Shown piece by piece: positions 1 to 64,000 of a stretch of 64,000 bases of DNA. Source of the stretch: Watersipora subatra (taxonomy: Eukaryota; Bryozoa; Gymnolaemata; Cheilostomatida; Watersiporidae). A program made the position numbers and the translations under genes. Positions within the stretch are counted from its first letter, which is position 1. The number at the start of each line of letters is the position of its first letter. Under the pieces are notes generated by a model that saw only the letters and a program-made list of their open reading frames with translations, was not told where the DNA came from and searched no databases. The stretch is taken from the NCBI RefSeq assembly GCF_963576615.1, contig NC_088713.1:44498817-44562816 (forward strand), in the 5' to 3' direction.

Positions 1-501
1 AAACGCATTGACAAAAACGCCCAGAGTTCAAATGGTTAATAGAAATGACATGAAACGCTTATTTTGCTAAGTATTTAAACTAAAACGCTTAAAAATGTGA
101 AATATTTCACCGTTCAAAAGACAGATATCTCTATCCTGTTAGCTGTGACTCAACTTTTTATTTATATAGCAGACAATAAACACAGGCTTTTGAAGCACCA
201 ACTTTGTACCGTCAACTGTCCGCTCTAACTCCTGCGCGACCTTCTTCAGCAAACATTCGCGAGATAAAAGCTGGAGGCAGTTTATCTAACACAGTTCTAA
301 AGTAATAAAATCTTACTAAAGATGTAACACTACTATAACTGGTAGCTAAAACAACCAAAATATTATTTGCATTTCGAATGAGATAGACTAGAAACAAATG
401 CTAGATATATTGTAGTAGTTATACTTTAACAATCATGTTTACACAAGTACACAAGTTTCTGACTTAGAGACACATTAAAATGTGCAACAGTGATATTACT
501 A
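1..501. other. AT-rich sequence, no gene seen
   Basis: Only short chance open frames occur here. No splice-bounded exon, RNA gene or repeat structure was recognised. Confidence 0.5.
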
Positions 502-509
502 AACACTAT

Positions 510-1625
510 TAGAGGTGGAACTAGACAGGTTTTTTAAGTTTGAGACGAGACTCGAGACACTGTCTTGTGAAAATTCGAGACTCGAGACAGTAAAATAATG
601 AGCATTTGGTGATGAATTCACTACACAAGTACTAGCTACTTGATATATATAAAATTGATAAAACTATTTTTAAATTGAATTTTCAACTGGTGTAAATGAT
701 TTAAATACAACGATTTAATAGTGATATGCGTGTAGTTTTTGTAAACAAAAGTGACACAAACAGCTCTAAAATCCCGAAGTTATATATTCTAAGAGTTTTG
801 AGCTTTATTGATCATAATTATTATAAACATATTGCTTTGTACGTGTATATTTTTACTATCTATTGAATAGGTCATACTTTTTAATGTAATGTGTAATCAA
901 ACCAATAGCCGTCGCTCTACAAAGAAATACTGCAACTAAAAGAACACACGATAACCCTTTCATCCTTATCGTTTCATAAATGTTAAGTTTTGTTTGTGTA
1001 TTAACTGTAGTATGTGAATAATATTTAAATTGTACTCATGAAATTATATTAATTACTGTATACATGTACATGTATATTCTTATATTGAACTAACAATAAC
1101 GTCATTGTTAGCCAAACATGGACTATGGTCGACACGGCCTTTCGTTTGTTACTCCGTGGCCGGGCAAGTTTTACCAGCGATTGATAGTATATAAAAGAGG
1201 CCCGAATTTTATGAAGGACAGTTGGTGTTTAGACACGATAAAATAAAATACAGACATTTTATCCGCCAGTCTTATTTATCAAATTGGATTATCTGAAAGA
1301 TAATTAAATACTTGTTTAAGGTGTCTTGTTTTAAGGACACCGATCCGAACTACAATATATTAACAAGACCATTGTTCGGACTACATGATTAGACTCGGTA
1401 GTAACAGGTAGTAACGGATCGGGTATAACTTTAAAGACGGTTGCCCACAATCCTTTACAATATATGGAGTTGTCGCTACCGCAATAAGCCATGTTTTAAC
1501 AACCATGCACAGGCGCTTTAGTACTATTTTCTGTCTCGAGTTTGGCAATAGTTAAGTCAAGATGAGACCGATACGAGACGAGACAGGTCGATACTCAAAA
1601 CGTCTTGTGTCTCGTTCCACCTCTA
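510..1625. mobile_element. hAT-like non-autonomous DNA transposon (1116 bp)
   Basis: The ends are a 12-bp perfect terminal inverted repeat, TAGAGGTGGAAC at 510-521 and its complement at 1614-1625. The element is flanked by a perfect 8-bp direct repeat, AACACTAT at 502-509 and 1626-1633. An 8-bp target duplication with short TIRs is the signature of the hAT superfamily. Subterminal GAGACGAGAC/CTCGAGAC motifs recur at both ends (about 541-590 and 1530-1615), as expected of transposase binding sites. No transposase frame is present, so the element would need a partner elsewhere. The interior holds a TATA-like site and AATAAA, listed separately. Confidence 0.85.
1190..1247 (+). promoter_or_regulatory. 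TATA-like box and nearby AATAAA inside the hAT element
   Basis: TATAAAAGAGG at 1190-1200 is followed by AATAAA at 1242-1247, and the surrounding 1110-1450 block is richer in GC than its flanks. A TATA box followed within about 50 bp by a polyadenylation signal is the layout of a retrotransposon LTR. I looked for TG..CA ends with a 5-bp target duplication and found none that match, so a nested solo LTR is only an inference. Confidence 0.3.
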
Positions 1626-1813
1626 AACACTATACTATATCTAGTAATAAATCTATAGATATAGTTTTGCTACGAAAAAACTTTATATTATATCTAGTAC
1701 TACATCTATGTATCTTTCTGCTTCGAATTTTGAAAGTAGTAGGTTTTATGTTTTAGTAACAACCGACTTAACACCAGTGTTTAAATCAGTTTAAAAGTGG
1801 ATGAGAGTACTGA

Positions 1814-2209
1814 TTGCCATGTCATGGTTTTGCGTTAAATCCTGAATACACAGTTTGCAAATTCTACGCTTACATTTATTATAGAGAAGTTTTAAAAAGA
1901 CGATTTGTACTTTACAGTTTAGATGGTTCGCATCATCAACATGATATATTCATCAATCTAGAAGCTGTCATTACGATAGTACAAGCAAAAACAAGCTGTC
2001 ACAGCTCTGGAGTTTATTGTGAAATCAGTTTAATGGAGTATGAGACAAGCCCTGTTTCCAGGAAGTTCGCTTTTCATTATCTCTACAATACTTGTCAGGG
2101 TTCATCAGAAGAAAATGCTACAAACATTCTGGGCAGTGCCACTCCGCTTTGTTATGAAGTATGGTTTGTTTATATCATGCTTATTCATTTAACACTATGT
2201 TCAATGTAA
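1814..2209 (+). CDS. Unrecognised 131-residue open frame
   Basis: This is one of the longest open frames in the left part of the window and is long for such AT-rich DNA. The predicted protein has several cysteines in its middle (Cys near 62, 69, 94 and 108) and a hydrophobic last 15 residues. I recognise no family. It could be an exon of an unassembled gene, since a splice acceptor-like AG lies within it, or a chance frame. No promoter or polyadenylation signal is obvious. Confidence 0.25.
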   Translation: MPCHGFALNPEYTVCKFYAYIYYREVLKRRFVLYSLDGSHHQHDIFINLEAVITIVQAKTSCHSSGVYCEISLMEYETSPVSRKFAFHYLYNTCQGSSEENATNILGSATPLCYEVWFVYIMLIHLTLCSM

Positions 2210-4640
2210 CAGCTAAATCAGATTTAACCTAATCAATTTAGAAAACTTCATTATTCCATTAAAATCAAATAGAAATTTTGCCTTCAAACTGTTTTTAAAA
2301 GGCAATATTTGGAGAAACAAGATTTTAGAATTGCTGACAGGAATAAAGATAAAAATTTTATTTGATAAGATTTTCAACTCATTCATACAATAAGTTCTTC
2401 TCTGAAGTTAAAAACAATTTACATTCTAAGTGATATGGAAAGTAAGTAAATAAGTGAGTATATACTAGTAAGTACATAAAGCCCCTCATGAAGACTTTAT
2501 ATACTTACTGGGTTTCCATGCTTAAAATTGATTCAGAGTTTCTTCTACTCCAAAGTTTGTGCAAAGACATCTGCTGTGAGACTAGTTTATTTGACATTAC
2601 ATAAATGCTCAGATTCAAACTGATACCACCCTGTTAAGCTCTTATCAGCAGGGTAAAAAATTTAGTGATTTTCATCACAACATCATGCGGGTATATCCTA
2701 ACTACTACTACCAAAGATTTTCTGCTCAAACAACAATAGCGATATAATTATAATTTTTATTTTATCACCTTATATGTCAAATAACTGAACCTTTTGATTG
2801 TACAGATTCCCGCTGAACTGGTGCCAACATCTTTCTAGTCTTAACTCTTCTAGCGTAGAAAAAGTTTATTTTTTCTAAAAGCGATTGACATTTTTGCGAC
2901 ATTTGCAGTAATAACTTCATAGCAAGTAGTAAACTATGTCGCAATTTTTAGAGGATTGCTATAAAGACACAAAAATATAAACCAACTGTAAAAAATTTCA
3001 ATATGAATCAAACCTGAGGTAGTGCAACGAGTGTAGAAAACATGGATCAAAAAGCGTCTGTTACCCGAAATCAATATTACTTTAAAAGTTTTTGTTTTAA
3101 AGAGTACATCAAAAAAACAGGAAAAAATCGATGAAGTGGAAACTTTGAATCAGTGGAAATGTAAGGTGCATGTTCATCGGTAGCAGACAACTCCGAATCC
3201 ATTTAAAGCATGGGGACCCAGTAATTAAGGGTTGGGTGTTTTTCATTGAAGGCCCTCCATTCTAGTGTTGGCAATAAGGTTTCTATTTTTTACCACTAAC
3301 AAATGCTAAAAACCCCAAGTTGGTGCACCATGTGTGTGGTTGTCTATTGGTAATGCGTGTGAGATTTGATTACCAGACTATAATAGGTCACTTAAATTAT
3401 TATTGACTGAAACTAACAGCAAGTACATGTAGAACACAGGTACAATTTTTATCTTGGCAACTTAGTACATTGCTGAAATTTTAAAATTTTTTCGAATTTC
3501 AATATGTCGTACTATAGCATTTTAAACATTTAAAAATCATAATGTCTATAATCAACTTATGCATTCATGATCTATTGACAATTTTGTGACGCCTCATCAG
3601 GATGCAAATCCATGTGACTAGACCACATGACAGACATACAAGACATTGAAAGACTTGGTAGTAAAGTGTGACACTTGATGTTGGCTGACCAGCAGAAAAA
3701 TGATATACTTGTTTGCGGCTTTTAATATTTCGCCTTTCATCTCTGTTAAATAGTTTATTTTTCTCAGATGTACTGCAATAATATATAAGACACCACAACC
3801 TGTTCTTTCAGCTTTTTCTTTCAGGTCCAAGGCTAGTGATCGGCATCTTCTACCTTTTTTTCAATTCGAGTGGCAACTTCCTCCAAAGCTTACATGTTCT
3901 TAAACTTGAAATAACGTATTATGGTAATTACCCCAGTAGTGTATTATACCAGGCAGCATACATAGCTGTCATAGTATATTGTTTTTAAACGGATCCAAGT
4001 AAAATATTTTTTAATTGATTTATATAAATTAACAGGTTGTTAAATTAAAAGAAGTTAAATCAACTAAAACTGCATTAATAAAAATATGCTGTGGGCAATA
4101 AATTTATCTATATTAATTGAATTGATATTAAAATTTCTTTTTTTGTAAATTTTGCCAACTACAAAATTATTAACTATTTTTGTCACCCGCTAACTGCTCG
4201 TTAACTAACATTTGAAACACTATCAAAAAATATTTTATAAATATAAACAATAAGTATTCTAATAACATTTTTAATTAAGCTAAGAAGCTTATATTTTAAT
4301 GTAGGGTTGAAAAATTTTTATTAATTAGTAATAGCTTAATTATTAGTATTAACTATTTATTAAAGCTATTGCTATTTATAAACACCACATAGGCTACTAA
4401 TGATATTTTACCATATTTATTTCAATAATTGTTTTTATATAATAAATCTAAATGATAAATCATTATCAAATAAACAATAGATTAAATTGTAACACATGTT
4501 TTAAAATAAATATGAATCATTTTTTGGTGTTTAAAAAAAATGATGTTATGTTCAAATACATATACTGTATATTTAAAAAAATATCAATATTCTTTTTTAA
4601 AAATTTAAAATTATAAAACAATTTAGAAATAAAGCCTGTA
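2210..4640. other. Intergenic AT-rich sequence with a short dispersed-repeat piece
   Basis: No exon could be supported. About 2878-2960 resembles part of the dispersed repeat at 5070-5350 (shared GACATTTTTGC followed by a GCAGTAATAAC-like run). The part from 4000 to 4640 is extremely AT-rich. Confidence 0.4.
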
Positions 4641-4679
4641 ATTGAACATCATGCCACTTTATTTTTTTCTATAGTTGCG

Positions 4680-6085
4680 GTCAATTATAGGCAGCATTCA
4701 AATGGAGAATGGCGGTGGTATTTTTCAAATGGCTTGTCACAATTTTAGGATGAAAAATTTAGCCCTTCTAAAAACGAAGCGAATGCTGTCTGTATTTTGC
4801 CCTCGTTTTTTGGTGAAACGATATTAGACCTTACGGGTGCAATCAATTTGCTCACTCAGCCTTGCTTGCCTCCAACTTGTCAAAAGTCTCATCATGGATA
4901 ACATTGAGAAACCGAGAAATATTTCTACCATCTGATATCTATTGCTTGCATTTAACCTGTAATGATCTTGTAACCTGTGTATGGCTTTGCAAGTTTTTTG
5001 AGCTTTCATACTACATTTTTTTCTAATTTTGAAAAAAATTATTATTTTTTATTCGCTAATGTTTCAAAAAAGCTTATTGCACTCATTGACATTTTTGCTA
5101 CAGATTGCAGCAAAAACTAGCTTTTAATGTTGTGCAGATGAGTTACGAAGGTCAATCAGTTGTAATATGACATTACCGCAATGATGCTATCAAAGAATAT
5201 GCTAGAAATATGCCAATTGATAAGTTATGCAATGCTAATCCATCAAATGCTACAAATATATGTTCATGAACAAGTGACATAATAGAACCATACTTGTATT
5301 ACATGCAGAAACAAAACTTAACATTTCTAAAACCAAATATTTGCATCACTTGGTTGGATAGCTCTGTACTGATGGTTGCATTCGATGACACAAACATCTT
5401 ATCGTTGTCCAATATACTTTACAATGTTATCCGACCTCAACTCTTCTTCTGAAATGCAAAACTAGTCAAAATTAGAGTCCAATTGTTTTTTTGGCAAGGC
5501 AAAACTTTTAAGCGTTGCATTCAGCACAACTGCAACGCTCGCTAAACGCAACATTTGGTTACAAACTTGCAAGTCGTTTGTTATATATGTACTGTATATG
5601 TACAAAGTATTAGAACCACATTTAACAAGGTAATATTATTAGTCTGAGACAGTTACATTTTATTAAATTTCTTTGGGTGTTGATTTCAAAGTTCATATTT
5701 CATCATAAATTTAAACCATTTTTAACGGGTTTTTTGAACTACGAAGACCGCATCAAAAAAGGAGCTACTATTAGCCTAAGACAGTTATTAATTAGTTTTA
5801 TGGTGTTGCTTTCAAAGTTTTAATGAAATAAAGCAAAAAGCTTTAGAGATGGACATTGGGAAAATTGATTGTTATTAATGCAAATTACTTCTTATTAATA
5901 AGTTTTGTGGACACCTTCCTACTGATCACTTGATGTTACGAATTCGCAACGATTGAAAATAGTCAAAGTGGTTGGCGAATGAAGGTGGCATTACAATAGA
6001 GGGTGGCAATTTATTTTTCAGCCCTTCTCTCATAGTGGTGGTCAAATATATGTGGCGTTTAAATAGAGGTGGCATTAAATTAGAG
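4680..6085. repeat. Probable old mobile element with GTGGCA-type end repeats
   Basis: Two blocks, about 4680-4790 and 5965-6085, share short motifs in the same orientation. These are AGGTGGCATT-like units spaced by AAAT(A/G)GAG, and a TTTAGCCCTTCT/TTCAGCCCTTCT core. The region between includes the dispersed repeat at 5070-5350. The paired flanking motifs suggest the two ends of one decayed element, but no clean terminal repeat or target duplication was found and the class is unknown. Confidence 0.35.
5070..5350 (+). repeat. Dispersed repeat, copy 1 (second copy at 52455-52745)
   Basis: Several blocks match the segment at 52455-52745 in the same order and strand. These include TTGCACTCATTGA, GCAAAAACT, AATGATGCTAT followed by TATGCTA, CAAATGCT(A/G)CAAATAT, and TACATGCA(G/A)AAAC. 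Spacing is nearly the same in both. A weaker third piece lies at about 2878-2960. No coding capacity was recognised. Confidence 0.6.
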
Positions 6086-6489
6086 TTTTTAAATAAAATT
6101 ACTGTTTTTATGTTTGCTTTGCTCTATCGTTATTTGCCAAAAATAAAATAATATACAATATTATCTCTAAAGCACGTTAAAACATTTTATTAGCATCAGG
6201 CAAGCACATAGTATACAGTTTACTATATAAACAAATTATTTTACTTAAAGTTCACTACTAGTATTGGCATTTGTTCACATCATAAATTCGTTATAGAAAG
6301 ATTCACGCAACAGTTGGGGATACAGTGAAACATGGATAACTCAAACTTCACGGGACCGAGTGAAAGTGTTTGAGTTATCAGAGCGTTGAAGTTATCAGAG
6401 CACAGTCACAAGTAAATGTATTTATCAGTAGATACATATACAAACTACATATATATATAAAACTAAAGTATAGGTTGTTTGTTGTAAGT

Positions 6490-6842
6490 TAAAGGGCATC
6501 TGATGTAGAGTTTTAAAGTATTTATCAGAAAGTATAGATATTTTTATACACTTGAGATTTGTGTGTTGTTTTAGGTGATGTGACTGCCAGAACTTTTAGA
6601 TTAAAATTGGCAAAACCTAATCGCGGTTAAAACGCTCAGAAGACATTTTTTCTTATGAGTGTTTTACTCGAGATCAATTTTGCCAATTTTAATCTTAAAA
6701 GGTCTTGTCAGTCACATCACCTAAAACTGCAAACAAATCTCAGCCCAATAGAAAAATATCTATTCTTTCTCATAATTTTTAAAACTGGACATAAGTAAAC
6801 ATTTATGACCAATGCAAAAAAGCATGCTTTACATCCGATCAG
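6490..6842. mobile_element. Foldback/MITE-like inverted repeat nested in the Tigger element
   Basis: The left arm, about 6497-6620, matches the complement of the right arm, about 6665-6840. The closest part is TTTTAGGTGATGTGACTG at about 6572-6589 against its complement at about 6707-6724, followed on both sides by ATTAAAATTGGCAAAA. Arms exceed 100 bp and the loop is short. This is the structure of a MITE with long terminal inverted repeats. Its exact ends and target duplication were not resolved. Confidence 0.65.
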
Positions 6843-6929
6843 TTGTTTCATTTAAAAAACTTGTCGAGTGTAGTCTGTGACAATGTATTTTTTTGACAAA
6901 GATCAACAGTGTGACTTATTGTAGAAATA

Positions 6930-7298
6930 GATTTTAAACAGTTATTATAGTCCTTAAAAACTTGTTAGTCTTTTCTAACAAAATTGACTCATCGATAGGT
7001 ACGCCTTCACTACGCACTTGTCTAAACTAAGTCAATAATACACCATCCAAATCATCGTGCGACGTTGAACGATCTCTTAGCCTTGATGAATTTTGGTCAC
7101 ATAACGATCTTATTCTTTCTTTTTGTTTAATCCATGTTGACACTGTACTTTTTGGAAGATTTTCTCTTTTTGATAATGCTGATAGCTTTTGTCCTGTTTC
7201 GATTTTTTGAGTACTTTATGATTGTCAGAAGGTTTCCACGCTTTTCTTTGCTTGCGCGATGCCATCGTAAAGCGGATGTCTGTTGTAGCGGAAGCCAA
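6930..7298 (-). pseudogene. Tigger transposase remnant (two CENP-B-type HTH segments)
   Basis: Reading from 7298 downward, the frame has a basic start (MASRKQRKAW) and a helix-turn-helix of the CENP-B N-terminal/psq type. After a frame change near 7110 it continues with IRSLCDQ and then a second DNA-binding segment (DLDGVLLT-stop-FRQVRSEGVPI) typical of the CENP-B-type HTH of pogo/Tigger transposases. A TAG at 7027-7029 replaces the Trp usually found before Phe-Arg-Gln. No DDE catalytic domain remains. With one frameshift and one nonsense codon it cannot encode a working protein. Confidence 0.7.
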
Positions 7299-7772
7299 GC
7301 CACGAGCCTATTTGTGAAATTTTATCTTTATGTATCCGCATATAATCACTGTTACAATATGTATTTGCATGCTGTGTCCATCTTTATTAAATTTTTATTG
7401 CTAATACTTTCTAACGTTTATAGCTTGGCCGTAAATAAGCGAACGTCTTAGCGACCCTATCAATCATTATACGAATTCTTTTTCGGTTCCATTATACGGT
7501 ACGGGGGAAATTATATGTACACTACGCGTATATAAAGCGCTTTCGTTAAGAAAACAGAGTAGTCGCAGCTCCGCGACTAGTGGAAACTCCTTCGAAATAA
7601 ATTGAACGGAAACCACGTTTGTGAATTCGGCAAAAAAACTGTTCGAGTTCACGGTGCCGAGGTCGAGTTATATAAAGCCATTTATCATTGCGTGGGAACG
7701 GACCAAGCAAATCCATTCGAGTTAACCATGTGTTCGATATATCCGAGGGCGAGTTATCCATGTTTCACTGTA

Positions 7773-9430
7773 TTTACAATTGTCACACTTTTTACATGTC
7801 TTTATCAGTATCACCACACTTACATAAGAGTACAGCCAGTGCATGTCATTGAAATCCATAAAGAACAGCTTGCAATAATCTTGTCAGAAATTTTCTGCAT
7901 GTTCTATTTTGAAAATGCAGTATACAACGCTTTCTAATTGGTTAAAGAATTTGACCTGGATAACCTTGAATCAGCACTGCAGGCATGCTAATCGTAGTAT
8001 TAAGTTTGCCACATTCGCAATTTTATTTTTTTGCAGTATTTCAAAACCAATAACTATTTAAAAGCTAGCTGGAAATGTTAAACTTGCTATTTTACATGGC
8101 GTTTGTTTGAATAGAATATTGACACGATTGTAATCTTTTTTACCACTTGAACTATTATTGTGACGGAAAATTCCAATGGCTAGCGAGACATTGTATTTAA
8201 TGCGCTAGTAACTGCAACAATGGTCTTTTGAGAATAACATGCTTGTGAAATATATTTGAACTGCAACACAAGTATTTATTTTTATCTTTGATGCAGAGAA
8301 CAACAGTAAAAACCGAATTATACTTTCAAACAAATGACTATAGTTGCCTAACCAACCAATAAAACATTTAAACAAACTTCAATTTTATGTTAACTTTTAT
8401 TAATTTTGACAGTTTGCAAAATAATAATTGTAAAAACTGTGAACATTATTTTTTATGTACAACCACATGTCAGTTTTATCTTTAATAGACTTCGAAATCT
8501 TCTGAATTTCCTGAGGAAATATTTCCAACATATGAATAGAACATCCAAGGTGTAAACATAGGATCAGTTGTAAAAATGTCTTATTGTTATAAACATTGGT
8601 TGCTAGATTAGGCTGTACAGCAAGAAAGAATGTCAAATAAAAATGAATGTAGTTTGATAGACAGGTTTACAAGCTGTTGAAATCAGAGTTTACGTATTAT
8701 TATTAGTTTTATTTGTATATTTAATACTTCTTTTTTCAACCTGCATGTTTATACCTACGGTCTTGCATGGAAAGTTATTTGTTACCTAAATTCCTGTTGC
8801 CCTTATTTCTACATTATTTTTGTTGCTTTCTTATTCTTTAATAGTCTTATAAGTTATTTATCACACTCTTTTCATTTACTTAAATTTTTCTTCACATTAT
8901 ATAATTATGTTTCTGACTAACCAAACATTTCTTTTTGCACACTTTAGGTTGCTTGGAAAAACCAAAGACTCTGCAGAAAATGTTTAAACACTCAATGTAA
9001 TGATGGTTATGAGACCTTGCTCCCACCTCCACTAACTTCACACACATGCAGATATGATGACTTAAACAGTATGTTCTGGTTGTCATAATAAACTTACTTG
9101 CAGAAGAAATTTAAACTAATTAATTAAAAAACTTTTGGACAGATTCTAACGGATGTTAACACATTTTTGTATTTTGAAATAAAAAGGTAATGTTTTCTGG
9201 GGTTACAACTTGAGTAACACAAATCACGCTAGACAAAGAACTAATTTTTTTGTATGAAATAATCAAAGGTAATGAATAATATTTAAGATCCCAATACCTT
9301 ATTTTTTGACTTCAATATCTGATTGCTGTAGACTCGAAAAGTAAATTTTCGATGTTTAAGGAAATGTCTACTTGTCTGAGTTTAATAATCTATTCACTAG
9401 AAGTTTTCACTGTTTGCAAGACACGGCAGC
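7773..9430. other. Intergenic sequence, nothing recognised
   Basis: Short open frames on both strands lack splice borders and sensible protein composition. No repeat structure was seen. Confidence 0.45.
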
Positions 9431-9434
9431 AACT

Positions 9435-9625
9435 GAGCAGTAGCAGTGAACACTTGTACAGCGGCAGCAGTGTGTTATACAGTTGGATAGGGGCAGCAGT
9501 GTACTATACACCTAGAAAGATGCAGCAGTGTGCTAGAAACTTGGACAGGAGCAGCAGAGTGTTATACACTTGAACAAGGGCAGCAGTGTGTTATACACTT
9601 GGTCAGTGGCAGAAGAGAACTATGC
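9435..9625 (+). repeat. Minisatellite, 29-bp unit, about 6.5 copies
   Basis: GCAGCAG followed by TGTGTTATACACTTG-like sequence recurs at 9464, 9493, 9522, 9551, 9580 and, degenerate, at 9609, giving an exact 29-bp period. An open frame across it simply reads the repeat and is not taken as coding. Confidence 0.85.
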
Positions 9626-10835
9626 AACAGAGATATTTGATTGAACTGTTAGTCAGGTGAAAAATATGGATAGAGACAAAAAACTGATAACAATTTACCA
9701 TGTGCTTCCCTCAATTAGCAGTTGTACACACACTGTCCATCAGCAGATACATTTATATAAGAGGTAGAAACATGTATCTAAATGAAAGTGTAAAGATTGA
9801 TAAAGTTATCAATGAACAGATAAATAGTAACTTGATTTCAGGTTCAGTTTTGACGATTTTGTTAATTGAAGGACCGCTAGAGGTCAGAGAAAAGAAGTAA
9901 AACAGAAAGGACTCAGGAATATAGAAAAACTGGGAAAATAAAAAAAAACCATTGTCTGCTTGTATAATGAGTTAGAAAATATGGCTACAAAAAGTACATT
10001 CCTAATAAAAGTTACAAGGCGATCATCATTAAGGAAACTGGTAGCAGAACTTGTAGAATAGGTGGTGAACAAGATGAGACAGGGATGCGCTAGCTCAGCG
10101 AATTTAAAAAAGTTGGCAAACGGATAATATAAGAATTAACGTGACTATATCACTTCAGTTTTTTACTGGGAATGGTGCGATACACATCGATTCCAGAAAA
10201 AATAAGCTGGTTTGACAGTCAAGCTGAATCAGTGCTAGTAAACGAAAGTGTGTAGATTTTGTGGGAATTAAATATAACCTTCAAATAAAATTAAAGCTGA
10301 AATAAATTAAACCTTAATAAAATAAATATAATATGTTTATAGAGGATAAGAATTTAAGTATTATGTTAGTGGGTAGGCTAAGATCAGAAACACTGATTGT
10401 TGAGAATGTTGTTTCTGATGATCTCTAAATCAAAGATGAAGATTTAGACAAGATGGAGAAACACTTTTTCATTGCATTGGAAGTAGCTTGGAGGTAAAAG
10501 ACAACAGCAAAAGTTATCCAAATCCCAAGTTGTATCAGTCAGGGCCAAACATCGGGTTTTTAGTTAAAAGGCAATACTAAGAATTAATATGAAAAAAATT
10601 TTAATTGGTACAACCGATAGCGCTGTTAGGATTGGCTAGCATCCTCAGGAAGGTCCTGTTCATATCATCATGGTGAAACTATGTTAATGACAAACATAAT
10701 ATTAACTTAAGCTGTGATAACACCAATAATAATATTAAAGCTGGTAATTTTAGAGTTTTTAGAGACTTCACCATGACAACCGAGAGTTATTGCTCTTACA
10801 ATGTTTTCATGGTCACTTAATGCTATGTGTTTTAG
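9626..10835. other. Upstream flank of the lectin receptor gene; first exon not found
   Basis: The signal-peptide exon expected for the downstream receptor should lie here or further left. I saw no exon with a hydrophobic start that ends in phase 1 at a convincing GT donor. Confidence 0.4.
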
Positions 10836-10985
10836 ATCTGAGCAGCCCCCTGCACACTGCGCTAGTCCTTGTTAATGACACACCAGTTGTTGTGATTACT
10901 ACCAGAGGAAATGAGCTTGACTATGAGTCTGTTGAAATAACACTGAGAAATCTTGAGTATCAAAAAGTCATAAACATTTCATGCC
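10836..10985 (+). CDS. Candidate receptor exon: beta-rich, unrecognised domain
   Basis: The exon is bounded by TTTTAG and GTAAGT and is phase 1 at both ends. It encodes about 50 residues rich in Val, Ile and Thr, ending in an INISC motif. Its end ([10 protein letters not shown]) resembles the YYKELIITC of the later FN3-like exon at 22820. It may therefore be the first half of an FN3-like module placed ahead of the lectin domain. Linkage to the downstream exons rests on strand, phase and proximity only. Confidence 0.55.
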
Positions 10986-13900
10986 GTAAGTCATCTAGAA
11001 TCACAGCGTCCTGAAAAGAGAACTAATAATAGAAATACCAAATTAATAAATTTAAATATTGAAAGAAGTAAAACTCATATTTGTGAATAGCAAAGGAGTT
11101 TTGACTTTTAATAATAAATTTTAAAGCAAATGAAACCCTACCAAATAACTTTAGCTTTTGTTAGCTTTTAACTGAGAATGAAAATAACATAAAATATAAC
11201 TTTACGGCTATTAGTTTTTCATATAAAATAACGGATGTTGCAACATTTTTTTGCAATTATCTTCTTTACCACAATAAATTCAGTGATTAATTGAAGATGA
11301 TAAAACTTTGACCTTTTGCCTTTAGCATTTACTGTATACCTTTAATACTGGTAGGTATAGCAGTACCAGTTCCTTCTTTGTTAAAGGTAACACATATTAT
11401 TATTAAAATACCTAAATTGGTCGCAACCTCTTTATAAAAATATGTTTTGTTTTTAGTTTATTCACCAACTTACAAAAATTGGGCATGTGATAAATAAAAT
11501 ATTTTGAATTTTTTCTATTGAACTGCTAAACACAACAACTTTGCATTCATGATTTGCCCAATTGGCATATGTAAGTAAATGTATTAGCAAAATTTTATTA
11601 TCGGTTCATATAAAAATAGCACTCATATTGAAATGATCCTGGCCTTTATTTAACCAAATCATTTCCTTTGTTTAGCAAGCTTGGAAGTCATTCAGAGGTT
11701 TTTATACAGTCAAATGAAGTTGTCTACACAAGCCCCGCTAATTTACTAGGAGCCAACAGCTACTCAAGAAAAAAACCATTATAAATGCTGTAGATGTAAT
11801 AGCTAATACAATAGAATATGATACACCTAATTGAGCCATAAACCATATGCTATAGGTATACATAATCTAATGCAAAGCAAGCTTAAAAATATGTGGAAAA
11901 TCTACTAGCGCATCATTAAATTTGTAAAAGTAATATGGTTAATGTAATAAGCATTATTACAAATCAGCTGTTTCAAGTGTTGGTTTGATGATGTCACAAT
12001 AATTTATGATATCCCATAAAAACAAATGTAAAATATACTTACATTTGTAACAGCTATGGTAATAATTTCTACCATTCCTAATTGCTGGGATGCAAAGGAG
12101 AGGCTCACTCTGAATATGTACAAAACATAATGCAATGAACTTTAACGTATGTTGCATCTGAGACATACATTATGAAATTTCCTATTAAAACTCAGCGCAA
12201 CATTAAATTTGTAAAAATAATATGGTTAATGTAAATAGCATTATTACAAAGTAAGCTGTTTCAAATATTGGTGGGGCAACATCACAATATTTTATGATAT
12301 TTCATTAAGAAATACGCCAAATATGTTTGCATTTGTAACAGCAATTGTAATAAATTCTCCGATTCTTAAGTGATTTGATTCAAACAAGAGGGTTTCTCCA
12401 ATTATGTATAACATCGATTGCATAAAAATATGTATAGGACAAAACTTTTATGTATGTCGTATCTAAAACATTAATTAATAGTGTTGGTATTAAACCCAGG
12501 AAAATGTCTATCAGGAGAACAAACAATGTAATGCATATTTACATTTGCATGTTTATAACCAGATATTTGCTACAAGCAGTAATTGCAGCTAGATTTGTAG
12601 GTTTTTCCAACATCGCGATGGGAAAGCCATATTACCATAGCAGAACGGCACCGCAAAATAGAAATATAACAGATGGAATTACATCTTATTATTGTGACTC
12701 AGGATTATCTATCCTAGAAATTGAAAGTTGGTGGCAAGTTGATCTTCTGGAAGTGCACAATGTTCGGAGATTGAAGATTTACTATTATTCAGTCAAAGGT
12801 GAATTTATATCTAGTTTTAGGACTAGGAGAATAGACTTCATGTTTAAAAGAATTCAATGAGATATTTTACTACTTTACATGGAAACACCCCCCTCTGAAT
12901 ATATTTTTAATTCAAAGTTTTTATATATTTTTAGATATACATATATATATATATATATATGTATTATAAATGTGCAAACATATATTTAACTGTATATATC
13001 CATTTATATAAGTATATATACACCGATATATATATTTGTATTTACACAAATATTACTATATTGATGCAAGTATATGTATACATTTATTTATATATAAAAT
13101 ACTGGTACAAAAATTTGTGTTTGCATTGCATGGGTTCGACGGTCAAGGTTATCAAACCAATGAAACCATGAACTTGTTGTAAAACATATAGTTGGCGAAT
13201 AAATTAATGCTATTAAATAGGTTAGTGAACAAAATATTTAAATCTTGTTTGATCAATTATTGATAAAATTGTGAAATTATTGGAAAAACATGAATGATTC
13301 CTAATTAAATACCCAGAACGTATTATCTTTCACCATGACTTCTTGTTCTCGCATCCAACATAGAACGCTAGTCCCATTAACTGGTATTAATTAGTATTTT
13401 GAGAGCAATCTTTAGACCCGAGTTCATCGATCATAAAACACAAAGTGTGGAAAGTCTTACATCGTCTTTTCGCAACCGCTCAGAACTCCTACTAAACTAA
13501 TTTTGAGTTAGCCGATGAAAAATAATCTATTTTCTCTAAACCAAGATTAATCATATCAAAAAGAACAATTATCTATGGGTTGAAAGTCTTTTGACAACCC
13601 TTGGGGCAATTTTTTCTGATAAGCTTTTCGCCGCTTTTATGGCCAAAATGTGTTTCCAGTGTAATGTAGTTAGAGAGTGAACTATTAATGTAACTACCTT
13701 ATTGTGTTGTCAAAAAGTTACTTTATCAATGAGTTAAAAATCAAACATAAATGTTTATTCAACAATTGCACTAACAAAGCAAACAATAAACATATCTCTT
13801 TGCAGCAGGGAAAGATCATTTTAGTTAGATTTTGAGTCCTGCTGTATAAACGAGTGATTATTTTGAAGACTATGGAGTTGATCATTGAGGCTTGAGAAAA

Positions 13901-16900
13901 ATTGTATGTAGAAGATAACATGTCACTAAAACAATAAAAACAATTGTTTTGTTTGAGCTGTTTAGCGTTTTATAATTACATTTCAATTTCTAATTTCAAT
14001 TGTTTCTCGTTAGTAAGTATAAACTACAAAAACATGTACATATATGTACCATCTATAATAAAAAGGAATGTTCGCCTAAAGTTGTTCATGTTCGCGTTGT
14101 TTATTGCCTAAAGTTCCAAGGTCAGCGTACCTTTTAGTACTTATAGTTACAGTATAAACATTTGCTTCAGAAATAGTAAGTGTAATAGTTTTAAATTAAT
14201 ATTATGAAATGGCTGTAATCCATGAGTACTTCAAGCATTGCATTAGGAGACGTGAAAAGTAAGAGAAAAAGGTATATTAGAAAAATACACCATTTTATTA
14301 GTTTTTAGAAAAGCTCTTAATTGAAAACATACCTCAAACAACCTAAAAATCAAAAAAATTGTCAATTTTAAAAACTCACCTTCTCTGACCGCATGCAACT
14401 CTCAGAGACACTTTCGGGCAGAAATGAACTTTTAATGTAGACCTTTGAATATCAGGATTCGATATACAAGCGCTACGGGACAAGCTGAGGCAATGAACTT
14501 TTGACCTCGTCATTGGATAGTCCACAAGCATATATTTACCAACATTCAAAGCTTTTGCATTTTGGTAACTACAGGTTTTTGACCAATCCAATGACGAAGT
14601 CCAAAGGTATCCAAAGTCCCGATATCCAAAGGTCTACAATAAAAGCTCGTTTTCGCCCGAAAGTGTCTCTGAAAGTTGTAGTGTTTGACTTGACAATTTG
14701 TTTTGGTTTTTAGGTCATTTGCGGTATATTTTTAATTGAGAGCTTTTCTAAAAATGAATTTGATGGTGTACTTTTTTGTAATATGCCTTCTCTCTTTCTT
14801 CTCACTGCCGCCAATTGCAACGCTCGTAGTACCTGAGCGGTTATGATTAATTAAAGCAGAATTGTCTGCTCACAAAACACTTTAAAATTATTTGGGAAAA
14901 TATTATTCTCAACGTAATCAAAAGTGCATGTTAGTGGTTCTCCACCGATAGAATTTGTTAATAGAGTATTAACCTGTTGAGCAGTTTCTATGGTAATTTA
15001 TGAACTGTAGTTGATCTCAACAAACTATCTCTGAGCATAATGGTTTTTTCAGGTTACATCAATCCCACTTTTTCATACTTCACAAGTTTGCGCAAATCCT
15101 CAGGCAATAACCTCTTGAATGACGTGAGCAGCTGGAGTCAGGTTAAAAATTGTACTGAAACTATTGGGAATCCAATAATAAAAGATTGTAAACCACCAAT
15201 AAGGTTTAGACATGTCAGAGTTGCTAAAGTTTCTACAGTTGAAGTGTCATTAAATGAGGTGATGGTGTTTGGTAAGTAGCAATAAACTTCAAAGCATTGA
15301 GAATGCGTAAGTGACGCTAGATTAGTCAATTTTCAAAGTCTGCAACCGCCATGTAGTAAAGACCTGTGAGTCTAGACCTCTTCGGTAAAGGGTATTTAAA
15401 TGAACTCAAAGCTTTTAAGTTGGGTCCTTTAACTCTCGTAGTAGTGTCAAATAACACTAGTTTATACTGTATGTAGAGTGCATGAATTGATAGCCTAGAG
15501 ATCCAATTGATGGATTTTTTTCTCAAAATACATAAACGGTTTATTTAGAAATTGACATATGGATTGCAGTCACAAAAACCATGGTTAAGTCACAAATCAC
15601 GAAGTTGAGTGATCCGACTTTGAAGTTGCGCAAACTGAATTTATAATATTGGTAAGGATTTTTGTAACACATGCATCTGGACCAATCAAAGAGTGATCTT
15701 CCCGAACATGAAGTCAGTTTAGCCAATAGAAGTCTTTGACCCTGAGAAAAACTCCTTTAAACCCTTTGCTATGCTAAACAGAAAGTACCAAAAATGGCGT
15801 CCGATAAATATAATCGTTTCTTTTTTGACGATTTTAAAGATAACTTTGACATTTTGGACACATACAATGAGTACTTCGGTATTCCAACTGATGTCAAAAG
15901 CAGTGAAAGTAAAGGGAATTACTAGGATATTTTCCTAACAATTGTTACAAGATTATTACAATATTTATTTGTAAGATTATTTATCCGAATTTACAAGATC
16001 AAAGTATATAGTGACTGATGGTGTGCAATATGTTACTGTTGTAATTTTTCTAAAGATTTTGTTGATGATTTGGCTGTGCCCATTAGCGCGATACTGCCAA
16101 GCCGTTATCAATATCTGCCAAATTAAGTAATAAATTTTCTTATAAATATACAGCTATTTCTAAGACAAACAGTTAAAATCTTTTTAGATTTTTAAATTCA
16201 GCATAATTTTTTGGATATAAATACATAAAGCTAGATAAATATCACATCTTCTTGATATTGGTTGCTATGACGGTTTGAAATGTAAACAAAATTGTGCACT
16301 GGTTTTCGTTTCTCAAACTTTAACACCAGTTTTCTCGGAAATATGTTGTCGCGCTAATGGTAAACGTGCATTCAGTTTTTTTGACCATAAAATCTGCTGT
16401 AATTAAGCTGGAATCAAAACTCTTTTGCAAAATAACTTGGAGAACTTTTTCCTACTGCTAGTGCAGATAACTCTAAATCTTATAATTCCAACTTAACAAT
16501 AGTTTCCATGATCATGACACATATTTGAGTCTGCATAAATATTATTAGTTAGATTTGTATTTATCTGTGAGAGTCTTTTCGGATCAAAACAGATAAACTT
16601 CTCTTTGTTGATGAAGCCCTTATCATCCTTCTCATCTGCCCATAGCTTTGTGTCTTATGGTGTTGAGTTGCCTGCAGCCTGCTGGTAACTACAGGTTCTT
16701 GCTGTAAAAGTTTGTGGCAGGTGACTGATGATCTCTCATCTTTTGAGTATGGTCCAACAGTTTTATTGCCCTGCTTGGAAATTGTGGTAAAGAACGAACG
16801 GGACAGGCGCCCTCTTAAGGCTGGAACCATATGATACAGTCATCAAGCTGAAAAAACCATTAGCAGTCATAATTTCTATAGCAGGGTGAAATCAAGAAAA

Positions 16901-19900
16901 CTCAATATTCTACTCCTGAAGTTTGTTAGGGTCTTATGAACATATCAGATAGCTCAGAAAGCTATGAATTTTATGATTAATAATAAAAATCTTACGTAGC
17001 AATTCTCAACAAAGCTTAAGCTCTTCATTTACTTGACGTTTGAATAGACTGACAAACTGACAGACATTTCATAATAAAATGGAACATTCTATAACACCAC
17101 TTAAAGAGGTTTCCTAAGAAAAGAAAGCATTAATTGTATCAGATTATGTTTAAAGTCTGTCTCTGAACAAGATTACTCTTTGATGTGAGGTAATTATATT
17201 GTGACAATGTTACATCTTACTAATCTCATCATTTGAATTCTTTACATTTGTCTATAATTTTTAAAGTATTATAGACACTTTCAAATGTCAAGTCTTTTGG
17301 TGTCAAACAATTTGGTTTGCCTCCACGTTTTTGACATATATCTCAACTTCTGAGCAATGGTAGATAGTTTCACGTTTGTGATATTAAGCCCTATTGGAGC
17401 ATCTGCTAGGTTTATGTGAGATCAAACAGTGAAAAAAAAGGGAATGAGGCTACGAGGGTTATTGAGACAAGATCTTGTCAGCCACAAGAACTAGTCCAAG
17501 TTGTTGAAACCCAGTGTCCCAATTGCCAAAACTCAGGCTACCATTGTGGCTGACAAGTTCTTGCCAGCCACAATAGTAGCCAATATGTTCCGTATTTATT
17601 TGAGCTCTCAACTCAACTTCTAACCCCTTCAATGACACACACATTTGATTATTTTGTGTTAATAAAAATGTGGTATCACTTGACTTGCACTATGAGTAGA
17701 CCTACAAGTTATACAACTATGAAAAAAATTTTCACCTGAGCAATTACAACACCCATTTTTAAACTGGAAACATAATTATTTGATTTAGTACTTTTTTAAC
17801 AAGAAGAACGCCAATCATAAAATAAAGCTTTTCTCATTTTATTTCCTTGGGACTCGAAGTCCTTTTTTATAGCAAACTACTGAATGCCAAGCATAGCCTT
17901 GAAAATAAAAAGGTTTGTGCACACAATTTTTTTTCTTATTTAGCATAGCCAACAATTAACATTCAAACAATCACAATTTAAAACATAAGAAAAATTTTTT
18001 GCCTGGTTCAAAAGAGTTTAGAGAAAAACTAAAACAATTGTGAAGGTGTTTAAATGCGAAATACTTAGTAAGTAATGACTAGATAGTTCATTCTACTACA
18101 ATGATTATCCTGAAAAAAATGATGCTGATACAATTAAAACCACATGGAAAATAAAATAAAAATGATGAGTATTTCAAATTAATAGTAACAATAATTACAT
18201 AAAAGTGTTTGTATAAATAGTTATCATTGAAGAAAATAATTTATTCTTCAAAATTTGGAATTCAGTGGTTTCTCTCGATACCAAATTATGGGTGAAAATG
18301 AGATATCAGTTTTTAGTGATAGCCTTTAAAAGACAAGAAGTTTAAACTGTGAAATGGTGCATTTGAAATTAAAACAGCACATTTAAAATTGACGATTAAA
18401 AAAACTTGGTAATAGTTATAAGGCTTTAAAAAACATAAATAAACAAATGGAAAAAATAATAATAATACAGAGTAGATACTTAAGTTTCTATTTTGGTGAT
18501 ATTGATAGATATGATTGTCTGGAGCAATAAAACAGTTTATGTGGTAAAACATCTTCCTACAGACTTGATAGTTTGATGTTCTTATCTAGTGTAAAGCAGT
18601 TTTTTGCTACATTTAAATAGCTATAGCTATTAAAAAACAAAATACAGGCAACAAACAGATAAACACTGAGGTTTACATATTTGTCCAGAGGCATCAGTGA
18701 ATCTGGCCATTCTAATATAGACCACATTTTTTACTAATTAATGTTTTTCAGAAAAGTAAAATAGAGTTCAAAAATATTTTTGAACAATATTAATACTATT
18801 TACATTTGTTAAAACTAATTTATTGTAGGAAAAACTTCAGATCAATTCCATGTTTTAGTTACAGATAAAATTAATAGTTCTCAAATTATGATAAAAATGC
18901 TAACCCTTGTTAAAGTACCAAAGTTCAAAAATTGATTCAGACCCAGCAGAGACAAAATTGTGTAATTATTTTGTTAATAAACTAATTTCCTTTTCACGAC
19001 ATAATTACATATTTGAATTAACTAATATTTGACATAGACACATATATTTGCCACATATTTTTACCTACTCATTTTATAAACAAATTATTCACCAAACTAA
19101 TCAGCATTAACTTTTTTTAATTTGCTGACTTCGTAAAAATACCACAAATATGTTGCACAATGAGCCCAGCCACTTTTTCATTCATTTTTGAAAAACTCCC
19201 AGCGGGTCTGAGTCGGAAAAGTTATCCATATTACTACAGCTTATTGCATTGTTATTTTCAATGAAAATAAAAAATGATTTCTTTCAGTACTACTATTTTC
19301 AAACAAAAAAATCAATCAAATTCATTGATAATAAATTAATAAAGATTAGTCCCTGTAATGTGCCAGACTTGAATGGTCACTGCTGAGATGAAGTTGCGGT
19401 AAAAATAAAGTTTCTGGAAAACGAAACTATGCTCAGGATGGGTTGTTAACATAATTTTATTGATTCATGGCACACAGATATTTGAATTATTTATATAAGT
19501 AAATACACAATATGCTAACAAATTAACTACTCACAAGTTAGAGAAGACTTGTACAAAGCTTGTTCAAGCAGCACAATGCAGCTCTTGGCCATACGCAAAC
19601 GCTTTGATGAGATTTACTATGCGGTTGTGGTAGCTAAAGAGGTATGAAAAAACATAAAATATTACCTTATTTAAAATAGTCTAGAATTTTGGAGGCCTCG
19701 GTATTGGCTTTGGCTTATCTTTTTATCATCGACATATCTAATTTCCAAATCAGTAAATTAGCTTGAAGAGCCCTACAATATTGCTGTGTATGAACTCGAG
19801 TCTGCTGCCACACAGCTGGCTTAAGTTAAATGTATGTGATTGTATTTTAAATGAATTTGGTTTAATATGTTCAAAAACAATATGTTGACTTTTGCTTTAC

Positions 19901-22900
19901 TGTGATGTACTGTGCACAGCTGTCACAATGTAATAAGTGTCAAAAACTCATTTATTTAATTATTCAAACTTATCTGCCAAACTTGCTGCCATAGTCCAAT
20001 TTATCAACAAAGTATTGAACAGCTATTCGGCCAGGTAGAAATAACTCATATAATAACTCCTACTTTAATACCAGAAGCTTTTCTCTCCAAAATGTTTTGA
20101 CTTAGTCTTAGGCTTGCCTTGCACTTTCAACATTTACAAAGCTCCCAAGAAACTTGCAGCAATTCTGCAAGCTTGCATTATGACAATTATTTTGTTTTGG
20201 AACAAAAATATAACTCCTACTTTGATACCATCCGAACATAAAATAAATCAATTAACCTGTCAATATATGCACAGAATAACTACTCTTATACTAAAATAAG
20301 ACAAGGTATAATTCTTCAAAGCAATAAAGTGTTTTACTCTTGTCCTCTACACCTACAGTACGCTCTTCTGCATGGTTTTGTTATAAAGTATGGAGGTTTT
20401 CTTTATTAGATAGCTGAAAAACTACCTTATGAATATTATTCAGCAAGAAAGTTATTATAAAAGTACAACAATGCTCGGTTGAAGTGATGAAATGTAACAT
20501 TATCTACCACCCCACAGTGCGCACCACTTGTGAAACAAAACACCGGTTGAGCTGTACACTTTACTTCTATCAATAAAATGCCTTAAACAGACATTTGTCT
20601 TTCACATTTCACTTTAAACCCCACCAAAGGTTTTAGCATTTTCACCTCACCATTTCTCACTCCTACTGCACTAATCAGCGTCAAATTATAACTTTTACAA
20701 TAATAAACACTTTTCATATTAAAATAACTAATTTAAGTGGTTTTAAAAAGAATTGACTGACAGAGTAATCAATAAAACAAATTGTACTTAGTAAAGGTGA
20801 ATATTAGTGTAGCGGAAAATGGCAAACTTCCAATCTAGTTGCGTCTTTTCAGTTTGATTGCAAGTTCAAAGTTTCTGATGTGCCAAATCCATCAGCTTAT
20901 TTCATAAAGTGTTGTGTTTTTTTTGTAATAAAGTGGGTCGAAACAAACAAGAACTCACATGCTGACTGCTTATACAAATGTATTGTAAGACTAAAATCAC
21001 TACAAGATAAATGAAGGTTTCAAAGTGAAAAAATATAGCAGAAAAGACAAATACCTAATTATTCTATAGGTATTTTCTTGTTTTTGTATTTGTTGATTGG
21101 ATAATGTATTACCTGCTGTAGATTTTGCAGACTATTTCATAATCACAACTATATGTTAAAACTGTGACTAATGAAAACTTACTGTATGCTGTAGGAGAAG
21201 CTGAAGTGCAATTTGTCAATGACCGCTTTGTAATTAATTGTCCAGTTAATATACCATTTGGAGCAACCTACCAGATTCAGTCTAGAGTTTCATTATTTGG
21301 AAAACGAATCTCATCTATGCATACATCCGATGCTCAAAAGATTATGAGAAGTAAGTCAAGAAATTTCTTTTTGAATATAAATGTATTTGAAGTTTACAAA
21401 AATATGTGGATTATTTTAGGCATTTAATTTTACTCACTAAAGCAGTATTAAAAGCTTTTTCATGTTGGTAATATAATATATTACTGTAAATGTAAATCAC
21501 TTTGGGTAAACTTGAAAAACTTAACAAGTCAAGTTCTTCATCATAGATATACAGTACACAAGGTATGTGCAAGTTATATGGTCAAAAAAAGATCTGTCAC
21601 CATATTCAGGTAAAACTGGGGGTAACTTTTTGCGAACAACGAACCACAAAAGGCAGATTGACACGGTGGTTGTAAATGACCAAAAACTGCATGGTGTGAC
21701 TTTAGTAGACTCTATGCAAGAGAATTCTGATTAGCATGTAATTAGCTAAATATTATTGTAGAACAACTAACTATACGATGGTAAGATACTTGCTCCAGTG
21801 CACCAAACCCGTGTTCCTCTTAATGATTTCTTTTTGAATAGTTGAATCTGTTTGTAAATTTGTATTACAGCAACTAATTATTGTTCACTAACACTCACAC
21901 ACTAACACGTGCACAGACTCACATGACACACATGCGAATGCGCACGGACAGGTTTTTAATAAAGTGGAATTTATTATTAGAGTTGTGAGCAGATCTAACA
22001 AAATTTAACTGACTATTTTCGTGGTTTCATGTTTTTACTACATGGTTACAGAACACAGGGTTTGCGTATTGTATTGTTTCAAAAAACGGCTTTTGTCATC
22101 AACAATATGATAGCTAGCAGGATGAGAAAAATACTTTTACATCAATTTATGGCAGCATATCAATGCAAAATACGCTGCGGTAACTAACTATAGGAAAACT
22201 TGAAAAACCGAAAAATATATTTATGAAAATTTACAATAATACTGCAATGAACAAAAGGTCATTGGTGCAAGCCACACAATGAAAATGAGTTATCTGAAGA
22301 AACACATATAAACACAATTTCCTCAGTGCCTAATTTCATTAGCCACTAGTTAGAACAAGACCTATACTAGTCAAATGACCATTATAGATGGTGATCCTTT
22401 GCTAGCAAAAGCTAAAGGAAAATAGGAAAACGAAAGTTCGAAACTTTAAATGAGCTTTACAGACAAATCAGGCAACTGTAACATCATTATACAGAAAACA
22501 ACAAAGTTTAGCAGACGAGTAGTAAAAATTAGCAAAGTGTAAAATATGAACATTTTAAAAGAGTAATTTCTTATAAAATTTGATCTGCAGTTGCTGCTTT
22601 AGGCCTACAGCCAAAAACCCAGAAAAAATGGTAAAACATACAATAAAAACATAATTAGCATTATAAAAAATCTTATTCATCACATATATGTTTGTAACAT
22701 AGAATAAAAACAATTATTTAACTTCAACATCATCTCCTACTGACCTTGGGAAAACACAACCGAACATGTCTGTAGTTTAAATATTAATACAATCTGGTAT
22801 TGTTTTGGCAATCTTTTAGCTCCAAAGCCTCCGCATATTCTACAAATTACAAGATCCCACAGCAAAGGAACCATTTCAGGCCATCTTGATGTGATACTGA

Positions 22901-23577
22901 AACTGTCTAAAGAGTCTTATTACAAAGAGCTGATAATAACATGCAATCTGATAGATGAAGTCACTATGTGTGACCCTTCCGGTGTGCTGACGATTCCATC
23001 AAACCCTTCAGGCAACAGTCTTGGTGGTAAGTGAGAACTCCCCAAATACGTTCAGTGTGGTATTATCGCACTCTCAAGGAGTAAAGTAACATTTACTCCT
23101 ATGTTACTGAGTTCTCACTTACCACCAACAGTCTTGGTGGTAAGTGAGAACTCCCCAAATATGTTCAGTGTGGTATTATCGCACTCTTAAGGAGTAGAGT
23201 AACATTTAACCCTTCGAACCCTGGCCATTTTTGTCAACACGCGTCTGCAACCCTTGCAATATATCTAGCGATCCAAAGTTTTTAAACTTTTATTAAATAT
23301 ATCTAAATGTGTTCATAATACAATGGTATTTAGTAAAACACTAGTAAAATGTTGGGCAACCCACAGCAAATGTCATCAAACAGAAAAAACAGTTCTTCAC
23401 CGTTATTCAGGCTATAACTAAACATCTAGCGGTCCAAGTGGTAGGCTCACACTTTACATTTTGACACCAATAAAAGCTTTTGTTGCTGCAATCTGCTGAA
23501 TACAGCTTAATTTTTACTATACTATTGTCTTTCTCATTTGCTCTATTGGTTTTGATTTAACCTACTACTTGAGATAT

Positions 23578-23624
<47 letters not shown>

Positions 23625-26600
23625 CATCTTATATATTACTTACTATAAACATGCTGAAAGTAACAAATAACCTAAGGAAAAATAAGAAGTTTCATAACAA
23701 TTTTAACAAAATGAATGTATTTTTATTACAGGCTTATAGGCTGATTTTTATACAAAATGTAAAAGAATTATTGACATTTTAAGATGCCAAAAAATGTCAA
23801 GCAAGTTAGATATAGAACCTCCAAACACATTGTTTTTAAATGCTATGGCTGTTAACAGAAAATTTTAGTTCAGGCTTAAGAAACTTTTGTAGGAGTAATA
23901 CAGGTAACATTTCCTTTTGATGGCATTGCTGGTAGAAATTATATTATTAAAGCGCAAGTCAGGAGTCACCACGAAAAATCCAACTATGCCAGGAAAAACA
24001 TTATCATTCCAGGTAATGTTTTAATTCAAACACTTAGCACTGCTTGTCAACTATTAAAGAGAAATAAAATATTTAAATGAGTTTTTGATTAAAATTATAC
24101 AAAATATTAAAATCTCATTATTCTTTAGCATCTTAACTTTTAACTTATTTACTCTATAATAATAATTATATTGTTGCTCTCTAAGTAGCAGGTAACACCA
24201 GTTACTCTTTTAGTGTTACATGGTATCAACATTCATGCAAAGGTTAGCTGTAGCCAAAGACCCGAACCAACATCTGATGGTTTTGAACTTTTTGTACTGT
24301 TTCTTGTTGCTACATAGTATATTTTGTGGTGATTGTACTTGTAAGACATCAACTATGTAGGACTGGAGACGTTGTTAGGGCACATCAATTACATAAGTAC
24401 TTTTAGCATATATTTCAATACATCAGAGTCTTGGCTTTCGAATGAGCTTATATTCAAAACACAAAGAATAATAGAACTATGAAATTGAGAGTGTCAAAAG
24501 TATGTCCGACAATAAAAAAACATTTGGTTGTGGTTTCCACAATGTGACGTCACAATTATCATTTAGCCTTAAATCATCGATTCCTTTTGTCGCGCTTATC
24601 TGTGACAATCAGTGCTCTTAAACCCAATGAGTGCTAAAGATCAACTAGCATTATAGATAATCACCAATGCCCGGGGATTTTGTTAATGGCTGATCAATGG
24701 AAACAGATGTTCTAAGTTAATAGATTTGGGATGATTGTTAGATTTTACTTTTTTCATCCTTTCATTCATTTTAAACATTTATAGTAATTATTTAGTACCT
24801 CTTTAAAAAGTACCGCCTATATTTATTCAATGCTTAAATATATTACGTGTTTATTTGATGTTGGAAGTCTTTGCTGACCAATATTTCTGTCTTCTTTTTG
24901 TAGACCCTTTTGGTCTATCAACTAGTATTAGTTTGTTAGTAATAAATGTTTATATTTAATTCATTAAGTGATTTTAACTAAATAATTAATTCTGAAAGTA
25001 ATATTATTAACTTAATATGTTAACTAATAATATATAATTGATAATATAAATTTGAAATAGATATATTTTAGTTTTCTTTTTTTTGCCTTTCCAAGGTTTT
25101 GTTTATTTTATCTCTCACAATTTTGTTCACAGTATTTGCTAAGACCACAATGTTTACAGAAAAATCAACAGCTTATGCAAAAACTGAAGGTAAACTCTGG
25201 AGATATCATAATGGTCACAAGAAAAAAAACTGGTCATAATAAAATAAAAAAATAAATTCCCCATAATAAAAAAAAATCAAATACATTCCCTGCAATAGTT
25301 TTTTCAAATATTGATTCTGATGGCTAATGGCATGTAGGTTTTCTTGCTATTAGCTACTTGAAAATCTTTGCAAATTCTGTTTGATTTCAGAAAATATTTA
25401 TAACTTGTAAAACATAACATAAGATTAAGCTCATACTGCCTTATAAGGTGAGCATTTTATTTGAAAAATACTCTGGTTTTATTTATTTTGCTGATTTTAT
25501 TGACCGGCAACACTTGATAAGTTATGAACATTAGTCCTTGTCATCAATCTTTATGTAACAAACTGCTTAAACAGCATAAAAAATTTCATCGGAGCAAAAC
25601 AAAATTCAAAATTTCATGTTTTATTATTTCATGAATTTAAATTTGATAAACATGCCTTGGCATGTATTTGACAATTATATAGCTATTAATTTTGTTTACA
25701 GTAACAGCTGAGACAACGTTTAATTTTACAGAAGGGTCGATAGCTCATACAAGAACAGAAGGTAAGCTCATAGCTTACCAAACAATCAGAAAATAGTTTT
25801 GCACCAAATAAAATATTGGTTTAATTTTGTGTAATTGTTATTAGGTATTGTTATTGTGCGCATACATAAGACAAAGCAGTTGAAGAGTATTCTGTCTTGA
25901 AACAAAGTTGTTGTACGAAAACAGTAACTGAAAAGTCCGTTAGCTCGATATAATATTGGTACGCGCTTTAACAACATTTTAGTAAAATATTTTTTGAAGA
26001 TGCTTATATAATTTTATTCTCATTTTAATTATGTCTGTGCTTTTTTGACCATTTATTGCGAATAATTTTGTTTGCAGGAACAACTGAGACTACAAAGGTC
26101 ACGGAAAGGTCAAGAGCTTATACAAGTACAGAAGGTAAACTCTTTAATTATCTCAACATTTACAGAAACTACTTGACATAAAATGTTAATTCCTCGATAT
26201 TATTGTGTCAAATATTGACTCAGACATAAATATGTTGGCATATGCATTGCCTTATAATTAGTGCCTAACATTAAATTTACTTTATTTTAGTTAATTTCTT
26301 AGAATACTAAATAAATGCTTTCAGCTACGGAGTTTGGTAGTAAATGCAATACATCTTAAATTTAATTGTAGTTAGTCGAAATTTATATTTTTTAAGTTTT
26401 ACTATTTCATGAATTTAATTATCATCATACACATGCCTTGGCATGTTTTTTACAGTTATATAGCTATTAATTTTTTTTGCAGTCCCAGCTGAGACAACAT
26501 TTAATTTTACGGAAAGGTCGATAGCTTATACAAGAACAGGAGGTAAGCTTTTAGCTTACTAAACTATCACAAAAAAGTTCTAAGCCAAATAAAATGGCGG

Positions 26601-29600
26601 TTTAATTTTGTGTTATTGTTATTAAGTATTGTTACTGTGCACATAACATAAGGCAAAGCAGTTGAAGATTGATCGGTTTTGAAACAAAGTTGGTGTACGG
26701 GAACCGTAACTGAGCAGCCGGATAGCTAGATATAATATTGTTAAGTGTTTGTACAACATTTTAGTAAAATATTTTTCGAAGCTGTTTATATAATTTTATT
26801 CTCAATTTAATTATGTCTGTGCTTTTTCTTGACATTTGTTGCTAATAATTTTGTTTGCAGAGACAGCTGAGACAACGTTTAAGTTTACAGAAAAGTCAAT
26901 GGTTTATACAAGAACAGAAGGTAAGCTTTTAGCTATCTCAACAATCACAAAAAAGTTCTAAACCACATAAATTAGCGGTTTAATTTTGCATTATTGTTAT
27001 TAAATATTGTTACTGTGCACATAACATAAGGCAAAGCAGTTGAAGATTATTCGGTTTTAAAAGAAAGTAGTTGTACGAGAACCGTAACTGAGCAGCCCGA
27101 TAGCTAGATATAATATTGTTAAGTGTTTGTACAACATTTTAGTAAAGTATTTTTTGAAGCTGCTTATAAGAATTTATTTTCAATTTAATTACGTCTGTGC
27201 TTGTTCTTTATGTTTATTGCTAATAATTTTGTTTGCAGAAACAGCTGAGACTACCAAGGTCATGGAAAGGTCAATAGCTCATTCAAGTACAGAAGGTAAA
27301 CTCTTTAACTATTTCAACCTTTACAGAAACTGTTTAACATAAAATATTAAGTGTTCGCAGTTATTGTGTCAAATATTGACCCAGATATAAATATGTTGGC
27401 ATACGTTTTACATTTTTAGTGCCTAGCATTAAATTCAATTTATTTTCATTTAAATTCTTAGAATGCTTTCAGCTACTGACTGTGGTAGTAAAAGCAATGC
27501 ATCATAAACAATAAACATTAGTTTAAGTTTACTAACATAAATCATATAATTAAAGCACTGTTATTTAGTGAAATAAGTTGATTCCCTTTAATTTTATTTT
27601 GATAACAAGCAAATAAAAATGAATCTGAAAAGCTAAGAAATCATTGGTTGAATGATTAGTTTTAAAGCATTTATGTTAAGGAGATCTTGAGTAAGTTTTA
27701 AGCGTTTCTTCCTTTTTACTTATTCAAAATTTATATGACATGAATAATTTTTTTAAAACCTTACTACACATGTATCAAATCTAATGTAATAGCACAATTA
27801 TAATCATCAGACAAAAGTTGGGTTATCCTAAAAAAGGTCACTATTGTTAAAAAATATCTGAAAACATTTAGACAGGGATGGTCATTATATGTTTACCAAG
27901 TGTTGCTGTCAGTAGAGAAATTAAGTTAAAAGGTTTCAAGATTTTTCAGATCATGTTGCTAAAAAAAAACTCAACCAAAAGAACTGGAAAGATTTTCAAG
28001 CAAAAAAAGTATTTGGAAAGCTGCACTTAGAAACTCTCAAGCAAAACTCTGATTGTCTCATCAATGCAGAAAAGTGTGAGAAGCATTTTAATGATTTTTT
28101 CGAATTTGGTTCATAGCTAAAAATTACAAAGTACCTGCTTTATTGATAGTTTTTAATAGTTTTTTTTATGATTGGGAGATTAAAAGCAGTTATGGCTAGT
28201 ATGCTAGCAAACTAGTAAACAACAAGCAGCAAACAAAACTCAACATTTTTCTCAGATTTTTGAACTATTGCAAGGTGATTTAAACACACTTGTAAATACT
28301 AATCAATCGTTAAAATGTTTATTCAAACTGCAGGATGAGGCAGTCACCAGACATCATGAATAGCAATAACTGCGCCTCATACGTAGATGGGTTAGGGCTC
28401 CAACAATAAGATTTGCATCAATATTTTTTAGTTTTTTTTCTGTTGGACCAAAGGAGTTTTTTAACACCTATCGTTTTTGCTATTACCATGTTTTCATTTA
28501 CTTAAAAAAATTTTTTCCCTGAAACTAACTGTTTTTTACATAATATTATTATACTTATTATAATTATTATATATACAGTAAATACCTAAGAGTCACTGCT
28601 TGTTAAAAACTTCAAACAAAAAAACATGCAAGCCTACAATTGTTTATTCAGAACCTGGAGCTTGTTTGATTTTAAAAACTAGTTTCCTAAAGACTCGAAA
28701 TTTTTTGTTTTATTTCAAAAATTGGAAATAGAAAACGATAACTAAATTGTAAAACTATTTTGAGAGCTGACTATGTTCAATTAACTGTATTTGTTTACAG
28801 TTCCAATTGCAGAAGGGAAAGAAAGGAAAAACTTGCCAGAAACCAAAGGTATGAAAAGTGAATGTGAAAAACAATAGACAGCCAACATTTTGACAAATTT
28901 TGAAACTCTCTCAAAAACTTCAAAACATAATGAAATAATTGAAATAATTTTTTTTGTGATCATATCAAATCTTGAAATGATCAAAACAAATGTTCACGAA
29001 GCTGAATTTCAGGTTGTTTTAAGGAGATTCAAGAAAACATCAACTGAACAGTGTGCTTGATTAAATTTTGCACTAAATATGGCCAAGTTTCTTGAAAAAA
29101 ATTTTTTGTGAATTCTTTTTTCAGAACTGTTCATCTAGTTTTGTTTTTACTCTTTGTGTCGTGTTTTAGCATTGCGAGCCAGAATAGCTTTTTAAAATTA
29201 CTTGTCTAAAGTATAAAATTTTGGTTTGTAAAAAAATAGATAGTCATATGTATATAAAAATATAATGTTTTTAATATATGATAAAATAATATTATTATAA
29301 CATCAAAAAATCAAACAAATGTGTCATACAAATAATTTTCTTTCTACTTCTAGAGAAATACTTAGATGTTTGGTTTACTCTCGGCCTTGTTGCTCATATT
29401 GTGATAGTGCTGATAATAGTGGTCACACTGAAAAAGTCTGACAGAGAAGAAAAGGGTAAGTAATACTTTGGTTCAAATGAAAACCAAAACTATCAAAAGA
29501 AGCTTTTTTTTAATCCGTATGATGCTACAGACAACGAAAAAATAATTTACTCTGTTACATATTGGAAACTGAAATTTATTTTCTAGTCAAAGCAAAGCAA

Positions 29601-31567
29601 TTGTTTTTAATGTCCCCACCATGATTTACTAGTCTAATAAACTTTTCGCGGTAATATATAAAATTAATATGCAATATATAGTAGGTTAATGTACTACCAA
29701 GTATTTACTTCATAGTATTGTCTAACTATGTAATTGTATTTTGTTATGATATTATTCTATTTGCAGCAGAACTCTAATGTTATTTGTGAAATAGAATACT
29801 TAGCAAAATCATTCTAAACTTTTTCAACATACTTTCATATTAAATAAATCTATAATTTTATATCTGTCACCGACAATTGCCAATCATTTTTGGTAACTGC
29901 TATAATTTGTCTAGCTCAACAACTAATCTTTGAATGAATAGTTTAACAATTTTGGAAACCTGGCAACAATTTTGGAAACCTGGCAAATAGTTTACAAATA
30001 TTGTTGGGTTAACTTTATTTTTGTTTTTTTGTGTGATTTATTTTCATCAACAAAATTAGTTAAACAAAGGGAAAAAGCTGAAGGATTGATGAAGCCCATA
30101 ATACGCAATATCATAGCTAGTCGTGGCGTTGGTTTTTTGTTATTGTGTAATCAGGGTCAATTTTTACGGGTAACTAGGTATTATTCACCTGTTAAAATAT
30201 GTTTGAAACTCTCTCTCGAAACTAGCCACTGTCTCTACTTTTTTAATAGCCTTAGGAAATCGGTTCAAAAAATGGCCTGCTGGAAATCCACCCTGCGATG
30301 GCCTGCACGGGAAAAAGATTGTGGCAGATTTAGACAGGCATTTGATAATCGGATTTAATATACTGTGCGGGGGGAGGAGGGGGGGTGGGGTGTAATTACG
30401 ATAAAATTCTTGATCCGCTAGAAGTATAATGTGGTATGAATATATTGAACTGATAGGTAGTATAGATGATGATTTGAATAGAGGTTCGGTGTAGGTGGTG
30501 CAAGGTTTTTTGTGAATGTTCTTTAGCCTGCACTTTTGAAGTTATTCAATTTAAAACAACAGGTCTGCAGGATGTTTTGTTGCTATTTTACTCTAATATC
30601 TATTTGTTAAGGCTTTTTTGGAACATTGTATTAAATACTCGAATAATGAAAATGTCGTCCACTAAGTTGTTTTAACACAGAACATAGTCTAATAGCTCTA
30701 TAACTAGTTTGACTAACAACAATGTTAATCCCTTCTTAACGTGACTTGTTAAGTATTATATATTGATAGTGCAGACTACTAGGCGAGTGCCCAGTTTGTG
30801 TATAGTGTAAATTACTAGGTTCTACTCATGTTGTATGTAGGTCACAAGGTTTTACTGAGCTGTAGGACAATTTAATAAGTTTTACTTACCTATTGTGTAG
30901 ATTACTAATTTCCACTCACCTATACTCTAGATTACTAAGTTATACTCATCTATACTGCAGATAACTATGTTTAACTTACCTATCTACTGTATATTACTAA
31001 GTTATACTCATCTCTACTGTATATTACTATGTTTAACGTACCTATAAACTTTAGACTACTAACTTATACCCATCTATACTGCAAATTACTAAGTTCAACT
31101 TATATACTGTAGATTACTAAGTTATACTCATCTATACTGCAGATTACTATGTTTAACTTACCTATATACTCTAGACTACTAACTTATACCCATCTATACT
31201 GCAAATTACTAAGTTCAACTTACCTATATACTGTAGACTACTAACTTATACTCATCTATACTGCAGATTACTATGTTTAACTTACCTATATACTGCAGAT
31301 TGCTCAGTTATGCTCATCTATACTGCAGATTACTCAGTTATACTCATCTATACTGTAGATTACTAAGTTATATTCATTTATACTGCAGATTACTAAGTTC
31401 TACTTAACAAACTTTACTGTAGATTACTCACATTTTGAATAAAACAATTGTATTTAATTTACATTTCAGAAAGAATTCGAGAGCTAAGCTCACTTTTGCT
31501 GCAGAGTCAAAGAGCATCAAAGTCAGCTAAAAGCAGCAGTCTGGTCGAATTCTCCAATCACAGATAA
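10836..31567 (+). CDS. F-type-lectin/FN3 single-pass membrane receptor, multi-exon, 5' end missing
   Basis: Fourteen exons can be joined, all in phase 1: 10836-10985, 12580-12798, 15053-15271, 21195-21350, 22820-23026, 23893-24012, 25133-25189, 25702-25761, 26078-26134, 26483-26542, 26861-26920, 27239-27295, 28801-28848, 29354-29455, then the terminal exon 31470-31567 (the first exon's membership is the least certain). The joined frame has no stop before TAA at 31565-31567. It predicts an extracellular lectin-like domain, FN3-like modules, a Thr/Ser-rich stalk, one transmembrane helix and a 32-residue tail without a kinase or phosphatase domain. I infer a cell-surface recognition or adhesion receptor. 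A signal peptide is not seen. About 550 residues are accounted for. An exon may be missing between 15271 and 21195, where half of an FN3 unit seems absent. Confidence 0.75.
11908..12470 (+). repeat. Tandem duplication of about 287 bp in the intron before the lectin exon
   Basis: Copy 1 starts at GCGCATCATTAAATTTG (11908) and copy 2 at GCGCAACATTAAATTTG (12195). Matching order continues through TAATATGGTTAATGTAA, GCATTATTACAAA, TTTATGATAT, CATTTGTAACAGC and the ATGT(T/C)GCATCT/GTATCT end. The copies have drifted with small indels, so the duplication is old. Confidence 0.75.
12580..12798 (+). CDS. F-type lectin/discoidin-like domain, first-half exon
   Basis: The exon encodes [12 protein letters not shown], then [14 protein letters not shown] and [19 protein letters not shown]. 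The order N-(V/I)-A-x-G-K-P, a D-G turn and W-W-(R/Q)-V-D-L is the hallmark of the first half of F-type lectin (fucolectin) and related F5/8-type domains. The donor at 12799 gives phase 1. The acceptor is either after 12579 or after 12600; both keep the frame. The His that normally sits in the loop before WW in fucose-binding members is not seen, where CDSG stands instead, so fucose binding is doubtful. Confidence 0.8.
12930..13110. repeat. AT-rich microsatellite region
   Basis: A perfect (AT)n run at about 12938-12960 is followed by degenerate TATATA/TATTTA blocks to about 13100. The open frame across it reflects the repeat only. Confidence 0.8.
14215..14842. mobile_element. MITE-like element with long terminal inverted repeats
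   Basis: The left arm from about 14215 to 14530 matches the complement of the right arm from about 14842 down to 14550. Shared blocks are GAGTACT..AGC(A/G)TTGCA, AGAAAAGCTCT(T/C)AATT, CAGAGACACTTTCGGGC and GTAGACCTTTG(A/G)ATATC. Open frames on the two strands read the same peptide (PKVSL), which confirms the symmetry. There is no transposase. The target duplication is not resolved. Confidence 0.8.
15053..15271 (+). CDS. F-type lectin/discoidin-like domain, second-half exon
   Basis: The acceptor TTTTTTCAG and donor GTAAGT bound a phase 1-1 exon of 73 codons. The protein has two cysteines about 15 residues apart (KNC...KDC), an RFRHVRV strand and a [10 protein letters not shown] end. These match the C-terminal half of F-type lectin domains, where R-Y-V-x-(V/I) and L-x-E-V-x-V-(Y/F)-G close the barrel. 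It continues the frame of 12580-12798 exactly. Confidence 0.8.
15672..15908 (+). CDS. Candidate first exon with CCAAT-containing upstream region
   Basis: An ATG in AAAATGGCG context at 15794 opens a 38-codon frame rich in Phe and Asp ([20 protein letters not shown]). It ends at AAA|GTAAAG after 15908 in phase 1. CCAAT motifs stand upstream at about 15672 and 15720. It lies in an intron of the lectin receptor on the same strand. It could be the first exon of a nested gene or of a mobile element. I do not recognise the peptide and saw no following exon. Confidence 0.3.
15909..21194. other. Large receptor intron, mostly featureless
   Basis: Apart from the weak candidate at 19545-19640 and a loose inverted pair around 17477-17575 (CTTGTCAGCCACAA and its complement), nothing was recognised. 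If the lectin protein has a further FN3 first-half exon, it should be here. Confidence 0.4.
19545..19640 (+). CDS. Weak exon candidate with an FN3 F-strand-like motif
   Basis: The frame ends in [14 protein letters not shown] and then GAG|GTATGA. The Y-x-V-x-V-x-A run is FN3-like and the place fits a missing FN3 half. However, its donor is phase 0, unlike every other exon of the receptor, and in the phase-1 frame a stop precedes the donor. It is kept only as a lead. Confidence 0.15.
21195..21350 (+). CDS. FN3-like second-half exon
   Basis: Bounded by GTAG and GTAAGT, phase 1-1, 52 codons. The protein [15 protein letters not shown], then [17 protein letters not shown], aligns in layout with the exon at 23893 ([18 protein letters not shown]). 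Both look like the C-terminal strands of an FN3-type beta sandwich. The matching N-terminal half was not found in the 6-kb intron upstream. Confidence 0.7.
22820..23026 (+). CDS. FN3-like first-half exon
   Basis: Acceptor CTTTTAG, donor GTAAGT, phase 1-1, 69 codons. The protein begins [10 protein letters not shown], as an FN3 A strand does, and continues into [18 protein letters not shown] with two cysteines. Joined to the exon at 23893 it makes one FN3-like module of about 110 residues. The donor region was later duplicated in the intron (see 23013-23209). Confidence 0.75.
23013..23209 (+). repeat. Duplicated exon end and splice donor with an inverted piece between
   Basis: Bases 23013-23096, which hold the last bases of the exon, the GTAAGT donor and the first intron bases, recur at 23126-23209, offset by 113 bp with few changes. 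Between them, 23111-23127 is an inverted copy of the donor segment. The second copy therefore carries an intact decoy donor at 23140. Use of the decoy would add 113 nt and shift the frame. Confidence 0.85.
23570..23625. repeat. AT microsatellite in receptor intron
   Basis: A near-perfect TA dinucleotide run extends from about 23575 to 23625 with a few interruptions. Confidence 0.85.
23893..24012 (+). CDS. FN3-like second-half exon
   Basis: The acceptor is the AG at 23891-23892, and the donor is GTAATG after 24012. Forty codons, phase 1-1, encode [20 protein letters not shown] followed by a basic run and IIIP. An AG at 23904 would put a stop in frame, so the upstream AG is preferred. It completes the module begun at 22820. 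Confidence 0.75.
25133..27295 (+). CDS. Tandem array of six stalk exons (57 or 60 nt each)
   Basis: The exons are 25133-25189, 25702-25761, 26078-26134, 26483-26542, 26861-26920 and 27239-27295. Each starts after TT(T/G)(A/C)CAG or CACAG, ends GAAG|GTAA or GGAG|GTAA, is phase 1-1, and encodes 19-20 residues of the form xAETT(F/K)xxTE(R/K/G)SxAYTRTE. Two forms occur: 57-nt exons with TTKV(T/M)E or TTMFTE, and 60-nt exons with TTF(N/K)FTE. Flanking introns are also duplicated. A block of about 780 bp carrying a 60-nt and a 57-nt exon repeats, and then a 378-bp part repeats again. Thr/Ser density suggests an O-glycosylated spacer between the FN3 modules and the membrane. Confidence 0.8.
27296..28800. 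other. Receptor intron after the stalk array, no exon seen
   Basis: The first 200 bp repeat the intron sequence found after the other 57-nt stalk exons. The rest shows no exon with phase-1 borders. Confidence 0.5.
28801..28848 (+). CDS. Short linker exon before the membrane
   Basis: Acceptor TTGTTTACAG, donor GTATGA, phase 1-1, 48 nt. It encodes a charged linker, [15 protein letters not shown]. It is too short for certainty alone but fits the frame on both sides. Confidence 0.6.
29354..29455 (+). CDS. Transmembrane exon
   Basis: Acceptor CTTCTAG, donor GTAAGT, phase 1-1, 34 codons. After EKYLDVW comes an uncharged run, [19 protein letters not shown], of about 20 residues, followed by KKSDREEK. 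The positive charges after the hydrophobic helix fit the stop-transfer side of a type I membrane protein with the tail in the cytoplasm. Confidence 0.8.
30361..30394 (+). repeat. G-rich tract
   Basis: A run of about 30 bp made almost only of G, with runs of 5-8, stands out in AT-rich DNA. The G runs could fold into a quadruplex. Confidence 0.6.
30760..31430 (+). repeat. Minisatellite, about 30-bp unit, in the last receptor intron
   Basis: Units such as TACTGCAGATTACTAAGTTA plus TACTCATCTA recur about twenty times. Two alternating versions end in ACTCATCTA or ACTTACCTATA. Units are best preserved from 30890 to 31400. The array ends about 40 bp before the acceptor of the terminal exon. Confidence 0.85.
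31470..31567 (+). CDS. Terminal exon: cytoplasmic tail and stop
   Basis: Acceptor TTTCAG, phase 1 entry, TAA at 31565-31567. The 32-residue tail ([14 protein letters not shown], then a Ser/Lys-rich end) has no tyrosine motif and no enzyme domain. The Leu-rich start could form a helix. No close AATAAA follows; the first I see is at about 32399, which would give a long 3' UTR. Confidence 0.7.
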
Positions 31568-31682
31568 AATTTTTGTGAATTTTAAACAGATTCCCGTAGC
31601 AACAGTAGCAATATAATAATAATAATAATATAATTCCTGCAGCAATATAATTATGACTTTCATGTTTTCTTTTTGAGCCATT

Positions 31683-31810
31683 GTCTAGTATTGGTCTTTA
31701 ATCAAAAGTATCACAGGTCTAAAACCATCATTGATGCTACCAAACACTCTAAACCTAAGATACTCTATGAAAGCATATGAAAGTTTGGCTACACTAAAAC
31801 AATGTTTGGC
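31683..31810 (-). pseudogene. Calx-beta-like exon fragment, copy 1
   Basis: On the minus strand this reads AKLSYAFIEYLRFRVFGSIN then DGFRPVILLIKD. It matches the plus-strand segments at 35753 and 38055 closely. The pattern of a strand, then SINDDGFE and a hydrophobic strand recalls Calx-beta-type extracellular repeats, but the family call is inference. It stops early and has no splice borders. Confidence 0.4.
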
Positions 31811-31985
31811 TGATTTCAATTTATTATTGGCATTCGACGCTAACATTTCAAAGTACTCCAAAGCACTCCAAAGTCTATTAGTCAAGTTAAGTTTTTTATG
31901 AATACCTGGCAATACTAAAGAGTTTAGAAATTTCTTTTATGTAGCTCCATATATCTGTTCTATATCTGAGATAAAAATTTTGTGT

Positions 31986-32321
31986 TCACACTGTTTTATA
32001 ATGTCTTTCAAATAACTTAATTTGGTAAAAATTAAATAAGCTTATAAGTGTCTTTGCTTGTTGCCTATATAGTGCTCTACAAGAAAAACTTACTACAGTC
32101 AAGTCTGCTCGAAACTGTACCATTTTCAGGCAATCATTACATTCTAAAAATATACTCAGTCTTTCACCTCTTAAAATAAACTGACAAAGGAAAGTTAAGA
32201 AGTAACTAATTGAATCGTCTAAAAACAAATTCCAATAGCTTGTAACAATAAATCTGATTGTTAGGTTATAAAATAATTGGTTTAATACTATGTCCTTAAT
32301 AAATATAAAAAGGTACAGCAA
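31986..32321 (-). other. Open frame of 111 codons, probably chance
   Basis: A hydrophobic frame rich in Phe, Leu and Tyr, as AT-rich DNA often gives. No motif or splice context was seen. It lies upstream of the Calx-beta-like fragment on the same strand and could be part of the same decayed insertion. Confidence 0.15.
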
Positions 32322-32689
32322 AGAAATTAGGTCACTCTGACTAAACTGTAGCTATTGATCAGGTTCATTAACCTAATTTAAACAGGATTCTTTTAAGTAA
32401 TAAAAGGAAGAAAACCGAACAAAAGCGTGTTGTTTATTTTTTTTAATGATTCTCCTGATCTCTTTGAAGTCAGCTTTAGGGGTTTTGTCTAGAATTACCA
32501 TTTCCCTCTTTCCATGAGTATATAACTACACAATCTCTGTCTGAATTGCATAAAGCAGAAAAACCACGAGTCCAATAATACTTCATAATTGGTTTGCCAT
32601 GTTCAGCCAATGATTCCCTAATTCTCTCTGTTATAATGTTTTGCAGCTTTCACGTTTATTATAATAAATTATTGTTTTACGCTAAACTT

Positions 32690-32815
32690 TTACCTATATA
32701 TATGTATATATATATTTAACTATATATTTAACCCATATATACATATATATAAACATATATATATTTAACGATATATTTAACCCATATATATATACATATT
32801 TATGGGTTAACCGGC
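32690..32815. repeat. TA-rich microsatellite with TTTAACCCATATAT units
   Basis: TATATA runs are separated by TTAAC(C)CATATA about every 35-40 bp. It borders the 3' end of the LINE fragment. Confidence 0.7.
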
Positions 32816-32821
32816 CATATC

Positions 32822-32882
32822 GGTTAACCGGGGTGAGAAAACGATTATATATATATAATTGTTTTCTCACCCCGGTTAACCC
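32822..32882. repeat. 61-bp near-perfect palindrome
   Basis: GGTTAACCGGGGTGAGAAAAC at 32822-32842 is exactly complementary to 32862-32882. The 19 bases between are nearly all self-complementary TA. GGTTAACC is itself a palindrome and also occurs just upstream. A cruciform or hairpin is expected. Confidence 0.9.
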
Positions 32883-32884
32883 AT

Positions 32885-34525
32885 ATGGGGGTAATTTCTG
32901 CTCTAACTCGGGTCTCCTACCAGAGATCTGGGAGTTTGAGCACTCACCTCAAGGTCTTAGCTGTTCCCAATAGCACACATTTCTGCAACTCACCTGAGTT
33001 GATTGCTGTCCGTATCTGGGCAAGCCACATTTTATGCACGGGTGTTATTGCATCCAGTGCTCCAATGACTACTGGAATTAAAGTTGTTCTTACATCCCAG
33101 CTTTTTTCAATCTCTTCTCCAAGAGGGAGATATATCTCTACCTTTTCTTTTTATTTGTTGGCTATATTGTACTCTTTGGGTACTGCTATATCTATTATAG
33201 TAGCCTTCTTATTCTCCTTGTCCACCACCACTATATCTGGTTGGTTTGCTAGGATATGCTAGTCAGTCCGGATGTAGAAGCCTCAGAGGATCTTAAGGCG
33301 GTCATTGTCATTTACCTTACCAGTAGCTTTCAACCATTGTTGTGGTTTATTAAGTTCATAGTCATCACATAGACTTCTATACACAACCCTGTGACATGAT
33401 TATGCCGCTCAGTGAATGCATTTCCTGCTAGCTGCTTGCATCCACTGATGATGTGTTGGATGGTCTCAGGTGCATCTTTGCACAGTCTGCATCCATGATC
33501 GTATTTAGTGTGATATAGCTTTGTTTTGAGTTGCCTTATGGGAGCATTTGCTTTTGGGCTGCCATCAGAAGCAATTCTGTATTGGCCGTTAGGTTTCCTT
33601 TGTTCAGCCACATATATGTCTGGTGAAGATCGCCAACCTTAGATAGTTGTCAGTGGTAGGCACCATGAAAAAGTTTTATGTGCAAGTCAATGTTTTCCAC
33701 TTCAGGACGAAGGTCCCTTGTCAGAGCAGCCGACTGATATTCAGCTAGCAACTTATATGAAGTGGCCATGGAGGCTGCATAGGCTTTGATGCTTTGCTCC
33801 TCCTCTTTCACTGTCGGCTGTACACTTTTGAGTTCCCTACCGCCATCTTTCCTATCAAGATACAGTCTAGTAGTATCAGATTTTGCGGAATGCTCTATGC
33901 ATGGTCAGCAGTTTACAAGTTGCTATATCTGTTTCCTTGATGGCTTCTTCAGTCTACTTTATTAAGACTGCTGGATATCTTATTACTGGCAGTGGGTAAG
34001 TATATAAGCCATGACTTGATTGCTGGCATTGAGCCGGCTTTGCAGGACATGCCGAAGGTGTTTCTTTTATTCGGTAATGGCTTTGTGTCCTCGGCTTCGT
34101 GGTTGATGTTGCTTTGCATATACCCCAAGTACTTGTACCCTTCTTCTATATCTTTGATGGTACCATTTGGCATTCTTAGGCCATCTGTGAACATAGAATG
34201 GTCTTTCTTAAGAATTAGCCTTCCACATTTTCAATACCGAAGGTCATTCCGATTTCCTTGCTGTATACCTGAGTGAGGTGTACTAGCAAATCAATATCAC
34301 TTTCTTTGTTAGCGTACAGCTTCATGTCATCCATGTAGACCTGGTGGTTTATCTTGGTGCCACTCTTAAACAAGTACTCGTATTGAGTCTTCTCCAGCAC
34401 ATTGCTTAGAGGGTTTAGACATATGCAGAAAAGCAGCGGTGATAAGGAGTCACCTTGATAGACGCCTCGCTTCATGTTCACACTCGCCAGCTTTTTGCAT
34501 TTAGCTTCCAGTTCCGTCTTCATTT
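32885..34525 (-). pseudogene. 5'-truncated LINE with reverse transcriptase and RLE endonuclease, decayed
   Basis: Reading from 34525 downward, the RT palm segments are RGVYQGDSLSPLLFCICLNP and YMDDMKLYA (catalytic Asp pair), followed by YKYLGY. Further on comes a C-x2-C-x7-H-x4-C motif (CRLCKDAPETIQHIISGC) followed by RHNHV. Last is RPDIVVVD-like sequence with IIDIAVP, matching the PD-(D/E)XK restriction-like endonuclease of R2/R4/NeSL-type LINEs. The order RT, CCHC, RHN, PD..D fixes the class as RLE-type. Several stops and frame changes break it. The 5' part is absent, as in usual target-primed truncation. A second copy lies at 61655-62200. Confidence 0.8.
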
Positions 34526-34549
34526 GGTCATTGACATCTTGAAGTGCAT

Positions 34550-35750
34550 CTTAATTTTTAACATCTATCAATGAAGTTTGCTTATCGATTAACTCCTTAC
34601 AATGAAAGTGTGTTTGTAAGTTATGTTGCAGCTGATAAACAGTAGCAAAAACCGATTAACTCAACTTTTACCCTACAATATATTTCGCTTGTTCCCTTGA
34701 GTTTAATTGTCACGCAAAAAGTTTTAGCTGATCTACACTTAGTATTTTACTATAAAAACTAAATTTTCTGCCATGGAACTTCAATTTAATTTTTTTGTTG
34801 AATTTTTGCAGAAAATTTATTTTGTACAATAATCTGTACATTTGGAATCCAGAAGAACAGTTAAAAAATTTTTAGTTTAGTAGCGATTGCTGAAAAAAAC
34901 TAAGTTAGGCTGTAAAGAGCAGGCCCCATTTTTTAATATGGTTGAATACTACGTGGATATGCAGCTTTGCGCTAGAAATGAAAAAAGGGGTTTTGTACAG
35001 AAAACTTAATATTATTCAACATATTCAACATTAAAATTTACCATTTTAAAATTTAAATGAAGCTGTTTATTTCTGGGTACCATGCTATTTATGATTACAG
35101 TTTATTTCTGTGTAATTCATACGATAGTGGCTGCAGTGCCCACTACAGATCTATACTAATTGAAATAGTCTTGTTGGTTTTGTGAATTTAAACAATTTAA
35201 TTCACGGTTGGCAATGTCTTTTTTTTTGGGTATGGTTTCACAGATTGTTGTTTGATCTGAATGTACACGTAACGCTAGCTATAGTGTTTAATGTGAAGCC
35301 ATTAAAGAATACCATGCGTTCAGATTTTGCGCCCAAGTTACTTCATGGTATAGCCCATTTGAAAGTGTAGTGTGTTGGATAAATGAATGTTAGAAAAACT
35401 CTAGGTTGTGAATTTAAATCTTGTTTGCAGCAAATTTATCAATCTTAAAATTTTATTGCTATAGCTGGAAAGGCAGAAGTACAGAAGTACAGACTGATAA
35501 AGGAACAAGCAATAAGATACATGTATATACATATAGATTTCCCAAAAACTGTCTGAAACTGAATGTGTAAGAATTTTTTAAAGCAGAAATACTTTTAGGT
35601 CATTGCTGAGTCATTTTCTCTTTATTCTTTCAAAACCAAAAGTGGACAACCTATAACTGCCTTGCTTTGTTCTGTTAAATTGATGAAGCAGTCTTTTGAA
35701 ATAACTTAATTTTAAAAATATCGATTCCTAAGTGTACATAGATTCTCTAT
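34550..35750. other. Intergenic sequence, nothing recognised
   Basis: Short open frames only. No repeat pairs or splice-bounded exons were seen. Confidence 0.4.
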
Positions 35751-35752
35751 GC

Positions 35753-35995
35753 AGGCAATTCTTATGCCTGGATATAGTATCTCCTGTTTAAAGTGTTTTG
35801 TAGAATTAATGATGATGACTTTGAATTTGTGATACTACTCATGAAAAGCCCATACTTGGCATTGGCTCAAAATGAACATATACAAATCATTTTGGTATCA
35901 CCAGTTATTGGATTAGTTGCAGCTGTCAGTAATCCACAGTTTGGATTAATAACGAATATTATAAAAAACAACCATCATTCTAAATGAGAATTAAA
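35753..35995 (+). pseudogene. Calx-beta-like exon fragment, copy 2
   Basis: The frame reads CRINDDDFEFVILLMKSPYL, then a Gln/Ile-rich strand, VSPVIGLVAAVSNPQFGLIT and a His/Asn end. The alternating strands, the acidic DDDFE turn and the final GLIT strand followed by an Asn/His run resemble a Calx-beta repeat, where (V/I)TI(I/V)DND closes the fold. It has no flanking splice sites that keep a longer frame. Copies at 31683 and 38055 are about as diverged from it as from each other. Confidence 0.4.
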
Positions 35996-36283
35996 CTGCA
36001 CAAATATTTTTAGATCTCTGCGACTGTTACAGGCAATTATTTTTTTCTGTGGTTGAATTGTTTGACTGCAGCTATTGCCAAAATATTGATGCTCTTTGTT
36101 TTTGTTTCAACAGCAAGAAAGTTAAACAAGAGTTCATAACTTTTGTAAGATATAAGAATATCTCAAAGAAGAAGATCGCCAGAGTTGACCTAAATATGTC
36201 AGCTGTATAGGACAACCATTATCTCGCTATAATCACATCACAGTAACATTCCAAGAATAACACTCATTTACGCAAGCTATGCG

Positions 36284-36640
36284 ATGCTTACAGTTTTATT
36301 TATATTGACAGTCCTTGCTGACATTAATTACTATGAACAATGTCTAAAGCCAACAATCTCATCCTGTCTCTGTCTTCAAGATTTATTCTTAATACATTTC
36401 ATCATACTTAATGATATATTCTGCGGTGAACTTTGGTCGTGCCATCAGTGTCTAAAACATACATTGTATATTTTGTCTAATGTTGTGCGCCACATATACC
36501 AAGTTGTGTTTGGCAATGTTTATACTTTGACGTCAATCATGCTGTCACAGTTTTTGTATATAAGAACGGTTTTTAGCTTTATATTAGCAGTTATTTTACA
36601 AGTGGTTGTTATGTACACACTGTATCTGACTCAAATATAA
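36284..36640 (+). other. 118-codon hydrophobic open frame, uncertain
   Basis: The predicted peptide starts with a signal-like MLTVLFILTVLA, has six cysteines clustered in residues 20-56 and hydrophobic runs near the end. I recognise no family. Phe/Leu/Ile richness is common in AT-rich chance frames, so coding status is doubtful. Confidence 0.2.
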
Positions 36641-37379
36641 TATATTGTTTAATGCTTAGAGTGAACGCCTTGTTTCACGCCGAACCCGTAAGTGTGAGGA
36701 CAGCACCCCCTCACACTTTCAAAAGTCATGTGTAAGCTTTTACCTTTCCTATTTCAAGTCAAATGAAAAAATATGTAGATGAACATTTTGCCAAACCTGC
36801 TAAGTGAAACAACATTTTTGTTTTTAACCGTCATGTTGATGCCCGAAACAGACTGGTTAAGCTGCCTATAATTTAATTATTTTTTCTCTGATGAAGGGCT
36901 GGCCTAATAAGTGACCAAACAACTCACACATGTTTATTAAACTAAAGATTAACTTGAAGGCGTACACAGTTTTAAAAACTATTACCTGTGCAGTAGAAAT
37001 ACAAATATGTATTTACATATTTGTACTTTTATTGCATGCTTAACCAATGCATATTATGAATCAAGTTATGAATTGACCAATCCCACATAAAAATAAACAA
37101 AAACTTTCGATTAACAATTATGTCGATGAATTAGGTATATGTTGATTAAAAAGAAAATCTTTTGAGAAACCTTATCCAGATCTTTAATCTGCATTTATCT
37201 GTATAACAAAGTAACTAATTGCTAGATAGCCCTCACAAATTTACCACATATATAAATCTTTATAGGTCAGCCAAGTCTAATAAAATGCACCATTGTAATT
37301 CAAAAAAACATCTGTCTCTATTCATTCATCTGATGAAAGCCAAGTTCTGAACTGTGAGAAAAAAAAACCATCGCAGAAT

Positions 37380-37440
37380 AATTAGACTCATATATTCCAT
37401 TTTTTGAACTGATGCGCTAACCACTTCACTCCTCAACTAC
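37380..37440 (-). repeat. Possible degenerate tRNA-derived SINE head
   Basis: On the minus strand GTGAAGTGGTTAGCGCAT resembles an RNA polymerase III A box. The matching B box is poor, so only part of a SINE, if any, is preserved. Confidence 0.3.
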
Positions 37441-38054
37441 CTCGCAGCATCATGGAACAACTGTGCACATAATTATTACATTTTGGCACATATTGTGGTA
37501 CACGGAACTACAAGCATACCAGTGTAGTATAGTTTTTTCACTTCATTCCTCACAAAACCGATGTATATAAAGATGAGATAATAAAACGATTGAGAGAAAA
37601 AACTTGGAGCAAGAAAGGTACCTAAAGAAAAATGAAAGAAAGTTATTGTACAAGAATACTATATTGTTATAAGCTCAGAGGTGATGAACATTTATAATAA
37701 GTAGAACTAAGAAAACAATAATGGGTTACTCTGATGTAGTGAAATGATATCAGATAGAGTGTGCGGTTTAGTGCTATGCGCAATTCAGACTGGGTTTGTT
37801 TAGTTATACACATGAGAAAAAGGGAACACTGGTGATATTACCAACAAAAATTATCTGAAAACATTTCAATCTAAAATATTCAAAATATAGAACAAATAAA
37901 ATAAATGAGTAGAACTTTAAACTGCTTAGTAGTGTCACGTATTTACGCAGAAATATACATGTACTTGACTAATAAACTTTAGAGTTGTTTGAAAGGGCAA
38001 ATGTTTTCAAGGAAATAAAGAGTTTAAAATTTGCTAGAGCATGTTATACTGTAG

Positions 38055-38400
38055 CCGAACTTTTTTATGCCTTCATAGAATATCTCCCGTTTAGAGTGTT
38101 TTGTAGTATTAATGATGACGGTTTTTGATTTGCAATACTACTCATGAAAGGCCCATACTTGACACTGGTTCAAAAGGAAGATATAAAAGTCATGTTTGTA
38201 TCACCAGTAACTAGATTAATTGCTACTTTCACTAATCCACAGTCCAGATTAATGGGAATTATCATAGATAAGCAATCATCATTCTAAGCGAGATTGAAAA
38301 GGCACAAATCTTTTTATACATCTGCTATTGCCACAGGAAGTTATTCTTTTCTCCGGTTGAAGTGTTTGACTGCAGCTATTGACTAAATATTGAAACATTT
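38055..38400 (+). pseudogene. Calx-beta-like exon fragment, copy 3
   Basis: It reads FIEYLPFRVFCSINDDGF, then a TGA, then AILLMKGPYL and VSPVTRLIATFTNPQ. It is collinear with 35753-35995 and similar at DNA level beyond the frame, so a longer segment was copied. The stop makes it a remnant. Confidence 0.4.
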
Positions 38401-41400
38401 TTGTTTCTGTTTCAACAGCAAGTCCTAGTTCTTGAATTCTTTTTAAAATAAATTAACAAAACAACTAGTTTATTTCCAACAAATAATAATTTTTGCCAAA
38501 AACATGATCTAAACTATTAATAAGTAAAGGTTTACTAACGTACATCATAAATAATCATAGAGAAAAATTTTAGAAAGAAAAAAAAATCACTTGCGGAAGA
38601 AATTCTAAATACATTGGTTTTGCAAATTGGCACGCTCTTCACTACACCACACTATTTACTTGCCATACTATAAAGTAACTGCGCATATACTTATTATATC
38701 AGCTCAACTATGCGCATTTAAAGCACTTGCAAAAATACTACTTGATACTACCTCACTCAACGAATATGATTATATTTAGATGTCACGGCGCTTAACCTAA
38801 TGATTATCAACACAATTGTGAGCACGCTTTTTATTATAATAAATATTTAGGCTAGCTCAAGGTACTAGCTTAAGTTATCCAAACTAAATGGGTGATAAAA
38901 ATTAGCCAATCGCAAATGCGTTGCTCGCCACTGTGTATAAGCCGTTTCTAATCTTCAAAAATGGGTAGTTTAAATGAAAAATGTTTTTCAACAATTCGTT
39001 TCATTGATGCCTATAAGCTTTTAAACATTTACATTATGCGTTGGGCAAACACACATAGAAATAAACAAACACCTTTATTTAACAATTATATAAATTAGAG
39101 TTATGGAATTATAGAATTATAATGAATTTTGTATATGTTGATAAAAAATTTATTTTTTTTGATAAACCATTTTTATTTATCTGCAAGTCACTGGTACTCA
39201 GTAGTCTACACTGCAAGTAAATAATACTTAGCGAAGCAATTTATGGAAATTTTAAATTATAAGATTATCAAAAATTGTTAGACCTATAGAGTTATTAGAC
39301 TAACTTCTGTGTTGGAAGGCTTTTTAGTATTTTATGTGTTTATCCCTTTGTTTTAAAAAGTCTAAACAAGTAGAAGCTGTAACAAACTACTGTATACTAC
39401 AATATATACTGTGTATAGATAAACTATACATAAGCTATTGGCATGTATGTGTAAAATGTATACATATATAACTACACGATACAGCGCAAAGAGCAAATAT
39501 ATTTTAACTAAATGATGTTAACTGCTCCTACACAAATACCTGAATATGCAACCTTTCCTCGCAATGAACAAGCAAAGTTTTAAACAAAATTACCCTTACT
39601 GAAATGATTAGAAAACCAAATTCTCTTTCAAGGAATGACCATCTTTTTCAAAAAAAGACTAGATAACTCCTAATGAAAATGGATGTTCATCAAGTTTCAA
39701 AATATGATTTTTCTCAACTTTTAAGTTTTAAAGCATTTTATATTATACCTACATGTAAGTATGATATTTACTTACATGTATATTGCACCTACAGCAAATA
39801 CCTATTAATGACGTGATTAATACCATTACATGCTTTTCACTGTTCACTGCCTTCAGCAAGCGATTGTCTAATTGCCTTCTTTCACAGAGTCATGCATAGA
39901 TTATTTTGATCAAATACAATCATGCGTGACCTATAGCCAAGTTTGTCCACCACCTCTCTAATTCATGCCTATGCTCTATGCTCAAGATGGCAAGGCAATT
40001 TTTCTTACACATGGCAAATGAAAGACTTGCTAATTATGCACTTACTTGTATGCTGATTAGTAGTAATCTACAATATCCTACTTTTTAATCAGTGGTGAGA
40101 TAGTAGCTAAGACATTTTGATTTGTCCATCTGTCAGAGAATTGATGAGTATAGTTAATAATATTGAGTATAAAAAGGCTCAACTGCAGTATTTGGCATAT
40201 GTTTGTATCTTACTAGAGTGGTGTCAAAAATTATGAGACCGCTCAACACTTCTTGCCTGTGTTCATCTTGTACTCCTGCAGAAGCCATGTTAATCCAGTT
40301 GCTTACCACATATTGCACACCATTAGAGGCAGAAAGTTATACTTGTTTTAAGAAAATAAATTAAAAGCTTTTTAGTTTCATTTTATTGTCAAGGAGATTA
40401 AGTTAGTGTCACGAGTACGCTCGGCAGTCTCGTGCATTAAGAGAGATCGTCATGAGTAAACAGTTTGCGCATAATTGTTACCAAAGTCATTTCTTCACCG
40501 TGACATAATTAGGTATTAGGCAAAAATCTAATATTTAACAGAGACGTGTCTGAATCATTATTACCCATGAACCAAATGCTCTACAAAATGTTGTAATATC
40601 AAATAAATCATTATTACATGTTGCATCAGCTGATGCAATGAAAATGACCACAACTGCGTTGCAGCATCAGAACAAACATTGTTTCCCTTATTTTCAAAAA
40701 TACCGTGAGCATGGCTGAGTTGGGCAATTTATCGATATTATTACAGTTTACAGCCTTGTTATTACTAAAAAATATAAACAATAATGTTCAGAAATACTTT
40801 TGTTTAACAGCATTTAACTTATTAAATTAGATCAATTAAAATCATTTTGTTATCATACTCTGAAAAAGCACATAAAACAAGATATCGTAGATGAAGCCAG
40901 CCAGGCACCAACACCCAGCGGACTACAGGCATGTATTCTAAGCCAGCAGACTGTGCAATAGCCAGCTCGGCTAGCAAAATCAAATGGGAACAGCAACATG
41001 ACATCTCAGTTGCTATAAACAAAATGAGTCAGCTCAGCTACGTCGGCTGAACTCATCTTGGCTTACCTGACCCCATTATAAAGTAGATACGAAAGCCATC
41101 GTCAATAATGGAAGACCGTAAAAAGTAATAAGCAGGAGGCGGATCTTACCGTGAACAGCAGCATATGAAGAAGCCTGCCTAGATCATTCTAGGATAGCAC
41201 CGCAGGCTCTCTGCATGAGTGACAATTGATGCACACACACTTGATTTTATGCATTTATATATATGCATGTATTTCGGCTGACTAAACACTCAGTGTATTT
41301 ATATACATTGCTTGACTAGTTTGTGGAGAGGTAAAGGGTACCCAAAGTTTCCTTCATAAATATTTTGATGAAAAACGTGTTTTAATTGTTTTAGTTCTGT

Positions 41401-41600
41401 ACATACGCTAAGAAAGCAACAAATACCTATTTGGTTGTTAAAAACTACAATAGTGTGTAACATTACTATATACACTACTGTTATCTTTTATTTTGAAGAC
41501 AAAGTAGTGACTAACAGCGGTCTGAGAGAGACATGATGGCAACGCGTTCAATACATTAAAATTCTGTGAACAAGTAAAATTAAAATTCTACATATAATAT
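38401..41600. other. Intergenic sequence with small palindromes and a SINE-tail-like piece
   Basis: No exon found. An 18-bp perfect palindrome (TTGCATCAGCTGATGCAA) is at 40621-40638. A hairpin with a 12-bp stem (TACATGTAAGTA) is at about 39749-39780. At 40425-40465 a GTCTCGTGCATTAAGAGAGA-type stretch resembles 46685-46715 and may be a shared SINE tail. Confidence 0.4.
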
Positions 41601-41602
41601 AT

Positions 41603-41641
41603 GTTCAAAGTTTTTGTTATATTATAACAAAAACTTTGAAC
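41603..41641. repeat. 39-bp perfect palindrome
   Basis: GTTCAAAGTTTTTGTTATA and its exact complement flank a single T. It may be a minimal foldback element or a replication-slippage product. Confidence 0.95.
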
Positions 41642-41849
41642 TTAATCTAAATGAATTTAGCTTAGTAAACACACACTTAAACCTTAGTTTTTGTTTTTTC
41701 ATTAAAAATGGCATGCTTCTGTCATGTGGTGATAATGCTTGGTAGTGTTCTCTAGTAGAAAAACACACCACCAAGACAAGGTTTTTTAAATGTACCTTGG
41801 GCGGTAATAACACTTATTAAGGGCTTCTTCTGGAACTGTCGGATTAATT

Positions 41850-42122
41850 TGAAGGGATAAATTTTGCAACACGCCCAGTCTGACAGAGCCAGGTAGTCAT
41901 TTTATTTGTCCAATGTGCGAAGGACAGAGGCGGATCTTTAACGCGCCTACATTGTCAGTGTGGTACACAGGGCCTCCAAGTTAAGGTCTAGATCCAAAAG
42001 ACCCAGCAATTTAGGGTTGAAAGCTTGCTGAGAGTTTTTTGTCAGATTGGCATTAAGCAGGGTTTGAACCACCAACCCCATGGTTGACAATCAAAGATGA
42101 TACCGCTGAGCCAGCCTGACAC
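41850..42122 (-). mobile_element. tRNA-headed SINE
   Basis: On the minus strand, TGGCTCAGCGGTATCATC at about 42113-42096 is a good A box and GGTTCAAACC at 42070-42061 is a good B box. The spacing matches a tRNA gene. A body of about 200 bp follows to about 41860. The cloverleaf is not complete and there is no anticodon arm worth naming, so this is a SINE rather than a tRNA gene. Confidence 0.7.
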
Positions 42123-42129
42123 CCTATAA

Positions 42130-43380
42130 AAGGTTTTTTCATTAAGCTTACTTTAATTTAGCCGTCTTGATTTTTTGTTATCTGTTTCCACTTTGGCACT
42201 TTTTGCCTCGAGTTAACTATAACTTTTAGCCAACCTACAAAATTTTTTTGAACTAATTCAAGTAGAAAGACGATGCGATGCTGTTCTCAAAAGCAGCCTC
42301 TTGTATACTTGGGCATACAGTGGCTATTAAGAACTAGTTCATATGTTTGTAGCTCAAAGGTTACGCGTACCTCAAAGAAATTTTCTCAAAACGCTGTTTG
42401 TATCTCGATTTGTCCATTTGTTGGAACACTTCTATGTTAAGGTATGACTGCAATGCATCCCTTATAAAGGATGATGACTTGGCTTCTGGCTTGTAAGATG
42501 AGTAAACCAAGTAATCAAGAGACTCAACGCTATCAGGTGATTTGTCTAACCTGACAATAGGTAAGAGTTTACTAGCTATAAATCATTCCAGTATCATCAC
42601 TATGTAAATATGTTTTTTTTTCTGCACTATAGGAAAATTAAGGTTTGCTGCCTCTACTTGTGAAAAAATGTTTTTTTGAATTTCAGCTTGTGGCAAGATT
42701 TTTATAATTTTATTCATAAAATAACATTAATTGGTCACTTGTAAAGAAAATTCTAAAAGATATTTGCAAATTAACAATTCTCAACGCAGGGTCATTTAGG
42801 CCTACATACAGACTGGATCTTAGTTGTTTTGCTAGAGACAAAGAGTTCTGTAGTTGATTATTTGAACTGTCTCTTTCACAGAACTTAGCAGAAATAAATA
42901 TGTAGCTAAATTACGCTTAACCATGTTCAACTAAGTAAAATGTGCTGCAATCTGGCTAACAAAATAGGTGGGCAAAGCAAAATGGTTGGGTTAGATATAA
43001 TCTCAGCAATGCGCAACTATCAGGAAAAGGATTTTAGTGCAGTTTCCGTTGGTTTGTTTTTGTTTCATCAGATGCTTCGTGTTAAATGTAAGTTGTTAAC
43101 ATATTAATATTACTGCAGCCTCAAAACAAAAAATCATTAATCTTTTTGTAAAGCAGAAAAACACTCTCTAACTGAATTTTGGTATTTTTCAGACAATCGA
43201 GCAATTGAATAGTCAAATGTTATCAAAGGTAGCGAGTATAAAATACTTCAATAGAATGTCAAACAAAACTTTACAACTTGTGGTGAATTTATCATCCACG
43301 TAACTTGAAAAAAAACATTCCTTGAACCCCATTTAGTACTTGATGATAATTCATCAATTTCCAAAATCCATCGACTAAAT
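42130..43380. other. Intergenic sequence downstream of the ankyrin/coiled-coil gene
   Basis: No exon or repeat was recognised. Confidence 0.4.
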
Positions 43381-43382
43381 TG

Positions 43383-43388
43383 TTTATT
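43383..43388 (-). terminator. Candidate polyadenylation signal of the ankyrin/coiled-coil gene
   Basis: AATAAA on the minus strand lies about 190 bp beyond the TAA at 43578-43580, a plausible 3' UTR length. Confidence 0.5.
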
Positions 43389-43577
43389 TGATTCAAATCC
43401 ACTTTCGCTAAAAGCGACAATCAGACATATCAGTTACAATGAAGCAAAGAAAACAGCAAGTGATAATCATTTAAGGACTGTCAGACTAGACACTAATGAT
43501 GACTGTCATGCTAATCTTCTTTCTTCACTGTTGTTGTAATATTTGAATCATCTGGAAGCAGAGTGACACTATTCTCG

Positions 43578-43645
43578 TTAACCCGGATCTCGTGCTTGAA
43601 CTGCTTCTATCAAGCTATCAGATGGTTGATTCCTTTCAGCTCTAC
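43578..43645 (-). CDS. Terminal exon with TAA stop
   Basis: Acceptor TTAATTTAG, phase 1 entry. It encodes RAERNQPSDSLIEAVQARDP and Gly, then TAA at 43578-43580. The short polar tail shows no known targeting motif. Confidence 0.6.
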
Positions 43646-44391
43646 CTAAATTAAAAGAAAACTGAAAGTGTTGATGATTCCCTCTATGGGAACTAGCTTA
43701 GGAACAATTGAAACCATAAGTGAAAGCTGATAAGATCTTTCAGTAGCATCAACTTTTAAAAATTCGACTCAACTTACAATCACACCTGTTTTCATCAAGC
43801 ATGAGTTGCATCGCTGCGAGAGTAACTTAATTGGCTGACATCTTTGAGCCAAGAACATTGGTTATTTGATGTGCCAATATTATTGGTTGCATGATAGTAA
43901 TTTTATGCAATCCTATCTAATTGCTTATAAAGCTGAGGCGGTACCTGACTCATCATTTATCAATTTGTGATATCAACACACACATATCACATTATATCCT
44001 TGTTGCTCAATAAATCATTTCTCTTGCCATCTCCAATTGCCAAGAATATAAAATTTTACATAACAAATTGATACGAGGGTATATTATCACACTTTTTGTA
44101 CTTTTCATCTGAAGCAAACCAATCAGATTTGTTAAGTTATTCATCTAAAGTTCTCAATTTGATCAATATGTTTTTCCGATTTTTGAATTTTAATACCATT
44201 TAATTGAAATTTTAGTCAACTGGAGCAAAGTTTAATTTCTGACTAAAATAGTCAGAGTAAAAATTGTTCTAGAAAAAAAGAGTATATAATGTTTCTGCTA
44301 GAAAGCTTTGGACAAAATAAAAAACATGAATACCGGTGTATTAACCAAGTCAAATGTAGTTGATAAAAACAGTCTGTTTGCTGCAGCTTAC

Positions 44392-44511
44392 CATAAGGCA
44401 TGTTCTTGTCAACAGAACTCTGTACATCATCTAAACGATGTTCAATGCCAGTTATTTTGTGATTAACTGAACAGGCTTCATCTTCCAGAGTTGCAACACA
44501 ACTTTTCAGCT
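44392..44511 (-). CDS. Coiled-coil exon 5
   Basis: Acceptor ATTTTAG, donor GTAAGC, phase 1-1, 40 codons. It reads ELKSCVATLEDEACSVNHKI followed by GIEHRLDDVQSSVD, with heptad spacing of Leu, Ile and Val. Confidence 0.7.
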
Positions 44512-44941
44512 CTAAAATAAAAATTAGCATGTAACAGACAGAACGTTCCATCATCAACTTCAACAAAATGTTGCTTAAAGCTGGTTAAAAACTATTGCAC
44601 TGCTAAACAACAGAGTTATTTGTGTTCATGTATCTGTTGTTACTATGCAGCTAAAACAGGAGTATACCAGCAAAACACATGATTATACGTTAGTAATCCA
44701 TCTGTGGTTTGGCTATAGCAGTCAACATGACTTATATCAATTCACTAAAAATAGCATTAATTTTAAAAACTGTTGTGAAGTCTTGTTCGCTGTTTAATTA
44801 TCTCTCTATTTAATTTAATAGAAGAAGAATTCCTATTATTGTTAACAAATCAATCATAATACCAAAACAAAAACACATTATTGATATCTTTGCCAACCAA
44901 GAGAACATTAATTATTGAATAATTATGTACTCTCACGTTAC

Positions 44942-45037
44942 CGTTAGTTTGTCCTTGAAGAGATTTGTGTTTGCGACGGAGCAAGTCAGTTTCTTGTTTG
45001 CAGTGTTTTTCATTTTCTTGGCAGTTTTTGTATCTCT
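44942..45037 (-). CDS. Coiled-coil exon 4
   Basis: Acceptor CTTTACAG, donor GTAACG, phase 1-1, 32 codons. The protein is charged and helical (RYKNCQENEKHCKQETDLLR) with two cysteines. Confidence 0.7.
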
Positions 45038-46514
45038 CTGTAAAGGGATTCATAATAAATTATTACTAAAGCACAGTAACACTAGCAGTACTTAAAATAG
45101 ACATACACAGACTATTTATCCACCGCGTCAGCTTCAGTGATAACTCTTGAAAATAATCGAATGACAGTGCTTGAATTTCTCTGTTTTTTGTTAAAGCATG
45201 AAATGTGTTTAGGAATTTATCTAGAGAAGATAAATTTCTCTGCTTTGCAGAGCTTCAACATCAAAGCATAACCTGAATTTTACAATAAGAAAGATGGTAA
45301 GCAAATTCTAAAGGTTAACCACAAAATAAATCTCATAAAGTCAAGAAATGGAAACTCAAATACTGAAAGCTGGTGCCATAGTTTGCTATGTTAACACCAT
45401 TTTGTTAAGAAGAATCTTTCATGTAAAATAACCAAAGTTCTTTTGTAACTGGCTAAAATATACATCTGTATTTTGTCGCTGCTCTATGAAAAACTACTGT
45501 TTCAACCAGTAATTTGATAATAAAGTACCAGTTGAGGGCCTGGCGTTGCTCGAGTAATAAATATTCAACCTTTACCATTCTAACCTTTAAAATTCATGTC
45601 ATGAGAAAAGTTATTTTGTTCAATTTAAATAAGATGAGAAAAAATAATAAGGCAAATAAAAGTCTGTGTATAAAAAAAGTTACTGTTGTAGCAGAAGCTT
45701 ATTGTATTCAAAGTTCTGATGGACAATACCAGTACGTCTCAACACTGACACAAACTTAAAAATAAGATACTGGACTTTCTTCGTCTGATACGTTGTCTGA
45801 CCAAATGGATAGAGAAAGGAGAAATGATCTTTACCTTAGAGAGCACAATTTTTAATGTGAAAAGCATTAAGTTTTCACAGATTTACCGACACCAGAAATA
45901 TGAGCGTAACGTCACTTTTAAAACGCGAACTTTCATAAAATAGTGTGTAATGGTAAAAAAATTAGCTTAAAAAATTCAAAAAACATAACAAGCGCAAAAG
46001 TAATATTAATTAATACACATATGGCTCCTCTTCCCACAATTTTAATTTGTTTCAGTGCGGGCTTCATAAAGCAGAAATGCCGTAGAGAAGGGTAAATAGA
46101 GGTCTAGCAATCCAGAGTGATCATCAAATGCAAACACTCTCTGGTAAGAATCATCAAAATTTTATATTTGTTCTGCACATATTGATGATTAGTAATAAAA
46201 TTATATGTTAACCTTAGTAACTATAGTTAGCTACAGTAACTTTAGTGTTTTTAGTGTATTTAATGGATATGATATGCAATAAAATGTACGATTACAGTGT
46301 ACTATGTGCAGTAAGTACCATAAGGAGTCCATACCTTTGACACAGACGCATAACATTAATGTTGAATTTAACTTTGATTTCACAAACAAGCAATTATTAT
46401 AATAAAAGAGTCACGGTAACCTAAGGGCGCAGCGCACAATAAAAAGGGCACATTGAGTGCGTCAATCCAAAAAGTGTATACAGTATATGGTGATAGCAAG
46501 GGAGCAACAAAAAG

Positions 46515-46745
46515 GGTTTAGCTTAGTGGTAATGCGGCTTGTTAGTAGACTTGTGATTTTAATATCGCGAGTTCAAAGCCAGCAGGAAGGCAATTATTCG
46601 TTATTACAACATTATCGCCATAACTGCACAAATTAACGATGACAGGCAAATGCGGAAATTTGTATGTCTAGACTAGTATGCTAGTAGTCCTGTGCGCCAT
46701 GAGAGATTGTCATGCGTATTTACTATGTGCACAACTATACCTAGA
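46515..46745 (+). mobile_element. tRNA-headed SINE
   Basis: TAGCTTAGTGGTAATGC at 46519-46535 is an A box and GCGAGTTCAAAGCC at 46567-46580 a B box. The tail to about 46745 includes the GTCCTGTGCGCCATGAGAGA stretch that resembles 40425-40465. Confidence 0.6.
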
Positions 46746-46755
46746 TGCTGAAAAG

Positions 46756-46900
46756 AGGTCGAGTGGCACAGATGGTAATGCTGTGCAGGGACTGCAAATA
46801 TTTAGGTTTGATTCCCACGCTGTGCCAACCTTTTAGTGTGGATTTGGACATACACTCAGATGGAAAGTTGCAGCAAAGAACCAATAATAATGCTTATCAA
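46756..46900 (+). mobile_element. Second tRNA-headed SINE, same strand
   Basis: GTGGCACAGATGGTAATGC at 46763-46781 and GGTTTGATTCCC at 46805-46816 are good A and B boxes 24 bp apart. GGTCGAGTGGCAC near the start pairs partly with GTGCCAACC after the B box. It sits directly after the previous SINE. Confidence 0.65.
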
Positions 46901-48336
46901 CAGTTTACTGGTTTTTGATTTGAAGCACATATTGAGATATTCATTGAGCTACCAGCCTAGCTTTCTCCTCCTCTATTACGCTTATACAGCAGACTTTTTC
47001 AATTTATTGTAGCTATGATCTGCTCTACAAAGCCATTTCAGTCCGTTTGTCTGAGTATAAAAAAATTAAACAGATAATAACAACTTATGTGTCAAAAATT
47101 GGTCAATTAATTTTGACATGTATATTTTCAATTTTAGAAAACGCAAAAATCTCTTCTGTAATTTGTGACCATGAACAATGCACAGATTGGTCACTCAACT
47201 AAAAATTCACGCCAAGCCAAAGTAAATTTTAAAAATTTAACATTTTTGAACGCATATTATTTTTAGGCTAACATTACATCATTTGGTGCAAAAGAAAAAA
47301 TGCATATAACACATTTTCAAAATATGTTTCCATGTATGTTCAATGTGATTCATAAGCAAGCATAAGCAATTTTTTCCAGTTTTGTGAACATAATTTATAT
47401 GTGCTTTAATGGCTTGCTAAACCAGTGTGAGCTAGATCAGTTTGAGATCTGCCAAGAATGCATGAGTCAGTGTGTTTCATCACCAGTAAAAGATACTGCT
47501 CAATAGTCTCAGTGTCTAGCCATCGAAGCATGTCTTAAAGCATGTCTTGTAAACTCAATCAAGCATGAACATTAGCATGCGCCTTTTCACTGCCTGTACA
47601 AGTTTGCAGTTGCATTTACAAAAATATTTGCGTAACTTAGCGAGCTTCATTGATTAAAAAGTTACCAGCATCTATAGAGGCAGTTATTTATCACCTGATC
47701 TTATGTTTTAAAATAAAATCTAGGGTGCTAGCCGACCAACTAAAGTTAAAATGACAAGTTTGTGCATGGAGTAATTATTAATGCTAGCTTGGTAAAAAAA
47801 AAGTGCCATGTATAGTGGTGCATCTTTGTAGACAACTGTTAGGTAAAACTAAATTAAATACAATTTAGTCCAACAAAGCCAGCAGCGGTTCTCAACATGC
47901 TGTCTGATATGTGATTGTGTTTTAGACTTTTAAAGTGATTTTTTGACAAATAACCACAATGATTCGATGACATTCATTTGTAAAATGATCCAATATTTTG
48001 GTACCAAGTCTTTAAGTATTGTTAGTTATGGAAAAGGTTTTAGTAGTGGTTGTACTTTTCTGTACTTTGGTATTATCATATCCAGTGCTTAAAAACCTTT
48101 ATTCATATCAGCAAGCGTATTTTTATGTGTATATTCGCAGGTCAACAATCGATTAACCTATAGTTACAGAATAGTAAGTTCATAACTTGTATTTGAATAT
48201 TTTATGTCCTGGACAATATATCTCAAAGTAGAATGTTGAAATCTTCCATGACTAGTAATAAACCAAATATTCCAATACTATTTAACACTCAATTATAGTC
48301 AACTCTACTTTATTTTTTCATTGTCCTTTCAAATCT

Positions 48337-48359
48337 ACCTCAGCATGTAGACTACTGAC
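48337..48359 (-). other. Doubtful 23-nt microexon candidate
   Basis: GTTTTTTCAG precedes ATGTCAGTAGTCTACATGCT and GAG|GTAGAT follows. Its length breaks the phase-1 rule of the gene, so it is probably not used. Confidence 0.12.
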
Positions 48360-48779
48360 ATCTGAAAAAAACAATTTAGGATAGGATGAGCAATTGTTCG
48401 ATATGATATATTAAGTGTGAAATTAACCTTTTAAAAATATGGAAAACTTAGAAGTCTTTTAAAAGGTTTTCTGCTAGAGAAAAGCTTTATTGAAAGGATA
48501 TCGAAATAAAATATGGCGTATGAACTGGCTAGATAGTTTATTTTGAATGCAATTTTCATTTTATAGCAAAAACCTAGGTGATTAACTTTGGAAATTTATA
48601 AAGTTCTGCCATATTTTTGTAAAAGCAAAGACACTCCTAAATGGAAATATACTAGAATAGAAACATATCATTTAGAAGACTACATCAAATTTGAGTGCAG
48701 GATTTGCTGTCATCCAAAAGCATTCATATTTCCTTAGCAAATTAACTCAAGCAAGTTTAATACTGTAATGGTTCATTAC

Positions 48780-48812
48780 CTTTGCACACGCACTCAGCAT
48801 TCTCTTGGCATC
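48780..48812 (-). CDS. 33-nt microexon encoding a CQEN motif
   Basis: Acceptor TTTTGCAG, donor GTAATG, phase 1-1. It encodes CQENAECVCK. The CQEN string recurs at the start of the exon at 44942 (NCQENEKHC), so the two may be related by exon duplication. The call rests on borders, phase and this match. Confidence 0.5.
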
Positions 48813-49035
48813 CTGCAAAATTCAATGAGGACGCTAACAACAAAGACAAGCACTATAAAATAAAGCAGAAATTTATCATCAGTATTTCATTCATTCGATT
48901 AGGTTCATGAACTTGAACACTGCTAAAAATCTGCAATATCTTATTTATAAGAAGAGCCTGATGATCAGTAAATTTTTTGATGTTGATCATGGTCAGGTCA
49001 AACTTACCATTTAAGTCATTGACATAATAACTTAC

Positions 49036-49128
49036 CCGTGAGACTGTCCCATTGTTTCAGTAAAGCATCCGGAATAGATTTCAAATCTTCCAAGGTTTTC
49101 CGAAGATTGGCCATTTTGATGCAACAGC
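49036..49128 (-). CDS. Helical exon 3
   Basis: Acceptor TTTTTAG, donor GTAAGT, 93 nt. In phase 1 it reads KMANLRKTLEDLKSIPDALL then KQWDSLT, an amphipathic helical sequence. Another frame is also open but reads less like a protein. The 49-bp (or 36-bp) intron before it is unusually short beside introns of kilobases. Confidence 0.6.
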
Positions 49129-49177
49129 CTAAAAATAGCATAGCAAGAGAGATATAGAAAATACCTTATTATGGCAC

Positions 49178-49369
49178 CCTCAATAAATTTAACTGTCTGT
49201 TGTTGCTGTATGTGTTGCGCTTTAGAGCAGGCGACAAAATATTTTAACAAAGTTTTAAGCAGACCTTCATGCTGACTGTTAACATTCAACTGGTCAGTTG
49301 ACTTCTGTAAGATCTTAGCTTTTATTTCTTCTAACTCTGCACAACAAGCAATACTTCTGGTCTCAAAAT
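49178..49369 (-). CDS. Helical exon 2
   Basis: The acceptor TTTCAG is clear and entry is phase 1. The protein starts DFETRSIACCAELEEIKAKI and continues through LLKTLLKYF and a Gln-rich stretch. The donor is uncertain. GAGG|GTGCCA (exon end 49178) keeps phase 1 and gives a 49-bp intron. AAG|GTATTT (exon end 49165) has a better donor but leaves only 36 bp and a different frame in the next exon. Confidence 0.6.
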
Positions 49370-51012
49370 CTGAAACAGCAATGAAAGTTATGTGTGTATC
49401 ATGGAACTAAAACAATGTCAAGTGAAAATGCACATAAAGCATGCTGTTTGTAATCCAATCACACTCTAAGGTTAAACCAGCAGTTAGTTCAAACATTCCT
49501 CATTAAAGCAATAATTAAAAATTGTATATGGGAAAATTTTCAATAAGCTAATTCTACTTCAAATAAAACGAACAGTTGAGTTTTTCAAAAAAAGTTTGAA
49601 ATTCAATATCAAGTGAAAGTCAAGATCACAGAGGAATACCAATGTTATGTAGTTTAATAATTTATTAGCCATCATAAACTTTTTATTAATTCATAATTAT
49701 TGTTTTGGATATATCTCATAAATCATGCTCAAAGAGCGTTGAACTTAAAGAGTGATATCTCATATTGAAATTATTTAATAATCTATTAGGTATCTACATC
49801 CAAATTATAAATACAGGAAAGCGTAGAAAATGGGTTTTGATCAACGTAAAATAAAAACTGCATTCTTTATTAACTTCATGTAAAAAATATAAAATTTTTA
49901 GCTCATTTCATATACAAAAATTGAAAGCAAAATTTATTCTATACCAACATGCAAAATTTTCAAACTAGTTTGATAGCCTGGGCTGTTCTATAATTGCTTT
50001 GCTGTGAGTATAATAAGATTGATTTAGTTTTCTAAAAACTGACGGTAAATAGCGATTGATAGAGAATCTAATCAAATGATTGTTTTCACCAGTTGAAAGC
50101 ACAAACTATCAACGACCTAACCGAGGTCGAACACATATCAACAAAGGTATTCACAAATCAACACATATCAACGAAGTCACGGAGCATGCTCAGCCTGTTC
50201 ACGTAAGTCCAGACATTATTTTAAAGGAACTACTTGAAGCTTTCCGCTGACTTTAACCTTTGTTTTAACAAGGTCTGACCTAGAGTATATAAATAATCTT
50301 CTGCCTGATTTCCTTCTCGTACCAATGGCATGTATATATGCAACGACCTTTTAAGGGCCTGTATATGGGTATGTATTCATGGCATATTCTGTAAAAAAAT
50401 TTTATTAAATTTTAGAATATTTTTTTCAAATGCAGGATTTCTTTCTTCCATTGCTTATCAATTGAGTTGTTTTCCACTGATGAGCTTAGCTTGCAGTCAT
50501 GCAAAAACAATTTTTTTTTGTTCTTTTTATAGATTTTTGGCATACCTAAATTACCACAGGCTAAGGGCTTAGATAGAACATGGCATATCTTATAAGAAAA
50601 AAAGGTAGGCTTATAACCAATATTTAAAACGTGGGCTAATTGATCTACTTCTCTGGTTGCTAATCAATGGCGTAATCATAGAAATGGTTATTGAGAAGGA
50701 TGATTTTAAGATGATTCGCATGAAGCATCCGGTTGTTTTTAATCACGAAGCTATTTATATTCTATACAAAGGATAAGTTTCAATAAAGTTGGAGACAAAG
50801 CCGGTTCCTTTTAAGAGTAACTTTTGCCATCTAAAAACTGTCAAACTTTTAAACTCTAAAGTAGTGCTTGCTATTATTTCTCGTTGATTATTTCTTGTTT
50901 CTTAGTAATAATTTTACCATCTGTCACTCTTTAGTGACAAGAATTCTAAAGTAAAAGCTCTTTTTCTTTCATATACATGTATAATGGTATCAAAAAACAA
51001 GTGAAAACTAAC
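49370..51012. other. Intron, nothing recognised
   Basis: A TATA-like GAGTATATAAATA at about 50285 on the plus strand precedes an 80-codon hydrophobic frame at 50330-50572. Neither has further support. Confidence 0.4.
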
Positions 51013-51201
51013 CATTAGTGTGTTCTTTCAGTTTGTCAATCTGGTATTTCTGTTCATCAAGCCTTGTTTGCCGACCTCCTGTGACTTGTCTTAGCTCTCT
51101 GATAACTCGGTTTTGGTCTCTTTGGCTCTCTTTCAACTTTTCGATCTCATCACTTTTCTCTATTAACTGAGTGTTCAGTGTTTTTTGACAACTTTCCAAA
51201 G
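51013..51201 (-). CDS. Coiled-coil exon 1
   Basis: Acceptor TTTTAG, donor GTTAGT, phase 1-1, 63 codons. It begins ALESCQKTLNTQ and is rich in Lys, Glu, Gln and Arg, with Leu/Ile at heptad spacing (SDEIEKLKESQRDQNRVIRE, and again DEQKYQIDKLKE). A coiled coil is very likely. Its opening x-L-E-S-C resembles the exon at 44392. Confidence 0.75.
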
Positions 51202-53256
51202 CTAAAAGTATTTTGAACAGCAAGTCCAATAAAATATGTTCCTACGCAAATGGTTGATTGATTTTGTCACAATATTGCACATTCAATCCTTCAACCGTAA
51301 CCCACCAACTGTTAAAATTGGTTTAGTTTATGTGGCAGGTTTAAATGAAATACATGTATCTTAGAATAATAGTAACCTTCAAGTCTGCAGAATGAACTCT
51401 TCATCTCCTAAAGTATGAACAACTGGGTTAGTGATGTGTTTGTAGGAACCTGACGGTAAACAGTGACTAATGAAGTTAGTTATTACAATGCTTTCAACAG
51501 CTGACATTTGATTTTTGGCATAATGAAATGCATATTTCAACCCAATTATTTAAAAAATATAAAACCCGGATTAAAGAGATAAAAAATATGTTGTAACATA
51601 ATATTATCATGCGGTTAACTTAATTTGTAACATGTTCTTGTGAAAATTTCTGTGAGCATACACTTCTCACGCCAAATTGCATTGATAAAAAACTGCTACT
51701 AAAATACCAGCACAGTTGTTTTTTTCTGAAGGATAAATTTTCACAGTTTTATATATTCAAAATAACAAAGGAACTCTTAAATTATCAACAACTACGTAGA
51801 TCTGTACAATACAGAGTAACACGAACGAATGCTGACTCTGCAACAGGAAAACAAGAAATTCGTAACAACATAATCTGCCATAAGTTCTCTGCATTAATTT
51901 AAAGCTGACATTTTACTTTGTCTTGTCAATTATTTAGGTCAATCAAGCTGGTCAATCAAAACTCGCAACCAATTGACTAGCTGCTGTTAGAATTTTCTAA
52001 AAAAGTTTGTTGAATATTGATTGATAAGCGTTCATCAACAGGCTAGCCGCATGAATGTAAAAGATATGCAAAGCTAACATAACTTCCTTGTCGATCCAAA
52101 AGCTTCAAATTTTACGGTTGGTGGATGTTGGATTAGTGCTTAATAATAAATTTTTTGTCTATAACCCTTTTGCTACCAAGCGTATGCGATTTGAAATAGA
52201 TTAGCACACTGAGTCATTTAGTTGCACAATTTAGTCCATCGACATAAATGCAAAAGGCTTTCATAAACGCAAAAGTAAATATTTATTGGTAAACAGAGAA
52301 ATTTCTCAATGAGTTGATATCTATTGTTTGTAATTAACTCACAAATATCTTATAGCCAGTGATACAATTTGTTCCACTTTCAATTTGTTATTTTATTATT
52401 CTAAATACGAAAGCATATTTTGATTCTAAAACTATGTAACACAATATTGCATGAAGATCATTGCACTCATTGATATGTTTGATGTAGTTTAGCAAAAACT
52501 TTTATGTGCAATGAAAAAAGAATTATGAGCCTAAATCCATCGAACTCTGAGATTAGAAATGATAACAGTAATGATGCTATTAAATGGTATGCTATAAATC
52601 TGTAAACTTAAAAATGATATGATAATAATCTCTCAAATGCTGCAAATATTTAGTTAAAAATAATTGACCTGAAAAAACAATGTTTATAATACATGCAAAA
52701 ACCAACAGACACTTAAAACTTTGTTTGCATGATTTGCACGGCCAGCCGCAGTTTTGCAACTACAAGCAAAGGTCTTGTAGCTTTCATTTGAATTTAATTC
52801 AGCTTCTGACTGTTCAATATTTTTAACCATGCCTTCAGACATCAACTATTTTTCTACACCGCTGAGCTAGTTGATATTAGCATGCAAACGATTTTTCGCG
52901 GAGTCAAAACCTTCAGATGTAGCTATTTAGAATACGTATGTTAGGATATAAAAGGAGGAAATATTAACCATGTTTATTAATTGCACATGAGTGCTAAGCA
53001 CACATTTTAGCTTTAAAATAGTATTGCAAGTCTTAGATGTTATCAAGCTGAACTTTAGTTGTTTTAGCACAAATTTAATACTTAGTAAAATGATTTAAAC
53101 AGTTCTATCACAACGTCAAACCACAAGGGCTGACATGGGTTTAATGCGATAAGACAAGTTCATTTCTACAATATAGTCAGCTGTGATATGGAAAAAGTTA
53201 AAGCACAAACCGAGTGAAATTTGACGAGTATAAATTATGCCTTCTTATAACTTTAC
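51202..53256. other. Intron between ankyrin and first coiled-coil exon
   Basis: Apart from the dispersed repeat nothing was recognised. Additional repeat exons here cannot be excluded. Confidence 0.4.
52455..52745 (+). repeat. Dispersed repeat, copy 2
   Basis: Same strand and block order as 5070-5350, in the large intron after the ankyrin exon. Only about 60 percent of bases seem to match by eye, so both copies are old. Confidence 0.6.
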
Positions 53257-53971
53257 CTGGTAATCCTTTTAGAGATTTTAAGGCGTCATTCATGCAAACT
53301 TCAAGGATTGCAGCAGCTTTTTGATGACTACGATATTGTGCTTTTTCCAAAGGAGTGTGTCTCATCCAATCTCTAGCTTGCAGTAAAATAATTAGTTGAT
53401 CTGGTGAAATGAAATCTGCCATACACTTCAATGTTTTCGCGTAACCGCTGTAGGCAGCGTAATGTACTGCTGAACACTGCAGGTTGTCTCGCACTGCCAA
53501 GAGATTATACTGTTCTTCATTTGTCAGAAATTCTAGCATATGTTTGACCATCACCGTTTGTCCTTTCAATGCAGCTTCGGCCAATGCTGTAGTGCCTGCT
53601 TCATTTTTTACCACCAAAAGTTGGTATCTTCTCTCCAAAGAAAGGAACTCGAGAATACATTTTACAGATTCAGTGTTACCTTCCCAAACAGACTAGTGAA
53701 GTACTGTTTGACCTAAACAACGCTCCTCAAGCAGTTCATCGGCAGCTTTTTTAGTCACGAAAACTAGGATTAAGCGAGCGACATCTACATGGTCTCGTAG
53801 CAGTGCCACCCATACAACTGTACACCACTCATCGTCTCTAACTTCTTTAATCAGCTTAAAGATAGCGTCGGCCGAGTTATTTTGAAGGGCAACCTGCAAT
53901 TCAGCTACATTTGGAGCAGCCTTTGCGAGCCCAATATATCGGGTTATCCAGATTTTTAGCCTAGTTGTCAT
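53257..53971 (-). pseudogene. Ankyrin-repeat exon with in-frame TAG at codon 93
   Basis: The frame starts MTTRLKIWIT at 53971 and runs to the donor CCAG|GTAAAG. From about residue 55 onward it carries ankyrin-like units with a period near 39-40 residues: (G)QTVLH, GTTALAEAALKGQTVMVKHM, SAVHYAAYSGYAKTLKCMAD and HTPLEKAQYRSHQKAAAILE. Linkers such as LTNEEQYNLLAVRD and ISPDQLIILLQARD make the units longer than the usual 33. The TAG stands right after TVLH, where ankyrin repeats often have Trp or Tyr. One base change from TGG would explain it. The frame before and after is the same and shows no other defect. Confidence 0.75.
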
Positions 53972-53982
53972 CGTGGTATTTT

Positions 53983-54472
53983 ACTAAAATTATTCATTAC
54001 AGGTGGGGTTACACAAAGCACACAAACTACTATCTTAACCAACTCAAACAAGCAAAAGTTGTATTTACCTCTGTTGCTACAGAGATTTGGCTAAAACCAT
54101 AGTGAATAACAAAAAATATCAATTTCTTTGCCAACATTCAAAATGAATAAATCAGATAAAAAGTTATTAACTATTTATATAGTTTTAGTGTATCATGAAC
54201 TAAATTTCTATACTTTACCTACTTCCAGTTTTGTACTGCATTGAAAAAGTTTTTCATAAATACACCGATGCTTAATTGTTTGGCCAATAGAAAAAGAGCC
54301 AAAGAGGCAAGTGAGGAAAAGAGCCCACTTTATATAATTCAGTTCGGAGTCAGTTACTCTCTAATAAGTATTACAGCGTTGTAGTAAATTTGCTGCGTCC
54401 AAGCACTTATATAGACAGTGATTGTAAAACTAATACAAGTCAAATTGAAATCTTATACCTCTGAAACTTACC
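53983..54472 (-). promoter_or_regulatory. Possible 5' UTR exons and introns of the ankyrin gene
   Basis: On the minus strand, GAGCTG|GTAAGTTTCAG just below 54472 is a strong donor, and AACAGAG|GTAAAT near 54070 is another. The AG at 53984-53985 leaves a 12-base leader before the ATG at 53971. A non-coding first exon upstream of 54472 is plausible. No initiation site was identified. Confidence 0.35.
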
Positions 54473-55010
54473 AGCTCTAGTGCTACTGCAACTATGACTT
54501 CTGACTACATCTCCATTCAGCAGGTGAATGAAGTGAAATGCATCATTGCTGAAATAACATGACTAGTCAAATTATTCAATTCAAGGAAACTAGCTTATTT
54601 GAAGTGCCAAAGTTTTTTATTGATTGATTGTATTGTTATTTTACACCATATTTGTATTGGCTATTCAGCTGAGCTAGTACATGACTCACTGGTTATCTAT
54701 TTGTTGTATTAGGCTTTAATTCGTATAAAAATTCCAATCATTATGGTAATTTCTATGCTCCCGGACCTTCGGAGCTTTAAAGCACGATAGAATCACCACT
54801 CATTTCTAAATTCTAATCATCATGGTAAATTATTTGCTCCTGGACTTTGTAAGCTCTTTATCTCTGTGAAATTGCTAGCAATTCTGTGTTTTCAATAGCA
54901 ACTGCTAAGATACCAGATTCTTTGAACTCATGCGAGCCTGAGAAAATGTTTTAACGCTTTTTCCTATTTATCAATAATGTTTTGAAAGATGAAGCCTAAT
55001 AATCTAATGC

Positions 55011-55360
55011 GTGTTCAAACAAGAAGAGCCAAGAAAATATGAGATGGAAAGTTTTTTAAAAAAAATGGGCTATCTTGACAGCTTCGTTTACGGCAGAAAA
55101 TATCTATACATCAAAATTTACCAAATGCTGAGTCTGCTTTTCAATAAATTAATTAGAACCAGACTTTTTATAGTAAAGTGTAAAAAGGAGGTATTTAAGA
55201 AATATTCAGAAATAAGTTGGTTGATGCGGTGAAGTGGTTGCTAAGTTACCATATATTCTCTGACCATACAAGTCTTAAGCGTTTACTGGATCATAGAGAT
55301 CACTTGCATAAAAAAGTTACAGCCCAGTTAGTGGACTGGAAAAATTCAGTAAGTTAAATT
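55011..55360 (+). pseudogene. Unrecognised helical ORF, possibly split by one frameshift
   Basis: A 73-codon frame (start at 55011, MESFLKKMGYLDSFVYGRKY inside) overlaps, near 55205, a second frame one base off. The second reads KLVDAVKWLLSYHIFSDHTS and then KRLLDHRDHLHKKVTAQLVD before TAA at about 55358. Both have credible, Leu/Lys/His-rich compositions. Together they would give one helical protein of about 115 residues. The family is unknown. Confidence 0.3.
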
Positions 55361-56360
55361 TTACTCAAACCATGCAAAGTCCGTCATATTCATCATAATT
55401 GTTCATGATTTGTATTTGTTGCCTAATAAAATTTTTCCCTTGCTACTATCCTTTGGTTAAGTTTGCATTATGGCAATATCCACAATTTTTAAGTTTTTCT
55501 GTTCTATTTTCATTTTAAAAGGTTTTACTGGATCGGTCAGACAACTCCTATGTTTTTCTCATAATTATTTCAGGTATTCACAGCTTTTTAGTAGCAATGG
55601 TTGGACAATTCTTATTTTAATTTCTCTAATGACACAGTGAGTGTTTGAATAGCAAAAATTGTTAGTCTGAAGTAGTTGCTGTAGGCTCTTGTGTAGCTGG
55701 CTGGTTTGAATAATTCTTAATATTTATCCCTTGCGTTCTTCATTTGTGTTATTTCATCCAGTTTGTCAGTCGTTATGGTTTTCAACTATGATACTTCAAA
55801 CTAAAATTCATGAAGCTTATTAAAAACTGTAAACTTATCAATGAGACAATTTTTCATCTACCAACGCTAAAACTATCTTTGTTGTATAATGAAAAAAATA
55901 TAGGATAGGAATGTTTTTGGGTGTATACTAAACTTGAAACTTTACGAAACTGTTTGAGTTATCATTTTTGGTAAGCTGAAGCCAAAGGAGACATGAGTTT
56001 TTATCTAATTACTTGATTCATTTAAACTACCTGCAGAGTCTGCCAGATTATTCCATATAATATCGTTCATATTAATATTATAAAGCATATCAGAGTTGTA
56101 GCATATTTTTATACGAAACATTATATTTTCTTCATAAAATAATAATTTACTTAGTACCTTAACATTTTCCATGCACAAACTAGAGATGAACTAATAGGAA
56201 AATGAATTTTTCTTCTGAAAGTGTTTTTATTTGGTAGGTCTGATGTATTGCTTACAGGTAACGGCCTTGAATCGTAAAACTGCAAAAATAATTGTTTTCT
56301 AAAAAGAATGTAGCACCACTACTACTGTTAGCATTAGTATTATGTTTATTATTAGTGCTA
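55361..56360. other. Intergenic sequence, nothing recognised
   Basis: No exon, repeat or RNA gene was seen. Confidence 0.4.
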
Positions 56361-56399
56361 GTACCCTGACAGTTCTGCGCCCGTCTGAGATTTTTAAGC

Positions 56400-56525
56400 C
56401 CACATGATAAAGTATGGGCACAATAATTTTAAAACATGGAAGACAAGTGATTTGCATGAGGGTTATGGAAGTGGCCTACCATCCGAAAGTTGTGAGTTCA
56501 AATTCCATGCAAAGAATTATTTTTT
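56400..56525 (+). repeat. Possible tRNA-derived SINE piece
   Basis: GAGTTCAAATTCC at about 56491-56503 resembles a B box, with GGTTATGGAAGTGGCC about 30 bp upstream as a weak A box. Confidence 0.35.
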
Positions 56526-56676
56526 TCTAGTTTCCTAACAGGGCTTTAAATAAATGGACAGACATGGCTCTTATTATAGTCAAGATTGCTTCACCAACAA
56601 ATTACCAGTAAATAATAATTCCCTCTTTTCATTCAGGTTATTAAATAGAAACTCGAGTGTTAAATGTAGCCATAAA

Positions 56677-56785
56677 TGGTGTCAGAATTGTGGGTATTGC
56701 ACGGCAACTAAAATTGTGTCAGAAGTGTGCGTTTTGCACGGCAAATAAAATGGTTTCAGAAGTGTACATAATGCTTAGCAGCTGA
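56677..56785 (+). repeat. Three-unit 37-bp tandem repeat resembling a retroelement primer site
   Basis: TGGTGTCAG at 56677, TTGTGTCAG at 56714 and TGGTTTCAG at 56751 start 37-bp units that continue AA(T/G)TGTG and GCACGGCAA. TGGTGTCAGAA is the form of a primer-binding site complementary to a tRNA-Leu 3' end. An AT-rich stretch with AATAAA (56549) precedes it. A decayed LTR-leader junction that was later amplified is possible. Confidence 0.5.
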
Positions 56786-58297
56786 AGCAATACAGCTTGT
56801 AGTAGGCAACCTTTATTTTGAAACACTGGATACCAAAATGATTTTGTAAATTCTTTAAAAAACAGAATATCAAAAAAATTGTGTTCTTCTCGAGAAAAGA
56901 GAGAAATTTGGATTTTTTTTCTCATAATAGTAGGCTACTAGCTCTATTTTGCTATTGCTGATAATATCTTTGTAACATATGACACTAGTGTTAGCTGTTA
57001 AAATATTATATCAACATATCAGTAAATATCTTTCATTCCTTAGTCATAAATAAATGTATATTGATATTGAACGACATGATGAAGTAGTATACTACATAAA
57101 AAAACACTGCCAATTTTACAGCATCATGAAGTATCCTCATTATTAAATTATTTATTGCTTTATTTTGTTTTATTTTTTTCTTTAATTATTTTTTGGTTCA
57201 TTTTTTTTTTGCTTTAAATTATTTTTTGCTTTTATTTTTAATTAGTGATTACTATCAATCATATTTTGTGTTTATTATAAGAACTCTTAAGACATTGATT
57301 ATAACCCCACATTATTATTTCAGTCATAAAGACAGTTTTACTGCTTGAACAACAACTCTAGTTTATGCTAAGGTTAATGTGATATAATAACAAATACGTT
57401 TTGGTATGATTTAATACAACTTTGTAAGCAAAACATACATTTACTAAGACTACCACTGCATCTAGCCATGCTCTAGATATAATCTTTTGGCTCTAATATT
57501 AAACACTTTAATGATGATGCTTAAATAGAATAATAATTGTAAACGGTTGAAGATTAAAAATATATGTTCAAAAGCTACAAAGAAAAAACTTCAAAACAGT
57601 AAAAACCAAGCCAGTTACATAAGCTCATTCAATGGGATGTTCATACAAACTTTCATATTAAACAATATTTGTTAGAAAAGTTTCTGAGCTTGCTTATGTT
57701 TTGGCGTGACCATAAAATACATTTTACTTCGGGTTCATTACCAGCAGCAAAAGAGATCACATGAGCAAAACATGACACCTCATCGGTTCCTTTCTTCAGT
57801 CGAAGTTGCAAAAAGAACATTATATGTTAGAAGTAAAGCATCCAGACCTTTAGGGAGCGTAGATTAATTTTCAATGTAAAGTTAAGACTGGTTCCATTGG
57901 ATTCTAATAGAAATAAAAAAGGTTGTGCTCAACTACCCCAAAACAACCTGCAGTAGAAGCTTGAAGCTCGAGTTATCTAATTGGGTATTTTTGTACCCCA
58001 AAGTCTAACCGTGACTGTTCTCCCGCAAGAAAAGTTGGGTTTAAAGAACTTATGTTAATGCTCAGAGGAAATATAGACTAATTTCCAGTAACATTAAAAA
58101 GGGGCGCCAAAGTTATGGTATTGTCGAGTGCCTATAAACAGCTTTATCAGTAGATTTTTCTACAAAGCTAAACAGTAAGCTTATGCAAAATGACTAAACT
58201 CATCAGATATGTAACTATGAAAAAGAGTCGAAAATAATTAATCTGGTTTTTGCATGATTTTTGCATAAATGTTAGCAATTTATTTTACAAAGAAACA
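56786..58297. other. Intergenic sequence, T-rich stretch inside
   Basis: 57150-57245 is a low-complexity T-rich run. Otherwise nothing was recognised. Confidence 0.4.
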
Positions 58298-58621
58298 TGT
58301 AAGTTACTAAGCAAAAATTACGCAGTACCAGACTGCCAGCCGTGACACTCCAAAACCTCCCCTTATGTCACCCTTTCTCCACCTGCACGTTTTACCAGAA
58401 AACACCGTAGTGCCAGACTACACCAGAAGGGTTAATCACGAGTCACCAAGACTCAGAAAGACTCTTAATAATCCTTTCAACAGCGACAAGCACAGAGTCA
58501 CAAGCTACGCGAACGGAGCTCGGATTCCCAATCACAACATGGCCGTTTTTGCTCATCCGGTGGCGCATGCCCATGAACCCTTCTGAGCTATCGTTGGGCA
58601 CCACGTGACTACTAACTCACA
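58298..58621 (-). repeat. 3' LTR
   Basis: On the minus strand it starts TGTGAGTTAG directly after the polypurine tract. It matches the other LTR along its whole length. Confidence 0.85.
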
Positions 58622-58649
58622 TTTCCCCCAGCTTTTAAGAAGCTACCAG

Positions 58650-60345
58650 CTATCCCTCATAGTCATCCAAATACCGGGGACGCCGTCGCTTTCGCTGCGA
58701 CCGCTTGAGCATTGACGGTTGAAGCTCAGGCTCATCAGGATCTAAATCCCCGGACGGAACCTCAGCAGTCTGAGGCTCACCATCCATGTTGTGAACTTCA
58801 TCCTCGGCAGTCTGAGGACCGTCCTCCACATCCCCCTCCGAGACCTCAGCCACCTCACAGGGATGCAGCTGAGGCGGTGGGGGAGCAGCAGAACCGCGTA
58901 ATCTATCTAGATTAGGCCGACCGTCTTCGACCAGTTCACGGTGGCCGTTTTCCCTTCTACGGTCAGTGCCAAACCGCCGTTTGCGGACATCCCTCACATG
59001 CCTCGGCATGCCATCCACGAACATGTTGTGCTTTGAAGCGACTCCGGTAATCACTCCCGGTGCCCACTACCTAGTGCACGACGGAGTCGAGGGTTTCACC
59101 CACACCTCATCGCCGACAGCAAATTTGCCTTGACTGACCTCATCTAACGCGCGTAGATTGACGTCAAAAGGCACTCGCCATGAATATCGATACAGATTAT
59201 TCGAGGGTACCGAACCCCCATCTGTACCCTTGCGAGGCATGACATTATACTAAAACGTCGCCTCCTTGGGGCTAATTCTTCCCCACTCGGCAATCCTCTT
59301 GATTGCCCGGTGATTCCTCTCAACGATTCCGTTGCCACTTGGGGCGTAAGCAGCACGAAATCTCAGAGAAATCCCCCACTCGTCAGCAAACTGTGCAACA
59401 GTTGCTGACCTAAACGCCATGGAATTGTCCATTAACAATTCGTCACACGGCCCTCGCTCAATTACGATCGTGCGTAACTGAGCCACGATGTGCGCTGCTG
59501 TCTCACTTGGCAAGCGTCGCCAGATAGCGAAACGTGATGGCCCGCAATCAACCATGGAGAGGAACACCTGGCTGCCATAGTGAGTCACGTCTATGGCCAC
59601 CCGGCACCAGTTCCCCTCGACAGCCAAGCTGCCTGTTTCCACGAGGTTCTCACCTCTCGGAGCCGGGTCAACGCACTGACAGGCCTCACAGCCAGCCAGC
59701 TCGCGTTTGACCCGCTCCCGTGTCAAGTCACTGTGTACTTGCTGAGCAAAGTACAGTGTTCTCTTAACACCCAGTTGGTGAGGCAAATGAGCCGCCCACA
59801 CAGCATCCCCGAAGGTCTTGCCGGTGAAGATGGCAGCAGCCATGCTCTCGGCCTCACCTCCACTCATCCCACGATGCCCAAGCCACTTCTTGGGCACCCT
59901 CGTCATTCTATCCGCCTTGTTCTCCACAGTAGGTACAAGACGCATAGTGACCGATAAGCCGTACTCGGTGATCGTATCACGCATCTCTGCAGCACTTTTC
60001 GTGCGAACACGATTGCGCCCGTCAATTGTATTTGACATCCAATTGACAACTGTGAGAGAGTCAACCGCCAAGGTGAAGGTCTTGAACACCCACGCGATAG
60101 CCAGGTTAACACCTCGTCCCACAGCTTCCAACTCGGCAACACTGATGTGTGAATGGTCTGACTCGTTCCTCAGCCACGACGCATCCTCAACAATGCTGCC
60201 ATCAACCTCAACTGTCACACCGAGACCCAGAGAGCTAGCATCTGTCCACACAACGACCGAACCCTTCGGTCTTACGTGCCACGGACCTCTAACAGGGTCT
60301 TCCTGACATACCCTTGTGTAAAGCTCACTCAAGTCCCCCTGATGT
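58650..60345 (-). pseudogene. Truncated Pol: RNase H, HHCC, integrase core, C-terminal tail
   Basis: Counting residues from 60332, RNase H shows Asp31 (VWTDASS), Glu67 (VAELEAV) and Asp91 (LAVDSL). An HHCC zinc motif follows at about 182-218 (HLPH to CEAC). The integrase core shows Asp248 (AIDVT), Asp302 (LLMDN) and Glu338 (GIVERN), a D,D35E layout. TAG stops at 59250-59252 and 59067-59069 interrupt the tail, which still reads YNVMPRKGTD, then WAPGVITGVASKHN and a basic end with its own stop at 58650. The frame opens without an ATG next to a deletion joint. RNase H sites are kept, but there is no reverse transcriptase. Confidence 0.85.
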
Positions 60346-60432
60346 TATGGGACCCCTCATAAGCCTGGCTTACACGGTTTCCATATGAGAGGATGCAGCG
60401 CCCCGAGTTGCATCCTCATCGCCAAAATAGCT

Positions 60433-60757
60433 TGTACGTTACTAAGCAAAAATTACGCAGTACCAGACTGCCAGCTGTGACACTCCAAAACCTCTCCTTA
60501 TGTCACCCTTACTCCACCTGCACGTTTTACCGGAAAACACTGTAGTGCCAGACTACACCAGTAGGGTTACTCACGAGTCACCAAGACTCAGAAAGACTCT
60601 TAATAATCCTTTCAACACGCGACAAGCACAGAGTCACAAGCTACGCGAACGGAGCTCGGATTCCCAATCACAACATGGCCGTTTTTGCTCGTCCGGGGGC
60701 GCATGCCCACGAACCCTTCTGAGCTATCGTCGGGCACCACCTCACTACTAACTCACA
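60433..60757 (-). repeat. 5' LTR
   Basis: On the minus strand it ends GTAACGTACA, followed by the primer-site-like AGCTATTTTGGCGATG. Differences from the 3' LTR are mostly single-base, plus one small indel. Confidence 0.85.
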
Positions 60758-61650
60758 TGCTAAATAAACATGCTAAAATATTTTTTATTTTGCTTGTGAA
60801 AACATGAAAAACGAAGAAATTCTATTTGTGCTAAAATAATATACATGTACTTTGTACATTGCTCTGCTAGACAACAAATTTGTTATTTTCAAAAACTATT
60901 TTTCAAAATTTAGCATTTTGCATTATATTATCAACTAAACAAGAATTGTTTCACAGCATTGGATAGTCACGAAGTGACCTAAAAATAGCATGAATGATCT
61001 AATCTGGAACTCGCTACTAAATAATGATATCTTAAAAAAAACCGCATGGAGACAATTCTCAATAGAAACCATTTAGATCAGTAAGATAGAAACACTGCTA
61101 TAAAATGTATTTTTAGACTTTATCAAGTTGGTGTTGTATATGCAGATGTCTCTTGTGCATCTGACTATGTAACAGGAACTTGGGCTAAGAAAGCCAGATA
61201 GGCTTTGGGAGGCAAAGCCTCTCACACAGGCTGACAGGATTATGTAGCTTTTTTAGCTTAACAACAAAGCCAAGAAATAGCTGGCTAGATGTGGAGAAGG
61301 GTGTATAAGAGAGCATTCTTTTTCCTGCTACAAGAAAGTGAAGATGTGGTGAGTGAATACACATAAGTTGGATGCAAATAAAAGTTTTCATGCTTGCTGT
61401 TAATTAACCATAAAAAAGATCACCCACTTGATTTCATGTCGCTGGTGCAAATATTGGCTACACTTTACTGCTTCTACAGCAAATCTTTCAACAAGATAGG
61501 TTTCAAACTATCAAGGTTTAACAAAAAAACATCTAATCTCTTCTTATACTCGTAATTCTAATCTTTGCCTCCATGTACATAAAAAAATTATTTCATTATC
61601 CTTGGTAACCCAAGTGAGTGGTAATTTATACTCAATAATTGGTATCTTAC
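60758..61650. other. Intergenic sequence, nothing recognised
   Basis: Only chance open frames were seen. Confidence 0.4.
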
Positions 61651-61654
61651 AAAA

Positions 61655-62200
61655 ATTTTTAGAGCTTGAGCAGTCGCTTCTAAAATCTTAAGTGATTCAA
61701 ATAGTGCACATTTCTGAAACTCACTTGTGTTGACTGTTGTCGGTATTTGGGCAAGCAACATTTGATGTGTCGGTGTTATAGCACCTAATACTCGAATATC
61801 TACTCAATATGCAGTTTTTTTAAGATATGCCAGCGCTTATCAAACTCCTTTCCAAGTCAGCTATATTTCTTTACTTTTTCATTTTCATTGTTAGATATGT
61901 TGTAGCTATTGGGTACTAATTATATTTATTTGAGTATTTTCTCTCTATACCTGTCGACAGCCACCATATCTACTGGTTTACCAATATGTGCTTGCCAGTC
62001 CGAATGTAGAACTCCCAAAAAAGTTTAGCAGAATCATTGTCATTGACATTTTATGAGCTTCTCACCGGTGTTGAGGTTTATTGTGTCTATACTGTTTGCA
62101 TAAGCTTCAGTTCACTGCAAGGACTACAAGATTATGCTGCTTGGTGTGTTCATCGCTTGCTAGCTGCTTGTAAACAATGATAAAATGTTAAATCACTGTG
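61655..62200 (-). pseudogene. Second, more decayed copy of the RLE-type LINE 3' end
   Basis: Blocks such as GCACA(T/C)TTCTG(A/C)AACTCAC, TATTTGGGCAAGC and GATTATGC(T/C)GCT match 32965-33450 in order and strand. Many stops and indels are present. Only the endonuclease end is represented. Confidence 0.7.
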
Positions 62201-63480
62201 CAGTACCCAAATTAAAATCCATTCATGTGAGTTACACCTGTGCTTATAGTGGTCTAGTTGAGATCACTTGCTACGGATTTGTCAGCTTAGAACATTTTGA
62301 CACGTAAATAATTTATTCATTTGTTTTGGAATAAAATCAGGAGCTGCAGCATAAAACTTGCAATTAAACTTAATGTATCATTTAGATGCATTCCCTAAAC
62401 AACCTCAAGTTGTTTCCTTGTTTTTATTGTTTGGGTTAGTCTTCTGTCAATGACCAAGGTTTCAATCAACATTTTACCAGAATGTTTATAAAATACTGAT
62501 ATTGTTTCAATTTTGTCATGATTGTCAAAATAGGCTGATTGTAACATATCGCATTTACTTATTAATAGCCAATAGGTGTACAAAATTTACATGTACTTTA
62601 ACCAACTGATGCAACAAATGTCTGTACAAAAGTTGTGTGCGTATGTTATTTTCTCACCAAGTTTACTAATAAGTCATTTCTAGTTGAGTATATTTAACTA
62701 AAATAAGCTGATTAAACCTTGAAATGAAACTTTTTAACCAGTGGTTGTGTAGTTCTTGTATAACAATTGTTAATCATATTAAACTTTAAAATGAACAAAA
62801 AATGTCACAAACAGGTTAAAAGTTGAGATGGTATGATAGATTCCAACAAAACTTACAAATATATCCCGACTAACTGAATGTTCGACATTAAAAAAAAGAT
62901 TTTGTACGAAAAAATTACCTTAATGAAAATATACGACATTTGCCATTCTAGCTTTTAAATGAAGGTGTTATGTTTATTTAACTGTACTGCATTCGTTTAT
63001 GTGCCATTCATACACTGTAAAAAAAATCTATGCAGTATTCAATCACCTCAGATGGTCATTTTTCAATGCACCTGAAAAACTACACACTCGAAAATTATGC
63101 AATGTCCATGCGCTATTCATTCAATAAAAACACACCTCTATTCATCGTTTTATGCGATGTGCAACTAAAAATTAACGCACTGCTGATGGTCATTTTTCAA
63201 GGCAATTTCTATTCACACTGTGCATTAATCATAAAACCAAAATATGTACGCACTTAGCGTTTAAAAATTGCAGTTTTTAAACATTGACTGAGTTTTCTAT
63301 ACGAAGACGATTTTCACACGCTGAGTGCATTTAGCATTGCAACCTGGTTTTACACGCTTGGCGCATTATATTTTAGGGTCAAATTTGAACGCAGCAAGTG
63401 TTTACAAGTTTAATCACTTTACAAACAGCTCTGCGTTTTTTTCAGCCAAGGATATTTTTAAACAGCGAGTATATATAATT
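62201..63480. other. Intergenic sequence
   Basis: A short direct repeat, GATGGTCATTTTTCAA, occurs at about 63051 and 63185. Nothing else was recognised. Confidence 0.4.
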
Positions 63481-63489
63481 TATTATTAA

Positions 63490-63612
63490 CATTTAATAAA
63501 AGCACTAAATAACTCGAAAAACACACACAGCATTTAATAAAAGCACTAAATAACTCGAAAAACACACACACCATTTAATAAAAGCACTAAATAACTCGAA
63601 AAACACACAGCA
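63490..63612 (+). repeat. 41-bp tandem repeat, three copies
   Basis: CATTTAATAAAAGCACTAAA starts at 63490, 63531 and 63572. The units are almost identical, which suggests recent expansion. Each carries AATAAA. Confidence 0.95.
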
Positions 63613-63644
63613 TCTGTTTGATCAAGATCGATTTAGAATAATAA

Positions 63645-63894
63645 TTAAAAAAAACTATCTACAATAATATAAAAGAGAGCACGATTCCATAAAATCCATT
63701 GAGTAAGCCCAAACCCCAAATCACGTAAATAATTCGCTCTAAAAGTGGTGTCACTTTGGCATACTGGATTGGAAAGGTTACTATTTCGTGTGAATTGTGT
63801 TCTATGAATTTTGTTGTTATGTTTTAGACTTATAGCGTTCCAGGCTTTGCCGGCACTTGCTTTTCTTCGCCTACTCATCGTCGGCTCGGCTTTC
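63645..63894 (-). CDS. Possible exon encoding a small basic protein
   Basis: A strong acceptor (TTCTCTTTTGCAG) ends at 63895 on the minus strand. Twelve bases into the exon side, in ACGATGA context, an ATG at 63878 opens 77 codons: MSRRRKASAGKAWNAISLKH followed by basic and aromatic residues, to a stop at 63645-63647. No family is recognised. It may be the second exon of a gene whose start lies beyond the window, or of a mobile element. Confidence 0.35.
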
Positions 63895-64000
63895 CTGCAA
63901 AAGAGAAAAAAAATGTTTCTATGATTTATGATAATTCCAACATGAAAAATAAACGTTAAAAATAAGACTAGGAAGACGGCAAAAAGCTCGACCAATGAGT

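Follow-up and report, generated by a model that had tools for sequence, protein, structure and literature searches.

Positions 10836-31567 of the window, by which we mean the whole 64,000-nucleotide stretch of Watersipora subatra DNA analysed here, were proposed in a first-pass annotation to encode a membrane receptor whose exons join a lectin-like domain to a transmembrane helix. This raises the questions of whether these exons form one gene, what kind of receptor that gene would encode, and how its modules came to be arranged as they are.

Gene structure and paralogues

The proposed span holds 15 coding exons on the + strand, with AG acceptors and GT donors throughout and a last exon that ends in TAA. 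Each of its internal exons (14/14) is phase 1-1, and the frame of the joined exons is open from the lectin-like domain through the transmembrane helix to the stop at 31567, so that the borders and phases bear out the open frame that had been claimed. The gene begins further upstream, with exons N1 and N2 and a signal-peptide exon that lies 8.4 kb to the left of the window. The signal exon is conserved in the closest paralogue (C4; E 3.3e-8) with the donor gtaagt in both, and an acceptor of the same phase as that of N1 was found in all three paralogues described below. The introns between the signal exon, N1 and N2 are of phase 2 and phase 0, and the annotated rule that all introns are phase 1 therefore holds inside 10836-31567 but not for the whole gene. 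All 18 exons are open, with splice sites, signal peptide and stop intact, and the predicted spliced product is complete at 704 residues. Hydropathy peaks above 1.5 occur only in the signal peptide and the transmembrane segment, and this combination of a signal peptide, a single transmembrane helix and a C-terminal tail makes the product most likely a type I membrane protein, a topology predicted from sequence. The features in the window are as follows.

1918..2158 (+): exon N1, acceptor phase 2, donor phase 0; start of the Cys-rich N-terminal region; tblastn to C4 E 2.7e-20, 56% identity
8948..9068 (+): exon N2, phase 0 to 1; tblastn to C4 E 2.3e-9
10836..10985 (+): exon A, phase 1-1; end of the N-terminal region; 76% identical exon in C4
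12601..12798 (+): exon B, phase 1-1; first half of the F-type-lectin-like domain; alternative start 12589
15053..15271 (+): exon C, phase 1-1; second half of the F-type-lectin-like domain
21195..21350 (+): exon D, phase 1-1; short module; 78% identical to C4, 68% to C2a
22820..23026 (+): exon E, phase 1-1; first half of the domain earlier labelled FN3; 57% identical to C4
23893..24012 (+): exon F, phase 1-1; second half of the E-F domain; 58% identical to C4
24360..25098 (+): discoidin-block gap relative to C4; DNA alignment anchors on either side, DS1-DS3 stretch missing
25133..25189 (+): stalk exon s1, phase 1-1; intron downstream of it aligns with the one that follows the stalk exon of C4
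25702..25761 (+): stalk exon s2, phase 1-1
26078..26134 (+): stalk exon s3, phase 1-1
26483..26542 (+): stalk exon s4, phase 1-1
26861..26920 (+): stalk exon s5, phase 1-1; TRF repeat evidence
27239..27295 (+): stalk exon s6, phase 1-1; TRF repeat evidence; 70% match to the stalk exon of C4, flanks included
28801..28848 (+): juxtamembrane exon j, phase 1-1; matches C4
29354..29455 (+): transmembrane exon, phase 1-1; 71% identical to C4, E 3e-12; hydropathy peak 2.84
31470..31567 (+): last exon, rest of the tail and TAA; 53% identical to C4, stop at the homologous place

Genome searches revealed three paralogues with the same exon order as the window gene, which lies on C6; the closest is on C4, and the others are C2a and C2b. 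Exon A has four matches in the genome, every one at these four family loci, and further members may exist beyond them. With C4 the DNA alignment is colinear through parts of the introns, the transmembrane exon, the tail, the stop and the 3' flank (31667-32571), and of 33000 bases 8686 align with C4, 1181 with C2a and 735 with C2b. That the exons recur, their order unchanged, at three further loci of the genome, and that the C4 alignment runs past the stop, indicates more than chance. Whether the lectin and the transmembrane and tail exons might belong to separate genes was tested in C4, where they keep the same order and orientation over about 34 kb, and two genes run together can be rejected on this ground. 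As such, the annotation is supported in describing a single gene whose product would carry a lectin-like domain and a duplicated stalk, cross the membrane once and end in a short tail. No Rfam family matched within the window at gathering thresholds.

The extracellular modules

Exon A is part of the Cys-rich N-terminal region and lies outside the lectin domain; sequence searches of this region (N1-N2-A) in Pfam and PDB gave no significant match. The domain that follows starts more probably at 12601 than at 12589, because an AG at the place of 12601 is present in all four copies. Searched alone, exons B and C match PF22633 (F5_F8_type_C_2) at E 5e-7; in the full window protein, F5/8C matches fall below the Pfam cut-offs (25.2 against 27.8 bits for PF22633, and 20.2 against 28.2). 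A profile of three paralogues matched F-type lectins in PDB, with alignments that fall mainly in the domain's first half: Sm-hPAF 3le0 (E 6.8e-7), fucolectin-related protein 2j1r (E 0.0018) and FBP32 3cqo (E 0.0043). The fucose motif HX24RXDX4(R/K) and the cation motif h2DGx are given for F-type lectins in PMC5712786. Neither occurs in any of the three domains examined (window, C4 and C2a), even when the first spacing may vary from 20 to 30, in contrast to the lectins matched; the C4 domain alone holds the RXDX4R piece, lacking the His. A canonical fucose-binding lectin is thereby ruled out for these three. The annotated F-type lectin stands as a homologous domain and falls as a canonical member of the family, and we regard the B-C domain as lectin-like and related to F-type lectins by its sequence. 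With the fucose motif missing, sugar binding may have been lost in the window protein.

The FN3 module that had been annotated in exons E and F was not borne out. Pfam fn3 matched neither E+F nor D in three paralogues; the sole Pfam match for E+F was Tubulin at E 0.028, below its cut-off, and PDB matches began only at E 0.54 (bacterial IsdH). A paralogue profile of E+F matched nothing in PDB, and its hhalign score against four FN3 domains, 10.1, lay within the range of 60 shuffles (median 9.7, top 25.0), a comparison of little power with so few sequences. An FN3 identity by sequence is therefore rejected. Exon D, the best conserved exon relative to C4 and C2a, is weakly similar to E+F in the 3' half of the latter (hhalign 19.4 against a maximum of 17.2 in 60 shuffles, at a probability of only 8.6%). 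The E-F segment looks like one domain in two exon halves, of unproven fold, and B and C likewise look like halves of one domain, which argues against the proposal that the exons can be skipped or duplicated freely: skipping one exon of either pair would leave the reading frame intact yet probably disrupt the fold.

It is unlikely that the annotated model of an F-type lectin, FN3, a duplicated stalk and phase 1 introns alone holds unchanged. The exon order in 10836-31567 and the relation to F-type lectins agree with it, but the phase 2 and phase 0 introns upstream and the missing lectin motif do not, and FN3 went undetected, though by a comparison of limited power in the case of hhalign.

Drosophila CG9095 and furrowed are mosaic membrane F-type lectins with CCP and CTLD modules, according to PMC5712786. 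Like the window family, they join an F-type lectin-related domain to further extracellular modules and a predicted membrane-spanning segment; unlike them, the window family has no CCP or CTLD by Pfam, and has an E-F domain, a repeated stalk and discoidin exons, the last not in the window copy. A protein with the same domain order was found neither among the literature matches listed nor in the passages of PMC5712786 consulted, which is no proof of absence.

The discoidin block and the stalk

In all three paralogues, neuropilin/DDR-like discoidin (DS) exons follow exon F and precede the membrane-spanning part. PF00754 matches C4 at E 6.3e-16 and C2a at E 1.6e-21, and in PDB the C2a domain matches neuropilin-1 (E 7.5e-24) and DDR2 (E 2.9e-20) by phmmer. 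For the window gene, a search across the window and 20 kb upstream yielded no DS exon. The gap is bounded by 24332-24359, equivalent to C4 29385-29412 (28 bases only), and by 25291-25589, equivalent to C4 39625-39938, and the stretch missing from the window copy measures about 10 kb and contains the three discoidin exons DS1-DS3. In C2a and C2b, DS3 is phase 1 and the transmembrane exon phase 0; tails and stalks were not found in these two copies.

Stalk-like sequence starts at 25099, directly after the gap. The stalk consists of six Ser/Thr-rich exons of 57-60 bp, compared with one found in C4, and the annotated duplication is confirmed as a tandem one: 25682-26360 aligns with 26841-27508 at 82% and 26463-26953 with 26841-27329 at 86%, and TRF reports a 378-bp unit in the region. 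The stalk is probably O-glycosylated.

The best explanation as a whole, to which we give a probability of about 0.6, is that the window gene encodes a type I recognition or adhesion receptor that lost its discoidin block in frame and lengthened its stalk. The product would comprise, in order, a signal peptide, N1-N2-A, B-C, D, E-F, a six-repeat stalk, a transmembrane helix and a 40-residue tail. A phase 1-1 DS block would have been dropped from the window copy and the stalk exon amplified from about one to six; the symmetric phases allow both without a frame shift. The direction, loss rather than gain, is suggested by the window gene and C4 being the closest pair among the four loci compared, all from this one genome. 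The membrane-distal modules would bind ligand, perhaps a glycan, and the stalk would hold them away from the cell.

Neuropilins and DDR1/2 are, like the predicted family, membrane proteins with a discoidin domain of this type, which is present in C4 and C2a and has exons in C2b (DS1 interrupted by a stop). Neuropilins also have short tails. Neuropilins and DDRs carry a CUB domain or a kinase; by Pfam the window family has neither, and the window copy lacks a detected DS exon. More tentatively, the four loci may represent an undescribed family of animal receptors, with a Cys-rich head, a lectin-fold domain, a non-FN3 E-F domain, optional discoidin domains and a modular stalk, whose paralogues diverged as entire phase 1-1 exon blocks were gained or lost. 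The window copy would then have given up its binding domain next to the membrane in return for a mucin-like stalk of six repeats, altering reach and specificity in one lineage. Parts of the introns of the window gene and C4 still align, so that the absence of the discoidin stretch and the amplification of the stalk exon can be read, and the locus offers a natural test case for the idea that extracellular receptors can be remodelled through exons of symmetric phase 1; its E-F domain and N-terminal region add modules without a significant sequence match in Pfam or PDB.

Tail, selection and function

Immunoreceptors with tyrosine motifs are defined by such a motif in the tail. The 40-residue tail of the window protein contains no tyrosine and hence no such motif, and no catalytic domain was detected by Pfam in the product; signalling, if any, would accordingly proceed through a partner protein. 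The same features would suit a structural adhesion molecule or matrix anchor, with a lectin-fold domain that attaches to matrix or to an adjacent cell and a stalk that serves only as a spacer, as would the missing fucose motif. We consider this doubtful, as the conservation of the tail in C4, at 53% identity, points to some role in the cytoplasm.

The window gene is under purifying selection (dN/dS against C4 0.49, bootstrap 0.40-0.62, 542 codons). That it is a dying copy, with the DS loss and unstable stalk repeats reflecting relaxed constraint, is very improbable: the ratio is only moderate, some stalk pairs have dN above dS and paralogue C2b shows obvious decay (a frame break in A, in-frame stops in exons C and DS1), but dN/dS is below 1 and the window gene is intact in all 18 exons. 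The stalk repeats themselves show no constraint (s2-s5 dN 0.15, dS 0.08, with few changes).

Constraint relative to C4 is uneven, with dN/dS reaching 0.76 in exon C and 0.84 in j. Divergence is lowest in the distal exons A (dN 0.12) and D (0.11), followed by the transmembrane exon (0.18) and B (0.23). This pattern, and the presence in C4 of all the window modules plus DS, would fit a decoy or modulator that competes or co-assembles with the C4 protein through shared distal modules. We think this quite improbable, since both proteins have a similar transmembrane helix and tail, unlike a typical soluble decoy, and the distal exons N1, N2 and C are more diverged (dN 0.33-0.44).

Structure and predicted product of the putative receptor gene

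The gene on the + strand of the window is real, and its predicted product is a mosaic lectin-like membrane receptor of a sort already known; the novelty lies in a swap, readable between two sister genes, of a binding domain for a repeated stalk. The first-pass annotation had joined exons into a frame running from lectin-like exons to a transmembrane helix and stop, and this assembly was good overall: the 15 coding exons at 10836-31567 (A, B, C, D, E, F, stalk exons s1-s6, juxtamembrane exon j, transmembrane exon TM and the last exon) form a single open frame with AG acceptors and GT donors, closed by TAA in the last exon, and all 14 internal exons are phase 1-1. Exon B has two candidate acceptors, 12589 and 12601, and the latter is preferred because AG is found at the corresponding place in all four family copies. 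Correction was needed in some domain names and at the 5' end, where three exons had been missed, the third of them matching an exon of the paralogue C4 (loci are named by contig).

1918-2158, + strand: exon N1, located by translated comparison with the closest paralogue
8948-9068, + strand: exon N2, located by translated comparison with the closest paralogue
-8463 to -8360 in window coordinates (outside the window): signal-peptide exon, located by its match to the C4 exon

The signal/N1 intron is phase 2 and the N1/N2 intron phase 0, with all later introns phase 1, so that the description of all introns as phase 1 is correct for 10836-31567 but not for the whole gene. Between N2 and A lies an open + frame containing a 29-bp tandem array of 5.6 copies (9450-9612).

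A search upstream of N1 at each family locus for ATG exons that are hydrophobic and end in phase 2 gave the window gene four candidates in 22 kb; C4 had two in 7.7 kb, C2a had 30 in 7.0 kb, of which 29 came from a single simple-sequence stretch, and C2b had none in 3.3 kb. The window and C4 signal exons match each other (E 3.3e-8, 53% identity), with gtaagt directly after both and two start codons listed for each, while one of the C2a candidates has its match in C2b DNA (E 2.3e-6) and none in the window. The complete frame encodes a predicted protein of 704 residues with a signal peptide, one transmembrane helix and a short conserved tail, in agreement with the membrane protein originally proposed; hydropathy peaks above 1.5 are confined to the signal peptide and transmembrane helix. 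The stalk has 117 residues (Ser+Thr 36%), and the tail of 40 residues lacks tyrosine and any catalytic domain.

The paralogue family

The window corresponds to C6:44498817-44562816 and, judged by its genes and retroelements, is of animal origin. The genome search covered 784 Mb in 239 contigs and scored only the best candidates, so that match counts are lower bounds. Exon A gave at least four matches (weakest E 0.12) and D-E-F at least 10, all confined to four loci that share one exon order: the window (C6), C4:40.59 Mb, C2:66.64 Mb (C2a) and C2:65.68 Mb (C2b). C2a carries partial second copies of exons B and D, and C2b (C2:65.67-65.72 Mb) is degenerate: its exons C and DS1 contain in-frame stops, and the frame of A is broken. 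From the first 33000 window bases, 8686 aligned to C4, 1181 to C2a and 735 to C2b (repeats counted in each), and dS was 0.57 for window-C4, 1.61 for window-C2a and 1.46 for C4-C2a. By sequence comparison, C4 is the closest paralogue, and its alignment with the window gene takes in TM, tail, stop and 3' flank as well as stretches of intron. At 30872-31428 the last intron holds a 30/62-bp tandem array, which is matched in the corresponding intron of C4 and so probably predates the duplication. The window-C4 dN/dS of 0.49 (bootstrap 0.40-0.62; 542 codons, 11 exons), which leaves out the stalk and the discoidin exons not common to both genes, indicates that the frame is constrained, though unevenly across exons (C, 0.76; j, 0.84).

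Discoidin block and stalk in the sister genes

In all three paralogues, exons DS1-DS3 lie between F and the membrane part. In C4 and C2a this block is phase 1-1 overall with internal introns in phase 0, and its product is a discoidin domain by match to PF00754 (E 6.3e-16 and 1.6e-21, respectively). Among PDB entries, the C2a domain is most closely related to neuropilin-1 (E 7.5e-24, two stretches) and DDR2 (E 2.9e-20, the top score among one-stretch rows); these proteins have a discoidin domain like that of C2a, in contrast to the window copy, for which none of DS1, DS2 and DS3 was found across the window and 20 kb upstream. Matching sequence brackets the difference: on the left, window 24332-24359 corresponds to 29385-29412 of the fetched C4 stretch, 28 bases only, and on the right 25291-25589 corresponds to C4 39625-39938, the spacing being 0.9 kb in the window versus 10.2 kb in C4. 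With four loci of one genome compared, the simplest reading is that the block was lost from the window gene rather than gained in the paralogues, since C4 is the nearest relative of the window gene and the more distant copies carry the block.

One stalk exon was found in C4 (39513-39566 of the fetched stretch) and six in the window gene. The six arose by overlapping tandem duplications, which bears out the duplicated stalk described earlier; stalk-exon pairs differ by few changes and show no clear constraint on the amino acids. Because a piece of stalk-intron sequence is located after j in C4, the stalk history given for that gene is provisional. No protein with this module order was among the literature matches listed.

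Domain assignment, proposed function and neighbouring elements

Profile comparison relates B+C to F-type lectins, and B+C by itself passes the Pfam cut-off; in full-length proteins both F5/8C models fall below cut-off for the window protein, while C4 and C2a pass. The proposed lectin domain is supported as a relationship by sequence, but the fucose and cation motifs, as given in PMC5712786, are kept in none of the three sequences tested. According to the same review, some F-type domains likewise deviate from the motif, such as CG9095 and five oyster isoforms. The genome search with exon B, a lectin half-domain, gave at least nine matches: the four family loci plus five weaker matches elsewhere (four of these on contig C3, one on C166; E 3.8e-5 to 6.1e-4, 35-37% identity). 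These further half-domains, at C3 11.50-11.98 Mb and on C166, perhaps form a tandem family; two share identical scores.

The label FN3 for E+F was not upheld: there was no Pfam FN3 match in any of three paralogues and no PDB match for the E+F profile, and against four FN3 domains the hhalign score was 10.1, with 60 shuffles giving a median of 9.7 and a top of 25.0, a weak test given the small number of sequences. The strand pattern, judged by eye, could be compatible with an FN3-like sandwich. When D was aligned to the second half of E+F, its score of 19.4 exceeded the highest of 60 shuffles (17.2), but as the hhalign probability was only 8.6%, D as a putative half copy of E+F is a lead and not a result. 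The Cys-rich N-terminal region (N1-N2-A) has seven cysteines common to three paralogues, and no significant Pfam or PDB relative, all matches being below cut-off or at E >=0.9.

We suggest that the N-terminal head and lectin-fold domain would bind a ligand present either at the cell surface or on a different cell, held off the membrane by the Ser/Thr-rich stalk. Signalling, if any, would be likely to proceed via a partner protein, given that the tail of 40 residues has neither tyrosine nor a catalytic domain. The absence of discoidin should alter ligand range or geometry relative to the C4 protein.

Three further elements were observed in the window.

33330-34550, - strand: pieces of non-LTR retrotransposon, with RVT_1 (E 1.5e-11) and zf-RVT (E 0.006, below cut-off)
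53198-53692, - strand: ankyrin-repeat open frame of 164 residues (Ank_2 E 8.4e-9)
59250-60344, - strand: retroelement ORF (integrase core rve E 6.3e-8; reverse-transcriptase-like RVT_3 just below cut-off)

A close copy of the non-LTR pieces is present in the C2b stretch. The - strand stretch 58001-60344 is GC-rich (51% in 58001-60000, with most of the window at 28-37%), and the ankyrin-repeat frame is perhaps an exon of an adjacent gene.
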